Shown here: positions 1-64,000 of the stretch, piece after piece
How the letters are laid out: every line of letters begins with the position of its first letter
Position numbering within the stretch: position 1 is the first letter of the stretch
Assembly: GCA_947492375.1 (NCBI GenBank)
Contig: CANLMI010000004.1
Location: 62,001-126,000, forward strand
Length of the DNA stretch: 64,000 bases
Direction of reading: 5' to 3'
Origin: an uncultured Kordiimonas sp.
GTDB lineage: Bacteria; Pseudomonadota; Alphaproteobacteria; Sphingomonadales; Kordiimonadaceae
The notes under the pieces: model-generated
What the model was told of the DNA's origin: nothing
Database searches by the model: none
What the model saw: only the letters and a program-made list of their open reading frames with translations
Translations under genes and position numbers: made by a program

Positions 1-79
1 TCCATAGAAATATCTCTACTAATTTCCCGTATAAATACTCAATAGACATGCAAATATAACCTATTTCAGAGGGGAGTTT

Positions 80-781
80 ATGTCTGATGACAAACACAAA
101 CGCGCGGATAAGATTTATCGTTCTCAGCGTGCTGAAGTCGACAAACGCGAAGACACTAAAGACTTCTTGCTGGATAAATCCGTAGGCGGTGGCCCGAAGA
201 TGATGCGCCCTTCGGATGACTATATCGAAAAGTCACTCGGTAAGCAGAAAGGTGTTATGGAGCGCCACCATGCGGCAACTGCGAAAACAAACAAGCAGGT
301 TGTGCAGGAAGAACGCACTGAAGCAAGACAGTCAGAAGTCAAAAAGAGCATCGACCTTCATCGCAGGTCACTAGGCTTAGAACCAAACAAAGAGCAGCCT
401 GTTCAACAAAAGCCGGAACAGGCGCGGCCAGAAAAGCAACAAAGCAAACCCTCGCGCTCTGTTGATAGCCAATTCAACACTCAAACACGTGACGGGCAGG
501 CAGAAAAACAATTCATCCGGGATACCTTCAATAAACCGCCAGAAAAAACTGAACCACCGAGAGATGCTTTTGCGGATAAGTCCCGAGAAGGCCAACAAGA
601 AAAAGAAGCCGTGCGCAGTATCACGGCGAAAGTGCAGCAAAACCAAACATCCAATGATAATGCCAAAGACGTTGGTAACGATGACAAAACTGATGCTGAT
701 AAACAGCGCCGGATGGAACGCGCCCGCGCGATGATGGCGCGGCGCGAACAGGAGAAGAGCAAGAGTGAGCGAGAAAGATAA
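80..781 (+). CDS. Highly charged, coiled-coil-like accessory protein of the conjugation module
   Basis: A 233-residue protein very rich in Lys, Arg, Glu, Asp and Gln, with almost no hydrophobic stretches, so it is probably soluble and partly disordered or coiled coil. A strong Shine-Dalgarno (gaggggag) sits just before the ATG. Its end overlaps the start of a small membrane gene, which in turn abuts the VirD4-like coupling protein gene, so the three form one transfer operon. By context it may be a relaxosome or coupling accessory factor; I do not recognise the family. The frame is intact although both genes behind it are broken. Confidence 0.7.
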   Translation: MSDDKHKRADKIYRSQRAEVDKREDTKDFLLDKSVGGGPKMMRPSDDYIEKSLGKQKGVMERHHAATAKTNKQVVQEERTEARQSEVKKSIDLHRRSLGLEPNKEQPVQQKPEQARPEKQQSKPSRSVDSQFNTQTRDGQAEKQFIRDTFNKPPEKTEPPRDAFADKSREGQQEKEAVRSITAKVQQNQTSNDNAKDVGNDDKTDADKQRRMERARAMMARREQEKSKSERER

Positions 782-997
782 GCAAGAGCTATGGCGAAGA
801 GCAGCAGAACTTGGCCTTGCCATTGTTATCCCAGCAGCCATTTTGTGGCTCATGCATGCGTTTAAAACCGGGCTTGGGATCCAGTCGCCTATGATTATCC
901 AACATTCACATCATTGCTTGAAGGGTTGCTGATCGGTATTGGTGTAGCTCTTACCTTTGTCTTGATCCGCACATGTTACAGAAGATACGGGCTATGA
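765..997 (+). pseudogene. Small two-TM membrane protein upstream of the coupling protein, frameshifted
   Basis: A GTG at 765 opens a reading frame (SEKDKQELWRRAAELGLAIV) that contains one hydrophobic helix (about residues 15-28) and then hits a stop near 930. From about 880 another frame continues with a good second helix (LLEGLLIGIGVALTFVLI) and stops at 995-997, next to the GTG of the coupling-protein gene. Joined, the two frames give about 77 residues with two membrane segments. The frameshift lies around 870-885. Small membrane proteins in this position often accompany VirD4-type ATPases, but I cannot name the family. The joining point is inferred by eye. Confidence 0.5.
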
Positions 998-2623
998 GTG
1001 TTTGTACCTATCCCGATTTTTCTGGTTCTTTTGGGGGACTTTATCGGTCATGCCGATGCTTGGTTTCTGGTAACCAGCCCTCTAGCTAGTGCTGTTGGTC
1101 TAACTGGCGGTTTGATTATCGCGCTTTATATCGTCCTGAAGAGTAAAATTGAATATACCCCCAAAACAGTATTGGCGAATGTGTTTGGCTCTTCCAGATG
1201 GGCAACACGAGATGAGCTAGATGAATGGGGGCTATTGGGTGACAGGGAAAAGGGCAATGGCCTGTTTCTAGGCCTTACCAATGATGTTGAAGCAAATGAC
1301 ATCATCTATGATGGCGATATGCATGCTCTCACCGTTGCTCCAACAAGACGCGGCAAGGGTGCTATGGCAATTATTCCAAACCTCTTAAGATCGAACTCAT
1401 CTATTCTGGTGATTGGCCCCAAGGGTGAGAATGCCCGACGTACAGTCAGCAAACGGCTTGAGCTTGGACAGGATGTCTATGTTGTTGATCCTTGGGGTGT
1501 ATCCTGTGAGGCCGATAAATATGGTGAAGGTATTGAGGCTAAACATCTCTCCGGTTTCAATCCTCTGGATTTTCTTGATGCAGATGATCCCGACTTGGCG
1601 AGTGATACCATGCTGCTTGCTGATGCGCTTGTTATACCCGTTAGCCGTGACCCGTTTTGATCAGATGAAGCGAAGTCATTCATTCAGGGTATCATACTCT
1701 ATGTGGTTACTGACCCTGATGAAGCGGATAACCGACATCTCGGTCGAGTTAGAGACATTCTATCGCTCCCGCCAAAACAGCCAGGTGAAACTGATCTTGA
1801 TGGTACGTTAGATGAAATCCTGATGAAGATGATCGCCAGTGATAACTTGCTGGTAGGGTCAGCTGCTTCGCGCATGATGCAAAAAGCAGAAAAAGAATAT
1901 GCATCCGTACTCTCAACAGCCCAAAGCAACACCCATTTCTTGGATAGTCCTAAAATCAGAGAAAGCCTGAGCACGTCTAGTTTTCAGTTCAAGGACCTCA
2001 AAACATCCGATAAGGGTATCACTGTTTACCTGACACTACCCTTAGATCGCATACCAACATTTCATCGCTGGCTGCGGCTCCTAGTAACCTCCGCCATGAT
2101 CGACCTGACCCGAGCGCCAGTACAATACGACAAGCCACTTGTCAGAATGATCTTAGATGAGTTCGCTTCTCTTCAGAAGCTTGAGATCATCGAAACGGCT
2201 TATAGCACTATGGCGGGTCTTGGTGTCCAGCTTTGGATACTCACTCAAAGCCTCGGCCCGCTTAAAAAGCTATACGGCGACAAGGCTTGGGAAACGTTCG
2301 TCTCGAATGCGGGTGTATTTCAATATTTTGGTTCTAGGGACTATGACACCGCAAAATACGCTGAACACCTATGCGGAATGACCACCATCAAAAAACGCTC
2401 AATATCGTTTGGAAGTAACGAAGGGCGCAGCACGACGAATGGATATTAAAGCAACTCGTCAACAAAATCAAGTGGGATAAGTGAGACTGGCTCACATGAC
2501 GATGTTTCACGACCACTCGCCTACGCGGATGAGATGATGACGCTACACAATGATCAGCAAATCCTATTCATCGAGAACCGATATCCAATCATCGCCAAGA
2601 AATGGTGGTGGTATAGGGCTTAG
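998..2623 (+). pseudogene. VirD4/TraG-type conjugative coupling ATPase interrupted by two in-frame stops
   Basis: One frame reads from GTG 998 to TAG 2621-2623 (about 540 codons, near the usual VirD4 size), broken by TGA at 1658-1660 and TAA at 2447-2449. The N-terminal part has two hydrophobic segments, then the Walker A-like APTRRGKG and the family block ILVIGPKGENARRT. The middle part has the Walker B block MILDEFASL. The last part (RPLAYADEMM..DQQILFIENRYPIIAKK) is the typical VirD4 C-terminus. The TGA lies where the family usually has Trp (DPFW.DEAK). No frameshift is needed to restore the protein. VirD4 proteins bring relaxase-bound DNA to the type IV secretion channel. It is probably inactive as it stands; an intact VirD4-like gene lies at 35553. 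Confidence 0.85.
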
Positions 2624-2755
2624 TTTAACCAAGCATTGTCATCAATGAGATTGTTTATTCGTGACGTACATCACATACAGTATGAGAACTATCCGTTAGT
2701 CTGCGCTTTTTGATGCTCGGATGTGAGTGAGCGCGAAATTTTACTGGGGAATCTA

Positions 2756-3094
2756 ATGCGCATCGAATTGTCAATTATAGATATATCTGAATTGGAACAA
2801 AATACTTTAATAAAAAACATAGCTAATGAATGCCGCAGTAGTGAAGTGGAAACGGTGCTGAAAGGTGACCAAACAGCTCAGGATATTGGGAGCATACTGA
2901 TATGTATGTTATCCGCACCAGCAATTATACAGCTGTGTAGAGGAATTGCAGATACATTGAGGTTAAGCAGAAAAGCGTCTCTGATGTTGAAGGGTAAAAA
3001 TGGAGAGACTTTGGAGATCAAAAACGCGAAAGCTTCAGATGTAGCTGAGTTATCTAAGATACTCATTGAGAACAAACAGTTATTTGAAGAATAA
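2756..3094 (+). CDS. EACC1-like effector-associated small protein
   Basis: A 112-residue protein starting at ATG 2756, preceded by a good GGGGA box; a GTG at 2723 would add 11 residues with no clear ribosome site. The layout is a short alpha/beta N-terminus, a hydrophobic segment (about residues 43-62, SILICMLSAPAIIQLCRGIA), and a C-terminal strand-loop-strand block with KGKNGETLEIKNAKASDVAELSKIL. This matches what I know of the effector-associated constant component (EACC1) proteins, which precede caspase-type effectors in predicted bacterial conflict systems. The next gene, 11 bases downstream, is exactly such an effector, which strengthens the call. EACC1 function is not established; it is thought to couple sensing to effector activation. 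Confidence 0.6.
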   Translation: MRIELSIIDISELEQNTLIKNIANECRSSEVETVLKGDQTAQDIGSILICMLSAPAIIQLCRGIADTLRLSRKASLMLKGKNGETLEIKNAKASDVAELSKILIENKQLFEE

Positions 3095-3105
3095 AAGGCT
3101 ATATA

Positions 3106-5910
3106 GTGAGTGGAAGTAGAGTAGGTATTATCCTGGGAGCGTCATCTTGGAAAAACTCAGAATTTTTTGGCGGTGATGCATTTAAGAACTCTTACAAAAA
3201 AATTAAAAAGTACTTCGTATCACCGGATGGACTGAGTATTCCAGATAGTGCCATATTGGATTACTTTGATGCTTCGGAAAATGCTACCGACATTCTCCAA
3301 AAGTTTCATCAAGAATTCACGAGTAAAGTTGATGAGCTGCTTTTAGATAGCGGTGAACTCGATTTTACTTCTTCTGCAGTGGAAGTGTTCTTTTACTTTG
3401 TTGGTCACGGCGAGTATTCTCTCGGAAAAAGCAATGCTTTGAAATGGGTAATACGAGCAACTGACAAAAAGCAACTCAACGCGACGTCTTTAAACGTCAC
3501 CGACTTTGTAGATGTTTTGAAAGAGCGGTCAAATAATATTAGATGTTATGGGATTATCGACTGCTGCTTTTCTGCCAAAATCATGCAGTCATTTCAAAGT
3601 GAGAGAGCTTTTACAACTAAAATAGCAAAGACTCTCAAGTATATTATCCCTCGCAATGGATTTGCAGTTTTGTGTGCTACGCCCCCGAATGAAGCCGCTC
3701 GTATATCGAAGGACCTGGGAGAGACAATTTTTACCAAAGGTTTTATAGAAATTGTGGACTGCGGCTGGGGCAAGCAACGAAAGAAAATGCTTAGTATGCA
3801 AGAAGTCTCAGAGGGGATACGTCTTTGGATAACCGAGAATGACCAGGAAGGCCAATATCCAATTCCAGCAGTTTTTGATCCAGACCAAAAAGGCGGCTTA
3901 CTATCGGCTGTTCCAATCTTCAATGTGCGAGCTACGCGCCAACTTAGTACTGATAATAAAACCTCCATTAGAGGGAAAAAAGTGAAAAAGAACATATTTG
4001 ACTTGTTCGAGCGCGATGAAGAAAGGCATATAAACTTGCTCGCTAATTGCGCAGAGACATCACTTTATAGACAAGTACCTGCAATTCTTAGTGTTGCAGA
4101 CGGACCAGGTTTATATGCTTATAAGTCAAGAGTAAAAAACGCACATCAAATTGCGGAAAAAATAGTTCGTAAACGAGAACATTCTAAAGAAGACTATTCC
4201 GTTGACGATCTCGGAGATATTGTCGGGCTTAAATTCATTTCATTGTTTAAGAACAATGTTTTTACAAATGTTGAGTTGTTAGTAGCAGCAATAAATGGCT
4301 CAAACCCAAGGCTTTCTGATATTTTCGTCAATAAAAGTCTGTATGAAGCAATTATTTACACTACAGATAAAGACTTTGAGGATGAAGATGGAAACAATTT
4401 TTCTGATCAGATGTTTGACAGCATACTTGCGTGGGCACCCTATTTAGAAAAAGATAGTTGCTTTGTGCAAAAACGGCAAAGCTACTCAGGTGTGCACTTG
4501 CTCGCGCGCATAAACGCTGGGAACTCAAAAGAGAAAATAGTGTTGCCGGTTGAAATACAGCTTCGGACTGTCTACGAGGACGCATGGAGTGAAGCCGAGC
4601 ATTCAATCTCTTATTCACAAATGCGAAGCCTAAGTAAGCTGGAGCAGCGCACTGATCCGTCGCATAATTATCTAAAAGTACTGAAAGGTTTGCTCGACCA
4701 GTCTGCTGAACTCGCAGAGTTTATCAACCGTGACTCCAAAGATCAAAAGCGAGGTACGCCATCTATAGTCCCGACGGTTGACAACGTATCTTACTTAAGA
4801 AGTGCTTGTAGAGTGAGGCAGGTACCAAAACGAATATCCGCAGCCTTAGTGAAGATCATTAGCGCCAAAGAGAAGCTGGATAGTTTGATTGCTCAAGAAC
4901 GTTTAAGAGGCTTTCAAACCGGAGAAATTGATCGACAGAAAGAGAAATATGCCGATGTCGCGAAAGATTTAAACGCGTTGTACCAAAAGCAGACCGCTGC
5001 GGGTGGTCATTATGCTGACCGGAAGGGTGATGATGAGTACCTTGAGTCAAGACGTGCTTTTGTGTTTCTAACTCGAATGGAAGAAGCTGTTTGCCTAACT
5101 TTGAGTAACAACATTAAGCACAGAGAAAGCGCTCTTTATATATACAAGATCCTGCTCGGAGACTTCGATAATTGCGCCAGTCTACACCTTCGGCTTGCGT
5201 TACTTTATGCTCAAGTCGGAGAGAATGACAGAGCTTTAGATCATTATATCAAAGTAGGGTCGCTATACTACGAGCTTTGTGAATTGCCAGAAAGAGACCG
5301 ACTGATTCAACTGGGTGAGCCCCAGAAAAATTATATAGAGAACAATCTTGGAAGACTGCACAGTTTCCAAATCTGGCGGAGAGCAGATAAAGCCAGGCAG
5401 AACTGGAATAGTGAGACCCACTTCAATCTAAAGTCAAAGCAAGAAATATATGATGAGATACTTGAAGCATATGAGATAGCATGCCGTTACAAAGGTCTCA
5501 TAAAAGATCCCAAGGCTAAACTTCGCATAAATAATAACATTTTGGCTTATCTGAACGACCTGGAGGAGATAATTAGGGCCGTCTCAAACTTAGATTTCCA
5601 TACGCAGCAAAATTGGGAAACAGAGATAAGAGAGTGCCTTGCATATATTGAAACAGATCAAAATACCGATGAATTTGATTGGAATATTCTGGATAGTTTA
5701 ACCCTAGGAAATTATTTTGTTGGTGAGAGAGAAAAAGCCAAAGCATATGCTCGAAAAATAAGATTCGTTTTTTCGAGACGTGAGGAATTGAGTAACGCTT
5801 CTGATTATTACAGTGCTAACTATTTGAGCGAAGTTGGTCGAAGAGTGCTAAAAAGGGCATTAGAAATAGAAGAGGATCGATACGAAAGTAAGTGGGTAAC
5901 AAATAAATAA
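3106..5910 (+). CDS. Caspase - RelA/SpoT synthetase-like - TPR fusion effector
   Basis: A 934-residue protein, GTG start with AAGG upstream, in one operon with the EACC1-like gene. Residues 1 to about 275 are a caspase (C14)-like domain: VGHG carries the catalytic His (H101) and IDCCFS the catalytic Cys (C154). Residues about 325-520 resemble a (p)ppGpp synthetase: YKSRVKN..IAEKIVRK, DDLGDIVGLKF, YSGVHL and VEIQLRT..EDAWSEAEH. The usual Arg after the DxxG motif is Lys here, so enzyme activity is uncertain; it might make another nucleotide or be a sensor. The rest (about 620-920) is helical and TPR-like (ALYIYKILLGDFDNCASLHLRLALLYAQVGENDRALDHY region). I infer an abortive-infection effector combining proteolysis with alarmone chemistry. 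The gene is more AT-rich than the conjugation genes around it, suggesting separate acquisition. Confidence 0.75.
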   Translation: MSGSRVGIILGASSWKNSEFFGGDAFKNSYKKIKKYFVSPDGLSIPDSAILDYFDASENATDILQKFHQEFTSKVDELLLDSGELDFTSSAVEVFFYFVGHGEYSLGKSNALKWVIRATDKKQLNATSLNVTDFVDVLKERSNNIRCYGIIDCCFSAKIMQSFQSERAFTTKIAKTLKYIIPRNGFAVLCATPPNEAARISKDLGETIFTKGFIEIVDCGWGKQRKKMLSMQEVSEGIRLWITENDQEGQYPIPAVFDPDQKGGLLSAVPIFNVRATRQLSTDNKTSIRGKKVKKNIFDLFERDEERHINLLANCAETSLYRQVPAILSVADGPGLYAYKSRVKNAHQIAEKIVRKREHSKEDYSVDDLGDIVGLKFISLFKNNVFTNVELLVAAINGSNPRLSDIFVNKSLYEAIIYTTDKDFEDEDGNNFSDQMFDSILAWAPYLEKDSCFVQKRQSYSGVHLLARINAGNSKEKIVLPVEIQLRTVYEDAWSEAEHSISYSQMRSLSKLEQRTDPSHNYLKVLKGLLDQSAELAEFINRDSKDQKRGTPSIVPTVDNVSYLRSACRVRQVPKRISAALVKIISAKEKLDSLIAQERLRGFQTGEIDRQKEKYADVAKDLNALYQKQTAAGGHYADRKGDDEYLESRRAFVFLTRMEEAVCLTLSNNIKHRESALYIYKILLGDFDNCASLHLRLALLYAQVGENDRALDHYIKVGSLYYELCELPERDRLIQLGEPQKNYIENNLGRLHSFQIWRRADKARQNWNSETHFNLKSKQEIYDEILEAYEIACRYKGLIKDPKAKLRINNNILAYLNDLEEIIRAVSNLDFHTQQNWETEIRECLAYIETDQNTDEFDWNILDSLTLGNYFVGEREKAKAYARKIRFVFSRREELSNASDYYSANYLSEVGRRVLKRALEIEEDRYESKWVTNK

Positions 5911-5952
5911 TACCATTAACTGTATCCATGCAATATTATAGTTGTATGGCTA

Positions 5953-5981
5953 TTGACTCATCATACCAAAATCTATAAAAT
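5953..5981 (+). promoter_or_regulatory. Sigma70-type promoter of the 35-residue peptide gene
   Basis: TTGACT (5953-5958), a 17-base spacer and TAAAAT (5976-5981). It is followed by an AGAGAGA Shine-Dalgarno-like run and the ATG at 6006. This is one of the best promoter matches in the window. Confidence 0.65.
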
Positions 5982-6005
5982 TATTAAAATATTAGAGAGA
6001 TAAAA

Positions 6006-6113
6006 ATGAAAAAAATATTTAAAATATCTATGATGAGTGTCAATCGTTACCCTGATGGCGAGGCATGTTACCCTGATGGCGAAGCTTACTTACCTGCTTT
6101 GAACATTAGTTAG
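6006..6113 (+). CDS. 35-residue peptide with tandem YPDGEA repeat
   Basis: ATG at 6006 with AGAGAGA five bases upstream and a strong promoter 25 bases before that. The product starts with a basic MKKIFKISMM segment followed by two tandem copies of YPDGEA separated by a Cys, then YLPALNIS. The repeat is also clear in DNA (ttaccctgatggcga twice). An inverted repeat follows at 6141-6158. No family is recognised. Possibilities are a secreted or modified peptide, a small regulatory partner of the caspase effector upstream, or a chance ORF. The complete promoter-RBS-ORF-hairpin layout argues against chance. Confidence 0.5.
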   Translation: MKKIFKISMMSVNRYPDGEACYPDGEAYLPALNIS

Positions 6114-6140
6114 ATCATCTAAGTTTTGGGAAGTTATAAG

Positions 6141-6158
6141 CTCGCCAGATTTGGCGAG
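6141..6158. terminator. Hairpin downstream of the small peptide gene
   Basis: CTCGCCA (6141-6147) pairs with TGGCGAG (6152-6158) over a four-base loop. The downstream bases are U-rich in part but not a clean run, so it is a weak intrinsic terminator at best. The rest of 5911-6305 holds the promoter and peptide above; I see nothing else in it. Confidence 0.4.
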
Positions 6159-6305
6159 GAAGTTCTTTATAATTTCTCCAAAATAATCAAATTCTCATAT
6201 AACAAAAGTATGCCTTTGGACCCGCCTCGCGCTCAACTTTAAGCGAAGCTAATCCTAAATACAGGAAGCAAGGTCTTTGACCTTTCAACTCGGATCATTG
6301 ATGCG

Positions 6306-6890
6306 TTATTGTATGTCACCATCGCCGAATATTTTTTTGCGATATTTGCTCATGGCACGTGATAAGGTGCTGTGATTGACATCATAACGCGCTGCTATTT
6401 CTGTGAGAGTATCCCCATCATGGTAAAAGGCATATGCTTCTTTGACCTGTTTAATCTTGAGCTTACTCGGCCTACCAATTTTGCTACCGCGTGCTTTTGC
6501 CTCTGCCATACCTGCGCGGGTGCGCTTGGATATCAAGTCACGTTCAAACTCAGCCAAGGCTCCCATAAAATGGAATATGAGTTTGCCTGATGAGGTTGTT
6601 GTGTCAATGCCGTCTGTAAGAGAACAGAAGCCTGCGCCTTTATTTTTCAAGCACTCTATCAACTCTATAAGAAACCCTAGTGAGCGCCCTAAACGATCAA
6701 GTTTCCATACAACCAAAACATCTCCGGATTTGATCATGTTTAAGGCTTTATCGAGTGCGGGGCGATCTTTGTTGGCACCGCTAATGCCGATATCTTCAAA
6801 CAACTTTTCACATCCCGCTTGTCGTAAAGCGCGCAGTTGCAAAGCTGGATTCTGGTCAATGGTGGACACGCGTATATAACCTATTTTCAT
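6306..6890 (-). CDS. Resolvase/invertase-family small serine recombinase
   Basis: A 194-residue protein of the Tn3 resolvase / Hin-Gin-Pin family. The N-terminus MKIGYIRVST carries the nucleophile (RVST Ser). Family landmarks follow in order: LFEDIGISG, RPALDKAL, VVWKLDRLGRS, and GALAEFERDLISKRTRAG at the start of the long E helix, then an AT-hook-like GSKIGRPSK and a C-terminal helix-turn-helix (LTEIAARYDVNHSTLSRAM). Length is normal and the frame intact. It cuts and rejoins DNA at dyad sites; such sites lie just upstream of its start (6959-7104). No transposase gene is adjacent, so it is either the remnant of a Tn3-like unit or a dimer-resolution or inversion function of the element. Confidence 0.93.
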   Translation of the reverse strand: MKIGYIRVSTIDQNPALQLRALRQAGCEKLFEDIGISGANKDRPALDKALNMIKSGDVLVVWKLDRLGRSLGFLIELIECLKNKGAGFCSLTDGIDTTTSSGKLIFHFMGALAEFERDLISKRTRAGMAEAKARGSKIGRPSKLKIKQVKEAYAFYHDGDTLTEIAARYDVNHSTLSRAMSKYRKKIFGDGDIQ

Positions 6891-6958
6891 AGGCGTAAAA
6901 TAGCGGTGTGCCTCGGTTTACAGCAAGGTAATTGAATCGAACTATGACTGTATGTTGT

Positions 6959-7104
6959 GCAAAAAGGTTCCTTTAATCACGGAAGCCTTTAACCGCGCGG
7001 ATTAGAGCATAATCATACGAGAATGCCTGTTACTCTGACTATGTTTACTGCCCAAAATTGTCAAATAACAATTATGACAATGGTGCAATAAGGAACCCTT
7101 TTGC
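6959..7104. promoter_or_regulatory. Candidate recombination-site array of the serine recombinase
   Basis: GCAAAAAGGTTCCTT at 6959-6973 recurs inverted at 7090-7104 (AAGGAACCCTTTTGC, 14 of 15 positions). Each is itself a dyad around a two-base centre (AAAGG-TT-CCTTT and AAGG-AA-CCCTT), the architecture of serine-recombinase crossover sites. Between them lies a third dyad, ATTGTCA (7057-7063) with TGACAAT (7075-7081), spanning 25 bases with TGTCaaATA-like half-sites that resemble Tn3 res subsites. The array begins about 70 bases before the recombinase start. It could be a res site or a small invertible switch facing the lipoprotein gene at 7149. Confidence 0.5.
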
Positions 7105-7148
7105 CATCGGATTTATTTCATTGAGTACGTTATAAAAGGATAAGTTCT

Positions 7149-7754
7149 GTGACTTGCACTCCCTCCATCAAACCCATAAGCGTTATTATTGCTTTGTTCC
7201 TGCTTAGTGCCTGTAGCGATGACAGACCCGAAGCAGTAAAAACTCAAACTATTAAAGACAGGCTTCAGGAATATTACACCCGTGATGGCGTGCCTTATAT
7301 GATTGTAGATAGCTTGAAATTGACTGATTTATCAGATAGCAGTGATGGCCTTCAATCTGAATATAAGGCCAAGCTCAAAACGAGCCTGCGACTGCCTGAA
7401 TATTTATATTATGAAGCCTATGTATATAATGACCTACAAATCTTGTATGAACTGGATACAAATAGCGCAGACTTCAAAAGCAGTTTCTTTATCAACCTTG
7501 ACGGCTATGAAACCGATATTCTGATTAGAAATATCGGGGATATATGGTCATATGGTTTTGAAGAAGGAGGGTTTAACTTCACAAGCCTCAATCTGCCATA
7601 TGCACATTACAGCGAGATCAAGTCACGCAAGGCATTCATCGACACGCTAAAGCTTAGATATATCGCCATGTGTTCTGACGAAGAACAAGCGATATGGGAT
7701 AAGCTGATTGCCGAAGAGCCTAATGCTCAAACTGCTATTGAGCGCGACTGTTAG
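7149..7754 (+). CDS. Predicted lipoprotein, unknown function
   Basis: A 201-residue protein with GTG start and AAAAGGA upstream. The N-terminus has a signal segment ISVIIALFLLSAC, with the lipobox LSAC giving lipidation at Cys about residue 22. The mature part is acidic and shows no motif I recognise. A second predicted lipoprotein follows after 36 bases, so they are probably co-transcribed. The promoter would lie in or beside the recombinase site array, which raises the possibility of switching. Confidence 0.7.
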   Translation: MTCTPSIKPISVIIALFLLSACSDDRPEAVKTQTIKDRLQEYYTRDGVPYMIVDSLKLTDLSDSSDGLQSEYKAKLKTSLRLPEYLYYEAYVYNDLQILYELDTNSADFKSSFFINLDGYETDILIRNIGDIWSYGFEEGGFNFTSLNLPYAHYSEIKSRKAFIDTLKLRYIAMCSDEEQAIWDKLIAEEPNAQTAIERDC

Positions 7755-7790
7755 TTCCTAAAATCAAAAATATTATTTTGGAGAAAACCC

Positions 7791-8327
7791 ATGAAAAAGA
7801 TCATTGGCTTGAGCTTGATCATCCTAACTGCTGCCTGCGGTAATCCAGAACCACCCAAATTCACTAATTGGGATAACTTGCCAGAAATTGAAAGCTATAT
7901 TTCTGCTGTTCTTGGCTGTCATTGGCATGACATCAAGATTGACAGTCTATATCCGGCAAGAAGCTGTATCATGCCTGATGATGACCCTAAGGTCTTATGG
8001 GCATCAACAACACGTGCCATATATCTGCTCAATTATAATGTGCGTCAGGGAAAGCTGATAGATCGTGGTATGGCGGATACTTGGTTTAAGAATGGTATGT
8101 GGATTATGCATGAACGGATTGATAGCTCTGCCTTTGAAAACATTCTTGATATGTTCGGGTTTACACTGGCAGAGGTAAAGCCTGCCATAGCGCTTGAGCA
8201 GGAAAACATTAAAGGAGAGCACTTCACCGTTTTCCCTTATGATCCATATACATTTGATGAATCTGCTGAGCGGTATATTAGTCCTGATGGGAGGCTTAAG
8301 GCTATAGCAATTCAGTTAAATCAGTAA
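7791..8327 (+). CDS. Predicted lipoprotein, unknown function
   Basis: A 178-residue protein, ATG with GGAGAA upstream. The N-terminus MKKIIGLSLIILTAACGN is a lipoprotein signal with lipobox TAAC. The mature part contains several Trp and Cys residues (CHWHD, SCIMPDD) and no family I recognise. It is the second gene of a two-lipoprotein operon; the pair may be surface or immunity-type cargo of the element. Confidence 0.7.
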   Translation: MKKIIGLSLIILTAACGNPEPPKFTNWDNLPEIESYISAVLGCHWHDIKIDSLYPARSCIMPDDDPKVLWASTTRAIYLLNYNVRQGKLIDRGMADTWFKNGMWIMHERIDSSAFENILDMFGFTLAEVKPAIALEQENIKGEHFTVFPYDPYTFDESAERYISPDGRLKAIAIQLNQ

Positions 8328-8333
8328 GAGAAA

Positions 8334-8354
8334 ACCTGCATCTGCAATGCAGGT
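8334..8354 (+). terminator. Hairpin after the lipoprotein pair
   Basis: ACCTGCA (8334-8340) pairs with TGCAGGT (8348-8354), right after the stop of the second lipoprotein gene. There is no U-run directly behind it, so termination strength is doubtful. Confidence 0.35.
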
Positions 8355-8559
8355 GCGGTATCATTGTTATTATTGCTCTCTAGCGAGAGAGTTGCCCGTA
8401 AGAGTAATACGAAATATTCAGCAAAGCGATATTTCATCATCATCTGATTCCTAAGAAAGGGTACGAATACGTATTTGAGGAGCTAAGCTCACTTTGTAAA
8501 GTCGTGATGATAATCACAGTAATAAATACAAGGAATCTATATAGTCTTCATTATAACAA

Positions 8560-8946
8560 ATGAATTGGATAGCTGGTATGACAACAGATAATCATGCTGA
8601 ATCTCAAATAGTTAAAACTAAGAAAATAGCGAGAGAAATAGTTAAAAAAACAATTGGTGAAAAATTGTTTATAACTATCACTGTGCTTGGGGTTTGGGCA
8701 GGGTGGGCTGGCGAAGTGTGGACTACTACTAAAAATGTGGGATATGAGCTTCACGAGTTATTTTCGCCACGAACATCTGTATTAACATCATCAGAGCTGG
8801 AAATTGCAAATGAACACGTAATAGTGTTGGATAGACGTGCCAGCTTTGATGAAATCAATGTACAAAGAACTGCATTGGAAATTTTTTGCCGCATGTCATA
8901 TGTAATACGTCAAAAATGGAATGGCATTGTTGGAAGAATTTTGTGA
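8560..8946 (+). CDS. Membrane-anchored hypothetical protein, first of an overlapping pair
   Basis: A 128-residue frame (or 122 from ATG 8578). The N-terminus is basic and followed by one hydrophobic segment (LFITITVLGVWAGWAGEVW, about residues 46-64), then a soluble part (SSELEIANEHVIVLDRRASFDEINVQ). Its stop TGA at 8944-8946 overlaps a GTG start of the next frame. The two frames may be coupled genes or one gene broken by a frameshift near 8940. No family is recognised and both are AT-rich. Confidence 0.5.
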   Translation: MNWIAGMTTDNHAESQIVKTKKIAREIVKKTIGEKLFITITVLGVWAGWAGEVWTTTKNVGYELHELFSPRTSVLTSSELEIANEHVIVLDRRASFDEINVQRTALEIFCRMSYVIRQKWNGIVGRIL

Positions 8947-9287
8947 GCGGCTTCAAAATTGTCAGAGATTTAAATGAAAAAGGTTATTGGCTATTAGTGA
9001 CGGATGTATTTTCAGGCCAAGCAAAAGCTAAAGAGTTATCTACAAAAATTGACGATTATCGTAAACGTGTTTACTTGACTTATTCTGCCCAGCACGACAG
9101 CAAAATAAAGGATGGAATTGGATCACTCCTTCAATATGCGTATCATTGCAACTACAATATTGAAGTATTCAGTCATACTTACGGAGTCATCGAAAATGAA
9201 GAACAATTGTTCTTTTCAAAAGCGACTGGAAAGAACAATTGTTCTGCTGGAAATCCTATTCGAACAGAGGATTTCAAAGATTTGTAA
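8943..9287 (+). CDS. Hypothetical protein, second of an overlapping pair
   Basis: A GTG at 8943 overlaps the stop of the previous gene (gTGA), with GGAAGA a few bases upstream, giving 114 residues (SGFKIVRDLNEKGYWLLVTD start). An upstream ATG in this frame (8886) is possible but lies inside the previous gene. It may instead be the C-terminal half of a frameshifted single gene. The 3' end contains two identical 14-base palindromes. Function unknown. Confidence 0.45.
   Translation: MSGFKIVRDLNEKGYWLLVTDVFSGQAKAKELSTKIDDYRKRVYLTYSAQHDSKIKDGIGSLLQYAYHCNYNIEVFSHTYGVIENEEQLFFSKATGKNNCSAGNPIRTEDFKDL
9200..9245. repeat. Two identical 14-bp perfect palindromes
   Basis: AGAACAATTGTTCT occurs at 9200-9213 and again at 9232-9245, exactly 32 bases apart (about three helical turns). 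The copies are read in different frames of the overlapping gene, so they are not conserved for coding reasons. The arrangement is operator-like. Confidence 0.7.
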
Positions 9288-9543
9288 AGTCTTAAACTGC
9301 AAATATAGAACGTAAATTAATAGCGACGCATAAAAGTAAAGTTTGTTTTTTCTAAAGCCAAAATAGAAAAAACATACATTCAATTTGGCAAAGACTACTA
9401 ATATAAATATTCGAGGCTTGAAGCTGCTAATATTCAACTCATTGTTTTGAGAATTGTTGTTTTGATACCACTTTTGTTAGTTTTATTAAGACATGAGGCA
9501 AATCTAAAATATATATACTTACGCAAGTAATTTCAGAATATTC

Positions 9544-10080
9544 TTATCGCTGTATTTGTTGACTTTGTTCTTTGTTTTTAAAGCTCTGCAGCATATCATT
9601 CGCTTTAAGTTTTTTATCAAAAGCAGGTTTGGTGTCGGGGTTGCCAAGCGCTTTGCGCTTGGTATTGAAAGCTTCCAAAATGCCGTGCTGTATTAGCCGG
9701 CCTTCCTTTTCTTTGAATAACTGCGGATATGTTAGCTGTTCCAGCCTGTCACCAATCTGATGATTTCCGGCTTCTCTGGCCATATCGAGTGGCAAGCGCC
9801 CGTGTTTATCTTTTATCCACGGTGCAGCACTTGGCGATTGCGTAAGTACTTCTGTGACATTCTCTGCACCATTCGCTGCTGCATAGTGCAATGTTGTCAT
9901 ACCATGCATATCAGTCATATCTGGCTGAATATCATTCTTTATCGCAACAGCAACACCAACCGTATTGCCTTGCTTCACCAGATCAAAGATTGCTTCGGGA
10001 TTCTCCTTGGTTTTAGCTTCCTGTTGTTCCAGTGCTTTGGGGATTAGGGCATCAATGAAAGCATTTATCTTTTCAATCAT
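9544..10080 (-). CDS. Ankyrin-repeat protein
   Basis: A 178-residue soluble protein with two to three ankyrin repeats in its middle (about residues 40-95): GMTTLHYAAANGAENVTEVL and KHGRLPLDMAREAGNHQIGDRL show the TLHYAA and PLDMA signatures. The C-terminus is charged. Its start overlaps the stop of the upstream gene (10077-10688) by four bases, so the two are translationally coupled and likely work together. Ankyrin repeats bind protein partners; the partner here is unknown. Confidence 0.75.
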   Translation of the reverse strand: MIEKINAFIDALIPKALEQQEAKTKENPEAIFDLVKQGNTVGVAVAIKNDIQPDMTDMHGMTTLHYAAANGAENVTEVLTQSPSAAPWIKDKHGRLPLDMAREAGNHQIGDRLEQLTYPQLFKEKEGRLIQHGILEAFNTKRKALGNPDTKPAFDKKLKANDMLQSFKNKEQSQQIQR

Positions 10081-10688
10081 ACATCACCCTGTAAGCGTGT
10101 GATGCTGGTACGGAGATTCTCATCCTCAAGTGGTGTAAGCGTATGAGGTGTAACCTCAAACGATTGTGGTTCCCGTGTATCCAGTATCCATACCATGCCT
10201 GTCAGGTCTTTAGAGCGTTCAACGGCGGCCTCCTGATAGGCTTTGCTGTCATCATGACTGATCGATACACCTTGGTTATCGTCGAGCTGATATGTGGCAG
10301 TTTCAAAGCTTGCTGGTTCCTTCTTTGCAAATACCTTAGCGAGTGTTTTGCCTAATATATCCATATCGGTATCAGCTTGCTTTGATATACCTATGTCACC
10401 GTATTTCTTAATCAGGTAAAGGTGCAGGCATGCCCAGAACTCATGACGCACATTTACGTGCTCTAACATTCTATTCATTGTCTGGTAGCGGAGCTTTACA
10501 AGCCATTCCTCGGGTACGCCTGTCTTTTCAATATAACGAGCAACAAGCTTCATATAGGTGGGAAGCTTTACGCCTGCCTTTTTCCAGTCTTCCAGAATAA
10601 GCCGCCTGATCTTCTCACATTGATGCGAGGCATAGTGGCTATCTAGCCCTAGTGCCTCTGTATCAAATTCCGGTTTATTGCTTACCAC
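10077..10688 (-). CDS. Hypothetical protein of the conjugative element
   Basis: A 203-residue soluble protein, first gene of a minus-strand pair with the ankyrin protein. It has a helical N-terminal half (YMKLVARYIEKTGVPEEWLVKLRYQ..) and a C-terminal half rich in beta-forming residues (GMVWILDTREPQSFEVTPHTL). I do not recognise a family. It is transcribed away from the recombinase gene at 11179; the shared intergenic space carries short palindromes. Confidence 0.6.
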   Translation of the reverse strand: MVSNKPEFDTEALGLDSHYASHQCEKIRRLILEDWKKAGVKLPTYMKLVARYIEKTGVPEEWLVKLRYQTMNRMLEHVNVRHEFWACLHLYLIKKYGDIGISKQADTDMDILGKTLAKVFAKKEPASFETATYQLDDNQGVSISHDDSKAYQEAAVERSKDLTGMVWILDTREPQSFEVTPHTLTPLEDENLRTSITRLQGDV

Positions 10689-10730
10689 TGTTTCCTATCC
10701 TGCATACGTTGGCGTTAAGTTTACGAATAC

Positions 10731-10758
10731 TTACGCGTAATCCCGTTCGGTAGTACCG
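10731..10758. promoter_or_regulatory. Paired palindromes between divergent genes
   Basis: TTACGCGTAA (10731-10740) is a perfect 10-base palindrome and CGGTA-g-TACCG (10748-10758) a second dyad. Both sit in the 200-base region between the minus-strand gene ending its 5' side at 10688 and the plus-strand gene at 10892, a natural place for an operator. Confidence 0.4.
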
Positions 10759-10891
10759 CCCGCTATTCCTGTGTCAGTCTGCTTTCACCACCTCTGCAAT
10801 CACAAGCAAAATAATTGTGATCATGAGATGTAATTTTTTTCAATTTCACACGAATAAAAGCGCCCAACCCTTGAATAGAAAGCAAGACTAT

Positions 10892-11179
10892 ATGAATGAA
10901 CATGCCCCTATTCCAGATGAGCTACCTATCGCTTCCCCTGAACTGGAGAAGTACCGCCACCATCTCGATGAATTTGATCTAACCGAAGAGCAAAAAGATG
11001 AGCTGCTCGTCACCCTCTGGCAGATCATGATCCAGTTTGTTGATCTTGGTTTTGGCCGTGATGCAACAACCCTCGCCCTCAAAGCAATCTGTGGAGAAGA
11101 CTTCGAAGCAGCCCCACTTGATGACGAGTATGACCTATACTTGAAGGAACAATTATCAATAGAAAGCGAGGTGGACTAA
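10892..11179 (+). CDS. Small acidic protein preceding the serine recombinase
   Basis: A 95-residue acidic protein; start chosen at ATG 10892 (MNEHAPIPDEL) because the upstream extension from 10817 is low-complexity. Its stop overlaps the ATG of the recombinase by one base. Its core (LLVTLWQIMIQFVDLGFGRDATTLAL) resembles the protein at 40417-40779 that precedes the second recombinase in the same way (LIETLFGMLGQIAAIHFGTSPSQIAC). The two gene pairs are therefore paralogous. A role as recombination directionality or accessory factor is inference from position. Confidence 0.65.
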   Translation: MNEHAPIPDELPIASPELEKYRHHLDEFDLTEEQKDELLVTLWQIMIQFVDLGFGRDATTLALKAICGEDFEAAPLDDEYDLYLKEQLSIESEVD

Positions 11180-12804
11180 TGCCTAACCAACAAGCCGTAA
11201 TTTACTGCCGCGTGTCACATATCAAGCAGAAGACACGCGGCAATGGATTGTCTTCACAGGAAACACGTTGCCGAGAGTATGCCAAATATCGCGGTCATAA
11301 TGTCGTTAAGGTGTTTAGTGATGATACGTCAGGTTCATTGACTGCTCGCTCAGGGATGCAGTCAATGCTCAAGTACCTGAACGCCCATAAAAGGCGTACC
11401 CAACATGTGGTCATCATTGATGATATTTCCCGTCTCGCTCGCGGCCTTGAAGCGCATTTGCAACTGCGGGCAGATATTTCAAAGGCTGGCGGTATTCTTG
11501 AAAGCCCATCAATTGAGTTTGGTGACGATTCTGACTCTATGCTGGTTGAGAACCTGCTGGCTTCTGTTTCATAGCACCAACGCCAGAAAAATGGTGAGCA
11601 AACCAAGAACCGCATGCGCGCGCGTATGATGAATGGGTATTGGGTCTTCGCTACACCTATGGGCTATCGCTATGAGCGGGTATCAGGCCATGGTAAGCTA
11701 CTTGTGCGCGATGAACCTAAAGCATCTATCATTGCTGAGGCATTGGAAGGGTATGCCGCAGGTCGTTTTGAGACAAAGGCAGAGGTGCGGCGCTTTCTGG
11801 AAAACCAGCCACAATTCCCGAAAGATTTGCCGAACGGTCAGATCAGAGATCAACGTATAGCCGATATTCTTACCCGTGCTGTTTATGCAGGATATGTGGA
11901 GTCACCCAATTGGGATGTACCCCTTCGCCAGGGGCATCATGAACCGCTTATCAGCTTCCAAACGTATCAGAAAATACAGGAACGTTTGAAAGGGAATGCC
12001 AAAGCGCCTGCGAAAGCCAATATTCGTGATGACTTCCCACTGCGCGGCTTTGTTACCTGCGGTGATTGTGGGCATCTTCTTACTTCTTGTTGGTCATAGG
12101 GTAAGAACGCAAAGTATCCCTACTACCTTTGTTTCACCAAAGGCTGTGAAAGCTACCGTAAATCTATCCGTAAAGAAGTGATTGAAGGTGAGTTTGAAGC
12201 CTTATTGGGCGTACAGCCTTCTAGATCACTTGCTGGCCTTGTAGCTGACCTATTCCGCGATTTGTGGGATAATGCGCTTGGAAATGCGGCCTCGCTCAAA
12301 CGAGCTTTAAAAACTGACCTGAAAGCAATCGAAAAAAATATCGATTCTCTTTTAGATCGTATTGTGGATGCCGATAGCCGGACGATTATTACGGCTTATG
12401 AGCGTAAAACCAAAAAGCTTAAAAGCAAGCAAATTGAGCTTCGTGAACAGCTTGCAGATAACCATAAACCCAAGCATACCTACGAGGAGATGTTCGAACA
12501 CGCCATGATGTACCTGTCAAACCCTCATAAACTATGGGTTTCGCCAAAACTAGCTGATAAGAGAACTGTCCTGAAACTGACTTTTGCAGACAGATTAGCC
12601 TACAAAAAAGGGCGTGGATTTCGAACACCTGCCTATGCCTTGCTATTCAAAGCTTTGAGGGAGATTTGTGAGGGGAATTTTAGTATGGCGCGCCCCGGTG
12701 GAGAAAGTTTGAACTCTCTCTTTGATGAACTGGCGGATTGGGAACACCAATTTGAACATGGCGGTTTTGATTTAATTTTTGACCTTGAGGAGCCAAGCCT
12801 ATGA
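11179..12804 (+). pseudogene. Large serine recombinase with two in-frame TAG codons
   Basis: One continuous frame from ATG 11179 to TGA 12802-12804, interrupted by TAG at 11572-11574 and 12097-12099. The N-terminus AVIYCRVSHIKQ has the catalytic RVS Ser; the middle has the recombinase domain (EALEGYAAGRFETKAEV) and the zinc ribbon (VTCGDCGHLLTSCW ... YYLC..KGCESY); the C-terminus is a coiled coil. It aligns along its length with the intact enzyme at 40776: the first TAG sits at a Glu position and the second at a Lys position of that paralogue. No indel is needed. It presumably integrated an older element; as written it is inactive unless the stops are suppressed. Confidence 0.88.
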
Positions 12805-13274
12805 GCGTTCCTTTATGTCAGAATGCTTTCAATCTAGCGCGCCTTAATGCTGAGTCTGTATCAGTAAAATGCAAAGCTAAACTTTTAAAACCCAAAATGT
12901 TGCCATGCTCGGTCCGGTTTACAGCAGAGGAAAAAGCAAGGCTGGAAAAGGCTGCTGGCAACCAATCACTTGCTGCATATATACGGTTTAAGGCATTAGA
13001 CGGTGACGTGGCTAAACGCCCTTCACGCTATAATCGCAAACAATATAAACCCAAGATGGATTATGAAGTAATTGGTAAACTTTTGGGCATGCTTGGTCAA
13101 TCCGAGTTGGGGCCGAGTATGATTGCGTTAGCCGCTTCCGCTGAAATTGGCGCACTTGATGTTGATGAAGAAACCTATACACGCCTGTACTCCGCTTGCG
13201 ATGACATTGCTTTCATCCGTTCTTCACTGATTGTTGCTCTCGGTATTAAACCACAAGGTAACGGTGATAGCTGA
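12801..13274 (+). CDS. MobC-like relaxosome accessory protein
   Basis: A 157-residue protein whose ATG overlaps the recombinase stop (ATGA) and whose stop overlaps the relaxase start (TGATG). Residues about 35-70 (SVRFTAEEKARLEKAAGNQSLAAYIRFKAL) match the ribbon-helix-helix-like MobC pattern, followed by a helical part. MobC proteins bind oriT and help the relaxase nick DNA. A shorter start at ATG 12897 would remove a weakly supported N-terminus. Confidence 0.7.
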   Translation: MSVPLCQNAFNLARLNAESVSVKCKAKLLKPKMLPCSVRFTAEEKARLEKAAGNQSLAAYIRFKALDGDVAKRPSRYNRKQYKPKMDYEVIGKLLGMLGQSELGPSMIALAASAEIGALDVDEETYTRLYSACDDIAFIRSSLIVALGIKPQGNGDS

Positions 13275-14617
13275 TGATCTTGGAAGGCAACCAGCGCGGC
13301 GGAGCTAAGGATTTGGCCTTGCATCTCATGAAAGATGAGAATGATCATGTTGAGGTGCATGAGATACGTGGTTTTGCCTCTTCGGATATCATGGGTGCTC
13401 TGAATGAAGCCTATGCTGTTAGTCGAGGAACAAAATGTAAGCAGTTCCTGTATTCCTTGTCACTTAATCCACCACCTGATGCTAAAGTAAAAACATCTGA
13501 CTTTATTGCCGCCATTGATAAAACGGAAGATAGACTGAGCTTAGACGGACAATCTCGTGTCATTGTCTTTCATGAAAAAGAAGGTAGACGCCATGCTCAT
13601 GCTGTCTGGTCACGGATTGATATTGACGAGATGAAAGCTATCAATTTGTCCCATGACAGATTGAAGCTTCAGGAAGTATCAAGAGAACTATATCTCGAAC
13701 ATGGTTGGAAAATGCCCAAGGGCTTTGCCAAACAGTCTGAGCGTGACCCACGTAACTTCACCCTTGCCGAATGGCAACAAGCCAAACGCACCAAACAACA
13801 CCCGAATGATATAGAGCGTGCCATACAGGATGCATGGGCTATATCAGATACAAAAGCCACTTTCGGACATGCCTTGCAAGAGCGCGGCTATACACTTGCC
13901 CGAGGTGATAGAAAAGGCCGTATCGTTGCTGTTGATACATTTGGTGAGGTTTATTCTGTTCCTAAAAAGGTTGGCACCAGAATTAAACAAGTTCGAGATC
14001 GTGTCGGTGATGAACAGCATCTACCTTCTGTCGATGAGGCCAAGCATCAAATCGCCAGTGGTATGTTACCAACATTGGAGAGTTTCAAAGCCAGCCTCGA
14101 TAGACAGCGAGAACTGGAAAATACCGCTTACAAACATGAACGCCAAGACCTGATTGAATATCAGCGAGGTGAGCGCGCCACCTTCCTGAACAACCAAACA
14201 CTTCAAGCAGCATCCGAGGCCATCGAGCGGCAAGCGCGTTTTCGGAGAGGCTTACCGAGTCTTTGGGATCGCCTACGCGGTGAGCATAAACGCATCTCAG
14301 AGCAGAACACTTTGGAAGCTAAGTTATCACAAGAAAAGGCACAGACTGATAAAGACCAGTTTATCCAAAACCAGTTGCAAGAACGGCGCACGCTGAAAGA
14401 GCAACATCATTCCAAACAGCAAAGCCATACTGAACTCGTGCGTAATGTGCAGGCTGATATAGGCGGATACCAGCGTGAGCTTATGCCAGAACCTGAACCA
14501 CCTAAACCCGAGATTGAAGTGATGCGGCAAGCTTTCAAGCAAGTAAGCCGAGACATTGACCAGAAAGAGCAAGGTCGAGAACGGCCACTTGATCGTGGCT
14601 TCTCACTTGATCGGTAA
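13274..14617 (+). CDS. HUH relaxase (MobA/VirD2-like)
   Basis: A 447-residue mobilization nuclease. The three-His metal motif appears as H100..H107-A-H109 in HEKEGRRHAHAVWSRID, typical of MOB-P/VirD2-type relaxases. The C-terminal half is long, charged and helical with proline-rich parts. Tyrosines of the N-terminal 60 residues (for example the YSLSLNPP block) are candidates for the nicking residue. It is coupled to the MobC-like gene upstream and should nick the element's oriT and lead the strand into a type IV channel. The gene is intact, unlike the neighbouring recombinase. Confidence 0.85.
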   Translation: MILEGNQRGGAKDLALHLMKDENDHVEVHEIRGFASSDIMGALNEAYAVSRGTKCKQFLYSLSLNPPPDAKVKTSDFIAAIDKTEDRLSLDGQSRVIVFHEKEGRRHAHAVWSRIDIDEMKAINLSHDRLKLQEVSRELYLEHGWKMPKGFAKQSERDPRNFTLAEWQQAKRTKQHPNDIERAIQDAWAISDTKATFGHALQERGYTLARGDRKGRIVAVDTFGEVYSVPKKVGTRIKQVRDRVGDEQHLPSVDEAKHQIASGMLPTLESFKASLDRQRELENTAYKHERQDLIEYQRGERATFLNNQTLQAASEAIERQARFRRGLPSLWDRLRGEHKRISEQNTLEAKLSQEKAQTDKDQFIQNQLQERRTLKEQHHSKQQSHTELVRNVQADIGGYQRELMPEPEPPKPEIEVMRQAFKQVSRDIDQKEQGRERPLDRGFSLDR

Positions 14618-14640
14618 TCCTCAAACAGAAAGGACAAAAC

Positions 14641-14922
14641 ATGCTGAAAGAAGATATTGAACGACTGGAGCGTGAAGCCAGTATATTCAGATCAAAACAG
14701 GGGCCGGGCTGGACATGGGTTGATGATTCCATTGCGAAAAATAAAGCCAAGGCCCGTGAATTGGCTAACCTTCAAGCAGAGTATAATGCCAAGTCCCGTA
14801 TTCCTGTGAACAATGAAGGCGCATTTGAAAACGTATCACGCCGCGCCGCTATCACGCAGGAACATAGAGCGCGTGAGCGTTACGCTCAGTCTAAGACACA
14901 TATTTGGAATCGAGATAGGTAA
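14641..14922 (+). CDS. Small charged protein after the relaxase
   Basis: A 93-residue charged, helical protein (MLKEDIERLEREASIFRSKQ start) 23 bases after the relaxase stop, with AGAAAGGA upstream. It has no membrane segment or known motif. Likely a transfer-operon accessory by position. Confidence 0.6.
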   Translation: MLKEDIERLEREASIFRSKQGPGWTWVDDSIAKNKAKARELANLQAEYNAKSRIPVNNEGAFENVSRRAAITQEHRARERYAQSKTHIWNRDR

Positions 14923-14971
14923 TTATTGGAGTGCTCTGCCTTTATAATTCTGTGCTATAGGCTCTAAAACC

Positions 14972-15847
14972 TCAGTCGTTCTCGAGTGCTGTTACGGTTG
15001 TTTTAAGCTGAGCATATAGTTCATTATGATGGCGCTCTAAATAATGGGAGATATTAGTATTGGAAAAGAGTTTTTTTAAGTATCCAGCGATCACAGCCAG
15101 CTTTACAAGGTTTAGCCCATAATAATCCTCCACACCCTTTATATCTCGTTGAAGCCTCGACATTTCATTTTCCATACGTGCTGCCTGTTCTTCAGTTATA
15201 CCAGCCATTTTCTTCTTAACATCAGCATCAACCAATTGATCTTTTGGGGTGGCGACAAGTAATGCTTTAGCATAGGTGGCAGTATAATTATTAGCTGCTG
15301 CCATAAGTTCAACAACCTCAATTTGCCTTAAAGGTTTCATCTTTTTTAAGACTCGTAATGTACCACCAACATAGGTTTGGTGTTTGAGCATCTCGACTAC
15401 TTCAGGGCATATGCCTGTTAATAATGACTTTTTTTGCTGGACGCTTTTTACATCAATCCCCAACACATCTGCCAGTCGCTTCTCTGAAACACCACGCTTT
15501 ACCGCTTCGATGATCATGTAGTGTTCTTGGATAGTCGCTAATCTATTGATGTGTTTGTTATATGTGAATGTTTCATCATCTTTTGCGATAAGGCAACGAA
15601 CGTCATCTCGTTTTAATTCCAAGAGGGCATTATACCGTAAATGACCATCGAGTAATAAGTAGAAGTTATCAGTCTGAGGATAAACAACAAGTGGTTCTAC
15701 TAATTGAAATTCTGATAGGGTTCGAACAATTTGTTTATATTTAACAGACCTTTTCACTGCCTTATTGATTGTTTTGGAGGGCAATATTTTTTCTAGTGGA
15801 ATTGTCAAAGTTGCTCTTTTAAAGCCGAGTTCTATATCGTCATTCAT
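14972..15847 (-). CDS. RepB/ParB-like protein (C-terminal type)
   Basis: A 291-residue protein with a ParB-like N-terminal domain (IPLEKILPSKTIN; DGHLRYNAL in place of the GERR-type motif) and a helix-turn-helix (VSEKRLADVLGIDVKSVQQKK). The C-terminal helical part is like the RepB plasmid-partition family. It is the third gene of an operon with a ParB-like protein and a serine recombinase, separated by five bases. Two different ParB-type proteins without a ParA suggest a role in DNA binding for recombination or element maintenance rather than classical partition; that is inference. Confidence 0.75.
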   Translation of the reverse strand: MNDDIELGFKRATLTIPLEKILPSKTINKAVKRSVKYKQIVRTLSEFQLVEPLVVYPQTDNFYLLLDGHLRYNALLELKRDDVRCLIAKDDETFTYNKHINRLATIQEHYMIIEAVKRGVSEKRLADVLGIDVKSVQQKKSLLTGICPEVVEMLKHQTYVGGTLRVLKKMKPLRQIEVVELMAAANNYTATYAKALLVATPKDQLVDADVKKKMAGITEEQAARMENEMSRLQRDIKGVEDYYGLNLVKLAVIAGYLKKLFSNTNISHYLERHHNELYAQLKTTVTALEND

Positions 15848-15852
15848 GTGCC

Positions 15853-16752
15853 TTAGACCCCTGATTTGAAGAGGTCCGCTATCGGCTCTGGAATATCATC
15901 TTCATTTTCAGCGCGTAATAAGGTAGTAAAATTTTCATCATTCAATAATTCACGCAATGAAGATTTGATAAACATTAGGCGGCGTTCTGCTTGGTCAGAT
16001 TTGGCGATTAGAGAGCGTTGTCTGTCGGTTTCCTGTTGATACGCTTGTATCATTGATCTACCAGTCAAGCGTTGATATGGGCTAGTTTTGCGATTTGTAT
16101 TTTGGTGTTTTAGTCCTTTGCCTTTTTCTCTTCTTTGTTCGATAACCCTTTTGGCGACCATCAATTTAGGGCCTTTCAAGCCATGGTTTTCATAAGCATC
16201 TGCCATTGCCTTTTGAATATCTGTATCCGAAGTATTAACAATCTCTGTTGCAACTGTAAGAGGAATTTGGTTGCGCTCGACAGCGGCGACTAAACGTTCT
16301 TCACCATTTTTAATTAGATACAGTATGTTTTTGACGTAATCATTGCCTAGTCCAGTTTTTTTGGAAATTGTCGCTGCATCGTATCCACGTTGCTCAAGTT
16401 TTCCAATTCCATCCATAAGCTCTAATGCTGTATGATGACGCCTTGCAAGATTTTCGACCAAACTCATAATCATGCATTCTTCTTCGGAAGCGTCGATTAT
16501 GATTGCAGGTATCATATCTTGGCCTAATTCAATAAATGCTTCTAATCGTCCTTGGCCACATACAAGGTCGTATTTGTATTTGGACAAAGTTCTTTTGGGA
16601 TGAGACACAGAAATTGGACGCTTAAGGCCAACTTTTTGGATGCTGCTAACAATTTCCTCGAACTTCTTTCTATTACGGGTTCTGGGATTGATAACCCGTA
16701 TAGAGTCTGTTTCGATCATTTGTACATCGGAAGTATTTACTGAATAAGACAT
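15853..16752 (-). CDS. ParB-like DNA-binding protein
   Basis: A 299-residue protein with a well-preserved ParB N-terminal domain: RVINPRTRNRKKFEEIVSSI, GLKRPISV, YDLVCGQGRLEAF and SLVENLARR. A helix-turn-helix follows (YDAATISKKTGLGNDYVKNIL). Its start touches the stop of the recombinase gene upstream (position 16752 shared), which implies translational coupling. ParB folds bind CTP and parS-like sites; here the Arg-rich box is CGQGR rather than GERR. Confidence 0.8.
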   Translation of the reverse strand: MSYSVNTSDVQMIETDSIRVINPRTRNRKKFEEIVSSIQKVGLKRPISVSHPKRTLSKYKYDLVCGQGRLEAFIELGQDMIPAIIIDASEEECMIMSLVENLARRHHTALELMDGIGKLEQRGYDAATISKKTGLGNDYVKNILYLIKNGEERLVAAVERNQIPLTVATEIVNTSDTDIQKAMADAYENHGLKGPKLMVAKRVIEQRREKGKGLKHQNTNRKTSPYQRLTGRSMIQAYQQETDRQRSLIAKSDQAERRLMFIKSSLRELLNDENFTTLLRAENEDDIPEPIADLFKSGV

Positions 16753-18323
16753 TACGCAACCTCACTAAGAGGAGCACGTTTTGTCATAGAGAAGAAATAA
16801 TCGAGATTATCAAAGCGAAAAGTGTCTAATATTGCACCATTTTCGCTGGCCAATCGAAGTGAAGACTCTCTGAGGTACATCATGGGGAAAATATAATAGT
16901 CTAAGGGGTGCTGATTATCTTCTTTCATGCGAATAGCAAGTGTAAGTGTGGGATTTAGACTTGCATCGAATCTTATTTTCCAACGTGAACGACCAGCATT
17001 CGTTTGAAAATGTCTAGCTACAACGATTGACGTGGTAAACTCTCTATTGATCGTTAAAAGATCATTTTGAGCATTGTGGGATACGGTCGCCCCTAAGTTT
17101 TCAATTTCATTAATAGCATTGGAAATAACTTGGGCATGATATGACCGTAAATATTTATTAATCTCTATATAACGATAATCCCGACCAGTATCGAAGCCAA
17201 CAAGTTCATAGGCGCGTACTAACCCACCAAAACGGCTGCTGTATGCATGACTTGAAGGTAAGCCTTCTGCTTCATCAATGATAAGTCCTGATAAATACCC
17301 TTTTTTCTGGTATAGGGACTTTAATAGAAAAAGCATTTCTTCATTTGTATACTTTTTCGAGCGATCAAGAATAATTTTTGCGGCTTGCTTGAATAAGGCA
17401 ACAGACACTATTGCTTCAAAAACGCCGTTTGCTCGTACCCATTCTTCCGGAGGGTTTTTCACCCTTGCCTGTTGCAGTTTAAAGGATGTGCGATTGAATA
17501 CATTATTGCCGATATATTTTTCATTAATTAGGATCTGATGAATGATACTACGTGTCCAAGGGGCATCTGCATCTGTGTGATCGCCTTCACTGTTTAATAT
17601 CGATGCAATCTGTATTTCGGATTTTTGATCATACACAAACATCTTGTATATGCGGTTTACGACCTCGATTTCATCGGGAGGGCCGGGAACTAAGATAACC
17701 CGGTCTGTTTGTATACTTTTATGTTCGCCTTTCTCTAAGATGCCTTTGGGATTTCCTGCTGCATCTACTAACATGCGGCGTAATCCAAATCCGCACAGAC
17801 CACCTTGTCGATACCCAAGCTCAATGAGTCTACATTGTCCAGCGAAGACTTTTTTGGATAATTCTCGGCTATATTCTCCAGCCATTACACGTTTAACGGT
17901 TTTAATGATTGTCGACCCAGCGCTACCATCATTTGCGAAATCTTCACCGCAGTAGTGAACAGCAATACCGTGATTACGACAGATTTGCTCATAGTATGCG
18001 CCTTCATCTGTATTTTGAAAACGCCCCCATCTGCTAACATCATAAACCAATATAACATCAAACGGTGCTGTACCGCTTTTTACCACATCAATTAATCGCT
18101 GTAATTCTTCTCGACCTTTCATGATAAGTCCGGTTTTCCCACCGTCAGCAAATGTCTCAACTATCCGCATATTGTTGGATTTAGCATATGCTTCGATTGC
18201 GTCTGATTGATTGGCGATCGAGTATTTTTGATGATCGGTAGACATGCGAACATACTGGGCAGCATTAATAATAGTATCGCCGCCCATAGAGACACTTGGA
18301 TTTCTGTTCTCTAGGTCTGACAT
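16752..18323 (-). CDS. Large serine recombinase coupled to two ParB-like proteins
   Basis: A 523-residue protein. The catalytic domain starts at about residue 20 (AAQYVRMSTDHQKYSIANQ, with the RMST Ser), continues with VYDVSRWGRF and VMAGEYSRELSKKV, and is followed by a recombinase domain (GYRQGGLCGFGLRRM; PDEIEVVNRIYKMF). The C-terminal 200 residues are unlike the zinc-ribbon enzymes at 11179 and 40776, so it belongs to another branch. It heads an operon with the two ParB-like genes. The 440 bases upstream of its start contain repeat-rich AT DNA that may hold its sites. Confidence 0.88.
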   Translation of the reverse strand: MSDLENRNPSVSMGGDTIINAAQYVRMSTDHQKYSIANQSDAIEAYAKSNNMRIVETFADGGKTGLIMKGREELQRLIDVVKSGTAPFDVILVYDVSRWGRFQNTDEGAYYEQICRNHGIAVHYCGEDFANDGSAGSTIIKTVKRVMAGEYSRELSKKVFAGQCRLIELGYRQGGLCGFGLRRMLVDAAGNPKGILEKGEHKSIQTDRVILVPGPPDEIEVVNRIYKMFVYDQKSEIQIASILNSEGDHTDADAPWTRSIIHQILINEKYIGNNVFNRTSFKLQQARVKNPPEEWVRANGVFEAIVSVALFKQAAKIILDRSKKYTNEEMLFLLKSLYQKKGYLSGLIIDEAEGLPSSHAYSSRFGGLVRAYELVGFDTGRDYRYIEINKYLRSYHAQVISNAINEIENLGATVSHNAQNDLLTINREFTTSIVVARHFQTNAGRSRWKIRFDASLNPTLTLAIRMKEDNQHPLDYYIFPMMYLRESSLRLASENGAILDTFRFDNLDYFFSMTKRAPLSEVA

Positions 18324-18441
18324 TTTCGCACCAGTTAAACTGGATATTTTTACAGGAATAATGTCTCAAGATTACAGGTAATAAGGAAAATGAGTCAAAT
18401 AAGGGTGACGAGTTTTAGAAATAGATCAATGTTGAAATTAG

Positions 18442-18712
18442 CTAACTAATTGTTAGAAAATGACTATCTTTTGCCCATAATAGAAGTTTAGAAAAATATT
18501 TCACTTAGTAAATTATAATCGATTTCTCATTTTACTTAATCGACTCCAGTTAAATTCAAAATACTTATATAAAGTCAATTATAGTGAAAATTGTTTTTGA
18601 CTACTCAGGTGGTGCATTCATAACTACCGTCCATGTTAGCTAATTACACATAACTAACATAATCTGTGAATTTCTTTAGTTAAATGATTGTAACTATCGC
18701 CCATGTGAGTTA
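18442..18712. repeat. Operator-like repeats in the recombinase-fic intergenic region
   Basis: The 438 bases between the divergent recombinase and Fic genes hold no gene I can support. CTAAC-taatt-GTTAG lies at 18442-18456. A 16-base direct repeat, TAACTAyCGyCCATGT, lies at 18621-18636 and again near 18690-18705, the second copy about 60 bases before the Fic start; each is followed by a TAGCTAA-like or GAGTTAT tail. These look like regulator-binding sites for one or both flanking genes. Confidence 0.4.
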
Positions 18713-18761
18713 TTCTGATCTAAGTAACAAAAAGCAATAATATCGTTACTTAGAGGATAAA

Positions 18762-19931
18762 ATGGATAAAAAAGGCCGTATTGGTGATTTTGTTGAAAGC
18801 TCTGCTGTCGCTGGCGAGAGTTATCAAGCCTATGTACCAAAACCACTCCCTCCAGAACCTGCTTTGGATATAGCCAGCCTCTATCCACTCTTGGATAAAG
18901 CCAATACTGCATTGGGCCGTTTGGATGGTATGAGCATGGTTTTACCTGATCCAGCACTTTTTCTTTATATGTATGTACGTAAAGAGGCGGTGCTATCGTC
19001 CCAGATTGAAGGAACACAATCTTCACTCTCTGATCTTCTCTTGTTTGAGAATGAAGAAGCGCCCGGTGCACCTGTTGATGATGTTACAGAAGTATCTTGT
19101 TATGTGGCAGCGATGAACTATGGTTTGGAACGCCTGAAAGAGTTTCCATTATCTTTACGGCTAATCCGTGAAATCCATGCTGAATTAATGAACAATGCAC
19201 GCGGTGGTGACAAGCAACCGGGCGAGTTCAGACGTTCACAGAATTGGTTAGGTGGTACACGACCTAGCAATGCCAAATTCGTACCACCACCTGTCGATCA
19301 TATGGATGAATGCTTGAACCTATTTGAACGGTTCCTCCATGATGAAACTGTCAAACTACCAGTCTTAATCAAAGCAGCGTTGGCGCATGTCCAGTTTGAG
19401 ACGATCCACCCTTTCCTTGATGGCAACGGTAGGCTTGGACGTTTGTTGATTACCTTTATTCTAAGCGCTGAGGGTGTTTTGAAAGAACCGCTCCTTTATC
19501 TCAGTCTTTATCTAAAAACCCATCGACAAGCTTATTATAATCACTTGCAACAAGTGAGAGAAACAGGTGATTGGGAAGCTTGGATAGAATTTTTCCTGAC
19601 AGGCGTGATTGAAACAGCAACACAGGCGAGCGAAACAGCACAAGCGATTGTCAGCCTGTTTAATCGTGACAGGCAGATCATCGAACAATCAGGGAAAGCA
19701 ACGGCTGCTGTATTGACCATTCATACCTATCTGCAAAATAACCCAATTACAACGACAGCCAAGATCAAAGAAGCTTGCGCTATATCCTTACCAACCATTC
19801 TAAGGAATCTCACTATATTGGAAGAAATGAATATTGTGCGCGAGATTACAGGTAAAGAACGGCATAAGGTTTTCGTATATCAAGAATATTTAACGCTTCT
19901 CAATTCAGGTACTGAGCCGCTTAGGGCGTAA
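18762..19931 (+). CDS. Fic-family AMP-transferase
   Basis: A 389-residue protein with a Fic_N-type N-terminus. The inhibitory motif S79-S-Q-I-E83-G84 (SxxxEG) precedes the Fic core, placing it in the class II self-inhibited group. The active site HPFLDGNGRLGR is complete (residues 216-227). The C-terminus is a winged-helix-like part (ITTTAKIKEACAISLPTILRNLTIL). Such proteins usually transfer AMP to a target protein. RBS AGAGGATAAA is present. No separate antitoxin gene is needed for this class. It sits alone between the recombinase unit and ArdA. Confidence 0.92.
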   Translation: MDKKGRIGDFVESSAVAGESYQAYVPKPLPPEPALDIASLYPLLDKANTALGRLDGMSMVLPDPALFLYMYVRKEAVLSSQIEGTQSSLSDLLLFENEEAPGAPVDDVTEVSCYVAAMNYGLERLKEFPLSLRLIREIHAELMNNARGGDKQPGEFRRSQNWLGGTRPSNAKFVPPPVDHMDECLNLFERFLHDETVKLPVLIKAALAHVQFETIHPFLDGNGRLGRLLITFILSAEGVLKEPLLYLSLYLKTHRQAYYNHLQQVRETGDWEAWIEFFLTGVIETATQASETAQAIVSLFNRDRQIIEQSGKATAAVLTIHTYLQNNPITTTAKIKEACAISLPTILRNLTILEEMNIVREITGKERHKVFVYQEYLTLLNSGTEPLRA

Positions 19932-19946
19932 ACTAACAGTCCTCGA

Positions 19947-20456
19947 CTAGTGGCATCGGTATATGATATTGCAGCCATCAATAGTGGCTTCACCGTAATC
20001 CATACTTAAGTCACGGGCGATAGCATCATAATCTATATAATGTTCTAGATGCTCTGGAATATCACCGAATAAACCTTCCTCAACAAATTCATAAGCAAGG
20101 TCTTTGAAGTTTTCAGCCTGATAGATAGTAATATCAAAATATGTTTCAGGATCATCATGCTCAATATCAAAGTCATATCCGCATTCACTAACGGCTATGA
20201 TGATATGGGCTTTTGCACTGTCGCTCCATTCTTCCAGCTTTTCCATGATGCTGATAATGTTTGATTGATAGAGACCAAGCGCTTTGCATACCTGCACGTC
20301 AATCAATTCTCCATTGATGAACTGTATCTCAAATTCTTCAACGGGTTCACCGTAGCTATTGCGGATGCTGTTAATCTTGGCTTTATAGGTTGCCGCATCC
20401 TCAAAATAAAAGCCTGTGGCGCTCATATCATAGGGCTGTGCATAAAACTGTGTCAT
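19947..20456 (-). CDS. ardA: ArdA-type antirestriction protein
   Basis: A 169-residue acidic protein, start at the ATG at 20456 with AGGAAA upstream; a longer frame to 20582 lacks support. The family core is clear: LAYEFVEEGLFGDIPEHLEHYIDYDAIARDL near the C-terminus (about residues 125-155) and the strongly negative DIEHDDPETYFD segment. ArdA mimics B-form DNA and blocks type I restriction and modification enzymes during entry into a new host. Finding it next to a putative modification/restriction island suggests it helps the element establish against foreign systems. Confidence 0.85.
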   Translation of the reverse strand: MTQFYAQPYDMSATGFYFEDAATYKAKINSIRNSYGEPVEEFEIQFINGELIDVQVCKALGLYQSNIISIMEKLEEWSDSAKAHIIIAVSECGYDFDIEHDDPETYFDITIYQAENFKDLAYEFVEEGLFGDIPEHLEHYIDYDAIARDLSMDYGEATIDGCNIIYRCH

Positions 20457-20620
20457 TGCTCTGTTTTCCTTTGTCTTGGGTTTGGAAACATCCGTGTAGC
20501 GGGTTGCTTCTGAACCCTTGCCATGTGGCGAACAGGGGGTGAGCAAATGACAATGCAGAAACGATGAGAGGCGTGCCTTCACGCCGAACTGAGCTTGGGT
20601 AAAAAGAATTTAAAAATAGG

Positions 20621-20684
20621 ACAGGCTTAATGCGGCTTGGCTTGCCTGTGGCGAGGTTAGTCGCCTTTGGTCACCCGCATTTTT
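20621..20684 (+). ncRNA. Candidate pseudoknotted structured RNA
   Basis: ACAGGC (20621-20626) can pair with GCCTGT (20644-20649). The loop of that stem contains ATGCGG (20630-20635), which can pair with CCGCAT (20675-20680) further on, giving an H-type pseudoknot. GGCGA (20650-20654) and TCGCC (20661-20665) form a nested hairpin. TTTTC follows CCGCAT, as in a terminator on the plus strand. On the minus strand the same pairs would lie in a long ardA leader. The rest of 20457-20931 is AT-rich with nothing else I can support. Confidence 0.35.
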
Positions 20685-20931
20685 CAATTGTTTTTAGCTT
20701 TCAAATTGTTATGCGCGAGGGGGAACGCCTAAAGTAGATTAGCGATCTACTATTAGCAATACACTGCACTTAGCTTAAAATGTTAAGATACTGACAGTTA
20801 ATTAGATAAATATTTAATTATTGATACAAATACAAAAATAGAGGTACTTGTTCACCAATAAGTTCCTTTAGAGAATCAAATTAACGGGCTTCATTGGATA
20901 AGAAATGATCAAACGAATATGGAGGCACTTC

Positions 20932-21888
20932 ATGGAAAAATCACAAACACCTGAGGAAATCGAAGCTCGAAAAAAACAACTGGGCCATCTTTGGTGGTTG
21001 ATCGACGCTCCATTATTTATCGATACTGACTTAACAACTCGGTTTCACGATGCAATCATTCACCCTGACTGGAAAGTAACCACAAAAGAAAAAAGCGCTA
21101 GTATTAACAGAAGCCAAGAAGCCGCGGCTGAAATGACGATCGGGGTTGAAGCTAAGGGACCAACTCTACTCAGCTTTTTAGGTATCGATGCCAAAGTTAG
21201 TGGCTCTGCGAAAGGGGGGATTAAAGCGAATTCTGACAAAGCTAGAGCTAATCAAGTCGCTTTTGAAAAAATTGATAACGCCGAAAGAAAATTACTGGAA
21301 ATAGTAGGGTTTTACCTCGAGCAACTCCCTGGGAAAGTTCTTACAGCGAATTTTCCAAATGAAAGCTCTCCTAAACCCCTTGAAAGAATTGAAGAATTAA
21401 ACCAATCGTTGCGGAACGCGCCACGACCTTTGATATTTATCGATATACACCCCAAGACCCCAATCATCCCAACCGTCTCAGAGTCGATCGATGGAAAATT
21501 CACACTAATTTTTGATAATATCAGCAAGCACCTTTGGGCCAAAGAGGAGCAAAAAGACGCGCCGACGTATCCATCAGATAAAAACAACACTGCCGACAAC
21601 CGCCAAGAATACTGGACCAAGATGTCAACTCGATACGATTCACGCGTTGCTATGATGGAACTGGAACATGCCGGACAACAGTTTGGGCGTTTTGATTGGG
21701 TCGATTTTCGTGTTATGGCTGGAAACAATGGCGAAACATACCACCTTCACTGTTGCCCAAAAGGAGCTTACAGTACGGGTACATTTGGTTATAATTTCGT
21801 TAGGCGAGGTTTTAATCACGGCACTCGAATTGTCGGCACCTTACGTGAAGGCAATGCAGTGAATGTACTGGCAATTTATGAACGATAA
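20932..21888 (+). CDS. Unknown protein at the head of the plus-strand defence cluster
   Basis: A 318-residue protein; start at ATG 20932 because GGAGG lies seven bases before it, rather than at 20905. It is soluble, with a helical N-terminus (EEIEARKKQLGHLWW), a Gly/Lys-rich middle (SFLGIDAKVSGSAKGGIK) and a C-terminal part with many aromatic and His residues (YHLHCCPKGAYSTGTFGYNFVRR). I do not recognise the family. It overlaps the HAD gene by 26 bases, so the pair is coupled. Codon and base composition match the following genes of the island. Confidence 0.6.
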   Translation: MEKSQTPEEIEARKKQLGHLWWLIDAPLFIDTDLTTRFHDAIIHPDWKVTTKEKSASINRSQEAAAEMTIGVEAKGPTLLSFLGIDAKVSGSAKGGIKANSDKARANQVAFEKIDNAERKLLEIVGFYLEQLPGKVLTANFPNESSPKPLERIEELNQSLRNAPRPLIFIDIHPKTPIIPTVSESIDGKFTLIFDNISKHLWAKEEQKDAPTYPSDKNNTADNRQEYWTKMSTRYDSRVAMMELEHAGQQFGRFDWVDFRVMAGNNGETYHLHCCPKGAYSTGTFGYNFVRRGFNHGTRIVGTLREGNAVNVLAIYER

Positions 21889-22642
21889 CGTCAAGCAAGA
21901 CATTCTTTTTCTAACGGATGCTGACAATACCCTTTGGGATACTGACGGTGTTTTCAGGCATGCCCAATTGCGCTTGTTATCAGATGTCAAAAAACAAATT
22001 CCTGGCGCCGTCAATTCCGAAGAACATGAGTTGGCATTTTTACGCTGCTATGATCAGGCGATTGCTGAAAGGCACCACTCAGGGCTCAAATATCCACCAG
22101 ATCTATTAGTACGCGCTTTGACAATCGGGCTATCTGGTGCAACCGCAGATAAAGCCGCAACAAAAGTAATAGCCAAACCGTCATCTTTTGAAATGATCCC
22201 CGAAGATCAAATAGATTTAATAGTAGCTACATATTCTTCGAATCTAAAATGTCCTCCAAAACTAAGAGATGGCGTATTAAAGGGATTGAATAGGCTACAA
22301 GATTTAAATATTAAAGTAGTTGTCGTGACTGAAAGCGATAAGGACAAAATTGAGGCATTGATCAAGCACCATTCCTTACCGGGAATTACACAGGTTATTT
22401 CTGCACAGAAAAATGTTGCATTATACAAACGTTTGAAAAAAACTGCTAAGCAGGGCGCTAAAACAGTAATGGTTGGTGATCAGCTTGATAGGGACATTCA
22501 TTTTGCCCATCAGGCAGGCTTAACAACTATCCATTTCCAAGGCGGCTTCAATCCTAAATGGAACTCTAAAATTCCTATTTTTGAAGCTGACTATTCGGTT
22601 TCTTCCTTTGATGTTGCAGTCACGATTGCTTTAAATTCATAA
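21863..22642 (+). CDS. HAD-superfamily phosphatase
   Basis: A 259-residue protein (a start at ATG 21878 is also possible). HAD motifs are complete: motif I DADNTLWD near residue 14, motif II-like VVVTESDKDK, Lys in KNVALYKRLKK and motif IV VMVGDQLDRDI. The long helical insertion after motif I is the cap. The substrate is unknown; a nucleotide or sugar phosphate would fit a DNA-modification island. It overlaps the previous gene and lies 145 bases before the next. Confidence 0.8.
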   Translation: MYWQFMNDNVKQDILFLTDADNTLWDTDGVFRHAQLRLLSDVKKQIPGAVNSEEHELAFLRCYDQAIAERHHSGLKYPPDLLVRALTIGLSGATADKAATKVIAKPSSFEMIPEDQIDLIVATYSSNLKCPPKLRDGVLKGLNRLQDLNIKVVVVTESDKDKIEALIKHHSLPGITQVISAQKNVALYKRLKKTAKQGAKTVMVGDQLDRDIHFAHQAGLTTIHFQGGFNPKWNSKIPIFEADYSVSSFDVAVTIALNS

Positions 22643-22787
22643 AAATTAATGCGTAACTGTAGTTAATTAATCCGTTTATCCACGCTAACACCTCTAATAA
22701 GATTAATTTGCTCTTAATAATATTATTTCTTCTTTCCTTTTTGGGTTTCCATAGTAAATATGCTTAGGAAGTTCCTCGAGGGAAAAG

Positions 22788-23273
22788 ATGGATTTAAGTA
22801 GCTGTTCAGATTTAAGGTTGTTGCGTCTCTATTCAGAGATACTTGAAACACTAAAAGCACGTGGTACAACGCGCACAAACAATGCGCCCGTTGCTGGCTA
22901 CGCCGAACATCTTTTTTGCAAAGCTTTCGACTGGTCATTAGAGGCCAATTCTAAAGCAGGCTATGACGCGATTTCTAGAAATGGAGAACGATTTCAAATC
23001 ATGTCAAGACGACTAACACCAGATAATGGATCACGGCAACTTGGCGCAATACGACGTTTGTATGAAAATCCTTTCGACTATGTGGCCGCTGTACTTTTCG
23101 ACCAAGACTTTTCAATAAATCGAGCGGCTCTTATTCCAGTCCAAACTGTTCAAAGCTTAGCCAAAAAAAATAGTCACACAAATAGCTATCGTTTCCTCTT
23201 GCGAGACAGTGTTTGGAATATTGAACAAGTAGACGATGTAACCACCGACCTACAACATGTCCAACGGAATTAA
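22788..23273 (+). CDS. Small conserved protein of the restriction cluster (DUF6998-like)
   Basis: A 161-residue protein, ATG with GAGGGA upstream. The pattern AEHLFCKAF..SLEANSKAGYDA followed by RFQIMSRRL, SRQLGAIRRL and PFDYVAAVLFDQDF is a conserved block I associate with DUF6998-type proteins found beside restriction systems. The E..AF/GYDA/QI.RR spacing recalls a compact PD-(D/E)XK nuclease fold (Asp then Gln-x-Lys/Arg), but the usual Lys is not evident here (QIMSRR). Function is inferred from context only. Confidence 0.55.
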   Translation: MDLSSCSDLRLLRLYSEILETLKARGTTRTNNAPVAGYAEHLFCKAFDWSLEANSKAGYDAISRNGERFQIMSRRLTPDNGSRQLGAIRRLYENPFDYVAAVLFDQDFSINRAALIPVQTVQSLAKKNSHTNSYRFLLRDSVWNIEQVDDVTTDLQHVQRN

Positions 23274-23330
23274 TAAACATGAATGCTCAATCTGGCTAAT
23301 TTTAGCTCAACTATTTTAATGGAGATTCTA

Positions 23331-25115
23331 ATGCCAGAAATAAGGCTCGAATTACTTGCAGATCTTAACAAAGGTCACCGTACAAAAAAGAAATCAACTC
23401 TTGTACCCAAATACATAGCAAAAATTACTGCAAGTAAACTTAATACACTCATGAAGTATGAGGCTAGTGGTAAGAAGCACCCTTTCAAAATAGCAAATGA
23501 CTCGGTACTGGTGTTGGATGAAACCGCACAGAGAGGGATAACGGATGCAGGGAAGGTCAGGCAAGAAGAAAGCAAAGTAAAAGATATCAAAACCTCCCTT
23601 CTTGGGGTCAATAAATTAGCTCCCAAAGCGTTTTTGGGGACTCTAGTATGGAATGTTCGAGAACAGGGGGCAGAGGTTTTTCAGACTATTACCTCACTAA
23701 GAGATGGTAAACCACCACGGTTGGATTTAGAATTCAATCCCAAAAGGGTTTACTTGACTGACTCCGCGCATCGTCACATAGGTATATGCGAGGCTATAAA
23801 AGAATATTCAGCCAATCCTAAGGAATACCAGTCTGCTTTTGATCCAAGTTATGAATTTATTGTGGAGATTTACAATTTAAAAGTCTCAGATGAGAAACTA
23901 CTCTTTAGCGAACTCAATGCGAAACAAAAAAAAATCACAGCTGCAAAAGCTAAGGAAATAGATTCTATTTCTCCTATAGGTCGCTTGAAAGACCATATTC
24001 TCGCCTACGACCAAGCTAATGATCGATTATTTTCCCAAAACATTGAGGTTACATCGAATCAAAATGACCGTCACACATTGATGACTATGTCAGTGTTCAC
24101 AGCGTCCATTAAAGCGATGTTTGGATTGACATTAATTAAAGAGTCTATGGAGGACGAAGATCTACAACGGGAATTATCAGAGTATTATTGCAACTTTTTT
24201 TACAAACTCAGAGATGAAATACGAGTAAACTGTACTATTCGAGGTCGCGATCAAGAAGTTAGGCCATTCGAGAGCTTGTATTTGAAATATATCTATGAAG
24301 CAGAAAACTTAGATACTGCTACCGATGAGGAACTTGAAGAAAAGGTTGATAAAGCTCGCGCCAAAGCTTTGAATGTCAATAAAATTATACGAGAACAAGA
24401 TAAAATCAACAGCAACCCTTTCATCAGGTCGTTGTCCCTTGTTGGTGGTCGTATCCGTAAAATGGCTGATTGGGAAGGTGTAATAGAAAACCTTCAAGCC
24501 AATATAATTGCTCCATCCCAGGGTAGGTTTTTCCAAACCGGCAACCCTGAAATGTTAAGAATTGATCCTGAAACAAATCACCCAATAGCAACGGAAAAGG
24601 ACGACGGCAGCCTTAATGTTCAAGTGCAAACCCATACTCTCAGAACGATCGAAAACTTCCTCATGGCCAAGTTAGAGCTTAAGCGATTCTCTACCATTAC
24701 AGTACAAACCCCAAACGGCGAGGAGCTTATACACCCACTTAAAATAAATAGGGCCAAAAACACTTTTCTTGATTTGACCCTTCAATTCCATACAGGGAAC
24801 GATGTTGATGTTAGAGCCCAAGACATACTTGTTAGAATTGATCCAACTCTGCAAAATGGCGACTGGAAAAAAGCAAGAATAGTTGGCCAGTCCAGACCTT
24901 GCGCCGATGAAGTAGTTGTTGCTGCCGGATATGAGGACCCTTCATACCCTAACAGCATCAACCGACACATCGCCAAATTCGAAATCGATCTTCCGCCCTT
25001 TGATTCAGAAGAAACTGATCAATTTGAGTTGCAGTTCGAATGCCAATTTCCAGGCTTAAGCGGCGACTCAACGACTACAAAAGTTGTGTTGCTCGTTCAA
25101 GCTGAGCAAGACTAA
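23331..25115 (+). CDS. Divergent DndB/DGQHR-family protein with DSAHR box
   Basis: A 594-residue protein; start at ATG 23331 preceded by GGAG. The N-terminal 280 residues resemble DndB/DGQHR proteins: FLGTLVWNVR, YLTDSAHRHIGI (DSAHR at 144-148 where the family has DGQHR), and LLFSELNAKQKKITAAKAK in place of the usual F.DLN.....V. block. The C-terminal 300 residues are a long extension without a motif I know. DndB-like proteins regulate or take part in DNA sulfur and deazaguanine modification. With the nuclease gene 11 bases downstream it probably forms the controlling part of the restriction arm. Confidence 0.65.
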   Translation: MPEIRLELLADLNKGHRTKKKSTLVPKYIAKITASKLNTLMKYEASGKKHPFKIANDSVLVLDETAQRGITDAGKVRQEESKVKDIKTSLLGVNKLAPKAFLGTLVWNVREQGAEVFQTITSLRDGKPPRLDLEFNPKRVYLTDSAHRHIGICEAIKEYSANPKEYQSAFDPSYEFIVEIYNLKVSDEKLLFSELNAKQKKITAAKAKEIDSISPIGRLKDHILAYDQANDRLFSQNIEVTSNQNDRHTLMTMSVFTASIKAMFGLTLIKESMEDEDLQRELSEYYCNFFYKLRDEIRVNCTIRGRDQEVRPFESLYLKYIYEAENLDTATDEELEEKVDKARAKALNVNKIIREQDKINSNPFIRSLSLVGGRIRKMADWEGVIENLQANIIAPSQGRFFQTGNPEMLRIDPETNHPIATEKDDGSLNVQVQTHTLRTIENFLMAKLELKRFSTITVQTPNGEELIHPLKINRAKNTFLDLTLQFHTGNDVDVRAQDILVRIDPTLQNGDWKKARIVGQSRPCADEVVVAAGYEDPSYPNSINRHIAKFEIDLPPFDSEETDQFELQFECQFPGLSGDSTTTKVVLLVQAEQD

Positions 25116-25126
25116 GAAAGAAGCCA

Positions 25127-25927
25127 ATGTCCCTTTTGGCCTTTGAGCGCATCCGTAAATGCATAAACAGAAATGTCTGTATAAAAACCGCGAAGCTACT
25201 CGACCAGCAAGCTGGAGAGGTTTTGGTTAGTGCAAGCGAATTTCCAAAACTTTATGATAGAAGAATCGATCGAGAGGAACGTAAATTCCTTATACAAGTA
25301 GTAAAAACACTTTTGGCTAACCGAAGCTCATTTGCCAAGTTAGACGAACGCGACATACGAAAAATACAGCTCTTCTTTACGCACGTCCTTGACATAAATG
25401 CCGTAGGTGGCCTCGAATTGTTTTTGCAAGCATATGTATTTCTATTTTGGCGTGAAATCGAGTTCACCGACAGCCTAGTCTCTCCAAGAGGGGATCTGTA
25501 TTGGTTGTCTAATTCCTCAGTAGACCCCTACATTCCTACTACGAACAAGTTCATGCCCCTTATTAAAAAGATTCAGTCTACCAACCTTGTCGACTTAGTA
25601 GCTGTTGATGAGGAAACTGGCGTTCTTTTTCTGATTGAAGTCAAGAGGGGCAAAGTTGACGATCGATGTGTTGGTCAGGTTCTTCGTTACTTCGACGCCG
25701 TGTGTGAAATCATATACAAAGAGAACAGGAGCTTAGACATCAACTATGTAAGGCCTGTCGTCGTTTGTGCTGGCGCCAACTATGAAAAATGGCGTGCTTT
25801 CCCAAACTTATTTCGCGACCTAGTAGATATTTATACCTGTAGAAAATCGGTAGTCACAGATGAATTGACTATTTCAAATACTCGTAGGCAATTGTTATCG
25901 GAATACTCAAATCTAATGCTTAGCTAA
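25127..25927 (+). CDS. PD-(D/E)XK nuclease-like protein (DUF91/NucS-like)
   Basis: A 266-residue protein. The C-terminal part has [11 protein letters not shown] (D156), [10 protein letters not shown] (E171, K173) and CVGQVLRYF (Q184), the complete Asp...Glu-x-Lys...Gln signature seen in NucS/DUF91-type and related restriction nucleases. The N-terminal 130 residues are helical and may recognise DNA or a partner. Spacing of 11 bases to the DndB-like gene indicates one operon. Its last 15 bases overlap the convergent queC. It is the best candidate for the cutting enzyme of the dpd-like island. Confidence 0.75.
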
Positions 25928-26620
25928 ACTGCTATCAATAAAACCCGTCCTTCTCATTTTACAAGAGGGACATTCTCCACACCCATACCCCCATACATGC
26001 CGTTTGGTACGGTTGCCCTTGTAACAAGTGTGAGAATGTTCGATAATCAATTCGTTGAGTTCCCAACCGCCAATTCTTTTAGATAACTCCCATGTCTCAG
26101 CTTTATCTAGCCACATCAGAGGCGTCACTATATTGAAGCGTGCCTCCATACCCAAATTAAGCGCTACTTGTACTGATTTCATAGTATCGTCACGGCAATC
26201 TGGATATCCGGAATAGTCAGTTTCGCAAACGCCTAGGACAATAGTACCCAAACCACGCCGATAGGCCAAGGCAGAAGCCATTGTAAGAAAAACTATATTT
26301 CTGCCAGGGACGAAAGTGTTAGGTAGGCCGCTTTCAAGCATCTTAATTTCGGTATCGCTAGTTAGAGCAGTGTCAGAAATTGCGCCCAGAACTGACAAGT
26401 CCAACATGTGATCGTCGCCCAGTTTATCTGACCATTCTGATTTAATGTTTTCTATTCTAGACAAAACTTCCTGGCGACACTCTAGCTCCACCCTATGACG
26501 CTGGCCATAATCAAAACCTACTGTTTCAACGCGTTCAAATCGCTCAAGGGCCCAGGCTAAACAAGTTGTTGAGTCTTGCCCACCAGAAAACAATACGAGC
26601 GCTACAGACTTATCTTTCAT
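25913..26620 (-). CDS. queC: 7-cyano-7-deazaguanine synthase (QueC)
   Basis: A 235-residue adenine-nucleotide hydrolase-fold enzyme. The P-loop SGGQDST (residues 12-18), [19 protein letters not shown] and the zinc-binding Cys set (HTCYKG ... [12 protein letters not shown]) are those of QueC. It converts 7-carboxy-7-deazaguanine to preQ0 using ATP and ammonia. It lies at the 3' end of the minus-strand operon with the DpdA-like gene, so here it most likely supplies preQ0 for DNA modification rather than only for tRNA queuosine. Partner genes folE and queE are not in the window and queD is decayed, so earlier steps must come from elsewhere. Confidence 0.95.
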
Positions 26621-26639
26621 ATGTTCCCCTACTAGTTTC

Positions 26640-27725
26640 TCAAACTAATTTTGGCTGCCGTGTATATGGGTTGGTACCGTGTTTCAACACTTGGATCAAA
26701 TAGGCGGCTAGCATCTGGATATGTTTAGTTACATTCTGTATTTCGTTCCATCGCCAACGATCTTCTTCATCTGGCCCCAACTCCCAACTCCCAGATGTCC
26801 AGGCTGTGTTACCAACCAGTATTTGGATGCCTTTGATAAATTCCTCTTTTGTTTGTGACCCATTGCGAGCGAACAGGTATTCCATGACATAGCCCATAGC
26901 CATGATCCCAGCCCCATGCATCAGTCGAGAAGACTTTGGTGTTTGCCCCAGCCAAGCTTCGGGGAAAACTTCCTGACATGCAGCATAAAAATTGCTGATC
27001 AAAGCGACTGCTTTTGCAAAGCCGCCATCCTCCATCAATTCACGACAAGCCCCATCAGACAATGATCCTAAAACAACTTTTTGAATTGATGTATCTGCGA
27101 TAATGCCGTCTGGATGTGTATGCTGTTTAATAAGACCATGAAGAGATGAGGTTTCATCAAAATTCAAAGTTTCAATGAATTTTGCAGCCATAGATTTCGA
27201 AGCCAAGCGAGCAGGTAACCCGTCTACCGTGGGCAACAATTCATAAATAAGAGACTTGTTGAGCGGTTTAGTATTATTGATAAGGATGAATTGTTTTCTC
27301 AACTCTGCTTCATCTCGACAAATCAGGCCCGAGACAAATACTTCAAAATCTTTCCCTCCTATTTCACTAAGGGCTGAAAGCCGCTGTTGTCCGTCAACTA
27401 CCAGGCCTGGTTGGCCGTTCGTTAGGTCAATTGTCATCTCCACAAAATTTTCCGAGACATTTTTGATTGAGACACCTTGCGTAAAGGCCACTACAATTGG
27501 GTTCGGTAAAACTGCATCATCTTGTTTCAAATAATCACGAATTTCGTGGATATGATTATTCACTTGCGGTCGCTGGAACCCTTTTAGGGAACCGTCATCT
27601 TCACGGCCAATACGTTCGATTGCTGCAAACTTGAGGATGTCGCTCGATTTAGCGGCAAAAGAAAGTACAGAGTGCGCATCACTCTGTTTAGCAATTATCG
27701 CGGAGAAGGAAATTTTATTATTCAT
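26640..27725 (-). CDS. DGQQR-box (DpdB/DndB-like) protein, copy 1
   Basis: A 361-residue protein of the DGQHR family: [38 protein letters not shown] (DGQQR 111-115) and [20 protein letters not shown] are in the right order and spacing. The DGQHR/ParB-like fold in DpdB has been linked to ATP use during preQ0 insertion into DNA. Eight bases overlap with the DpdA-like gene upstream in the operon. It shares its whole layout, including the C-terminal [12 protein letters not shown] block, with the protein on the other side of DpdA (29022-30152). Confidence 0.8.
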
Positions 27726-29022
27726 TTACTGGTGATCCTGACAGCATTTTTAATTGATTATTGAAGGCCCACATATTGTGGATACCTCGTCGCTTGTTTC
27801 GATTACTGGCTCGAAAGATGATTGTCTCCACAGAAACACGTTGACAAACATTGCAGCCGCATGATTTCCACGGTTTGGAATCAAGTGTTTTTTTGTATTC
27901 GGTTTCCAAAGACCGTAGCTTTTTTTCGCCGGGTTTCTTGCCAGTACGAGCATTTGTTAGAAAAGCCTCACTATATTCTAGGATTGGCTTCAATGCCTCA
28001 TCTGTAGACATCGTTCCTTCATCCACTTTCCGAACTGCATTAAGGGCGGCCTTTTCTTGACTAGCCAATTTTTCTGCCTGATAGACACCCATTTTGACGA
28101 GTTTTTTTAAAGTGTTATTATCGTGTGACTGTGGAATACGGATAGCCGTATAATAATCCAGATCGCCACTCCCATTAAAAACAAAATAGTTCTTTCTACT
28201 GTCCTTAAAGGCTTTCAGCATTGGAGACGTCGTATCAACGCTGGCCAAATTATATTTAAAGAACTCAGTCACTCGGTCAATCTTACCAAAACCCAATATA
28301 TGAAGCCTAGTTGATGCTGGTATTGCGGCTTGAATCTGCTCCATAACAATATGGATAGCATCTGCTGATAATGGTACCATGCCCCCAATCGCAATGTAGG
28401 TGTATCCCATTTGTGATAACCGTTTAGCAGCTTCGGCCATGCTACCAGGCGACCAACCTTGAACGACGCCTAAAGGCGTAAAATATGATCCCATATTTTT
28501 GCTTTCAGCAAAAAACTTTGCTGCGTTTTCAAGGGTTATTTCAAACCGCCGCTGAACTCGATCAGCAACGTCAGTGTCATCCGGTAACTCCATCCCTTTT
28601 AGACTAGGATCAAACTCAAAAATTATATGGTCGACGCTACAGCCATGCGTAAAGCCTCCGTCTTCATAAAACTCAAGCATCTCGCCTGGGGTGTAAGGCG
28701 GCTCATCGAGTTTATGATATGAAAACGCCCCGCAATCGCCAAAGATTGGCAAATCTTTAAATTTATCGGAATCTAAACGCAGAAATTTGCGCGCACCAAC
28801 GCGTCTAAATCGCATAGCTTGGGCCTGAGTATATTTACCTGAAAACTTATGGTCTCCAACAATACCACGAGACACCAGAACTCCATCATACGGGGCTTGC
28901 CCTAAATACTCATGGGGAAACTGGTCGTCCCAATAAGGTTGGCGTTCGGGAGGGGAACGGTCTTCAGAAAAAATATAGTTTGGGTCAACATAATCCAGAC
29001 TGTCAGCATAGATAAATTTCAT
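27718..29022 (-). CDS. dpdA: DpdA-like DNA guanine transglycosylase
   Basis: A 434-residue tRNA-guanine transglycosylase paralogue. Visible landmarks are IFGDCGAFSYHKLDEPPYTPGEMLEFY, GCSVDHIIFEFDP, GVVQGWSPGSMAEAAKRL, YIAIGGMVPL, and the zinc site CxCxxC (C388, C390, C393) with His 415 (RGIHNMWAF). This arrangement, without the tRNA-specific PUA parts, is that of DpdA, which exchanges guanine for preQ0 in DNA. It is flanked on both sides by DGQQR-box genes with overlapping ends. The gene symbol is by family resemblance. Confidence 0.85.
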   Translation of the reverse strand: MKFIYADSLDYVDPNYIFSEDRSPPERQPYWDDQFPHEYLGQAPYDGVLVSRGIVGDHKFSGKYTQAQAMRFRRVGARKFLRLDSDKFKDLPIFGDCGAFSYHKLDEPPYTPGEMLEFYEDGGFTHGCSVDHIIFEFDPSLKGMELPDDTDVADRVQRRFEITLENAAKFFAESKNMGSYFTPLGVVQGWSPGSMAEAAKRLSQMGYTYIAIGGMVPLSADAIHIVMEQIQAAIPASTRLHILGFGKIDRVTEFFKYNLASVDTTSPMLKAFKDSRKNYFVFNGSGDLDYYTAIRIPQSHDNNTLKKLVKMGVYQAEKLASQEKAALNAVRKVDEGTMSTDEALKPILEYSEAFLTNARTGKKPGEKKLRSLETEYKKTLDSKPWKSCGCNVCQRVSVETIIFRASNRNKRRGIHNMWAFNNQLKMLSGSPVNE

Positions 29023-30152
29023 TATCGTTTTCTCGACAATTCACGATCCAAACGACTAAGATGTTCAGACAATCTACTAATATGAGCTGGTGTGCTTTGA
29101 ACTTCATTCCATTGCCATCCAATTTCAGGCCACTCCCCGGCTGTCCAAGCGCAATGGGGGCTTAACCTTTTAAGGGCTGCAGTAACTTCTGCAACTGGAT
29201 TATCCGAGCCATCCGCACGCAACATTATTTGATCCATCAAAGAGCCCATGGCACGAATGCCCGCAGAGTGCATCAATCGGCTTTTAGCAGGCGGCATCCC
29301 CCAAGCATCTGGGAAGGCTTGTTTTACCGCAGACCAAAAGACTAGAAGTGCTTCGTACATGCCTTCTGTATCAGATGGGGCACTACCAAGACCTTTGAAT
29401 TGGTTGAGTGCTCCTAGCGGGGGCCTTAGATTGCGCTTAATTGCCTCCACAAGTGCGCTATCTATAATAACGGCATCTACATGTTCATCCGATATACGGC
29501 GTATAATTTGGTGAAATGGCGATTGTGGATCGCTGTTCAAAAGATTAACCAACTCACTTGGAATTTTACGAACAGCGAGATCTCGAGGCAAAAGAGTATC
29601 TACTTCAGGGAGCAATTCATTGATTAATCTGGAAGGTAGAGGGCGAGCTTTGTTTACTAAAATGAACTGTTCTCTTTGAATCTCCAAATCCCGAGACACA
29701 AAGGCAATGACAGGTACTGGCAAATTCACATTTTTTGTTTTGGAAAGTGCTAACGACCTTTGTTGGCCGTCCACGATCCAAGCAGCTTTGCTGCCTTCGT
29801 CCCTAATTGGAATGTACAACGTGCCTGTATTAGCTAAATCAATCATTCCAGCAGGTGCCGGTCCTCTAGATTGCTTGAATTCCACCTCTTCACTCATTGC
29901 TAGTATAATGGCATTTGGAAACAGAACATCTGTCTGGTCAAGAAAATCTACAATACCATTTACATGATTTCTTATTTCTTTCCGCTGAAATCCTCGCAAT
30001 TTATCTTTCTCATCACGGGTAATCCTGGATATATCAGCTAAATCGAAAACGCTAGAACCTGGCAAAAAGAATGCAAACGTATCAATGCCTAATTTTTGCT
30101 GAGTACGAAGAGCCCTGACTGCCACTGTTTTTTCTACAGCATTAAATTTCAT
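29022..30152 (-). CDS. DGQQR-box (DpdB/DndB-like) protein, copy 2
   Basis: A 376-residue protein; start at the ATG at 30152 (MKFNAVEKTV), preceded by GAGAGGAAAAG, not at 30224 in the upstream gene. It shows GFQRKEIRNHVNGIVDFL, AWIVDGQQRSLAL (DGQQR 128-132), QFILVNKARPLPSRLINELLP and RLMHSAGIRAMGSLMDQI, matching copy 1 block by block. One base overlaps the DpdA-like gene. The two copies probably form a heteromeric partner of DpdA or act on different steps. Confidence 0.8.
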   Translation of the reverse strand: MKFNAVEKTVAVRALRTQQKLGIDTFAFFLPGSSVFDLADISRITRDEKDKLRGFQRKEIRNHVNGIVDFLDQTDVLFPNAIILAMSEEVEFKQSRGPAPAGMIDLANTGTLYIPIRDEGSKAAWIVDGQQRSLALSKTKNVNLPVPVIAFVSRDLEIQREQFILVNKARPLPSRLINELLPEVDTLLPRDLAVRKIPSELVNLLNSDPQSPFHQIIRRISDEHVDAVIIDSALVEAIKRNLRPPLGALNQFKGLGSAPSDTEGMYEALLVFWSAVKQAFPDAWGMPPAKSRLMHSAGIRAMGSLMDQIMLRADGSDNPVAEVTAALKRLSPHCAWTAGEWPEIGWQWNEVQSTPAHISRLSEHLSRLDRELSRKR

Positions 30153-31071
30153 TGTCTTTTCCTCTCTTAACTGAGCGAAATAGTGCGGCAAACCTACCTT
30201 GCTCGCATGCAATCTGGCACTCATCTCTCAATATGCGTAAAGCCTTGCCACTTTTGCCGTCTGATTTCTCCCAAAATCCAAGAATTAACTCGCAAATCTC
30301 TTTATCTGATTTGCTAGTTCTCTTTATTTTTCGAGGCTGTTTCAATGGTTCAAGAGCCCTCAAAACATTTGCGTAATCTTCTTCCGTAGATTGATCGATT
30401 CGATCAGAAATTTGTTCTACGAAATGACGAAGTGCTCTTTGAGCAAAATCAATACGTGTACCTGGTAAAGGACTATTCGGACCCTCTAAACGATCATCAT
30501 AGGGCATGATTTGCTTTTGCAATCGTTCTTCAAATTTTTCAATATTCCGTGGCCCAAAAATTCTAATTTTCTTAAGGTGACGATCTGATAATTTTAACAA
30601 ATCAGCTTCTATTAGTTTCAGGTAACCTTCAGGTAAGGCCGCAAAAATCCGGTCGAAATTGTTATTGGTCAAGCTTTCGTTAACCGAAACTTGCCCAAAT
30701 GCGCTAAGTAATTTAGACCACCACTCGTTTGGAGAGAAATCCTCCGCTATATTAGAAATACAATCTTTTACAGACTTACTAGCTGTTAGATTGTACGATG
30801 CTATCATTGAGTCTGACTTTATTAGACCTAGGCCAGCGGAAATAATCCACATCTCAGCGCCTAAAGTTAACTGCGAAGTCTTAGCCTCTATAAAGGCCCT
30901 CCCACAATACATATCTCGTGCAATGCGAACTTTAGCAGCGCATTTCACCTTGGGTGCCCATGCTGCAACGACGGTGTCCATGTTCCCCGCTGCTAGATTT
31001 CTAGCGCAAAGTTCATCTGATGCTGCGATTGTCTTCCTATTTGTACAAGAAGTTATTATCAAGCTGTTCAT
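30142..31071 (-). CDS. YaaA/DUF6884-like protein, possible DpdC counterpart
   Basis: A 309-residue protein; start at ATG 31071 because GAGGTG lies 10 bases before it. The N-terminal part has LIITSCTNRK, CGRAFIEAKTSQL and MWIISAGLGLI, the pattern of YaaA-like/DUF6884 proteins. The C-terminal 100 residues are a helical extension. It is the first gene of the minus-strand operon and overlaps copy 2 of the DGQQR gene. In known dpd clusters DpdC turns DNA preQ0 into the amide form; assignment of that role here is inference from fold and position. Confidence 0.6.
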   Translation of the reverse strand: MNSLIITSCTNRKTIAASDELCARNLAAGNMDTVVAAWAPKVKCAAKVRIARDMYCGRAFIEAKTSQLTLGAEMWIISAGLGLIKSDSMIASYNLTASKSVKDCISNIAEDFSPNEWWSKLLSAFGQVSVNESLTNNNFDRIFAALPEGYLKLIEADLLKLSDRHLKKIRIFGPRNIEKFEERLQKQIMPYDDRLEGPNSPLPGTRIDFAQRALRHFVEQISDRIDQSTEEDYANVLRALEPLKQPRKIKRTSKSDKEICELILGFWEKSDGKSGKALRILRDECQIACEQGRFAALFRSVKRGKDNEI

Positions 31072-31217
31072 TCTATGGACACACCTCAGTAAACCCATTG
31101 TTAAGTATCTAGTAATAATAAAATGTGTAGTTAATGAAAGATAATTTACATATTTTCTTCAATTAACTACATAAATTTAACATAAAAAATTGTGAATAAC
31201 TGTATTAAGGTTAATCA

Positions 31218-31604
31218 ATGTCTTTTAATGTGTTTAGAAAATTCGCCTTTGATGCAATACACAGTTTAGGCAAAAATGTTCACGTTGGACATCGCTATGG
31301 AAATATTCACGGTCACTCATTCCTGATTTTAATCTATATTTCAGGAAAATCAGACTCACAAAAAGTCTGAATTATTTACTTTGATGAATTGAATCAATCA
31401 ATCCAAGAAATTCGCAATATGCTTGGTCATAAGCTCCTAAATGAAATGGAAGATTTAGAACGCCTAACTCTTGAAAATATAGCTAAAAAGACTTGACACA
31501 AACTAGTACACACATATCCAGAACTTAACTAAGCCAATATAGAACGGCCATTATGCTTTGAAGGATGCACCTATCAAAGTCCTCCAAAGTTGGATCATAA
31601 ATGA
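31218..31604 (+). pseudogene. queD: Decayed 6-carboxytetrahydropterin synthase (queD remnant)
   Basis: One frame of 128 codons from ATG 31218 resembles QueD end to end: FAFDAIHSLG, GNIHGHSFLI, IIYFDELNQSI, LGHKLLNE, LTLENIAKKT and IERPLCFEG. It is broken by TGA 31368-31370, TGA 31494-31496 and TAA 31530-31532. The catalytic Cys before the second His motif is Tyr (GHRYGN), and the LDH motif reads LGH. The frame itself has no indel. It stands divergently from the DpdA operon, 146 bases from its start, as a former supplier of the preQ0 pathway. Confidence 0.85.
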
Positions 31605-31624
31605 ATTGCTAGGAGGGATGCAAC

Positions 31625-31703
31625 GGGAGAGCGCAGCGTCTCCCTTGCCGAACAGGGTGCTTGCACCTGTGAGCACAAGCGGGCGTAACTACGCCCACAG
31701 CTT
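31625..31703. other. GC-rich cluster of hairpins
   Basis: A GC-rich patch in AT-rich surroundings with three hairpins in a row: GGGAGA (31625-31630)/TCTCCC (31639-31644); CAGGGTGC (31653-31660)/GCACCTG (31663-31669) with a one-base bulge; and GGGCGT (31681-31686)/ACGCCC (31691-31696), extended by AAGC (31677-31680)/GCTT (31700-31703). It lies between the queD remnant and the coiled-coil gene. It could be a structured RNA, a recombination site or an origin-type element; the rest of 31605-31953 shows only the inverted repeat listed next. Confidence 0.4.
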
Positions 31704-31878
31704 GCGTTAGTCCAAATTGCTTAAACTGATCTCCGTAACTACTCATAATACTCTGTAGTCACCCCAAACCCTGATGCTGATAACGCCTTTCTGAACCGTT
31801 CCACGTGTACCGATGGTTGCCACTTTTTTGCTGCACTGCAAAAGTTATCTTAACCGTATTTTCACCAAATAAGGCCAT

Positions 31879-31906
31879 AATAATAGCCATGATTGGGGCT
31901 ATTATT
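31879..31906. promoter_or_regulatory. 10-bp perfect inverted repeat upstream of the coiled-coil gene
   Basis: AATAATAGCC (31879-31888) and GGCTATTATT (31897-31906) pair perfectly over an eight-base loop, about 50 bases before the ATG at 31954. It is not followed by a U-run, so an operator is more likely than a terminator. Confidence 0.4.
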
Positions 31907-31953
31907 TCATTTACAGATAAGCGCGATTTTCTCATTGGTCAGGCGGTGGTGCG

Positions 31954-32586
31954 ATGCCTGATGATGTAAGTTCGATAAATCAAACCGCTATCATCCGCCG
32001 TTTGACGCAGGAATTTAACGATCTCCAGAACGAAATTGCTAGTCGTGATGTTGGCAGGAATAGCCGTTTCCTATCCAGCTCGGCTGAATGCTTGCGCGGC
32101 AACGGTAAAGATGGGCGCAAAAGCACTGCCCTAATGGCACTTGATTTGTTGATGCAAGATGCTGCCTATAAAGAAGCTTATCAGCAAACCTATAGTGCCC
32201 TCACAGATACTGAAGCACTAGTTCATGATGCATTGCTTGAGGCTCAAGAAAAACTTGATGAAGCGCGTAAGGCTCTAAAGGATGCAAAAGATACTCGGGT
32301 AAGCGCCGAGGAACTAAAAAAGCTAAAACAGACTGTTACTGATGCCAAAAGCCAGCATGATATATTGCTTGGGTTTGATACTGAATTACAGAATATCCGA
32401 GATCATATGCAAGATGAAGATAATCCACCGTCACAAACTGAACTTGATGAGTATCAGAAACGTGTCGGTGAGATAGGTGCTGATATACAAGAACACCATA
32501 CAATTCATAAAGAAATGAAGGCTGAGACTGATATAGCTCAGTCAGTCGCTACCCGGTCGTCAGATATGGATATACCAACTATTTAA
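31954..32586 (+). CDS. Coiled-coil hypothetical protein
   Basis: A 210-residue soluble protein with a long coiled coil (about residues 85-180: EAQEKLDEARKALKDAKDTR, EELKKLKQTVTDAKSQ). No enzyme motif is visible. A purine-rich AGGCGGTGG box precedes the ATG. It converges with the gene at 32579-33013, overlapping by eight bases at the ends. Probably element cargo. Confidence 0.6.
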   Translation: MPDDVSSINQTAIIRRLTQEFNDLQNEIASRDVGRNSRFLSSSAECLRGNGKDGRKSTALMALDLLMQDAAYKEAYQQTYSALTDTEALVHDALLEAQEKLDEARKALKDAKDTRVSAEELKKLKQTVTDAKSQHDILLGFDTELQNIRDHMQDEDNPPSQTELDEYQKRVGEIGADIQEHHTIHKEMKAETDIAQSVATRSSDMDIPTI

Positions 32587-33013
32587 GTTTGATCTTGCCA
32601 CAGTGCTTTTCAATAACAGCGAGAATAACCGCACGGGGGTGATGACCTGTAAATCGTTTCATGATACCAAGAATCTCGACAGTAGCTTTATCAATATCAC
32701 TATAGAACCAATCATCAATACATACGCCTTGCGGCTTATCATTCTGCCCGGCAATTAGTGACGCCATGCCTACATTGGCGTCTATGTAGGAACGCTGGCT
32801 GTCATATTTCCATTCAAGAAAGGTTGCGCTGGTGAAATCATCTGCACTTACCGGACCGTTTAAACTCACCAGTACGGCAATAAAGCTAGCTAATACAGCA
32901 TATAAAACAGCCTGTGGATAAGGCGAACAATATAGGGAATACTGTTTGAACTGTTGATTCCATTGACTTAAATTAACGTTAAGGCATGGAGTTAAAAGTG
33001 CCAACTTATGCAA
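32579..33013 (-). CDS. Predicted exported small protein
   Basis: A frame of 144 residues with a hydrophobic stretch (AVLYAVLASFIAVLVSLNGPVSA, about residues 35-57) ending in a plausible signal-peptidase site VSA-DD. The mature part is about 87 residues with three Cys (two close to the end: VCIDDW, KHCGKIK) and Trp-rich segments. The true start is unclear because the 30 residues before the hydrophobic part look unusual for a signal peptide. It faintly recalls Rap1a-like immunity proteins, but not enough to name it. Confidence 0.5.
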   Translation of the reverse strand: MHKLALLTPCLNVNLSQWNQQFKQYSLYCSPYPQAVLYAVLASFIAVLVSLNGPVSADDFTSATFLEWKYDSQRSYIDANVGMASLIAGQNDKPQGVCIDDWFYSDIDKATVEILGIMKRFTGHHPRAVILAVIEKHCGKIKLK

Positions 33014-33047
33014 TAAACGGCTTAATCCTTGAGAGTGTGACCTGATG

Positions 33048-33070
33048 AAACAGAATTCCCTATTCTGTTT
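33048..33070. promoter_or_regulatory. Operator-like palindrome before the tyrosine recombinase
   Basis: AAACAGAAT (33048-33056) and ATTCTGTTT (33062-33070) form a perfect 9-bp dyad with a five-base spacer, ending 23 bases before the recombinase ATG. Either a repressor operator or an arm/core site for the enzyme. Confidence 0.45.
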
Positions 33071-33093
33071 AAAAAGTGATCAAGGAAAAGGCC

Positions 33094-33705
33094 ATGCCAG
33101 CACTTAATAGTTCATACAAACGGTTATCTTTATTTACGGGAACAGGTGAGCGTAAATACCTGAATGAGGCCGAACGAGATCGCTTCCTAAAGACCGTACC
33201 GATTCTAGAAAACCCAATTGAGCAAACCTACTGTGAGATGCTGTTCTGGACGGGATGCAGGGTAAGCGAAGCCCTCTCGCTCACACACCAACATATTGAC
33301 CTTGAGGAACGGATGGTCATCATCCGTAGCCTCAAGAAGCGATCAAAACAGAAAGGGCCGCAATATAGGCCTGTACCCATCCCAGATCATTTTGCAGACA
33401 GCCTTAATGAAGTTCACTCTGTCGGCATCCATCATATGACAGGCTCAGTAGAACGACTATGGGACTTTAGCCGCACGACTGCATGGGTTAGAATAAACAC
33501 AGTTATGAAAGCAGCTAATATCAAAGGTGCTATGGCATGTGGACGAGGCTTGCGCCACAGTTACGGTGTCCATGCTGCCTTAAAAGGTATCCCTGAAACC
33601 CGCATTCAACGTTGGCTAGGCCATGAAAACTTGGAAACAACCAGTATCTACCTTGATATTGCGGGGCCGGAAGATAGGGCTATCGCTGAGAGGATGTGGG
33701 AATAA
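33094..33705 (+). CDS. Tyrosine recombinase, catalytic domain only
   Basis: A 203-residue protein; start at ATG 33094 with AAGGAAAAGG upstream. All catalytic residues of the XerC/phage-integrase domain are present: Arg in GCRVSEALSL, Lys in RSLKKRSKQKG, HxxR replaced by R-HSYGVH in RGLRHSYGVH, His in WLGHENLETT and Tyr in SIYLDI. The usual N-terminal core-binding domain (about 100 residues) is missing, so it is either a minimal recombinase or the surviving half of a larger one. It may act on the palindrome just upstream. Confidence 0.88.
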   Translation: MPALNSSYKRLSLFTGTGERKYLNEAERDRFLKTVPILENPIEQTYCEMLFWTGCRVSEALSLTHQHIDLEERMVIIRSLKKRSKQKGPQYRPVPIPDHFADSLNEVHSVGIHHMTGSVERLWDFSRTTAWVRINTVMKAANIKGAMACGRGLRHSYGVHAALKGIPETRIQRWLGHENLETTSIYLDIAGPEDRAIAERMWE

Positions 33706-33764
33706 AGGAGATAGTAGGCCAGTCCAAATTTGCACTCAAAAGATGTTATTTGCTATTATAATGA

Positions 33765-33980
33765 ATGACATTAACTAAGAAGTGGAAAACCACTAACAGA
33801 CCAGACGGCCCAACAGGATATCAATACAAGGGAACATTCCGAGATGTTTCTCTTACCCACTATAAGCCTGAGTTTGTTGATAATCTTGATTTCTATTGTT
33901 TGCAAAAAAACATTAACCGCAGCGATGTCATTAGGATGTTAGAAAATAAGAGGACTTGGGACCTATCTCAACTGCCTTGA
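33765..33980 (+). CDS. Short hypothetical protein
   Basis: A 71-residue basic protein (MTLTKKWKTTNRPDG start; NRSDVIRMLENKRTWDLSQ end). The C-terminal part could be a ribbon-helix-helix-like DNA-binding segment, but evidence is weak. It follows the tyrosine recombinase and converges on the next gene with a 13-base overlap. Confidence 0.4.
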   Translation: MTLTKKWKTTNRPDGPTGYQYKGTFRDVSLTHYKPEFVDNLDFYCLQKNINRSDVIRMLENKRTWDLSQLP

Positions 33981-34780
33981 GGGCTTTTATCTTTCGGAAA
34001 ACTATCCATCATATTGAACATTTTTGTACTTATCTCTAGGAAGAATTCTTCAAGTGCATTTTCGGCTTCTTCATCGTTATCTTTTTCAAACTGTAGTTTC
34101 CCTAGCTTTGTTCTTAAGATACTTTGAATCAGTGATATTCTTAAACCTTCACGATATAAGTTTATTAATTCTAACTCATCATATTCTTTTTTCAGCCTGA
34201 AGTTAGATAAGTGATACTTTAAATCAACATATACCTGCACATCATTTCGATAAAGATTATGAATGCCATGTTGCGTATGTTTCAGCGGGCAGTATCTACA
34301 TTCGTGACATTTTTCCAAATAAACTGATATATCAAACTCTTCAAGCTCAATTGGAAACGTGAAGCAATAATCAGGTCTTTGGAAGTTATGATATTGCAGA
34401 ATGTCTTTTCGGAACATTTGCGGAGTTTTTTTGAAATTACAATTTACAAAACAATTGTGAAAATCAAAAATGGATAGGCCGTCAGTACCATAAAACAAGT
34501 CCCACAACCATTCTTCTAAATCAAATAATACAAATAAGTGATGAACTCTGACCTCGTACGCTAATTCTCTCAAATAATCTGTTATAGGTTGATGACCAAG
34601 AAGAGGATCTCTAAACTTATTCATCGTTCGTCGTACCGTTATTGCAGGTACAGTCAACCATTTGGCAATATTGGTTGGAGAGTGCCCAGTAATTTGATGC
34701 CGAAATACCTTCAGGTAAAAATCTGGGCCTTTACGAGCATGTGCTATTGGTACTTTTTTATTTGATTCCTTTTCAGTCAT
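33968..34780 (-). CDS. Hypothetical protein with N-terminal HTH and Cys cluster
   Basis: A 270-residue protein. Residues about 30-55 (HQITGHSPTNIAKWLTVPAITVRRTMNK) look like a helix-turn-helix. The centre has a possible metal site, KCHECRYCPLKHTQHGIH (Cys-x2-Cys-x2-Cys with nearby His). The C-terminus is helical and acidic. Two copies of a 13-base direct repeat lie directly before its start, so it may regulate itself. No known family. Confidence 0.6.
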   Translation of the reverse strand: MTEKESNKKVPIAHARKGPDFYLKVFRHQITGHSPTNIAKWLTVPAITVRRTMNKFRDPLLGHQPITDYLRELAYEVRVHHLFVLFDLEEWLWDLFYGTDGLSIFDFHNCFVNCNFKKTPQMFRKDILQYHNFQRPDYCFTFPIELEEFDISVYLEKCHECRYCPLKHTQHGIHNLYRNDVQVYVDLKYHLSNFRLKKEYDELELINLYREGLRISLIQSILRTKLGKLQFEKDNDEEAENALEEFFLEISTKMFNMMDSFPKDKSPQGS

Positions 34781-34796
34781 GCACTCTCCCTAATTT

Positions 34797-34841
34797 TATC
34801 GTTCTTAAGATAACTAATTTTCTGCGAATATCGTTCTTAAG
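34797..34841. repeat. Two 13-bp direct repeats before the HTH gene
   Basis: TATCGTTCTTAAG occurs at 34797-34809 and 34829-34841, exactly 32 bases apart, on the upstream side of the minus-strand HTH gene. The spacing of three helical turns fits cooperative binding of a regulator. Confidence 0.6.
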
Positions 34842-34936
34842 GCTTTGGACTATTGAATCTGGTTACGAATAGGTCAATCTGTTTTCCATAGTTAATTGAG
34901 AGTTGCGCAATTCTCCTTTCATTGAGGGGAGAAAAA

Positions 34937-35140
34937 ATGATCAAGAAACATGACAGCAAATACCAATGTGTTTGCGAAAATAACCTAGCTAAAATCGCCC
35001 TAGTTTCCTGCCATATGGGTAAGGAAAAAGGTTGCTATGGCTCCTTGCTTCAAGCTGGTTGCATGGGTCATAGCCAAAGATCATGTTCGCACACTGATCG
35101 TTTTGCTCGGCACCTTAATATTAAAGGGCCGCACGCATGA
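34937..35140 (+). CDS. Small Cys-rich protein at the head of the second transfer operon
   Basis: A 67-residue protein; ATG 34937 with a strong GAGGGGAG box seven bases before it. It contains six Cys (YQCVCENN, SCHMGKEKGCYG, AGCMG, RSCSH) and several His, so metal binding is possible. Its stop overlaps the start of the next gene (ATGA). It opens a tightly packed operon running to the serine recombinase at 42368. Confidence 0.65.
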   Translation: MIKKHDSKYQCVCENNLAKIALVSCHMGKEKGCYGSLLQAGCMGHSQRSCSHTDRFARHLNIKGPHA

Positions 35141-35556
35141 CCACCATTGAAGCCTTAGAAATCGGTATTTTCGCCCTCGGCCCGATCCTGCTGCTGGCGG
35201 GTATTTTCTTTGCACTCGCTATTACCGCATCGCAGCACCACCATATGCTTGGTAAAGCGCTCGGTTGGCCCGCATCTGTGATTGCTGGTCTTGTATGGGG
35301 CGCTCATCTTGGCAGTGTTTATCTTCCTGATTGGCAAGAATGGAGCGTTGTATGGTTCTTCGGCGTTGGCTGGTTCGCTATATGGATGCTCGTCGGTATC
35401 TTCTCCCACAGCGATCTTACCTATCATTATTGGCCTCTGATCACTCGGTTCTTCAAATGGCTGTCAAGTAAAATCAAGGCCCTTACGGGTAAAACAGCAC
35501 CAAGTGGACGGGTTTATAGTGCCCGTGCAGCTTCCCGTGATGAGAAGCCATCATGA
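35137..35556 (+). CDS. Membrane protein coupled to the VirD4-like ATPase
   Basis: A 139-residue protein with three hydrophobic segments (about residues 12-32, 42-58 and 68-88) and a basic cytoplasmic tail (KALTGKTAPSGRVYSARAA). Both ends overlap their neighbours by four bases. By position it corresponds to the small membrane protein that precedes coupling ATPases and may anchor or regulate it. Confidence 0.7.
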   Translation: MTTIEALEIGIFALGPILLLAGIFFALAITASQHHHMLGKALGWPASVIAGLVWGAHLGSVYLPDWQEWSVVWFFGVGWFAIWMLVGIFSHSDLTYHYWPLITRFFKWLSSKIKALTGKTAPSGRVYSARAASRDEKPS

Positions 35557-37238
35557 GTTGGCCTTGGTTCACAAACGCCGTTAAGGCCGCTGGTGGCAAT
35601 AGTGTGCGGTCCCGCGCTCGCCGCAACTCCAAGCAAGGCAACCGTGCAGCCGAGAACTTACTCAGTAGCGGTGTTCACGATTATGGCGGTCTGGTGACAC
35701 TTGATCAATTGCGTACCGCATCCATGCTTACACCGGGGCCGCTGGCATTTCCGATCGGTATCAAAAACGGTTATGTGGTTTTCGATAACTCGGATATGAG
35801 TATCAATGTATACGGCCCGCCCGGAAGCCAGAAAACCATGTCGCTTGTGTTTCCGGCTGCGGCAACATGGGCTGGTAGCACCCTGTTTGTTGATATCGAC
35901 CACCAAATCATTCGGGGCTGTAAGGCTTACCGTGAAAGCTTGGGCCACAAGAGCATTGTACTTAATCCCCATTCTTTGTACGGCTTTGCCTCCAATCATT
36001 ATAATATCTTCCAGCCTGTCCTGAAAGCCCTCCAGCGTGGTGACTTGACGCTCGCGATTGAAATTGCCCGCAGGCAGGCAGCTATTCTTGTGCCCGACAC
36101 TCCGAAAGCCCGCCAAGGCGATAATAGCTGGATAGATGTAGGCGCCCGTGAAATCCTTGCTGTCGCTATCGTGCATTTGGGACAGGAACGCCCGGGTGAA
36201 TGCTCTCCCGGTGGCTTGTTTTCGTTTCTGGCCCGTGCGCCCAAGGACGTCATAGATGAGATGGGGCACAATAGCTCCGTTATGTTTGTTCTCAGGCGGG
36301 CACTTAAATATATTTCTGAATATGCAAGTGGTGCAGAGAAGCAAGTCTTCTGGAAGTTTGAGAAAGCGGGTGAACCGCTCACGCTCTTTGAACCGGGCAC
36401 ACCTTATGAAGCTACCTCGAACAGGTCGGATTTTGATCCGGCAGAATGCAAGAGCGGCGATCGCCCCGTTGACCTCTATCTCTGCTTTGATGGTACGCAG
36501 ATTGACAGCGGTGGCCCCTATCTCACCCTCATGCTCTCCAGCATTATCGAGGATATTGCTGGTGCAAGTGGTAGCCGCCATACCCTGATATTAGCAGATG
36601 AGTTCTCACAAATTCCATCGGCGCAGACAGTATTAAAAACTATCCGTTTGTACCGTAAGCGTCTTATCAAGGTTGTAACCCTATCGCAGTCACGCCAATC
36701 ACTTGCTGACCGTATCGGGCAAAATCTCCAGCGTGATGTGGAATCTATGGCGGGGACCAATATTTTCCTCTCGCCTGAGTATGCTGTATCGGGCGAGCTT
36801 AGCGCCAAGTCTGGCACCAAAACAGCCTTTGCCCGCAGCCTCAATGATGATGATGAACTTGGCGAGCGCTCCAGTAAAAGCTTTTCAGAAATCTCCAAGC
36901 CTAATCTTCATATAGCTGATCTTTGCTTCAACAGTGAAGACGGTGAGCAACAATCAATCATCGAATGCAAGAACCTGCCGGGCTTGCTGATCGGCGAACG
37001 TCGAGGTTGGTATGAGGTTTATCCGTGGGCTGAGCAATTGTCGGACTCATACCTTGATGACTCGGGTCGCTATGCACCGATAGCCCCTTCTATCTCGTTA
37101 GATGAAGCCAAAGCCCTGTTTGGCTTTGATGCTCCGTTTTCCCTTTCTGACATTCACACCCGTGCACGGCTTTTGGAGGGGCGTTTTGACACTCACCTGA
37201 TCACTGCCGCGCGCCAACTTCTGGAGACTACGTTATGA
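35553..37238 (+). CDS. VirD4/TraG-type coupling ATPase (intact)
   Basis: A 561-residue ATPase. Walker A is GPPGSQKT (residues 88-95) in SINVYGPPGSQKTMSLVFPA; Walker B is HTLILADEFSQI (about 347-358); further family blocks are TLFVDIDHQI and VVTLSQSRQSLADRIG. Unlike classical VirD4 it has no N-terminal membrane segments, which may be supplied by the membrane protein encoded just before it. It differs clearly from the broken copy at 998, so it is a separate lineage, not a repeat. It should couple DNA or protein substrates to a secretion channel. Confidence 0.88.
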   Translation: MSWPWFTNAVKAAGGNSVRSRARRNSKQGNRAAENLLSSGVHDYGGLVTLDQLRTASMLTPGPLAFPIGIKNGYVVFDNSDMSINVYGPPGSQKTMSLVFPAAATWAGSTLFVDIDHQIIRGCKAYRESLGHKSIVLNPHSLYGFASNHYNIFQPVLKALQRGDLTLAIEIARRQAAILVPDTPKARQGDNSWIDVGAREILAVAIVHLGQERPGECSPGGLFSFLARAPKDVIDEMGHNSSVMFVLRRALKYISEYASGAEKQVFWKFEKAGEPLTLFEPGTPYEATSNRSDFDPAECKSGDRPVDLYLCFDGTQIDSGGPYLTLMLSSIIEDIAGASGSRHTLILADEFSQIPSAQTVLKTIRLYRKRLIKVVTLSQSRQSLADRIGQNLQRDVESMAGTNIFLSPEYAVSGELSAKSGTKTAFARSLNDDDELGERSSKSFSEISKPNLHIADLCFNSEDGEQQSIIECKNLPGLLIGERRGWYEVYPWAEQLSDSYLDDSGRYAPIAPSISLDEAKALFGFDAPFSLSDIHTRARLLEGRFDTHLITAARQLLETTL

Positions 37239-38113
37239 TTGATTTTTCTCGTCTTAACGGCCTGATTGACACTGACCTGATGGCAGAGACTAATATCCTC
37301 TGCGCAGGCGTTGGTGGTGCTGCGAGCCTTATCAAGAATCTGGCTCGCATTGGGCTTGGCAAGGTCACGATTGTTGATCCTGATACGATCTCAAACACCA
37401 ACCCAGCAACACAAGGGTACGGCATTCATCAGGAATGGCTTTTTAAAGTCTTTGCACTTGCTGAGGATATAGAAGCTATAAACCCCGCGTGTGCAGTGAC
37501 GGCACACCCTTACAAGATTGAAGAACTGATCCAATCGGGCACCATTGATCCGAATGACTTTGATGTAATCCTCGCCATGACGGATAGTTTTTCGGTGCAG
37601 GCCTATTTGAACAAGATCGCGGTGGCATCAGGTGTCGATACGATTTTTGCTGCCGCTTATTATCAGGCGCAAGCTGTCGAGGTTACAGGTACATTCAAGG
37701 ATACTGTGGCTGCCGGTGGCGGATGTCACCGCTGCCACACCTTCCCGCGCTTCAAAGCCTATGCAAATGGATTCAAAGCAACCGAAGATGCTGGCTCGCA
37801 TATCTTTCAAGCGGAATATCTGAATGCGCTGCTTGGTAATCTGATCTCTTCACTCATTCATGCAAGGGCTGGCTCTAAACTCGGCAATCCAGCACTTGCT
37901 CGGAACTTTATCAAGCGCCCGCTGATCATCAGCCGGATTGATCCAACCTATCAGGCGGGTGCTGGTGAAGCCTTTGAAAACATATCATCCGACTATGCGA
38001 GCTTCACGGGCCTGCACTGGCCCTGTGACCTTCCAGAAGAATTTGTCTGCCCTGACTGTGGCAACACAGCATCAGGCAACGAAGCCCCGACCCTCACGCC
38101 GGGGATATTTTGA
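37235..38113 (+). CDS. ThiF/E1-like adenylyltransferase
   Basis: A 292-residue E1-fold protein. The nucleotide-binding loop GVGGAAS (25-31), IVDPDTI (47-50 acidic pair) and DVILAMTDS (D116) are in place. Two zinc Cys pairs are present (C163-H-R-C166 and C272-P-D-C275), as in ThiF/MoeB. The usual Asn-x-x-Arg segment reads NTNPATQ, so an arginine-finger residue seems to be missing. No conserved catalytic Cys outside the zinc pairs is obvious. It would adenylate the C-terminus of a ubiquitin-like protein. It overlaps the VirD4-like gene by four bases and is followed by small proteins and a JAB protease. Confidence 0.85.
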   Translation: MIDFSRLNGLIDTDLMAETNILCAGVGGAASLIKNLARIGLGKVTIVDPDTISNTNPATQGYGIHQEWLFKVFALAEDIEAINPACAVTAHPYKIEELIQSGTIDPNDFDVILAMTDSFSVQAYLNKIAVASGVDTIFAAAYYQAQAVEVTGTFKDTVAAGGGCHRCHTFPRFKAYANGFKATEDAGSHIFQAEYLNALLGNLISSLIHARAGSKLGNPALARNFIKRPLIISRIDPTYQAGAGEAFENISSDYASFTGLHWPCDLPEEFVCPDCGNTASGNEAPTLTPGIF

Positions 38114-38141
38114 GCGCGTGAGCAATTTTAGGAGAACCTTC

Positions 38142-38306
38142 ATGGGAAATACAAGACCCGTTGACCAGAAACAGGAGCATCATGCTCCCATCATCGACAT
38201 TGATTTTGTTGATGTTACCGAAAGCTTGAATGCAGAGCGCAATGCGCCTGTTCCAGCCAATCAGTCCAATAAAGGGCCGATTACACCGGGCGTATTACGC
38301 GGTTAA
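38142..38306 (+). CDS. 54-residue protein ending in LRG after the E1-like gene
   Basis: ATG 38142 with AGGAGA upstream; too short for many gene finders. The product is acidic in the middle (APIIDIDFVDVTESLNAERN) and ends in PITPGVLRG. A C-terminal Gly next to an E1-like enzyme gene invites comparison with ubiquitin-like modifiers, but the chain is too short for a beta-grasp fold. It might be a peptide modifier or only an adaptor; unproven. Confidence 0.5.
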   Translation: MGNTRPVDQKQEHHAPIIDIDFVDVTESLNAERNAPVPANQSNKGPITPGVLRG

Positions 38307-38365
38307 TCACCTTCCCATGACCAAGGCGTTTGTGCCCTGGTCATGGGCTAAAGTGGAGGCAAATC

Positions 38366-38506
38366 ATGGAAGACATAATTCCCAAAATTATTGGCGGCAT
38401 CATAGTGCTTGTTATCTATGCACCGATAATCTTTCTCTTTGTCATTTTGCCACTCATCAAAGGTTTTGGTCTTGGCTGTGACATTGCGAACAGGCGAGGA
38501 AGATAA
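38366..38506 (+). CDS. 46-residue single-TM protein
   Basis: ATG 38366 with GTGGAGG upstream. One hydrophobic helix fills the middle (KIIGGIIVLVIYAPIIFLF), followed by KGFGLGCDIANRRGR. Its stop is three bases before the next start, so it belongs to the same operon. Small membrane protein of unknown role. Confidence 0.6.
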   Translation: MEDIIPKIIGGIIVLVIYAPIIFLFVILPLIKGFGLGCDIANRRGR

Positions 38507-38508
38507 GC

Positions 38509-39033
38509 ATGCCACTTCTTTTATTGCTCGCTATTCCGGCTGTTGCCTTCCTCATTTTAATTGAGGCCATTGCCAATCATCTTGGCATCGGACCGTGGCA
38601 GGCTTTCTTCCTGATCTGCTTAGGCTCCTTCTGCCTCTTTTTGCTTGGCATGCTCGCTGGTTATCTCACCACCAATCTAGCCCTAGAGGGAGGCAACGAC
38701 ATGTTTAGGAACAGTGCGAGTGAGCAACCAAAACCTCTCGCGCCCCATGAGCGCCCGCCCGGATGGCTTGGCTTCAAGCATAGAGGTATGCGCTTTGAGT
38801 TCCAGCGGGTGAGAGTGGGTAATGGCGTCCGTGCCTATATCCTCTCACATCCCAGTTATGGCATGCGGGATACAAACGGTCACGATACCCACCGCCATTA
38901 CGACTATAGCCGTAAGCTCTATTATGTATGCACCAAATGGGATCCTGAAACCTACGAAGAATCCAAAGAATGGGCGCTGGTCTGGTGCCGCTACACCGAG
39001 CATTACATCCGCACAGGTAAAACCCTCACATGA
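38509..39033 (+). CDS. Membrane protein with soluble Cys/His-rich tail in the E1-JAB module
   Basis: A 174-residue protein. Residues 1-60 contain two membrane helices (LLLLLAIPAVAFLILIEAI; AFFLICLGSFCLFLLGML). The rest is soluble with SHPSYGMRD, a His-rich THRHYDYSRKLYYVC and EWALVWCRYTEHY. The His-Pro segment followed by Cys residues faintly recalls prokaryotic E2-like proteins, which would fit between E1 and JAB genes; this is a guess without structural support. Confidence 0.5.
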   Translation: MPLLLLLAIPAVAFLILIEAIANHLGIGPWQAFFLICLGSFCLFLLGMLAGYLTTNLALEGGNDMFRNSASEQPKPLAPHERPPGWLGFKHRGMRFEFQRVRVGNGVRAYILSHPSYGMRDTNGHDTHRHYDYSRKLYYVCTKWDPETYEESKEWALVWCRYTEHYIRTGKTLT

Positions 39034-39049
39034 GCGAAAGGAAACTAGA

Positions 39050-39811
39050 ATGGATAACAATATTTATATGATACCACGTGTATTGATGGATTATAAAAAC
39101 TCGATCGCCCGCCATGAACCGGAAACGGTGGCATTGTTAGGCGGTCATCTTGATGAACCTGATCTGATTACGGATTATAAATTCTGCCCACCCGATAAGG
39201 TGCGCGGTGAGTATCAGCGTTCCAGCGCTCATGTCTCGGTTGATGCTGACTTTATGAATTGGGTTATCACGGACGAGTGGGCACCTAATGACAAGTATGT
39301 GCTGGGTATTTGGCACTCGCACCCACGCGGTGTCACCAGTCCATCAGGACGGGGCGGCGATCTCGGGTTTTTTGAGGCTTGCCTTCAGTCAGAAGATGCA
39401 CGGGCAAAGGGCTGGAACAAACTCCTTGCTCCCATCACCACCTTTGACGCGGATGGTAAGGATACTATCCACGGCTGGACCTACGAGCGCGGGCATGGAA
39501 GCGCTCAAAAAGCCAGTATCTTCATTCGACACCAAGGGCAGAATTATAGCCCGCAAGAGTTTGAGGCACTGTGCAAGGCACAAACCTCAGAAACAGACAA
39601 ACAGGCTCAAGTGTATGAAACACCCGCTCATATATTGGAAGCGGAAGTACTGGCCCGTGACTTGGCACTTGGTGCCATGCGGGTGAAGCGCACACCCGGT
39701 CTTTCCATGATGGAGCGTATGCGCGCCAGCAAGCGCTTCAACGATTTTGCAAAACTTGAAATGACCAGTTTTATCAACAGGCAATCAAACACCCCTGAAA
39801 CAAACCTATAA
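39050..39811 (+). CDS. JAMM/JAB-domain metalloprotease
   Basis: A 253-residue protein; ATG 39050 with GCGAAAGGAAA upstream. The JAMM zinc site is visible: Glu 25 (EPETVALLGG), H89-S-H91-P and D104 in GIWHSHPRGVTSPSGRGGD, with two extra residues between Ser and Asp compared with the usual HxHPx6SxxD. The C-terminal 110 residues are a charged helical extension. JAB proteins cut ubiquitin-like tags or process their tails. It is three genes after the E1-like gene in one operon, the usual E1-JAB association. Confidence 0.82.
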   Translation: MDNNIYMIPRVLMDYKNSIARHEPETVALLGGHLDEPDLITDYKFCPPDKVRGEYQRSSAHVSVDADFMNWVITDEWAPNDKYVLGIWHSHPRGVTSPSGRGGDLGFFEACLQSEDARAKGWNKLLAPITTFDADGKDTIHGWTYERGHGSAQKASIFIRHQGQNYSPQEFEALCKAQTSETDKQAQVYETPAHILEAEVLARDLALGAMRVKRTPGLSMMERMRASKRFNDFAKLEMTSFINRQSNTPETNL

Positions 39812-39827
39812 GCAAAAGGACAATCAA

Positions 39828-40208
39828 ATGACTGATCAACAAAACAATGACGGTAATGGCGGCGGCAAGAAACCGGACTATATTTTTCCTGATGGTGCTG
39901 TATCTGTAAGCATGTGGGAAGAAGAAGGTAAATACGGCAACCGCTATCCAAGCAAGGTTGAAAAATCCTACAAAAATCAGGAAACGGGCGAATGGCACAA
40001 AACCCAGTATTTAACGGGTACAGAGAAGCTGCAAGCCGCTCGCATGCTCGAACAGGCGTATCAAAAAGAAAATGAGCTGAAGCGTGAACAGTCGCTTTCT
40101 CGAAGTCAAAATCGAGAAGTAAATCAAGCCCGCGAAGCTTATCGCGAACAATCTCAAGGTATGGATAGAGGCGGCAAGCCAGAACATGACCGCCCGCAAA
40201 CCCGGTAA
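39828..40208 (+). CDS. Hypothetical hydrophilic protein of the element
   Basis: A 126-residue protein, RBS AAAAGGA. The first 65 residues look folded (YIFPDGAVSVSMWEEEGKYG, VEKSYKNQETGEWHKTQYL) and may be a small beta domain; the rest is Gln/Arg/Glu-rich and helical. It ends the JAB operon. Unknown function. Confidence 0.6.
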   Translation: MTDQQNNDGNGGGKKPDYIFPDGAVSVSMWEEEGKYGNRYPSKVEKSYKNQETGEWHKTQYLTGTEKLQAARMLEQAYQKENELKREQSLSRSQNREVNQAREAYREQSQGMDRGGKPEHDRPQTR

Positions 40209-40416
40209 CAGTTATCAGTATAAAATCATAACCCCCGGCCCGCCCCCCACATAGCTGGGGCCGGGGGTTGATAGCGGGATTAATAGTGGGGTTGACCAAT
40301 CATAAAATTCATGATGTTCTGTATTTGTTCTTTTTAGATGAAGAATGCCATTTGGAACAATGAAGAGGACCATGAATGGATAAATAGCCACGACAGTGAA
40401 GACAGGAGTAAAGCGT

Positions 40417-40779
40417 ATGGCAAAGAAGAATAAATCACCAATCATTAGTCATGCGACTGAACCTTCAGCCTTACCGCTGGTGTATCTGAAGGATGATCCC
40501 CACCCTCTGCCGATTGCTATCGACTTTGAAAAATACGCCAAGATACTTGGTGATGCTGACCCCAATGACCCTTATGTCCGTAACCTGATCGAAACGCTGT
40601 TTGGCATGCTCGGTCAAATCGCTGCCATTCACTTTGGCACCAGCCCTTCGCAAATTGCCTGTGGACAACTCCCTGAAATCACTACTGAGCGCCATATTCC
40701 GACGATTGATGTGATAAAATCAGAGGGCAAAACAACAATAAAAGACTTCGCTAATGCAACGAAAGGGGGCCGCGAATGA
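40417..40779 (+). CDS. Small protein preceding the intact serine recombinase
   Basis: A 120-residue protein; start at ATG 40417 with AGGAGT upstream instead of 40396. The core LIETLFGMLGQIAAIHFGTS parallels the protein at 10892-11179, which precedes the broken recombinase in the same coupled arrangement. The stop overlaps the recombinase ATG by four bases. An accessory or directionality role is inferred from this repeated pairing. Confidence 0.65.
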   Translation: MAKKNKSPIISHATEPSALPLVYLKDDPHPLPIAIDFEKYAKILGDADPNDPYVRNLIETLFGMLGQIAAIHFGTSPSQIACGQLPEITTERHIPTIDVIKSEGKTTIKDFANATKGGRE

Positions 40780-42368
40780 ATCTATATGCTCAAACCGATT
40801 ATAGAGGGTATCCCGCCCTTAATTATCTACGGGTGAGCGATACCTCCCAAACGGTTCGTGGGACTGGCTTGGAATCGCAAAACGCGGTGAACCGCGAATA
40901 TGCCAATCGTATTGGCTGTAATATCGTCAAGACCTTCAAGGATGATATTACAGGCGGCAAGGCTTCGCGGGATGGTATGGACGGATTGATCCTTTACCTC
41001 AAAACACACAGGAAAGCAGGGCCGTATCTGGTGATCATTGATGATCTGTCACGCCTTGCTCGAGATGTAATCATTTATTGGGATTTAAGAGAAGCGATCA
41101 AAAATGCTGGTGGCATCTTGGTAAGTCCCAGTATGGTGTTTAATGACGATGCCGCTGGTCGTCACTATCAAAACAATCTTGCTAACAATGCAGAATACCA
41201 ACGACTGCGGAATGCCGAGCAAACCTATGACCGGATGCGTGGTCGGCTTTTGAATGGCTATTGGCCCTTCTCTCAGCCACCTATCGGATACAAGAATGTC
41301 AGGATAAAGGGCGAAGGCTCTACCCTTCAGCGCGATGAGCCATTGGCGAGCATTGTTGCAGAGGCTTTGAAAGGTTTTGCATCCGGGCGGTTTGAAACCC
41401 AAGCCGAGGTGAAACGTTTTCTAGAATCTGTGCCAGCGTTCCCGAAAACCAGAAAGGGGATCGTTACCAATCAGCGCGTGAAAGATATTCTGACCCAACC
41501 TCTCTACGCTGGCCTTGTTGGGCATGAACGCTGGAAGGTGAGCTTGCGTGAAGGCAAGCATAAGGAACACCATGCCCTTATAACACTGGAAGAATATCAG
41601 AAGATACAAGACCGCTTGAACGGTAAAGCCAAGGCACCTGCCCGTAAGGACATCAGTAAGGACTTCCCACTGCGCGGTTCTGTGGTATGCGGCGATTGCG
41701 GTACGCCTCTGACTTCCTGCTGGACCAAGGGCAACACCAAACGCTATGCCTATTATCTCTGCCCCAAGAAGGGCTGCGAAAGCTACGGCAAGTCGATCAA
41801 GCGCGATGTGTTGGAAGGTGAGTTTGAAGCCATGCTTGCCAGCATGACCCCAAGCCCCGAACTGATAAAGTTTATCAGGGTGGCTCTCAGGGACATATGG
41901 GACCACAATATCAAATATGCTGAGTCTATCGTGGCCTCAGCCAAGGCAAAGCAGGTTGCACTGGAGCGCCAGATTGACAAGTTGGTAGACAAGATTGTTG
42001 ATGTCTCGAACCCGCGTGTGATGGAAAAGATTGAATGCCGCATTGATGAACTGGAGCGGGAAAAGCTCGTCATGCAGGAAAAAGCGGCGAAATCGCCTGT
42101 TCCTGAGCGTAGTTTTGAGGATGCAGTTAGAACTTCTGTTGAGTTCCTGTCAAATCCGCAGAAACTATGGGCTTCTGGCGACATTCACCACAAGAAAACC
42201 CTGCTTCGGCTCATGTTGGAGCATCGACTGGAATATGTGCGAAATAAGGGACTTAGAACTCCCCAAACCTCACTGCCATTCAGGGTTATAGGAGGTTTAC
42301 AGGGAAAGAATATTGGAATGGCGCACCGGGGAGGATTCGAACCCCCGACCCCTAGATTCGTAGTCTAG
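40776..42368 (+). CDS. Large serine recombinase (integrase of the element) ending inside tRNA-Arg
   Basis: A 530-residue enzyme. The catalytic domain begins LNYLRVSDTSQ (S21), continues VIIDDLSRLARD and R.RNAEQTYDRMRGRLLNGYW, then recombinase domain (EALKGFASGRFETQAEV), zinc ribbon (VVCGDCGTPLTSC ... YLCPKKGC) and a coiled coil (SAKAKQVALERQIDKLVDK). The last 17 or so codons (MAHRGGFEPPTPRFVV) are the complement of the tRNA-Arg 3' half; the stop is at 42366-42368 within the anticodon stem. Integration into the tRNA therefore defines the enzyme's own C-terminus and the element's right end. It is intact and likely active. Confidence 0.92.
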   Translation: MNLYAQTDYRGYPALNYLRVSDTSQTVRGTGLESQNAVNREYANRIGCNIVKTFKDDITGGKASRDGMDGLILYLKTHRKAGPYLVIIDDLSRLARDVIIYWDLREAIKNAGGILVSPSMVFNDDAAGRHYQNNLANNAEYQRLRNAEQTYDRMRGRLLNGYWPFSQPPIGYKNVRIKGEGSTLQRDEPLASIVAEALKGFASGRFETQAEVKRFLESVPAFPKTRKGIVTNQRVKDILTQPLYAGLVGHERWKVSLREGKHKEHHALITLEEYQKIQDRLNGKAKAPARKDISKDFPLRGSVVCGDCGTPLTSCWTKGNTKRYAYYLCPKKGCESYGKSIKRDVLEGEFEAMLASMTPSPELIKFIRVALRDIWDHNIKYAESIVASAKAKQVALERQIDKLVDKIVDVSNPRVMEKIECRIDELEREKLVMQEKAAKSPVPERSFEDAVRTSVEFLSNPQKLWASGDIHHKKTLLRLMLEHRLEYVRNKGLRTPQTSLPFRVIGGLQGKNIGMAHRGGFEPPTPRFVV

Positions 42369-42395
42369 TGCTCTATCCAGCTGAGCTACCGGTGC
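42319..42395 (-). tRNA. tRNA-Arg (anticodon ACG)
   Basis: On the minus strand: acceptor GCACCGG pairs with CCGGTGC, D arm GCTC...GAGC, anticodon arm CTAGA-CTACGAA-TCTAG with anticodon ACG, T arm GGGGG-TTCGAAT-CCTCC, discriminator G and encoded CCA (42319-42321). It is 77 bases long. The plus-strand recombinase gene overlaps its 3' half, marking it as the integration target. Confidence 0.95.
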
Positions 42396-42578
42396 CTACC
42401 AACAAAACCGCATGATTATGTGGTGGGCGGAAACTAATCATATTAAATAATATTTGCAAGCGCATTTTTATATTTTCGTGCAGTTTTCTATGAAACTATA
42501 TTTTTTTCAAAGAAAGCTGGTTTGACTTGGTGCTTATGTATACAATTTTTAAGCTGATTTTATATGTTGTAGAGATAA

Positions 42579-43106
42579 ATGCTGACCAAAGATCTAAAAA
42601 TTCATAAGAATAAATTGCTGGCTATTTGCTTAAGTACATTAGTTTTTGGGTGTACGAATCAAGATGATTGGCCAGAATTAACATCTGGTGTACCGGATGC
42701 AAAAGAACGTGAGCGGGTAATTGAACGTTTAAACCCTTCGGGTTACGAACAGCATGCCGCCATAGGTGGTATCCTGTCCCAAGCTGAAGCGAATACCACC
42801 CTTCAGGAAATTATCACGGTGATGAATTCTGAAAAGCAGATATATTTACAGGACAAAGCGAAATATACTGCGACAGAAATTGCGACAGAAACTGCGATGA
42901 AATCAGATCTAAAACATGATGCATGGTTTGGGCTTCAACTCGCTTTAACACGGCTTAGTCATACGGGAAGCAGGCTTGATACTTTAATTAGTATTAAGGA
43001 TGCTCCTTTCGCTGATGTGCAAACACAGGCGAAGCAGTTGAAAGTTAAATTGGATGAATTTGTTATCAGTGAGCGACAAGCATTAACTGAGGTACAGCCT
43101 AAATAG
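42579..43106 (+). CDS. Predicted lipoprotein
   Basis: A 175-residue protein with a signal segment KNKLLAICLSTLVFGC, lipobox VFGC giving Cys about residue 25. The mature protein is helical and hydrophilic, with a repeat-like TATEIATETA stretch. No family recognised. It is the first chromosomal gene after the tRNA; the 180 bases between them are AT-rich and hold nothing else I can support. Confidence 0.7.
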   Translation: MLTKDLKIHKNKLLAICLSTLVFGCTNQDDWPELTSGVPDAKERERVIERLNPSGYEQHAAIGGILSQAEANTTLQEIITVMNSEKQIYLQDKAKYTATEIATETAMKSDLKHDAWFGLQLALTRLSHTGSRLDTLISIKDAPFADVQTQAKQLKVKLDEFVISERQALTEVQPK

Positions 43107-43132
43107 ATATCAAAGGCGCTTACATTAAAAGC

Positions 43133-44047
43133 CTATTGATTGGCAGTTTTGATGGCCTTTTCAATTGCTCGAACTACACAGTCGGATGCCAGAGTACCAA
43201 CATACGCAAGTGTAGCCGGTAAAGGTTCATCAAGCGACTTCATATCAGTTGACATGGCAAACATTGTATCGCCGTCAAAGGGTGAGTGAATAGGCCGGAT
43301 CGCTCGTGCATAGCCGTCTTGCGCCATCATAGCGAGGCGCTTACACCCCCCTTTATCAAGGCTCAGATTTGTAGCAACCGCACCAATCGTTGTGTTAGAA
43401 CCTATCAATCCAAGCTTTGGCATGTGAACGACACCATGTTTTGCCGTGTCACCGCTTGCTTCATGTGTAATAGAACCGAAACTGTTCACAGCGACCACAG
43501 CGGCTACTTGAATGCCTGTTTCAGTGATAAGGCTTGCGCTGCCAATACCACCAAGTTGGCCCCCTGCTGTCGCCCCGTATCCAGCCCCAGCACGCCCTTG
43601 CTGCATAGTATGTGTTATGTTTTTCGCTGCTTCTATACCAAGGTCTTTGTAGGGTGAGGGTATGCCCCAGTCCTTATCGCCGCCATTTCTAAGGTCAAAC
43701 AGGATAGCAGAGGGAATAACCGGTATGTTTCTGGGGCCAAGTGGCAGGCCGATTCCTTGCTCGGATAAATACTCGGTTACACCATCAGCCGCTGCCAGCC
43801 CAAAAACCGATCCACCCGACAAGACTAATCCATGAACTTTTTCAATCAGGCAACTTGGATCCAGAGCTTCCGTATCACGTGTGCCTGGGCCGCCGCCGCG
43901 AACATCAACTCCCATAACAATAGGTTGGCTTGGTACTATAGCGGTTACGCCTGTATTAACGCGCTCATTATGTGATTGTCCTACTTTTATTCCGGAAATA
44001 TCTGTAATACAGTCCTGAGGGCCTGGGCTGGCATGAACAGTAATCAT
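43133..44047 (-). CDS. P1/S58-family (DmpA-type) aminopeptidase
   Basis: A 304-residue protein with the DmpA fold: DISGIKVGQSHN, DVRGGGPGTRDTEALDP, GLVLSGGSVFGLAAADGV, GRAGAGYGATAGGQLGG and the self-cleavage site region GSNTTIGAVATNLSLDK, where a Thr/Ser becomes the N-terminal nucleophile. It removes N-terminal residues from small peptides or amides. It is followed 32 bases away (upstream side) by the histidine-kinase gene on the same strand. Confidence 0.88.
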   Translation of the reverse strand: MITVHASPGPQDCITDISGIKVGQSHNERVNTGVTAIVPSQPIVMGVDVRGGGPGTRDTEALDPSCLIEKVHGLVLSGGSVFGLAAADGVTEYLSEQGIGLPLGPRNIPVIPSAILFDLRNGGDKDWGIPSPYKDLGIEAAKNITHTMQQGRAGAGYGATAGGQLGGIGSASLITETGIQVAAVVAVNSFGSITHEASGDTAKHGVVHMPKLGLIGSNTTIGAVATNLSLDKGGCKRLAMMAQDGYARAIRPIHSPFDGDTMFAMSTDMKSLDEPLPATLAYVGTLASDCVVRAIEKAIKTANQ

Positions 44048-44079
44048 TTATCGTCCCTCGTTGCAAATTAGGGCATAGT

Positions 44080-45471
44080 TCAGGCATTCGGTAGGGTGAT
44101 TAAAAATACGGAGCCATCAGGCCCTGTTGATTTTAACCCAATTGTGCCTCCATGCGCCACGATAATATCGCGTGCTATCGCTAGGCCAAGGCCTGTTCCC
44201 CCGGATTTTGCAGATGAAAAGGCTTTGAATAAATTTTCCTGAACACTTTCAGGGATACCAGGCCCTTTATCGACAATAGCGATAGAAATTGTATTATCTT
44301 TGGCTTCTTCAGCTTTGATACTAATGGTGCCTGTATCTCCCTGCACTTCTTTTGCATTACGACATAAATTTAGAATTACGCGGTGAAGTTGGCCAGAATC
44401 AGCGAAAACTGATAAATCAGCCTCAAATTCTTTATGAAAGGTGAAATCAGTACTTTCTGTTGTATTGAGGGATATAGCAACCTCGTCAACAAGCTCGTCC
44501 AGCTTAAACCACTGCTTTTCTGGTAAGGGTTCGTCCGCTTTACCATGGCGCATTGTGCGTTCACAAAGAGCAACAGCGCGGCCAACCGCCGATATAAGTC
44601 GTTTGGAGATTTTTTGTACCCGTGGGTCTTCAACGCGTTTTAGCCCATCAGATGCAAGTTGTGCAGTTGCTAAGATATTACGCAAATCATGATTAATCTT
44701 GGCGACTGCTTCGCCCAGTTCAGCTAACCGGGTTTTTTGGTTCAGGTTTTGCCTTAACTCGAATTGCATTCTCGAAAGTTCACGCTCTACTAAGCCAATT
44801 TCATCTGATCTTCGCGTTTTTGATTTCAGGTGTTTGTCGGCGGTTTCTGGGCTTCGACGAAATTCAACAACACTATCTTTTATTCGGCGCATAGGCCGAA
44901 CCATTAACCAATGCAGAGACACGTAAACAAGAATGCCTGTTACAACTGAAATAATAACCGCCAGCAATAGCACATTGTTTGAGTAGGTAGTCATGGCATT
45001 ATATAAATCGGCTTCATCAATTGTCACTTCCAAAAGGCGTGTTCCTGATAAGCGCGAATTACCGATAACCCTGATCACTCGGTCGCCGTCTGCTTCTAAT
45101 GTATCGAGAGCATCTGCAATGAGCATTCCCAGCAAGGGATTGCGTAGATCATAAGCGGCGTCTGCAACATGCGGCATCACATCACCGCCTAAAAGAACAC
45201 TCTGGTCATTGCGGCGCATGACAACAGCTATCACACCTGCTGTATCAAGAAGTGATCCTTCAAGTTCAGGAGTGACGGCCTGATTCGGGTCTGCTGTGGC
45301 TGCAAGTGCTGCGACTTGTGCAGCAGCGAGTCGTTCTTCAAGAAAGTTTTGCCGAAAAGTTGCGATCAAAGGTAGATAAACAAACATAGATACTGCCATG
45401 ACAAATAATATCGTCAAAAATAACAGTCTTGATCTCAGACTGGATGTCATAGGTCGATATAAATCAGGCAT
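44080..45471 (-). CDS. Membrane sensor histidine kinase
   Basis: A 463-residue kinase. One membrane helix at residues about 15-33, an extracytoplasmic sensor of about 130 residues, a second helix (VLLLAVIISVVTGILVYVSL) and a HAMP linker (RPMRRIKDSV). The phospho-His is in KINHDLRNILATAQL; N box LHRVILNLCRNAKE, G1 DKGPGIPE, G2 GGTGLGLAIARDI. No response regulator is adjacent, so the partner is elsewhere. The gene lies upstream of the DmpA-type gene on the same strand. Confidence 0.9.
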   Translation of the reverse strand: MPDLYRPMTSSLRSRLLFLTILFVMAVSMFVYLPLIATFRQNFLEERLAAAQVAALAATADPNQAVTPELEGSLLDTAGVIAVVMRRNDQSVLLGGDVMPHVADAAYDLRNPLLGMLIADALDTLEADGDRVIRVIGNSRLSGTRLLEVTIDEADLYNAMTTYSNNVLLLAVIISVVTGILVYVSLHWLMVRPMRRIKDSVVEFRRSPETADKHLKSKTRRSDEIGLVERELSRMQFELRQNLNQKTRLAELGEAVAKINHDLRNILATAQLASDGLKRVEDPRVQKISKRLISAVGRAVALCERTMRHGKADEPLPEKQWFKLDELVDEVAISLNTTESTDFTFHKEFEADLSVFADSGQLHRVILNLCRNAKEVQGDTGTISIKAEEAKDNTISIAIVDKGPGIPESVQENLFKAFSSAKSGGTGLGLAIARDIIVAHGGTIGLKSTGPDGSVFLITLPNA

Positions 45472-45625
45472 GTAATACTTCGAACTTTATCTACAAAGAA
45501 TATTATAGTGCTATAATATGAAGACTATAGCTATTAGTCTATTAACTCAAGATCAAGCGTAATACACAATTTTCAATTCTAAAAGCAATCTTAAGAACCA
45601 TATATAAATTAATTGTTTCTATTAG

Positions 45626-45654
45626 TTGACTTAGTCACGTCATCCCGCTATACA
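45626..45654 (+). promoter_or_regulatory. rpmH promoter
   Basis: TTGACT (45626-45631), 17-base spacer, TATACA (45649-45654), about 63 bases before the rpmH start. A near-consensus sigma70 promoter as expected for a ribosomal protein gene. Confidence 0.7.
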
Positions 45655-45717
45655 CCGCCATCGAATTTTAGCGATATGTTCATTTTAAGAAAATCGCGCA
45701 AATCTGGAGTATGACAA

Positions 45718-45852
45718 GTGAAACGTACGTATCAACCAAGTGTGCTTGTACGCAAACGTCGCCACGGCTTCCGTTCACGGATGGCAACTGTTGGTGGTCG
45801 TCGTATCATTAATGCACGCCGCGCAAAAGGCCGTAAACGCCTTTCTGCATAA
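45718..45852 (+). CDS. rpmH: Ribosomal protein bL34
   Basis: A 44-residue protein starting at GTG 45718, with TCTGGAG upstream. The sequence [20 protein letters not shown] and [18 protein letters not shown] are those of L34, full length. First gene of the conserved rpmH-rnpA-yidD-yidC-engB order. Confidence 0.98.
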
Positions 45853-45906
45853 GAGTTTAAGTATACAATATTTGTGTAATTAACTCATTTAGCTCGCGCT
45901 TAAAAT

Positions 45907-45937
45907 GCCGACCAAGAGGTATCTGGTCGGCTTTTTT
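45907..45937 (+). terminator. Intrinsic terminator between rpmH and rnpA
   Basis: GCCGACCA (45907-45914) pairs with TGGTCGGC (45924-45931), followed by six T (45932-45937). A full rho-independent terminator inside the operon; it would reduce rnpA-yidC transcription relative to rpmH. Confidence 0.8.
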
Positions 45938-45975
45938 ATTGTCAGATTACTTAATATTAAAACAGTTAGGATCGT

Positions 45976-46356
45976 GTGTTGAGCCTGAATGTTACAAAAC
46001 TGACAAAACGACCTGACTATCTTGCTGTAGCTAAGACTCGGCGAAAATGGGTCACGCCGAGCTTTATCATACAGGCAAAACCTGATTGCCAAGACGGTCA
46101 AATGGTTGCGATTGGTTTTACCGCATCCAAAAAAGTTGGCAATGCTGTCAAGCGTAATAAAGCCCGTAGGCGCCTTAAGGAGGCGGCAAGGTCAACTATT
46201 ACTAAGCATGGTCAAGCGTCGTGGTCTTACGTTTTTATCGCTCGCGGGGCTGCAATCAGCTATCCGTATGAAAAAATACTATCAGATATGAAATGGGCTC
46301 TTGTAAAATTACACAGCGGTGCCGATTTAAAAATGAAACAAAATAAGCGCCCATAG
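45976..46356 (+). CDS. rnpA: Ribonuclease P protein component
   Basis: A 126-residue basic protein; start at GTG 45976 or the next codon TTG 45979, both behind TTAGGA. RNase P motifs [38 protein letters not shown] are clear. It binds the RNase P RNA for tRNA 5' maturation. Confidence 0.95.
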
Positions 46357-46372
46357 ATTGGAAAATATTTTT

Positions 46373-46699
46373 ATGGATAACTCCATGAAAAATAAAACCC
46401 CTTTACGAAATTCATCCAGTATTTTGGCAACTATATTAGTTGGTCTTGTAAGGTTTTATCAGCTTTTCCTGTCTCCTTTGTTAGGTAGTAATTGTCGTTA
46501 TCAACCTACTTGTAGTCACTATGCACTTGAAGCAATGCGTGTTCATGGTGGACTCAAGGGGGGATGGCTCGCTATAAGGCGCATCATACGGTGTCATCCG
46601 TGGGGTGGATTTGGTTATGATCCAGTCCCAGATGTGAAGACCAAACAACGAACTAGTAAACATTATGCTGGTGATGACCAGCGGGAAAAACAGGGCTAA
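46373..46699 (+). CDS. yidD: Membrane protein insertion efficiency factor YidD
   Basis: A 108-residue protein, ATG 46373. [58 protein letters not shown] is the complete family pattern with its three conserved Cys. Works with YidC at the inner membrane; the yidC start follows seven bases later. Confidence 0.95.
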
Positions 46700-46706
46700 T
46701 ACTCCC

Positions 46707-48500
46707 ATGGGTGAAAATAAAAATATTGTTCTCGCGCTCGTTCTGTCAGCCATTATTTTATTTGGCTATCAGTATTTTATCGCAGGACCCCGTATTGATG
46801 CGCAGCGCCAATATGATGCACAGCTAGCTGAACAAGCACGTCTGGAAGAAGAGAGCGGCGCTCCGCAGGCTGAGGCAGATGATGCACCTTCCCTGCCTCT
46901 CGCGGTTTCCGTTGATGGCGGTAATGCACAGTCATCAGGCGGCAGTGTAAATACATACGCAAATGCTGGCAGTGTTTCTGTTGAAAATAGTGAATTAACC
47001 GGTTCGATTTCGTTGGGCGGGGCGCGTATTGATAATTTATTCCTGTCAAATCACAGTGTGGAACTTGATAGCGAAGAAAAAGTTCAGCTTTTAGTGCCGG
47101 CAAATGAGGAAAATGGATATTTTGTCCGGTTTGGTTGGACAGCCGTTGATACATCTATTGCTGCTGATGATTTACCGAAAGCAACAACAATATGGGCAAG
47201 TAACGATACAAGCCTAACACCAACATCGCCTGCTACCCTTCGCTGGGCTAATATATCTGGTGTCGAATTTTTCATTAAGATCGAACTAGATGAGCAGTTT
47301 ATGTTCACGGTTACACAAACGGTTAATAATACTACAGGCAATCCAATTCGTGTTCGTCCATATGGTTTTATCGATCGTAAACAGGAACCAACAACAGATG
47401 GCCTGTTTGTCCTGCATGAGGGGCCAATTGGCGTTTTTGATGATACTTTGGAAGAAAAGTCATACGAAAACCTGCGCGACGCAGATAATACAAAATTTGA
47501 AAGCACGACATCCACAGGTGGATGGATGGGTATCACTGATAAATATTGGATGACTGTTCTTATACCAGATCAGCAGAAACAGTTAGCGGTGGCAAATCTA
47601 TCCTACAAAAATAATTCAGCAAATGGCGGTTACAGAGCATCATACCTTGAACAGGCAGCTACTGTTCCCGCAAATGGGTCGTTTGAAACACGTACACAAT
47701 TATATGCTGGCGCCAAAATTGTTGGTACGATTGACGATTATCAAGCGCAGTATGATATCAAACTGTTTGACCGCTCGATCGACTGGGGTTGGTTATACTT
47801 TTTAACAAAGCCTTTCTTTGCCGGTATCCATTTCCTTTTCGGATTAACAGGTAATTTTGGTATTGCTATTCTCTTGTTCACTGTTGCTGTTAAGCTCGTT
47901 CTGTTCCCGCTCGCTAACAAATCATACGTGTCAATGAGCCATATGAAAGACGCACAGCCGAAGATGAAAGCAATGCAGGAGCGCTATAAGGACGACAGAC
48001 AAAAGCTTCAGCAGGAAATGATGGCTTTCTATAAGAAAGAAAAAATCAATCCGCTTGCAGGTTGCTTACCGATCGTTATTCAAATGCCGATCTTCTTCGC
48101 GCTTTATAAGGTTCTGTATGTAACCATCGAAATGCGCCACCAGCCTTTCTTTGGTTGGATCCAGGATTTATCTGTAGCGGATCCAGTGACGCCGCTTAAC
48201 TTGTTTGGCTTACTTCCGTTTGACCCACCAGCGGTTATTGCCATTGGTATTTGGCCTGTGTTGATGGGCATCACTATGTGGCTTCAGCAAAAGCTCAATC
48301 CACAAACTAACATGGACCCAACACAGCAAAAAATCATGTCGTTCCTGCCGATTATATTCACCTTCATTATGGCACGCTTCAGTGCGGGTTTGGTGATCTA
48401 CTGGACATGGAATCAAACACTCTCAATTGCACAACAATGGTATATCATGCGCAAGGAATCAGCGCGCAGAGCCGCTAAAAAAGCCGAAGCAAAGTCATAA
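46707..48500 (+). CDS. yidC: Membrane protein insertase YidC
   Basis: A 597-residue insertase, ATG 46707. An N-terminal helix (IVLALVLSAIILFGYQYFI), a periplasmic beta domain of about 300 residues, and the C-terminal five-helix core (LFGLTGNFGIAILLFTVAVK; LAGCLPIVIQMPIFFALYKVL; IIFTFIMARFSAGLVIYWTW). The conserved core Arg region is present (SYVSMSHMKDAQPKMKAMQ). Full length for the Gram-negative form. Confidence 0.97.
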   Translation: MGENKNIVLALVLSAIILFGYQYFIAGPRIDAQRQYDAQLAEQARLEEESGAPQAEADDAPSLPLAVSVDGGNAQSSGGSVNTYANAGSVSVENSELTGSISLGGARIDNLFLSNHSVELDSEEKVQLLVPANEENGYFVRFGWTAVDTSIAADDLPKATTIWASNDTSLTPTSPATLRWANISGVEFFIKIELDEQFMFTVTQTVNNTTGNPIRVRPYGFIDRKQEPTTDGLFVLHEGPIGVFDDTLEEKSYENLRDADNTKFESTTSTGGWMGITDKYWMTVLIPDQQKQLAVANLSYKNNSANGGYRASYLEQAATVPANGSFETRTQLYAGAKIVGTIDDYQAQYDIKLFDRSIDWGWLYFLTKPFFAGIHFLFGLTGNFGIAILLFTVAVKLVLFPLANKSYVSMSHMKDAQPKMKAMQERYKDDRQKLQQEMMAFYKKEKINPLAGCLPIVIQMPIFFALYKVLYVTIEMRHQPFFGWIQDLSVADPVTPLNLFGLLPFDPPAVIAIGIWPVLMGITMWLQQKLNPQTNMDPTQQKIMSFLPIIFTFIMARFSAGLVIYWTWNQTLSIAQQWYIMRKESARRAAKKAEAKS

Positions 48501-48501
48501 C

Positions 48502-49155
48502 ATGACCGAAGAAGAACGCTTTACTAACGATGAAATCAACAAAGGGCGGCTTTTGTTTGCCGGCCCTGTTGATTTTGTTAAAGGTGCTGTATCCCTCGAT
48601 ACATTGCCAGCTCCTGACCGTGTAGAGGTTGCTTTTGCGGGGCGTTCAAACGTTGGGAAGTCCAGCCTGATAAACGCATTAACAGGTAGAAAATCGCTTG
48701 CCCGCACTTCAAATACACCAGGCCGAACGCAAGAATTGAACTATTTTGAGATGGGGCACGGTATGGATATACCGCTTTATCTCGTGGATTTGCCTGGGTA
48801 TGGTTATGCTAAGATTGAGCGTAAGAAAGTAGAGCGTTGGACGCGGCTCGTGAAAACATATTTGCGTGGGCGCGCTAATTTACGCCGGATCATGTTATTG
48901 ATCGACAGCCGTCACGGCCTCAAGGAAAATGACCGCGAGATTATGAAAATGCTCGATGAGGCCGCAGTTAATTATCAGATTGTTCTCACAAAACTCGATA
49001 AACTGAAAGTTGCTGATCGTGAGAAGATGATTTTAAAAACAATTAAAGACGCCAAGACATTCATCGCTTGTCATCCTGAAATATTGGCAACCAGCAGTGA
49101 AAAAGGTTGGGGGCTAGAGGTTGTAAAGGCTGAAGTGGCTAGTTTGGTTCAATAG
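48502..49155 (+). CDS. engB: Ribosome biogenesis GTPase EngB (YsxC/YihA)
   Basis: A 217-residue GTPase starting at ATG 48502, one base after the yidC stop. G1 AGRSNVGKSS, G2 region SNTPGRTQ, G3 DLPGYG, G4 LTKLDK, G5-like ATSSEKG. Helps assemble the 50S subunit. Part of the rpmH operon. Confidence 0.96.
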   Translation: MTEEERFTNDEINKGRLLFAGPVDFVKGAVSLDTLPAPDRVEVAFAGRSNVGKSSLINALTGRKSLARTSNTPGRTQELNYFEMGHGMDIPLYLVDLPGYGYAKIERKKVERWTRLVKTYLRGRANLRRIMLLIDSRHGLKENDREIMKMLDEAAVNYQIVLTKLDKLKVADREKMILKTIKDAKTFIACHPEILATSSEKGWGLEVVKAEVASLVQ

Positions 49156-49166
49156 GCGCCTGAACG

Positions 49167-49529
49167 TTAATCTTGTGTGGGATTGTTCAAGTGTTTGAGG
49201 TGTTTTAAAAATGCGTCTGCCTCATTTTCAAATTCTATGATCAGGTTGCTAATATATTTAAAGTCTTTCTGACCTTTTGTAGCAAACTCAATACTGCGAC
49301 ATGCCTGACTTAACCGTTCTGCACCGAATGATAAAGCGGCGCTTTTGAGGGCGTGTGCCTCTACCTCTAGTGACTGCCGAGCGGTATTTTTAATATATAC
49401 TGTAAAGTTTTCACGGCTGGTCTCGATCTCGTCGCATAGTGAAGCAATAAGCGTGGATAATACATCGGTTCCTACTTCTTGTTCGAGACTTTTAAGCGTG
49501 CTCATGTTGCACAGAGGTAAATCGTTCAT
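49167..49529 (-). CDS. HPt-domain phosphotransfer protein
   Basis: A 120-residue single HPt domain. The phospho-His lies in EVEAHALKSAALSFGAERLSQACRSIE. Such proteins relay phosphate between a hybrid kinase and a response regulator; neither is adjacent. It is convergent with engB, 11 bases away. Confidence 0.85.
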   Translation of the reverse strand: MNDLPLCNMSTLKSLEQEVGTDVLSTLIASLCDEIETSRENFTVYIKNTARQSLEVEAHALKSAALSFGAERLSQACRSIEFATKGQKDFKYISNLIIEFENEADAFLKHLKHLNNPTQD

Positions 49530-49541
49530 GTTAAGCCTGTA

Positions 49542-49811
49542 TTATGTAATCGGCGCTTGCTCGCTCTGAGGCTTTGCTAAGCGATAGACCCCCTTTAGGC
49601 CTGAGGAGCCTATAGGTTTGCCCTTGCGAAGGAAAGTCAAAAGATTTTCGCTTTCCAACTGAATCGCAATTTGTTTGATTTTTGGTAGTTTTCTTTGCCA
49701 ACTGTCGCCTTGTTCAGTGATAGCTATTGCTATCTCACGTGGGGCTATGGATTTGGATTCATTCAGTTTTTCTAAAATTATGCGCCTGATTTTATTGTTT
49801 TCTTCTGACAT
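49542..49811 (-). CDS. DUF3253-like small winged-helix protein
   Basis: An 89-residue protein. The pattern [41 protein letters not shown] and [19 protein letters not shown] matches DUF3253, a small wHTH-like family. It ends 12 bases before the HPt gene start on the same strand. Function unknown. Confidence 0.75.
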
Positions 49812-49894
49812 TATTGCGAATTTTCCTCGATTTTACTTCCCCGTTACATTTCTTGCCGTTAGTGTCTGGCTCAAACGCAGGATGGAGTTCAAAC

Positions 49895-51310
49895 ATGTAT
49901 AGCGTGAAACAAACCCGCCATATGCTGCTTTTGTCAGTACTTGGCTTATCGCTTGTCGCTTGTGGTGACAATAAGAAAGAAGAAGAATCTGCACCCCAGG
50001 ATACTCCGGTGGAGCAAACAACCAATGAGGAAGGCAAAGATACAGTGTCAAACGCCGAATTAGAAGAAAACGGATATAAGGCTGAAAATATCGCCTTTCT
50101 GGAAAGCAATAAAAATAAAGAAGGTGTTCAGGTTACTGAAAGCGGTCTGCAATACCGTATGGTTGAAGCTGGCAATGGTGAAGGAAAACAACCAACTGCT
50201 ACGGACTTTGTAACTGTACACTATGCTGGCCGCCTGATCGACGGCACTGAATTTGATAGTAGTTATAAACGTGGTGAGCCAATTACATTCCCGCTGAACC
50301 GGGTAATTCCAGGTTGGACGGAAGGTCTTCAACTGATGACCGTTGGTGACAAGATGGAATTAACTATTCCGTCTGACCTTGCTTACGGCGATGACCAACG
50401 CCCTGGCAGTCCAATTCCGGGTAATTCAACATTGATTTTCGATGTTGAATTACTAGATGTCAAAACAGAGGCAGAGGTATTAGCCGAGCAGGAAGCAGAG
50501 CTTGCTGAGTTTAAAAAGCCACAAGTAGCATATTTGGAAGAGAATGCTAAAAAAGACGGCGTTACTGTTACTGAATCAGGCCTGCAATACAGAATTCTTT
50601 CAGAAGGCACTGGTGTTACGCCAACTGATACATCAACAGTGACTGTTCATTATAAAGGCAGTTTAATTGATGGTACTGAATTCGATAGTAGCTACGGGCG
50701 CGGTGAGCCAGCACAGTTTCCAGTAAACGGTGTAATTCCGGGCTGGACGGAAGCGCTTCAGTTGATGAAGGTAGGTTCAAAATGGGAACTTACAATTCCA
50801 TCTGATATCGCATATGGCCCTCGCGGTGCTGGCCAAGCTATACCACCTCATGCAACACTGGTATTTGAGGTGGAGCTTTTGGATAGTAAAACGCCAGAAG
50901 AAATTGAAGCAGAAATTGAAGCACAATCGGCATCGCAAAAAGCATATCTGGAAGAAAATGCTAAAAAAGGTGGTGTGACCGTTACTGAATCAGGCCTGCA
51001 ATATCGTGTCATTACAGAAGGTAAGGGTGTACAGCCATCAAGAACATCACAGGTAACGGTTCATTACCGTGGTCGTTTGATTGATGGTTTAGAGTTTGAT
51101 AGCAGTTATGCACGCGGTGAGCCTGCAACCTTCCCGGTTGACGGTGTGATTGCTGGATGGACTGAAGCTCTTCAGCTTATGCAGGAAGGTGCAAAATGGG
51201 AACTTACTATTCCAGCAGAGCTTGGTTATGGAACGCGTGGTGCTGGTCGTGATATCCCACCAAACGCGACACTTGTTTTTGATGTAGAGCTTATCTCTGT
51301 CGAAAATTAA
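49895..51310 (+). CDS. Lipoprotein with three FKBP-type prolyl isomerase domains
   Basis: A 471-residue protein; ATG 49895 with AGGATGGAG upstream, chosen because it places the lipoprotein signal ([18 protein letters not shown], lipobox LVAC) at the N-terminus. Three tandem FKBP domains follow (about residues 75-190, 215-335, 350-470), each with VTVHYxGxLIDGxEFDSSYxRGEP, GWTEALQLM and TLVFDVELL. An acidic linker precedes the first. It should catalyse prolyl isomerization of periplasmic or outer-membrane proteins. Three copies in one chain is unusual; one or two is common. Confidence 0.92.
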
Positions 51311-51597
51311 TTAATAAAAATTGATTATGCCTGTTTGGATATTTATTCAAGCAGGCACATCACGCCGTAACAAGCGTCAAAAACTTCCCCGAAAAATAGA
51401 TAGAATATTATATCAAGAAGCAGCATTGCAGATAAAAAGGGCAGTGCAAAATATAGTAATACGTATAGATAAGCCCATATCGTTAATTTGGGCGGGGCAA
51501 TTTTCCAGCCCATTACGGTTTCCAACTTTTGGCGTTTCTTTATCATAGATGCATGCTATCAACTTATAGCTAGATACAAAAGGTCTATCTGGGATGC

Positions 51598-52539
51598 ATG
51601 ATCATGCGCGTTAAAATGTTGCCTTTAAATCCAAAGTCTTGGGTAAGCCTTGACCCCGACACACCATTGCCCTTGCAACAGTTTTGGGCATATGGAAAAG
51701 CACTTGAAACCTTTGGCGGTAATAGTATTCAAATTGAAATTATTGACGAGTCTGGCGAGAAGGTTGCGATGGCTGTCGCTGTGCAACGCCGGTTTATGGG
51801 GTGTATTTCGTTGACAACTATTTTTCGTGGCCCTGTATGGTTACAAAAAATTGGTGCAGAAGAGAAAACTCAAGCATTCAGAGCGCTGTTAAAGCAATTT
51901 CCAAAGTTAAGGTGGAACTTTCTGGCTTTGTTGCCAGAGTACGCTGTTCAAGACCCGGAATTAAATTCCATTAAAATGGCTGGGTACCGGAGAGTTATGA
52001 CCGGGTTTTCAACAGCATGGCTAGATCTTAGGCCAGATGAAGAAATTATCAGGAAAACCTTAAAGGGTAAGTGGCGTAATCAGTTGAAAAAAGCGGAAGC
52101 ATCAGGGTTACATATTGCTGTAGGAGGCAAGAAACCTCATCAATATAGCTGGTTACTTGAACGAGAGGCTGATCAACGTGATCAGAGGCGCTATCAGGCA
52201 ACGCCGCTTGGCTTGGTGCCAGAATATGTCAATGCTGCCAAAGCAGTTGGGGATATGGCGCTCAGTGTAATTGCTTCTTATGACAAAGCTAAAATAGCTG
52301 GTGCTCTTTTTCTCTTGCACGGTAATTCGGCAACCTACCATGTTGGTTGGGCGGGCGATGAAGCACGGCCGCTAAATGCACAAAACCTTGTGCTTTGGCA
52401 GGGTATCATTGCCTTGAAAGAGCGTGGAATATGCTTTCTTGATCTTGGTGGTTTAAATACAGCAGAATTGGCTGGTATTGCCCGTTTTAAAATGGGTTTA
52501 GGCGCTGAGCCTTATACTCTCGCAGGAACGTATATATAA
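51598..52539 (+). CDS. FemAB-like aminoacyl/peptidoglycan transferase family protein
   Basis: A 313-residue protein of the FemABX/GNAT-fold group: ALEFGGNSIQIEIID-like start, LKGKWRNQLKKAEASGL, READQRDQRRYQATP, YHVGWAGDEARPLNAQNLVLWQGI and FLDLGGLN..ELAGIARFKMGLG at the C-terminus. Members transfer amino acids from tRNA to peptidoglycan precursors or to lipids; the exact substrate is unknown. The 288 bases before it contain a weak imperfect hairpin after the FKBP gene and nothing else supported. Confidence 0.8.
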   Translation: MIMRVKMLPLNPKSWVSLDPDTPLPLQQFWAYGKALETFGGNSIQIEIIDESGEKVAMAVAVQRRFMGCISLTTIFRGPVWLQKIGAEEKTQAFRALLKQFPKLRWNFLALLPEYAVQDPELNSIKMAGYRRVMTGFSTAWLDLRPDEEIIRKTLKGKWRNQLKKAEASGLHIAVGGKKPHQYSWLLEREADQRDQRRYQATPLGLVPEYVNAAKAVGDMALSVIASYDKAKIAGALFLLHGNSATYHVGWAGDEARPLNAQNLVLWQGIIALKERGICFLDLGGLNTAELAGIARFKMGLGAEPYTLAGTYI

Positions 52540-52647
52540 AGCATTTCGGTTGGGTTTGTTATCTGGCGCGTTGAAATCCTCGAAAAACATCCAATATTGT
52601 GATATTATAACTGTACATTATAAAGTAACATAGGTATCAACATCCAC

Positions 52648-53751
52648 ATGGATATAACACTTATATTGTCGGTACTAATTTTATTGGTCGCGCCTTTGTT
52701 GGCACGGTTAATTGTACGTGCCCCGAGATTAAAGGTGGGATTTGATAGTTTTGTTGTTATTACGGTTTTGGGGCTAATTACCTTGACATTGCTACCTGAG
52801 GCACTTGCTCACGGTGGAGTTTTGGCGCTATTGGTTGCTGTGGCTGGATTTATTATGCCTTGGGCTGCCGAGAAACTTTTTCATAAAACAGAGGAAATGA
52901 CCCATAGAATTTTGCTGGTTATTGCCTCGTTTGCGCTTGTAATTCATGCTGCTAGTGATGGTGCTATCCTTGCTTTTGCCAGTGATGATATCGATGGATA
53001 TTTTCTTGCTGCCGGTATCTTGCTGCACCGGTTTGGGGTTGCGATTTCGGTTTGGTGGTTATTACGATCAGTTTTAAGTTCGGCAGGTGGCTATGTTGTT
53101 CTTGCAAGCTTGGGTGTCATGACACTGATTGGTTATTTCTTGGCGGCATTTGCAGGCGATTGGTATAATATTCCCCTCGCAGGCTATTGGCAGGCATTTG
53201 CTGCTGGTTCACTTTTGCATGTTGTTATGCACCCTCTTGGAAATGAATATCACGGGCAAGAGGGTGAAGATAAGGTGTCTGATACTTTGTTACCTCAACG
53301 GCTGGGAACAGCGTTCGGGATTCTCTTTATCATTGCCTTGATAGCTGCTCATTATTTGCATCACACTCCGGTTTCCACGCACGAATATCATGATCATTCA
53401 AATAGCCAGCATACAATTGATATGATGGTTGAAAGTGGTTTGCTTGTCGGCCCTATTTTAATTCTCATGCTGTTAATATCAGCGGTAATCGCACGTAGTC
53501 GTGGTAGCTCTTGGCGGAGCGCGCTCACGGGCCTTGAAAAGGCGGCACCATGGTCTGTCTTTGCATGGCTTGGTGTTTCAGGCTTTATGATATTATGGCC
53601 TGATGTTTTGCCAGTGGTTGAGAAAGGCTATGTTATCTTTCTGATATGGCTGGCGACTGTAACAATTATAACAGTCAGTATGGGCGCGCGCGCTTTCTTC
53701 AAACCACTGTTACCAAAATGGCTTGTCCATCAACATAGTCACTCGCACTGA
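52648..53751 (+). CDS. Polytopic membrane protein, ZIP-transporter-like
   Basis: A 367-residue protein with about nine to ten membrane helices. Conserved-looking positions are VLGLITLTLLPEALAHGG, LHRFGVAISVWW and LLHVVMHPLGNEYH in helices, plus His-rich segments (HHTPVSTHEYHDHSNSQH; C-terminal HQHSHSH). The Pro-Glu-Ala and His-containing helices and cytoplasmic or periplasmic His loops are like ZIP-type metal transporters, so zinc or another divalent metal is a fair guess. Confidence 0.6.
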   Translation: MDITLILSVLILLVAPLLARLIVRAPRLKVGFDSFVVITVLGLITLTLLPEALAHGGVLALLVAVAGFIMPWAAEKLFHKTEEMTHRILLVIASFALVIHAASDGAILAFASDDIDGYFLAAGILLHRFGVAISVWWLLRSVLSSAGGYVVLASLGVMTLIGYFLAAFAGDWYNIPLAGYWQAFAAGSLLHVVMHPLGNEYHGQEGEDKVSDTLLPQRLGTAFGILFIIALIAAHYLHHTPVSTHEYHDHSNSQHTIDMMVESGLLVGPILILMLLISAVIARSRGSSWRSALTGLEKAAPWSVFAWLGVSGFMILWPDVLPVVEKGYVIFLIWLATVTIITVSMGARAFFKPLLPKWLVHQHSHSH

Positions 53752-53832
53752 TGTTTATATAATACTCTTAATTTCATTGCATATTTGATATGAAACCGAT
53801 AGGGCTGTGAGCCATATTGAAGGAAATCCTTT

Positions 53833-54588
53833 ATGCGATTTAAAAATAAATCCATTTTGATTACAGGTGGAACCTCGGGCCTGGGAACCGCTGCTGCGCA
53901 TGCTTTTGCACGTGAGGGTGCTCAGGTTTGTTTTTGTGGTTTAAATGATGAAGACGGCCTGAAGATAGAGGCTGTACTTAGAGAAGGTGGCGGCAAAGCA
54001 GATTATCTATCTTGCGATGTCAGGGATGAAGCGTCAGTACAGCAATTTATTTCTGAGGCCATTGTTAAAATGGGCAAGATTGATATTGCCTTCAATAATG
54101 CCGGAATTAGCCATAAGGCAGCACGGTTTGCTGATCAGAATACGGATATCGTCGAAGATGTCTGGCGTACTAATGTGATGGGCGTTTGGTATGCCATGCG
54201 GTATGAGATTAAACATATGCTTGGCCAAGGCGGCGGTGCTATTATTAATACGGCTTCTATACTCTCAAAGTCCGGTGCTGAATGGATGGCGGCTTATGGT
54301 GCTACGAAACATGCGATTATTGGTTTAACGAAAAGTGCAGCTCTGGATTATGCGCATAAAAATATTCGAATCAATGCGGTATCGCCGGGGCCAATGTTAA
54401 CGCCAATGTTTGAACGTGCTTTAGATGATATTGGTGGCGATATGGATAAATTTGCTGGCGGATTTCCAAAAAATGGACCGGCTGACCCCAGTGATGTAGC
54501 AAAAACGGTGCTTTATCTTGCCAGTGAAGAAGCGTCTTACACCAACGGTGCAAACGTAATTGTAGACGGTGCGGCGAGCACTGGATAA
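53833..54588 (+). CDS. Short-chain dehydrogenase/reductase
   Basis: A 251-residue classical SDR: cofactor loop TGGTSGLGTAAA, NNAGIS, Ser in ILSKSGAEW and the Tyr-x3-Lys in AAYGATKHA; C-terminal PADPSDVAKTVLYLASEEA and NGANVIVDGA. Likely NAD(P)-dependent oxidoreductase of unknown substrate. Monocistronic by spacing. Confidence 0.9.
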   Translation: MRFKNKSILITGGTSGLGTAAAHAFAREGAQVCFCGLNDEDGLKIEAVLREGGGKADYLSCDVRDEASVQQFISEAIVKMGKIDIAFNNAGISHKAARFADQNTDIVEDVWRTNVMGVWYAMRYEIKHMLGQGGGAIINTASILSKSGAEWMAAYGATKHAIIGLTKSAALDYAHKNIRINAVSPGPMLTPMFERALDDIGGDMDKFAGGFPKNGPADPSDVAKTVLYLASEEASYTNGANVIVDGAASTG

Positions 54589-54700
54589 ACCAGATAATAG
54601 TTTGTTATCTTGAAAATGTTCACATTAAGTATCACATCCGTATAATATGTATATTAATGTAAGCTTCCAAGCCACACCGTCAAGAAAAGTGATATGATTT

Positions 54701-55774
54701 ATGAATATGATCAGTGCATGGTTCAGTAAGACATTTGCTGACACGCAAGTTGTATTACTTATCTTTGTAGTTCTGCTGTCGGCTATTAGCCTGACACTAT
54801 TTGGTAGTATGCTTGCTCCCGCTATTGCCGCTGTTGTTATCGCGTTCTTATTAGATGGACCGATCGAATGGCTTAAGAAAAGGGGCGTGAGGCCTTCTAT
54901 TGCGTTTTTCAGTGTTTTTGTTGGTTTTATTCTTCTAAGCATCATTATTCTTTTGGCGGTGGTTCCTCCTCTTGTAAAGCAGGTGACGCAATTCGTTAAT
55001 GACACGCCTGCTATGGTTGTGAGGGTTCAAAATGAATTGTTGGCGTTGCAGCAAAAATTCCCGGACCTTATTTCCGAAACACAAGTACAGGATTGGTTGA
55101 ATGGATTAGGCAATGAAATAGCTAATTTGGGGCCTAGGTTATTGGAATACTCGCTAAGTGGTGTTACGGGCGCTGTTACATTCATCATATATGCTGTTCT
55201 TGTTCCCATGATGGTGTTTTTCTTCTTAAAGGATAAGCGGGCTTTGTTGGCTTGGGCTGCCAAGTTTTTACCGTCTGATAAACCGCTTCTTGAACAGGTC
55301 TGGGGTGAAACGTTGCAGCGCGCTGGTGACTACTCACGCGGTAAGGTCTATGAAATTGTCATTGTAGGACTGTCGGCTTTTATTGCATATCAAATCATAG
55401 GGCTTCCCTATGCTACCTTACTTGCCGTAGCAACCGGATTAAGTGTTATAATTCCTTATATCGGCGCTGCCGCTGTTACGGTTCCTATTGTGCTTGTGAG
55501 CTATTTCCACTGGGGTATTGGAAGCGAAATGTTGATCGCAGTAACAGTTTATCTTGTTTTGCAAGCTCTGGACGGTAACGTTCTTGTACCCCTTTTATTT
55601 TCAGAAGTCGTGAATTTGCATCCTAATGCAATTATAATCGCAGTGCTTGTTTTTGGCGGACTTTGGGGTTTTTGGGGTGTTTTCTTTGCCATACCACTTG
55701 CAACAGTTGCAAATGCAATTATCAGGGCTTGGCAGGAACGTAGACAAAATATAAATACGACAATAACATCCTGA
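54701..55774 (+). CDS. AI-2E family transporter
   Basis: A 357-residue membrane protein of the AI-2E/PerM superfamily, about seven to eight helices. Family signatures include PAIAAVVIAFLLDGPIEWLKKRG, SGVTGAVTFIIYAVLVPMMVFFFLKD and ALDGNVLVPLLFSEVVNLHP. Exporter-type proteins; substrate not predictable. Confidence 0.88.
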   Translation: MNMISAWFSKTFADTQVVLLIFVVLLSAISLTLFGSMLAPAIAAVVIAFLLDGPIEWLKKRGVRPSIAFFSVFVGFILLSIIILLAVVPPLVKQVTQFVNDTPAMVVRVQNELLALQQKFPDLISETQVQDWLNGLGNEIANLGPRLLEYSLSGVTGAVTFIIYAVLVPMMVFFFLKDKRALLAWAAKFLPSDKPLLEQVWGETLQRAGDYSRGKVYEIVIVGLSAFIAYQIIGLPYATLLAVATGLSVIIPYIGAAAVTVPIVLVSYFHWGIGSEMLIAVTVYLVLQALDGNVLVPLLFSEVVNLHPNAIIIAVLVFGGLWGFWGVFFAIPLATVANAIIRAWQERRQNINTTITS

Positions 55775-55849
55775 TTTCATAAAGCTTTTGAAAATTTTCG
55801 AATTTGCGCTTACACTAAATCATGTGCCAACATCATCGAGATCAAACCA

Positions 55850-56197
55850 ATGATACAAGAATCGCGCAGTATAGTTTTTACCGAAGATGAATTAATCGAA
55901 GCATTAATACCACTATTAGATGCAAAAGAGGTTTCGACATCCAAACAGCCCCTTAAGGTGGAGACAGCTTTTGACAACGAAGGTGAGGTTGCTGTTACGT
56001 ATTTTCCTGCTGATGGATCAGACGGTGTTAGTTTTAACAGTCGAGAGATCGGTGCAGCAGTATTAAATCATTGTATAGAAATGGGTATTCCGTTGCCAAG
56101 AGGCTCTTATAAGGAACTGACTCTGCGTGGTGAAGAAGTTGCCCTTATCGTTAGGGTAGAGTCTGGTATTGGTACTGGTGAAAAGGGCGAGTCTTAA
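55850..56197 (+). CDS. Small conserved hypothetical protein
   Basis: A 115-residue acidic soluble protein (VFTEDELIEALIPLLDAKEV start; GVSFNSREIGAAVLNHCIEMG). No membrane segment or known motif. It is convergent with the cysteine synthase gene. Confidence 0.6.
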   Translation: MIQESRSIVFTEDELIEALIPLLDAKEVSTSKQPLKVETAFDNEGEVAVTYFPADGSDGVSFNSREIGAAVLNHCIEMGIPLPRGSYKELTLRGEEVALIVRVESGIGTGEKGES

Positions 56198-56223
56198 AAC
56201 TCACCCTATTTAATGGAATTTTG

Positions 56224-57141
56224 TTATTCGGTGGGCAGAAAGTCCGGTACAGATAAGTAACGCTCACCGGTGTCGTAACAAAAGCCTAAAACCCGGCTTC
56301 CTTTTTCAATATTCGCTAGTTTGTTTTCGATTGCCGCTAATGTTGCACCCGATGAAATACCGATTAGCATGCCTTCTTCTCGGGCAGCTCTGCGTGCCAT
56401 TTTCTTTGCGTGATCAGGGTCAACTTGAAGAACGCCGTCCAAAATATCGATATCCATAATATCAGGAACGAAGCCTGCGCCAATCCCTTGAATAGGGTGT
56501 GGGCCAGGGTCACCGCCGGAAAGAACAGGTGAGAGAGCAGGTTCAACTGCATATACCTTTAGGGCAGGCATTGCCTCCTTCATAACTTCGGCACACCCTG
56601 TTATGTGGCCACCAGTTCCAACACCTGTGATCATATAGTCCAACCCATCTGGAAAATCAGCGATAATTTCAGGGCCAGTTGTTCTTCTGTGAACATCTAG
56701 ATTGGCAGGGTTTGAGAATTGCTGAGGCATCCATGCATTTGATGTTTGTTCCAAAAGTTCACTTGCTTTTGCAAGAGCACCTTTCATACCTAATTCTTTA
56801 GGAGTGAGGACAAATTCAGCGCCATATGCAAGCATGAGCCTGCGCCGTTCGATCGACATCGATTCAGGCATAACAAGGATAAGCCTGTACCCTTTGACGG
56901 CAGCAACCATGGCAAGACCGATACCTGTATTGCCTGAAGTTGGTTCAATAATGACACCACCTTCTTTCAGGTCACCGTTTTGTTCAGCAGTTTCAATCAT
57001 TGCCAGTGCAATTCGGTCTTTGATTGATCCACCTGGATTTGTACGTTCTTGCTTGAGCCAGACTTCATGTTCCGGGAACATTCGCGTAAGGCGAATATGC
57101 GGGGTGTTACCAATAGTTTCCAGAATGGATTGCGCTTTCAC
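56224..57141 (-). CDS. Cysteine synthase (CysK/CysM-type)
   Basis: A 305-residue PLP enzyme; start at the GTG at 57141, eight bases after AGGAG, rather than the GTG at 57150 that touches it. The PLP Lys is in [27 protein letters not shown] and [10 protein letters not shown] bind substrate and phosphate; [13 protein letters not shown] is typical CysK. It forms cysteine from O-acetylserine and sulfide. The serine acetyltransferase gene lies directly upstream on the same strand. Confidence 0.93.
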
Positions 57142-57206
57142 GGGATGCACTCCTATCGTTTGTAAATATTATTGTTTCTGGTTTGAACAGGATTGTTTCT
57201 GCAAGC

Positions 57207-58076
57207 TTAACGGTTTTTAGGCTGCATAGGAATCACTTCTTCGGTATCTGAGGCTTTAAACATAACACGAGACCATGCAGGAACGGATTTGGTTAACCAT
57301 ACATTGCCACCAATTACCGAATTTTGCCCCACAACTGTATCACCGCCAAGAATTGTTGCGCTGGCGTATATAACCACATTGTCTTCAATCGTTGGATGTC
57401 TTTTGGTAGAACGTGCAGCACGATCTACACGCAGAGCCCCAAGGGTAACACCTTGATAAATTTTAACATTATTTCCTATAATGGCTGTACCGCCAATAAC
57501 AACGCCAGTGCCGTGATCTATAAAAAATGACTTACCAATTGTGGCACCAGGGTGAATTTCTATTCCGGTTCGTTGGTGGGCCAACTCGCCCAGCATTCTG
57601 GGTAAGATGGGAATATCCTGTTTAAGGAGGAAATGGGCCACTCTATATACAACGATAGTGTAAAAGCCCGGATAGCTAACAATGACTTCTTCAAGTGAAT
57701 CTGCTGCTGGGTCGCCTTCTATCAAGGCTTCTGCATCGAGATGGCAGCTTTCAGCAATGATAGGTAATTGATCAATAAAATTACGCGTAAGTACCTTCAC
57801 TTCGGCTTCATTGGCAGTTGGCTTTGCTTGTTCAAGTAATTTGATCAGTGTTTGTTCTACGTCGAGAATTTGATCTTTCAGGTTAAGTCCCACATGATCT
57901 TCAATGGCAAACTGTGGGAACAGGACTGACATTGTTTTACGCATAAAAATACTGACTTTATGGAATCGTAAACCAGACGGCGCTTCATAGCGTGCCCGAT
58001 GGTTATCCAATCGATCAATTGTGGCTGTAAGTGTATCCACTGATTTTGGCTTTGCAGCAGTCTGCATAATTTCCAA
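57207..58076 (-). CDS. cysE: Serine O-acetyltransferase
   Basis: A 289-residue enzyme with left-handed beta-helix hexapeptides: HQRTGIEIHPGATIGKSFFIDHGTGVVIGG, NNVKIYQGVTLGA, KRHPTIEDNVVIYASATILG. His of IDHGTG and the preceding Asp are catalytic. The longer N-terminus resembles the EpsC/SrpH-type forms. It produces the substrate for the next gene, cysteine synthase, 65 bases downstream. Confidence 0.93.
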   Translation of the reverse strand: MEIMQTAAKPKSVDTLTATIDRLDNHRARYEAPSGLRFHKVSIFMRKTMSVLFPQFAIEDHVGLNLKDQILDVEQTLIKLLEQAKPTANEAEVKVLTRNFIDQLPIIAESCHLDAEALIEGDPAADSLEEVIVSYPGFYTIVVYRVAHFLLKQDIPILPRMLGELAHQRTGIEIHPGATIGKSFFIDHGTGVVIGGTAIIGNNVKIYQGVTLGALRVDRAARSTKRHPTIEDNVVIYASATILGGDTVVGQNSVIGGNVWLTKSVPAWSRVMFKASDTEEVIPMQPKNR

Positions 58077-58225
58077 CCTGATTAAAATCCATCCGAATCT
58101 GTAAAATAATATCTAGGCAGTGTATATCATGTACAAGGAATTCTAGGACGATAATTTCTTCACGATGTCGAGATTAAAGCTTACCTGAAACGTTGATTAT
58201 ATTACAGAAATTGACTTCTCATGAG

Positions 58226-58975
58226 TTACTTTGAAGGGAGAAGCTTTTGATACCCAACTTCTGAAACCAATCTGTTACTATCTTGTACAACCATTTCATC
58301 GAGGGTATCCATGAACGGGTCTTTTTCCAGACCTGAAGGTATTGGATCCTGTACTTTAAAGATGACTAAACCCGAGCGATGCCAAAACCCTTTAGTCCAG
58401 AAAACACCTGTATTTGTAGCAACAGGGTAAACATCAAGATTACCTTCTTTATGGATAAAGTAGGCACCGGGTTTTAATTTTCTGACCTCTCCAATTGGCA
58501 CACGTGTGGCTTGTGGGTATATAATTATTGGGCGACCTTCTTCTTTAACGCGCTGAGCGACATCAGCCATGCCTTTGTGCGCCTTACCAGATCTTCTATC
58601 GATACGAATTACGCCGATACGTTTAATAAGAGGGCCAATCATCGGGAGTTGAAAAAGTTCTTTTTTAGCAAGGGCAGTAACGTCCTGACGCAGCATATAG
58701 GTTAATATCGGGTCCATATAGCTTTGATGTGCAGCGGCAAGAATAAGCGCACCCTCAGTCGGTAGCTTTTCAGAACCGCGAAATTCATAACGGATACCCA
58801 TAATATATCGGGCGAGGAATAGTGATGTTTTGCAATAAATGTGGATAGCCGTACGTGTTGGTTTTTCTGTTTTAGCAAAAACCAATGGTAATACTGATGT
58901 GCAGTATATTATTGTAAAACTATAATAGGCCAGATTAAAAAATATTGACCGAATGCCATCCAGAACTGTTTTCAC
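58226..58975 (-). CDS. plsC: 1-acyl-glycerol-3-phosphate acyltransferase
   Basis: A 249-residue membrane-associated acyltransferase. HX4D motif in AAAHQSYMDPIL, GVIRIDRRSGKAHKG and IIYPQATRVP (block III, normally EGTR) are visible, with a hydrophobic N-terminus. It makes phosphatidic acid from lysophosphatidate. The block III change from Glu-Gly to Gln-Ala is common in the alphaproteobacterial branch. Confidence 0.9.
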   Translation of the reverse strand: MKTVLDGIRSIFFNLAYYSFTIIYCTSVLPLVFAKTEKPTRTAIHIYCKTSLFLARYIMGIRYEFRGSEKLPTEGALILAAAHQSYMDPILTYMLRQDVTALAKKELFQLPMIGPLIKRIGVIRIDRRSGKAHKGMADVAQRVKEEGRPIIIYPQATRVPIGEVRKLKPGAYFIHKEGNLDVYPVATNTGVFWTKGFWHRSGLVIFKVQDPIPSGLEKDPFMDTLDEMVVQDSNRLVSEVGYQKLLPSK

Positions 58976-59112
58976 CGTCTATCCTTATTGTACTTTTTAG
59001 CTTTAATATCTCTTGGCATTGTATCAGGGTTTGACACAAGAAAAAAATTGGATAGCTTCTATATGTGCTGTAAACACGTAGCAATGATAACCAGACTTAC
59101 AAGGATATAAGC

Positions 59113-59439
59113 GTGACTATTCAAGAAAAACGTGGGGATGATAGATTGCCAGTGCTTTGGAAAGGGCAATTAATGACCGCAGATAACGACTCTTTTCCTT
59201 GTGAGGTTCGTGATGTCTCGCTGGCTGGTGCTTTGATATCGTGTGATCACGAATTCGGTGACGATCAACAATTAATCCTGAAAATAGCCCAACTCGGTGA
59301 TTTTGCTGGTGTCATACGTTGGCGTGGGTCAAAACAATTAGGCCTCTTTTTGTTGGCAGGGCCAGATTTAATGCTCAAAAAGTTTGCGGAGGCGGCGGGG
59401 GCAGAAATTTCTGTTAAGCCGGAAACACCGCAAGAATGA
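59113..59439 (+). CDS. PilZ-domain protein
   Basis: A 108-residue single PilZ domain: the RxxxR-type RGDDRLPVLWKG at the N-terminus and DVSLAGALISC followed by a six-strand barrel (GVIRWRGSKQLGLFL). Likely binds cyclic-di-GMP. GTG start with AAGGA upstream. Confidence 0.8.
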   Translation: MTIQEKRGDDRLPVLWKGQLMTADNDSFPCEVRDVSLAGALISCDHEFGDDQQLILKIAQLGDFAGVIRWRGSKQLGLFLLAGPDLMLKKFAEAAGAEISVKPETPQE

Positions 59440-59594
59440 TGGCACTGTTCATTTAGGGCATTGCCTCTAAAACCAGAGTTTGAAAACGATAGCTAGTTTC
59501 ATGTATCTCGCTCTATTCAAGCGATGTGAGCCCGACTGCTTCCCAAGATTGTGATCCAGTTTATATTGATCGAGTGATACATTTACGTGTATCA

Positions 59595-59630
59595 ATATTC
59601 CCATATCTGCGTATATATGAATATATGAAT
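59595..59630. promoter_or_regulatory. ArsR-type operator before the regulator gene
   Basis: ATATGAAT occurs twice in tandem (59615-59622 and 59623-59630), and ATATTC at 59595-59600 pairs with GAATAT at 59619-59624. The site ends 22 bases before the ArsR start, fitting autoregulation. Confidence 0.5.
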
Positions 59631-59652
59631 ATAACTGTTTTGGGAGAAGGCA

Positions 59653-59994
59653 GTGCCAAGCAGACAATTAGTTGCGAAAGAGCTCGCGGAAATTTTTAAA
59701 TTGATGTCACACCCAGACCGGATCAGGTTGATCGAAGAACTGAAAGCTGACGAGAAAGATGTGAATACGCTTGCCGAGGTTTTGGATTTACCTGGACCAA
59801 GGGTTTCGCAGCACCTTAGCCTTCTTAAGTTGAACCGTATTGTTGAAGAACGACGGGACGGGCGCCACCATTTTTATCATTTAACTCAACCAGATATCGC
59901 TGATTGGGTTGTTAATGGACTTAATTTTGTTGAAGGCAGGATGGGCGGCATCAGTCAATCCAACATCAATGATGCCCGTAGGCTCTGGTCATAG
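59653..59994 (+). CDS. ArsR-family transcriptional regulator
   Basis: A 113-residue winged-helix repressor starting at GTG 59653 behind GGGAGAAGG. FKLMSHPDRIRLIEELK, LAEVLDLPGPRVSQHLSLLKLNRIVEERRDGRHHFYHL form the HTH and wing. No Cys metal site is present, so it likely senses something other than a heavy metal. It heads the cluster with carbonic anhydrase and the SulP transporter. Confidence 0.9.
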   Translation: MPSRQLVAKELAEIFKLMSHPDRIRLIEELKADEKDVNTLAEVLDLPGPRVSQHLSLLKLNRIVEERRDGRHHFYHLTQPDIADWVVNGLNFVEGRMGGISQSNINDARRLWS

Positions 59995-60027
59995 CAGATT
60001 AATAGAAAAACAGTAGAGGAAGTTATC

Positions 60028-60702
60028 ATGCCAAAATTTGCAGCAGGAATCGTAAGATTTCAGAACGAAGTATACCCGCAAAAAAGAGAATTATTTGAAA
60101 AGTTAAGTCAAGGCCAAGAGCCTGAAGCCCTTTTTATTACATGTTCAGATTCGCGAATCGAAACGGCGATGATCACGCAAACGAATCCAGGTGATCTCTT
60201 TATTTGTCGGAATGCAGGTAATATCGTTCCCCCGCATACCAGCCACACTGGCGGCATGACAGCCTCAATTGAATTTGCTGTAGCAGCTCTTAAGGTTCCA
60301 CATATTGTAGTTTGCGGTCATACGGAGTGCGGTGCCATGAAAGGTGCTATGAACACTGGTGGCCTGGATGCCTTACCTCATATCAAAGAGTGGCTTGGAT
60401 ACTCGAAAGCTGCCGTTGATATTGTGAGAGAGATTGGGAAAGACAAATCCGAGCAAGAGCGTATGGCGATGCTACTGGAGCAAAATGTTATCCTCCAATT
60501 GCAGCACCTTCGTACTCACCCAACTGTTGCAACGGCACTTGCGAAAGGCACTGTTGAGCTTCACGGCTGGGTTTATGACATTAAGACAGGTGGTGTCAGC
60601 GCGTATGATGAAACAACAAATTCATTTGTACTTGTGAATGACCGATATGCAGCTGAGTTTGCAGAATTAGCAGGTGCAGGCGACTGTAACCATAGTGCCT
60701 GA
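60028..60702 (+). CDS. Beta-class carbonic anhydrase
   Basis: A 224-residue enzyme. Zinc ligands: Cys and the Asp-Arg dyad in TCSDSRIE, His and Cys in CGHTECGAM. NAGNIVPPH and VVCGHTECGAMKG are family signatures. It interconverts CO2 and bicarbonate. The next gene encodes a SulP transporter, an arrangement typical of bicarbonate handling. GTG/ATG spacing indicates one operon with arsR and sulP. Confidence 0.95.
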   Translation: MPKFAAGIVRFQNEVYPQKRELFEKLSQGQEPEALFITCSDSRIETAMITQTNPGDLFICRNAGNIVPPHTSHTGGMTASIEFAVAALKVPHIVVCGHTECGAMKGAMNTGGLDALPHIKEWLGYSKAAVDIVREIGKDKSEQERMAMLLEQNVILQLQHLRTHPTVATALAKGTVELHGWVYDIKTGGVSAYDETTNSFVLVNDRYAAEFAELAGAGDCNHSA

Positions 60703-60729
60703 AACAGATTTTAATCCGGGAGCGATATA

Positions 60730-62379
60730 ATGAAGTATTTTGATACATCAAACCTGCGGGGGGATATAACAGGTGGCTTGACCGCAGGGATTGTGGCATT
60801 GCCGCTTGCCCTGGCGTTTGGTGAAGCTTCTGGTGCTGGTCCAATAGCCGGGCTATGGGGGGCCATTATTGTTGGTTTCTTTGCGGCCCTCTTTGGTGGT
60901 ACTAACACTCAGGTGACTGGTCCAACAGGGCCAATGGTGGTAGTATTTGCGGGTGTTTTCGCTTCACTAAGCGGAAATCCGGCTTATGTTTTTGCCGCAG
61001 TTGTCTTGGCAGGTTTAATCCAAATTTTATTTGGTGTCCTTAAATTAGGCCAATATATCCGTCTTGTTCCTTATCCTGTAATTTCAGGGTTCATGAGTGG
61101 TATTGGCGTGATTATTATTTTGCTTCAAACAGCTCGACTGTTTGGTCATGAACCCACAGGGGGTGGAACTATTCCAGCCATTACTGCAATTCCGGGCGCT
61201 GTAATGGATCCAAATTTTTCAGCGTTGATTATTGGCTTGGTTACACTGGCTATTATATTCTTATGGCCGAAATCTATTGGTAAATATATTCCCGGTGCAC
61301 TTGCGGCGTTGATCATTGGTACGTTATTAAGCCTTGCGTTGTCTGGAGCACCAATTTTGGGTGATATTCCAACTGGCTTACCGGAGTTTATGATTCCAAG
61401 TTTCTCTGGTGATACACTTGTAATTGTACTGGAAGCGGCCATCATATTGGCGTTGCTCGGTGCTATAGATAGTTTACTGACATCGCTTGTAGCCGATAAT
61501 ATGACCCGTACACGCCACCATTCAGAGCGTGAATTGATAGGTCAGGGTATTGGTAACACAATAGCTGGCTTTTTCGGCGCTATTCCGGGTGCTGGTGCAA
61601 CTATGCGGACGGTAGTTAATATTCGTTCCGGTGGCGAAACACGTATTTCAGGGATGATTCATTCCCTTATTCTTGTTGCTGTAGTTGTTGTATTGGCACC
61701 GCTCGCCTCTCAGATACCGCATGCTGTTCTAGCCGGTATTCTGGTTAAAGTAGGTTATGATATCATAGATGTATCCTATTTGAAAAATGCACACAAAGGG
61801 CCACGTTGGGATTTGGTTCTGATGGCGGTTGTTTTAGGTGTTACGGTATTTGTTGACCTTATTCAGGCTGTAGCGCTTGGCGTTTTCCTTGCGGCACTTG
61901 GTTTTGTGAAACAGCTTGCTGATGAGCAGCTACGTAATTTTGCAAAGGCTGAGCCAAAAGTAACGACAGAGGAAGAACGTGAAATTCTAGACCGTGCCAA
62001 AGGCCGTATCTTATTATTTGAATTTGGTGGGCCGTTAAGCTTTGGTGCGGCAGCGGATCTTGGGCATCAGGTTCGTGAGCGCTCTAAATCAGTGGCGCAA
62101 GCAATTGTTTTGGACTTTTCAGGTGTTCCTTTCATGGATGTATCAGCTGCACGCGCTGTTGAGACAATCGCATGTGACGCCGGCAAGAGTAATAAGATTG
62201 TATATGTGACAGGGATGAGTGATAAGATTGCCCAAATTCTAAACGGTTTGGATGCTGACCATTGTTTACCATCTGATACAAAATATGATGAACGTTTGGA
62301 TGCCCTAAGAGAAGCAATCAGAGTGATTGAAGATGCTGCACCCAAGGCAACGGATGGGTCCATAACTGCTGCTGAATAA
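60730..62379 (+). CDS. SulP-family anion (probably bicarbonate) transporter
   Basis: A 549-residue transporter. About 10-12 helices with the SulP signatures GLTAGIVALPLALAFGEASG, GTNTQVTGPTGPMVVVFAG and EREL.GQGIGNTIAGFFGAIPGAGA, then a C-terminal STAS domain (about 430-530, IVLDFSGVPFMDVSAARAVE). Coupling to carbonic anhydrase suggests bicarbonate as substrate, though sulfate is possible. Confidence 0.92.
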   Translation: MKYFDTSNLRGDITGGLTAGIVALPLALAFGEASGAGPIAGLWGAIIVGFFAALFGGTNTQVTGPTGPMVVVFAGVFASLSGNPAYVFAAVVLAGLIQILFGVLKLGQYIRLVPYPVISGFMSGIGVIIILLQTARLFGHEPTGGGTIPAITAIPGAVMDPNFSALIIGLVTLAIIFLWPKSIGKYIPGALAALIIGTLLSLALSGAPILGDIPTGLPEFMIPSFSGDTLVIVLEAAIILALLGAIDSLLTSLVADNMTRTRHHSERELIGQGIGNTIAGFFGAIPGAGATMRTVVNIRSGGETRISGMIHSLILVAVVVVLAPLASQIPHAVLAGILVKVGYDIIDVSYLKNAHKGPRWDLVLMAVVLGVTVFVDLIQAVALGVFLAALGFVKQLADEQLRNFAKAEPKVTTEEEREILDRAKGRILLFEFGGPLSFGAAADLGHQVRERSKSVAQAIVLDFSGVPFMDVSAARAVETIACDAGKSNKIVYVTGMSDKIAQILNGLDADHCLPSDTKYDERLDALREAIRVIEDAAPKATDGSITAAE

Positions 62380-62410
62380 GATATCTCGGCAATTGATAAA
62401 CTTTGTAGCG

Positions 62411-62458
62411 CCTCGATAATTTATGATCATTTTGATCAATACTTATCGGGGTGTTTTT
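62411..62458. terminator. Bidirectional terminator between sulP and the M16 gene
   Basis: CCTCGATAA (62411-62419) pairs with TTATCGGGG (62443-62451), G-U allowed, and TGATCA-ttt-TGATCA forms an inner stem; GTGTTTTT follows. It serves both convergent genes. Confidence 0.6.
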
Positions 62459-64000
62459 ACCGGCCTATAGTATTTTGAGTTTCAGGTATCACCCGAACAG
62501 TAACCGCTCTTGATTTGTCAAAATATTTATTAGTAACGTCTTTCAGGTCTACGGGCTCGATATCCAACAGGGTTAATTTTTGATCATAGTGCCAGCGGAT
62601 ACTTTCTGGTGCACTTTGAAGGCTTTGGATCAATCCGAGCCAATACCCATTGTTTTGTTTGGCACTTTCTATCTGTTCAATGAGAGGTTTACGTGCGCGA
62701 AGGAGTTCATCGGCGGTTACTTCATTTTTTTTCAATTCTTCAATAGTTTCATGAAAAATATTAGATATCGATTCTATATCAGCAACCTTTACATCGCTTC
62801 CAACGACAAAATAGCCATAGCCATCGTATGTTGACGATGAAGAATTGCCCGCACCAGGAGCGTATGAAGCGCCCAGAGCCTCACGGATAGTGTCACGTAA
62901 TCTATTTTGAATGATACGTGACAAAAGATTTAGCCGCATAACATCAATAAAGTTACCTGAGTCGTCTGTTGGCCAATATATTTGTATAACAGCCTGATCT
63001 GAATCACCTTTGTGCGTGATCGTTACGGTCTGGCCTTTGGCGGGAAACGAAACGGCTTTTCTGTCGTAATCTTCAAATGTTTGACGGCGTTCGGGCAGAG
63101 CCCCAAATGTTTTTGACACGGCTTCGATGATGTCTGCTTCGTCGAGGTCTCCAACAAAGGTTAATTCAATCGCACTTTCTTCGCGTGCTGTTTTGATTAG
63201 GGTGGCAAAGTCTTGAACCTTCAAGTTCAGCAGTTCTTCTTTGCTTTGCAGGTAAAACCTTGGGTCATTATCATAAATATATTTGCCAATATTATTTTGC
63301 AAAACTTGCCCCGGTGTAGTGCTTGCATTGGCATATATGCTCTCTATTACACGTTTATACTGTCCATAAGCCTCAGGGCGGTACGCCGGATCAGTCATAT
63401 AGGCTGCCCACAATTGAAGCTGTTGCAAGATATCGCGCGGTATAACGGCACCGCTCATAACATATGAGTCACCTCCGACACCAAGTGAAGGGCTCACAGT
63501 TTTTCCTGCGTGTAGTCTGTTTATTTCTTCGATATCATGCAGGCCCAAGCCGCCGCTTGTAAATGCGAATGGCCCCAGGCTATCTATTCCAGCTAATTCT
63601 TTTGGAATATCGGTAAAGCCCCGGCCAAAACGAAGGAGAATTTGTACGGTGTTATCCTGAAAGTCTGTTTTTTTCAGATTTACCATTAAGTTATTAGAGA
63701 ATCTGATTTTAACAGCGTTTAAATCTTTATCGAGTTCGCGGTGTATAACTTTGCCAGCAGGACCAAAATCTGTGTAGGCAAATGTATTTAAACTAAGCTC
63801 TTCAGGTGGGGTGAGTTGATCTTGTCGAGCGGTTAAAACTAGCTTGGTAATTTGTTCTGAGTTGTCCGCAACCGAATTATTAAGCTGAAGATAATATTTT
63901 GCACTTTTATCTCCCCAGAACTTTAGAAACACATTGTGCACTGTTTCTGGCGTGATGTGGTTTTTAAAGCCTAAATAGCCTTTCAGGTCTTCTGCTGGAT
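62457..64000 (-). CDS. M16-family metallopeptidase, C-terminal part (cut by window edge)
   Basis: The frame runs without a stop to the right edge (first visible residues AEDLKGYLGFKNHITPE), so the start is outside. About 514 residues are visible. They contain M16 C-terminal domains: DFGPAGKVIHRELDKDLN, VTLRFG-like beta sheets, SIYANASTTPGQVLQNN, IELTFVGDLDEADIIEAVSKTFG and ANSSSSTYDGYGYF. The zinc motif HxxEH is not in this part. Full family members of this type are near 950 residues, so roughly half is seen. Probably a periplasmic zinc protease. Confidence 0.88.
   Translation of the reverse strand, partial: PAEDLKGYLGFKNHITPETVHNVFLKFWGDKSAKYYLQLNNSVADNSEQITKLVLTARQDQLTPPEELSLNTFAYTDFGPAGKVIHRELDKDLNAVKIRFSNNLMVNLKKTDFQDNTVQILLRFGRGFTDIPKELAGIDSLGPFAFTSGGLGLHDIEEINRLHAGKTVSPSLGVGGDSYVMSGAVIPRDILQQLQLWAAYMTDPAYRPEAYGQYKRVIESIYANASTTPGQVLQNNIGKYIYDNDPRFYLQSKEELLNLKVQDFATLIKTAREESAIELTFVGDLDEADIIEAVSKTFGALPERRQTFEDYDRKAVSFPAKGQTVTITHKGDSDQAVIQIYWPTDDSGNFIDVMRLNLLSRIIQNRLRDTIREALGASYAPGAGNSSSSTYDGYGYFVVGSDVKVADIESISNIFHETIEELKKNEVTADELLRARKPLIEQIESAKQNNGYWLGLIQSLQSAPESIRWHYDQKLTLLDIEPVDLKDVTNKYFDKSRAVTVRVIPETQNTIGR

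Follow-up and report, generated by a model that had tools for sequence, protein, structure and literature searches.

Organization of the locus

Within the window, a stretch of 64,000 nucleotides from an uncultured Kordiimonas sp., the locus analyzed here consists of two convergent operons and a gene remnant:

20932..21888, plus strand: g1, orphan of unknown family (coding-frame score 0.141, other frames negative)
21863..22642, plus strand: g2, HAD-superfamily hydrolase of a dpd-linked type (Pfam Hydrolase, E 1e-9)
22788..23273, plus strand: g3, BisI-family modification-dependent endonuclease with Met72 for the catalytic Lys (Eco15I, E 2.3e-31; NhoI, E 2.7e-20)
23283..25115, plus strand: g4, protein distantly related to the DndB/DGQHR type, its DSAHR box at residue 160 (TIGR03187, E 6e-7; PF14072, E 1.6e-5)
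25127..25927, plus strand: g5, PD-(D/E)XK nuclease with a NucS-like C-terminal half (NucS_C, E 0.0098; PRK04247, E 8.4e-5; PDC-S02, E 1e-6)
25913..26620, minus strand: QueC, preQ0 synthase (TIGR00364, 213 bits, cut-off 150)
26640..27725, minus strand: DpdB2, second DGQQR protein, B2 clade (NF041060, 383 bits, cut-off 300)
27718..29022, minus strand: DpdA, DNA-guanine transglycosylase (NF041059, 527 bits, cut-off 200)
29022..30224, minus strand: DpdB1, DGQQR protein, B1 clade (NF041060, 446 bits, cut-off 300)
30142..31071, minus strand: DpdC, DUF6884-like member of the dPreQ0-to-dADG enzyme family (PADLOC DpdC, 302 bits, E 1.2e-90)
31218..31604, plus strand: QueD (PTPS) remnant interrupted by several in-frame stops (PF01242, E 1.6e-14, stops inside)

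The genes named in a preliminary description of this DNA are all present where it had placed them, and the convergence of a minus-strand operon with a plus-strand cluster is borne out by the 3' ends of QueC and g5, which share 15 bases (25913-25927). Under coding-frame scoring, the annotated frame is positive for each of the ten genes and the other five frames are negative. The start of the locus fits the ATG at 20932, with GGAGG just ahead, and its end at 31604 takes in the QueD remnant, which had gone unmentioned. Two starts can be read for g2 (21863 or 21878) and for g4 (23283 or 23319); g1 adjoins and overlaps the HAD gene and, if g4 starts at 23283, the g3-g4 and g4-g5 gaps measure 9 and 11 bases. 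Promoter-like sites show no excess over shuffled sequence (27 sites; shuffles average 23.4, sd 5.7), and terminator-like sites lie somewhat above it (19 against 10.4, sd 3.4). A tRNA is the only Rfam match between 14000 and 44000, and a search of 98 kb for the tRNA-Arg end repeat that would mark the second border of the island found none. The island carries further defence-type genes, namely a SoFic match and ArdA.

The synthesis operon

The minus-strand genes, in the order DpdC-DpdB1-DpdA-DpdB2-QueC, make up the dpd modification cassette that the preliminary description had recognized, of a known kind that introduces 7-deazaguanine bases into DNA: DpdA, both DpdBs and QueC score above their NCBIfam cut-offs and DpdC is matched by its PADLOC profile, for which no curated cut-off is given, so that DpdA, DpdC and DpdB (in two copies), the families by which dpd membership is judged, are all present by profile score. 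The CxCxxC...H zinc site of the transglycosylase (C388, C390, C393, H415) is invariant in an alignment of eight sequences, and the DGQQR box is found in both DpdB1 and DpdB2. The protein described as YaaA/DUF6884-like is DpdC, though its Pfam DUF6884 match (E 2e-6) falls slightly under the cut-off. Its reading frame is open from 31098, and the real start of DpdB1 may lie inside the annotated ORF.

This arrangement is a common one. The survey comprised 91 dpd loci, with the DpdA scan taking in the best 80 of 264 relatives (184 loci lying outside) and with 11 of the 29 plasmid records bearing a DpdA match (the Enterobacter record was read apart, and 17 lie outside). At least two DpdB matches occur in 85 of these loci, a count in which near-identical relatives may figure more than once, the set being unthinned; DpdBs flanking DpdA are the usual condition, and the C-B-A-B-Que order is found in six plasmid dpd loci and in most of the 91. 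Among alphaproteobacterial plasmids, Agrobacterium vitis pUnnamed2 and Sinorhizobium americanum plasmid B share both this order and the HAD family with the present locus. Their HAD gene, however, follows a membrane protein rather than an orphan, and their operons are annotated with QueE, QueD and QueC, whereas the QueD of the present locus is a remnant and QueE maps to a different contig.

Restriction arms beside dpd operons

The standard dpd arm is a large, helicase-rich set of genes. No DpdD/E/F/G/H/J-type gene was detected by tblastn in the window or in 34 kb of flank, in agreement with the earlier claim that the DpdD-K set is missing, and the same holds for the F14 and UvrD/Cas4-like arms; the queries were representatives of families recurring in the 91 loci, with DpdI not queried apart. 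A whole-genome search for DpdD gave no match, and a control query was equally without one. The available part of a report on the dpd island of Salmonella Montevideo assigns synthesis to dpdA-C and restriction to dpdD-K (PMC11888242). The present locus resembles that island in its DpdA, DpdB and DpdC families and in an adjacent preQ0 biosynthesis gene, but it has two DpdBs, lacks the DpdD/E/F/G/H/J-type genes nearby and faces other, convergent genes.

The nearest DpdA relative among the loci compared (L036, support 0.989) sits in a C-B-A-B-QueC operon of the same gene order, followed by DpdE-F-G-H. That the arm has been replaced, as previously proposed, is hence a fair inference, and the restriction role of the plus-strand genes is the part of that proposal that we infer. 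Across the survey, one conserved synthesis operon is accompanied by DpdE-H, DpdD/J, F14/J, UvrD with a Cas4-like protein, or a DGQHR-type protein with an HNH nuclease. The last type is of particular relevance: extra DGQHR-type and HNH genes were found in nine of the 91 loci (L002, L006, L047, L075, L085, L088, L092, L095 and L101), directly adjacent in eight and weak in L006, and in L101, which has full flanks, they are the only recognized arm. These nine loci make a DGQHR-nuclease effector plausible for the present locus by analogy. The common trait is a DGQHR-type protein with a nuclease adjoining the synthesis operon; the pairs show no sequence match to g4, and their nuclease is HNH, as opposed to PD-(D/E)XK here.

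The plus-strand genes

The plus-strand cluster, earlier taken for one unrelated set, is not one unit: its HAD gene recurs beside dpd, g3 belongs to the BisI family and the other three are orphans with respect to the collections searched. The g2 family is found in 26 of the 91 dpd loci (E < 1e-20), each time after a membrane protein, and in five of 72,556 plasmid records, four of them dpd plasmids. By its distribution, g2 is thus clearly a dpd-linked accessory, and the HAD and membrane-protein pair would represent a further component linked to dpd. We found no mention of this pair with dpd in the parts of the literature that were accessible, where 'HAD', a common word, makes a weak search term. 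Relatives of g1, g3, g4 and g5, in turn, occur in none of the 91 loci at E < 1e-3, the best sub-significant match (E 0.043) linking g5 with the L028 F14 nuclease. The preliminary description would have been refuted by halves that never co-occur elsewhere; across the 91 loci this is the situation of the four neighbours, but not of the HAD gene.

For g1, four profile libraries returned no family. As a candidate for the membrane protein that precedes HAD genes elsewhere it was rejected: the profile of that protein gave nothing significant in g1 or in the rest of the window, and a simple hydropathy scan revealed no hydrophobic segment. Single-sequence structure models of g1 and g4 were discarded (mean pLDDT 38 and 32, respectively).

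The gene once labelled DUF6998-like, g3, is homologous to the m5C-dependent endonucleases of the BisI family (Eco15I, NhoI; PDB 8q5m, 8q5n) over nearly its full length (residues 3-155 with Eco15I). It retains E40, D60, Q70 and most methyl-pocket residues, yet the active site is changed: homology covers the endonuclease domain, but the catalytic QxK motif reads QIM, with Met72 at a position where K stands in 45 of the 46 sequences ungapped there in the alignment. The protein is probably a 5-methylcytosine reader of BisI fold that has lost cutting.

The DSAHR box reported earlier does lie in g4, whose matches fall under the curated cut-offs (29.5 against 58.85 bits for TIGR03187, 24.6 against 29.1 bits for PF14072); g4 is missing from the genome-wide TIGR03187 (DGQHR) matches and has no PADLOC match. 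Alignment with DpdB lent no support to a specific kinship, and neither DpdB nor the extra DGQHR proteins matched it. Among 385 genomes of the class and 398 of the phylum, g4 is found in this genome only, which within the class speaks of rarity and not of lack of linkage, because no other dpd genome is among the 385. The g5 sequence shows an EVK motif. Plasmids and viral contigs yielded no match to g1, g4 or g5, and phages none to g1 or g4, with the viral-contig searches based on exact peptide patterns from one sequence each and blind to distant relatives.

These distributions bear on a first alternative, which we regard as a serious if lesser possibility: the cassette only modifies DNA, giving a protective mark or an orphan modification, and the g3-g4-g5 genes form an independent defence set that lies alongside by chance. 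Genes of the g3 type occur in 118 plasmid records, and none of six neighbourhoods of 10-12 kb contains a DpdA match; relatives of g1, g4 and g5 are missing from all 91 dpd loci, as noted above, and the SoFic match and ArdA show that other defence-type genes have settled on the island. Islands without a restriction operon are moreover known, including those of Agrobacterium, according to the part of the source available (PMC11888242). The clear link of the HAD gene to dpd argues against a fully independent set, and the QueC/g5 end overlap, together with the recurrent DGQHR-HNH pairs beside dpd, suggests neighbours beyond chance.

preQ0 supply

The QueD remnant is the sole PTPS match across the assembly, and a search for YhhQ found none; the supply of preQ0 is thus uncertain, and the broken QueD counts against a working system. 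The genome nonetheless retains QueE and, on contig C1, a QueF-like ORF and another QueC. Of 29 genomes from the family (25 of them at least 90% complete), 27 give no PTPS match, and preQ0 synthesis in this lineage may therefore do without a QueD of the PTPS type. The same data frame a second alternative, that of a decaying island in which dpd is inactive in the host, the arm is lost and the BisI-type enzyme is dead. Several stops in QueD, Met72 in g3, the lack of a YhhQ match and the DpdD/E/F/G/H/J-type genes not found nearby would all agree with decay. We nevertheless hold it unlikely: the ten genes are all open and code-like, and the family-wide scarcity of PTPS matches, with the retained preQ0 genes, also speaks against it.

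A possible replacement arm

The reading that we favour, at somewhat less than even confidence, is that of a two-DpdB dpd cassette on a conjugative-type island, which lacks the usual DpdD-K arm, the restriction role having most likely moved to the plus-strand neighbours. By extension from other organisms, DpdA and its two DpdB partners would place preQ0 in DNA by base exchange, and conversion to the amide would fall to DpdC. As a remote DpdB relative, g4 might then inspect DNA through a domain of the DGQHR type and bring the nuclease g5 to unmarked DNA, while g1 and the HAD protein could constitute this island's form of the recurring accessory pair. To our knowledge, the mechanism by which dpd restriction distinguishes unmarked DNA is unsolved, and a three-gene candidate arm, along with a survey of varied arms, would offer small systems for testing that choice.

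A more specific version, which we consider rather improbable, makes g3-g4-g5 a novel dpd effector composed of a non-cutting BisI-fold reader of modified cytosine, a DpdB-like sensor for the sites that DpdB marks and a separate PD-(D/E)XK nuclease. If true, a single complex would reject both deazaguanine-free DNA and foreign 5-methylcytosine DNA.

The accessible part of the work on BRIGADE describes dpd-like systems of haloarchaea (PMC12458937). These usually have two YprA helicases, whereas no DpdJ-type (YprA-like) gene was found near the present locus; both combine a deazaguanine cluster with a nuclease, which in BRIGADE can also be of the PD-(D/E)XK type.

The modification operon and its precursor supply

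Profile searches bear out the preliminary description of the minus-strand operon, whose ORF positions were confirmed in the window. The gene described as DpdA-like with a zinc site matches its family model well and its zinc-site residues are invariant in an eight-sequence alignment, while the two DGQQR-box proteins, the YaaA/DUF6884-like protein and QueC are recovered as DpdB1 and DpdB2, DpdC and QueC.

Synthesis genes of the dpd locus (window positions)
25913-26620, minus strand, QueC (TIGR00364, 213 bits)
26640-27725, minus strand, DpdB2 (NF041060, 383 bits)
27718-29022, minus strand, DpdA (NF041059, 527 bits)
29022-30224, minus strand, DpdB1 (NF041060, 446 bits)
30142-31071, minus strand, DpdC (PADLOC, 302 bits)
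31218-31604, divergent from DpdC, QueD remnant with in-frame stops

All ten genes of the two convergent clusters score above zero for codon usage in the annotated frame and below zero in the other five, against a reference set that took in four of the minus-strand genes and none of the plus-strand ones. Family membership allows us to propose, with fair confidence, DNA modification via DpdA, DpdB and DpdC. Regarding the preQ0 precursor, contig C1 of this genome carries QueE, a second QueC and, by our reading of one ORF, QueF. The sole PTPS match in the genome is the broken QueD remnant beside DpdC, divergent from it like the QueD-family ORFs of two other dpd loci (L088 and L105), and a search of the genome for YhhQ found none. 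A PTPS match is absent from 27 of the 29 genomes of the family, and the clade may therefore make preQ0 by another route, or make none.

The locus was compared with 91 dpd loci (L-numbers). Eleven come from plasmids and have flanks of 14 kb; the other 80, the best of 264 genome loci, have flanks of up to 10 kb that contig ends shorten in some cases. All were found by DpdA alignment; they are mainly alphaproteobacterial, with some β- and γ-Proteobacteria, and near relatives were left in. Six-frame ORFs yield at least two DpdB matches in 85 loci, a DpdC match in 89 and a QueC match in 79, with no DpdB match in L008, L025 and L082; stricter gene calls give one B1 and one B2 label, above 90 bits, in 76 of the 91. 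In a tree of 175 DpdB sequences, of which the window contributes two, B1 and B2 separate without exception (support 1.0). This is a clean split but does not amount to independent labels, since each sequence was labelled after whichever of the two DpdBs of the window it matched better. Given these counts and this split, a pair of DpdBs is ordinary among these loci; many additional dpdB copies are reported in the accessible part of PMC11888242. The nearest DpdA relative, on a long branch, is that of L036 (support 0.989), which shares the C-B-A-B-QueC operon but continues with DpdE-F-G-H, genes that the window lacks.

Restriction arms beside dpd

Arms were defined by clustering and by PADLOC naming of cluster representatives. 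Genes of DpdE/F/G/H type occur in 33 of the 91 loci, DpdD-type genes in 21 and the DpdJ-type cluster F6 in 39, including all 14 loci with cluster F14. A Cas4-like nuclease (F15) is present in 14 loci, 13 of which carry a UvrD helicase (F16) and 13 of which have no other arm; F16 occurs on its own in one locus, L105. Nuclease and helicase together are perhaps an undescribed dpd arm; the accessible part of PMC12458937 mentions UvrD once, in connection with ARMADA. The loci with this PD-(D/E)XK nuclease are L006, L023, L031, L033, L034, L035, L073, L075, L085, L088, L090, L092, L103 and L104. Ten loci show none of the arms listed here, five of them short (L050, L059, L082, L087, L098) and five with full flanks (L003, L008, L025, L060, L101).

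Searches with up to six of the longest members of each family found in at least two loci (E at most 1e-4) detected none of these arm families in the window or its 34 kb flank. The earlier proposal that the restriction arm had been replaced is a fair reading as regards the missing DpdD/E/F/G/H/J-type arm.

The plus-strand genes

The preliminary description took the plus-strand genes to be an unrelated set in place of the usual arm. The orphan g1, the BisI-family g3, the DGQHR-type g4 and the nuclease g5 have no relatives in the 91 loci (E < 1e-3), but g2 is a HAD hydrolase whose family is found in 26 of them. In all 26 the HAD gene lies directly 3' of a gene for a membrane protein (X), making the two a recurring dpd accessory pair (e.g. 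L003:18639-20310). The X profile was built from 24 of the 26, with L032 and L090 as independent members, and 23 of the 24 contain hydrophobic segments, the exception (L033) showing none in its trimmed translation. Among 72,556 plasmid records five match the HAD, four being dpd plasmids; the 24.5 kb read of the fifth carry no annotated dpd gene. X is missing from the window, where g1, an orphan unrelated to it and devoid of hydrophobic segments, occupies its position upstream of the HAD. A weak PycTM match, below cut-off (E 0.042), came from one of the four X proteins that were scanned.

Eco15I and NhoI, two BisI-family enzymes with crystal structures, are homologues of the g3 protein. The accessible part of PMC11347163 gives their motif as QIK and QVK, respectively, and reports that every active-site change tested abolished Eco15I activity; that of PMC4926085 gives D-X(10-12)-QxK as the predicted motif. 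Residues E40, D60 and Q70 are retained in g3, as are, by our mapping of NhoI numbers, N32, R74, Q84, R89 and the H130-T131 pair, and NhoI Ser98 corresponds to G86, as in 21 of the 44 aligned sequences that have a residue at this position. Met72 stands in g3 in place of the catalytic lysine; of the 46 aligned sequences that have a residue at this column, 45 carry lysine and the other is a fragment.

As described previously, g5 is a PD-(D/E)XK nuclease, profile searches revealing a NucS-like PD-(D/E)XK half; at full sensitivity the best match of g1, g3, g4 or g5 to the 91 loci, that of g5 to the F14 nuclease of L028, is not significant (E 0.043). The g4 protein is a remote DGQHR/DndB relative that scores below curated cut-offs and is not recovered by a genome-wide DGQHR search; searches of 385 genomes of the class and 398 of the phylum (overlapping draws, each including this genome) recover it from no other genome.

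Extra DGQHR-type proteins occur in ten of the 91 loci. That of L105 is a third DpdB2-like copy, and the other nine (L002, L006, L047, L075, L085, L088, L092, L095, L101) accompany an HNH gene, directly adjacent in eight and separated by an insertion sequence in L002. The L006 pair is weak, since its extra protein reaches only E 1e-4 against DpdB1 and lacks a Pfam DndB match, and its HNH match falls below cut-offs; the L095 protein lacks the DGQHR letters, yet is close to that of L002. Since a DGQHR domain appears anywhere in just two of 14 control genomes, ten extra genes among 91 segments, each some 20-30 kb long, lie by rough estimate far above the expectation for scattered genes. Of all the evidence, this analogous DGQHR-HNH layout speaks most strongly for a DGQHR-nuclease effector next to dpd, but g4 itself has no sequence match to these extra proteins. 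That g4 and g5 might carry out restriction is a reasoned guess.

Genomic setting

The window corresponds to C4:62001-126000 in an assembly of 3.94 Mb and 23 contigs. The dpd genes are surrounded by a relaxase, type IV coupling proteins, serine and tyrosine recombinases and ArdA, an arrangement suggestive of a conjugative-type island. Housekeeping genes, named by eye, begin beyond tRNA-Arg (42319-42395), which the ORF of a serine recombinase overlaps; a search for the far border found none. DpdA is rare, and this genome alone has one over cut-off among 385 genomes of the class, and likewise among 29 of the family.

A trio at 14972-18323, made up of a pair of RepB-type genes with a serine recombinase, is found upstream of dpd in only one of the 91 loci, L076 (E < 1e-10, best 1e-184). 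A Fic protein adjoining ArdA (18762-19931) strongly matches PADLOC SoFic (E 4e-123), ThiF/E1-like and JAB-like genes lie in proximity at 37235-39811, and a 934-residue protein at 3106-5910 combines a RelA/SpoT domain with an N-terminal part that appears caspase-like by eye.
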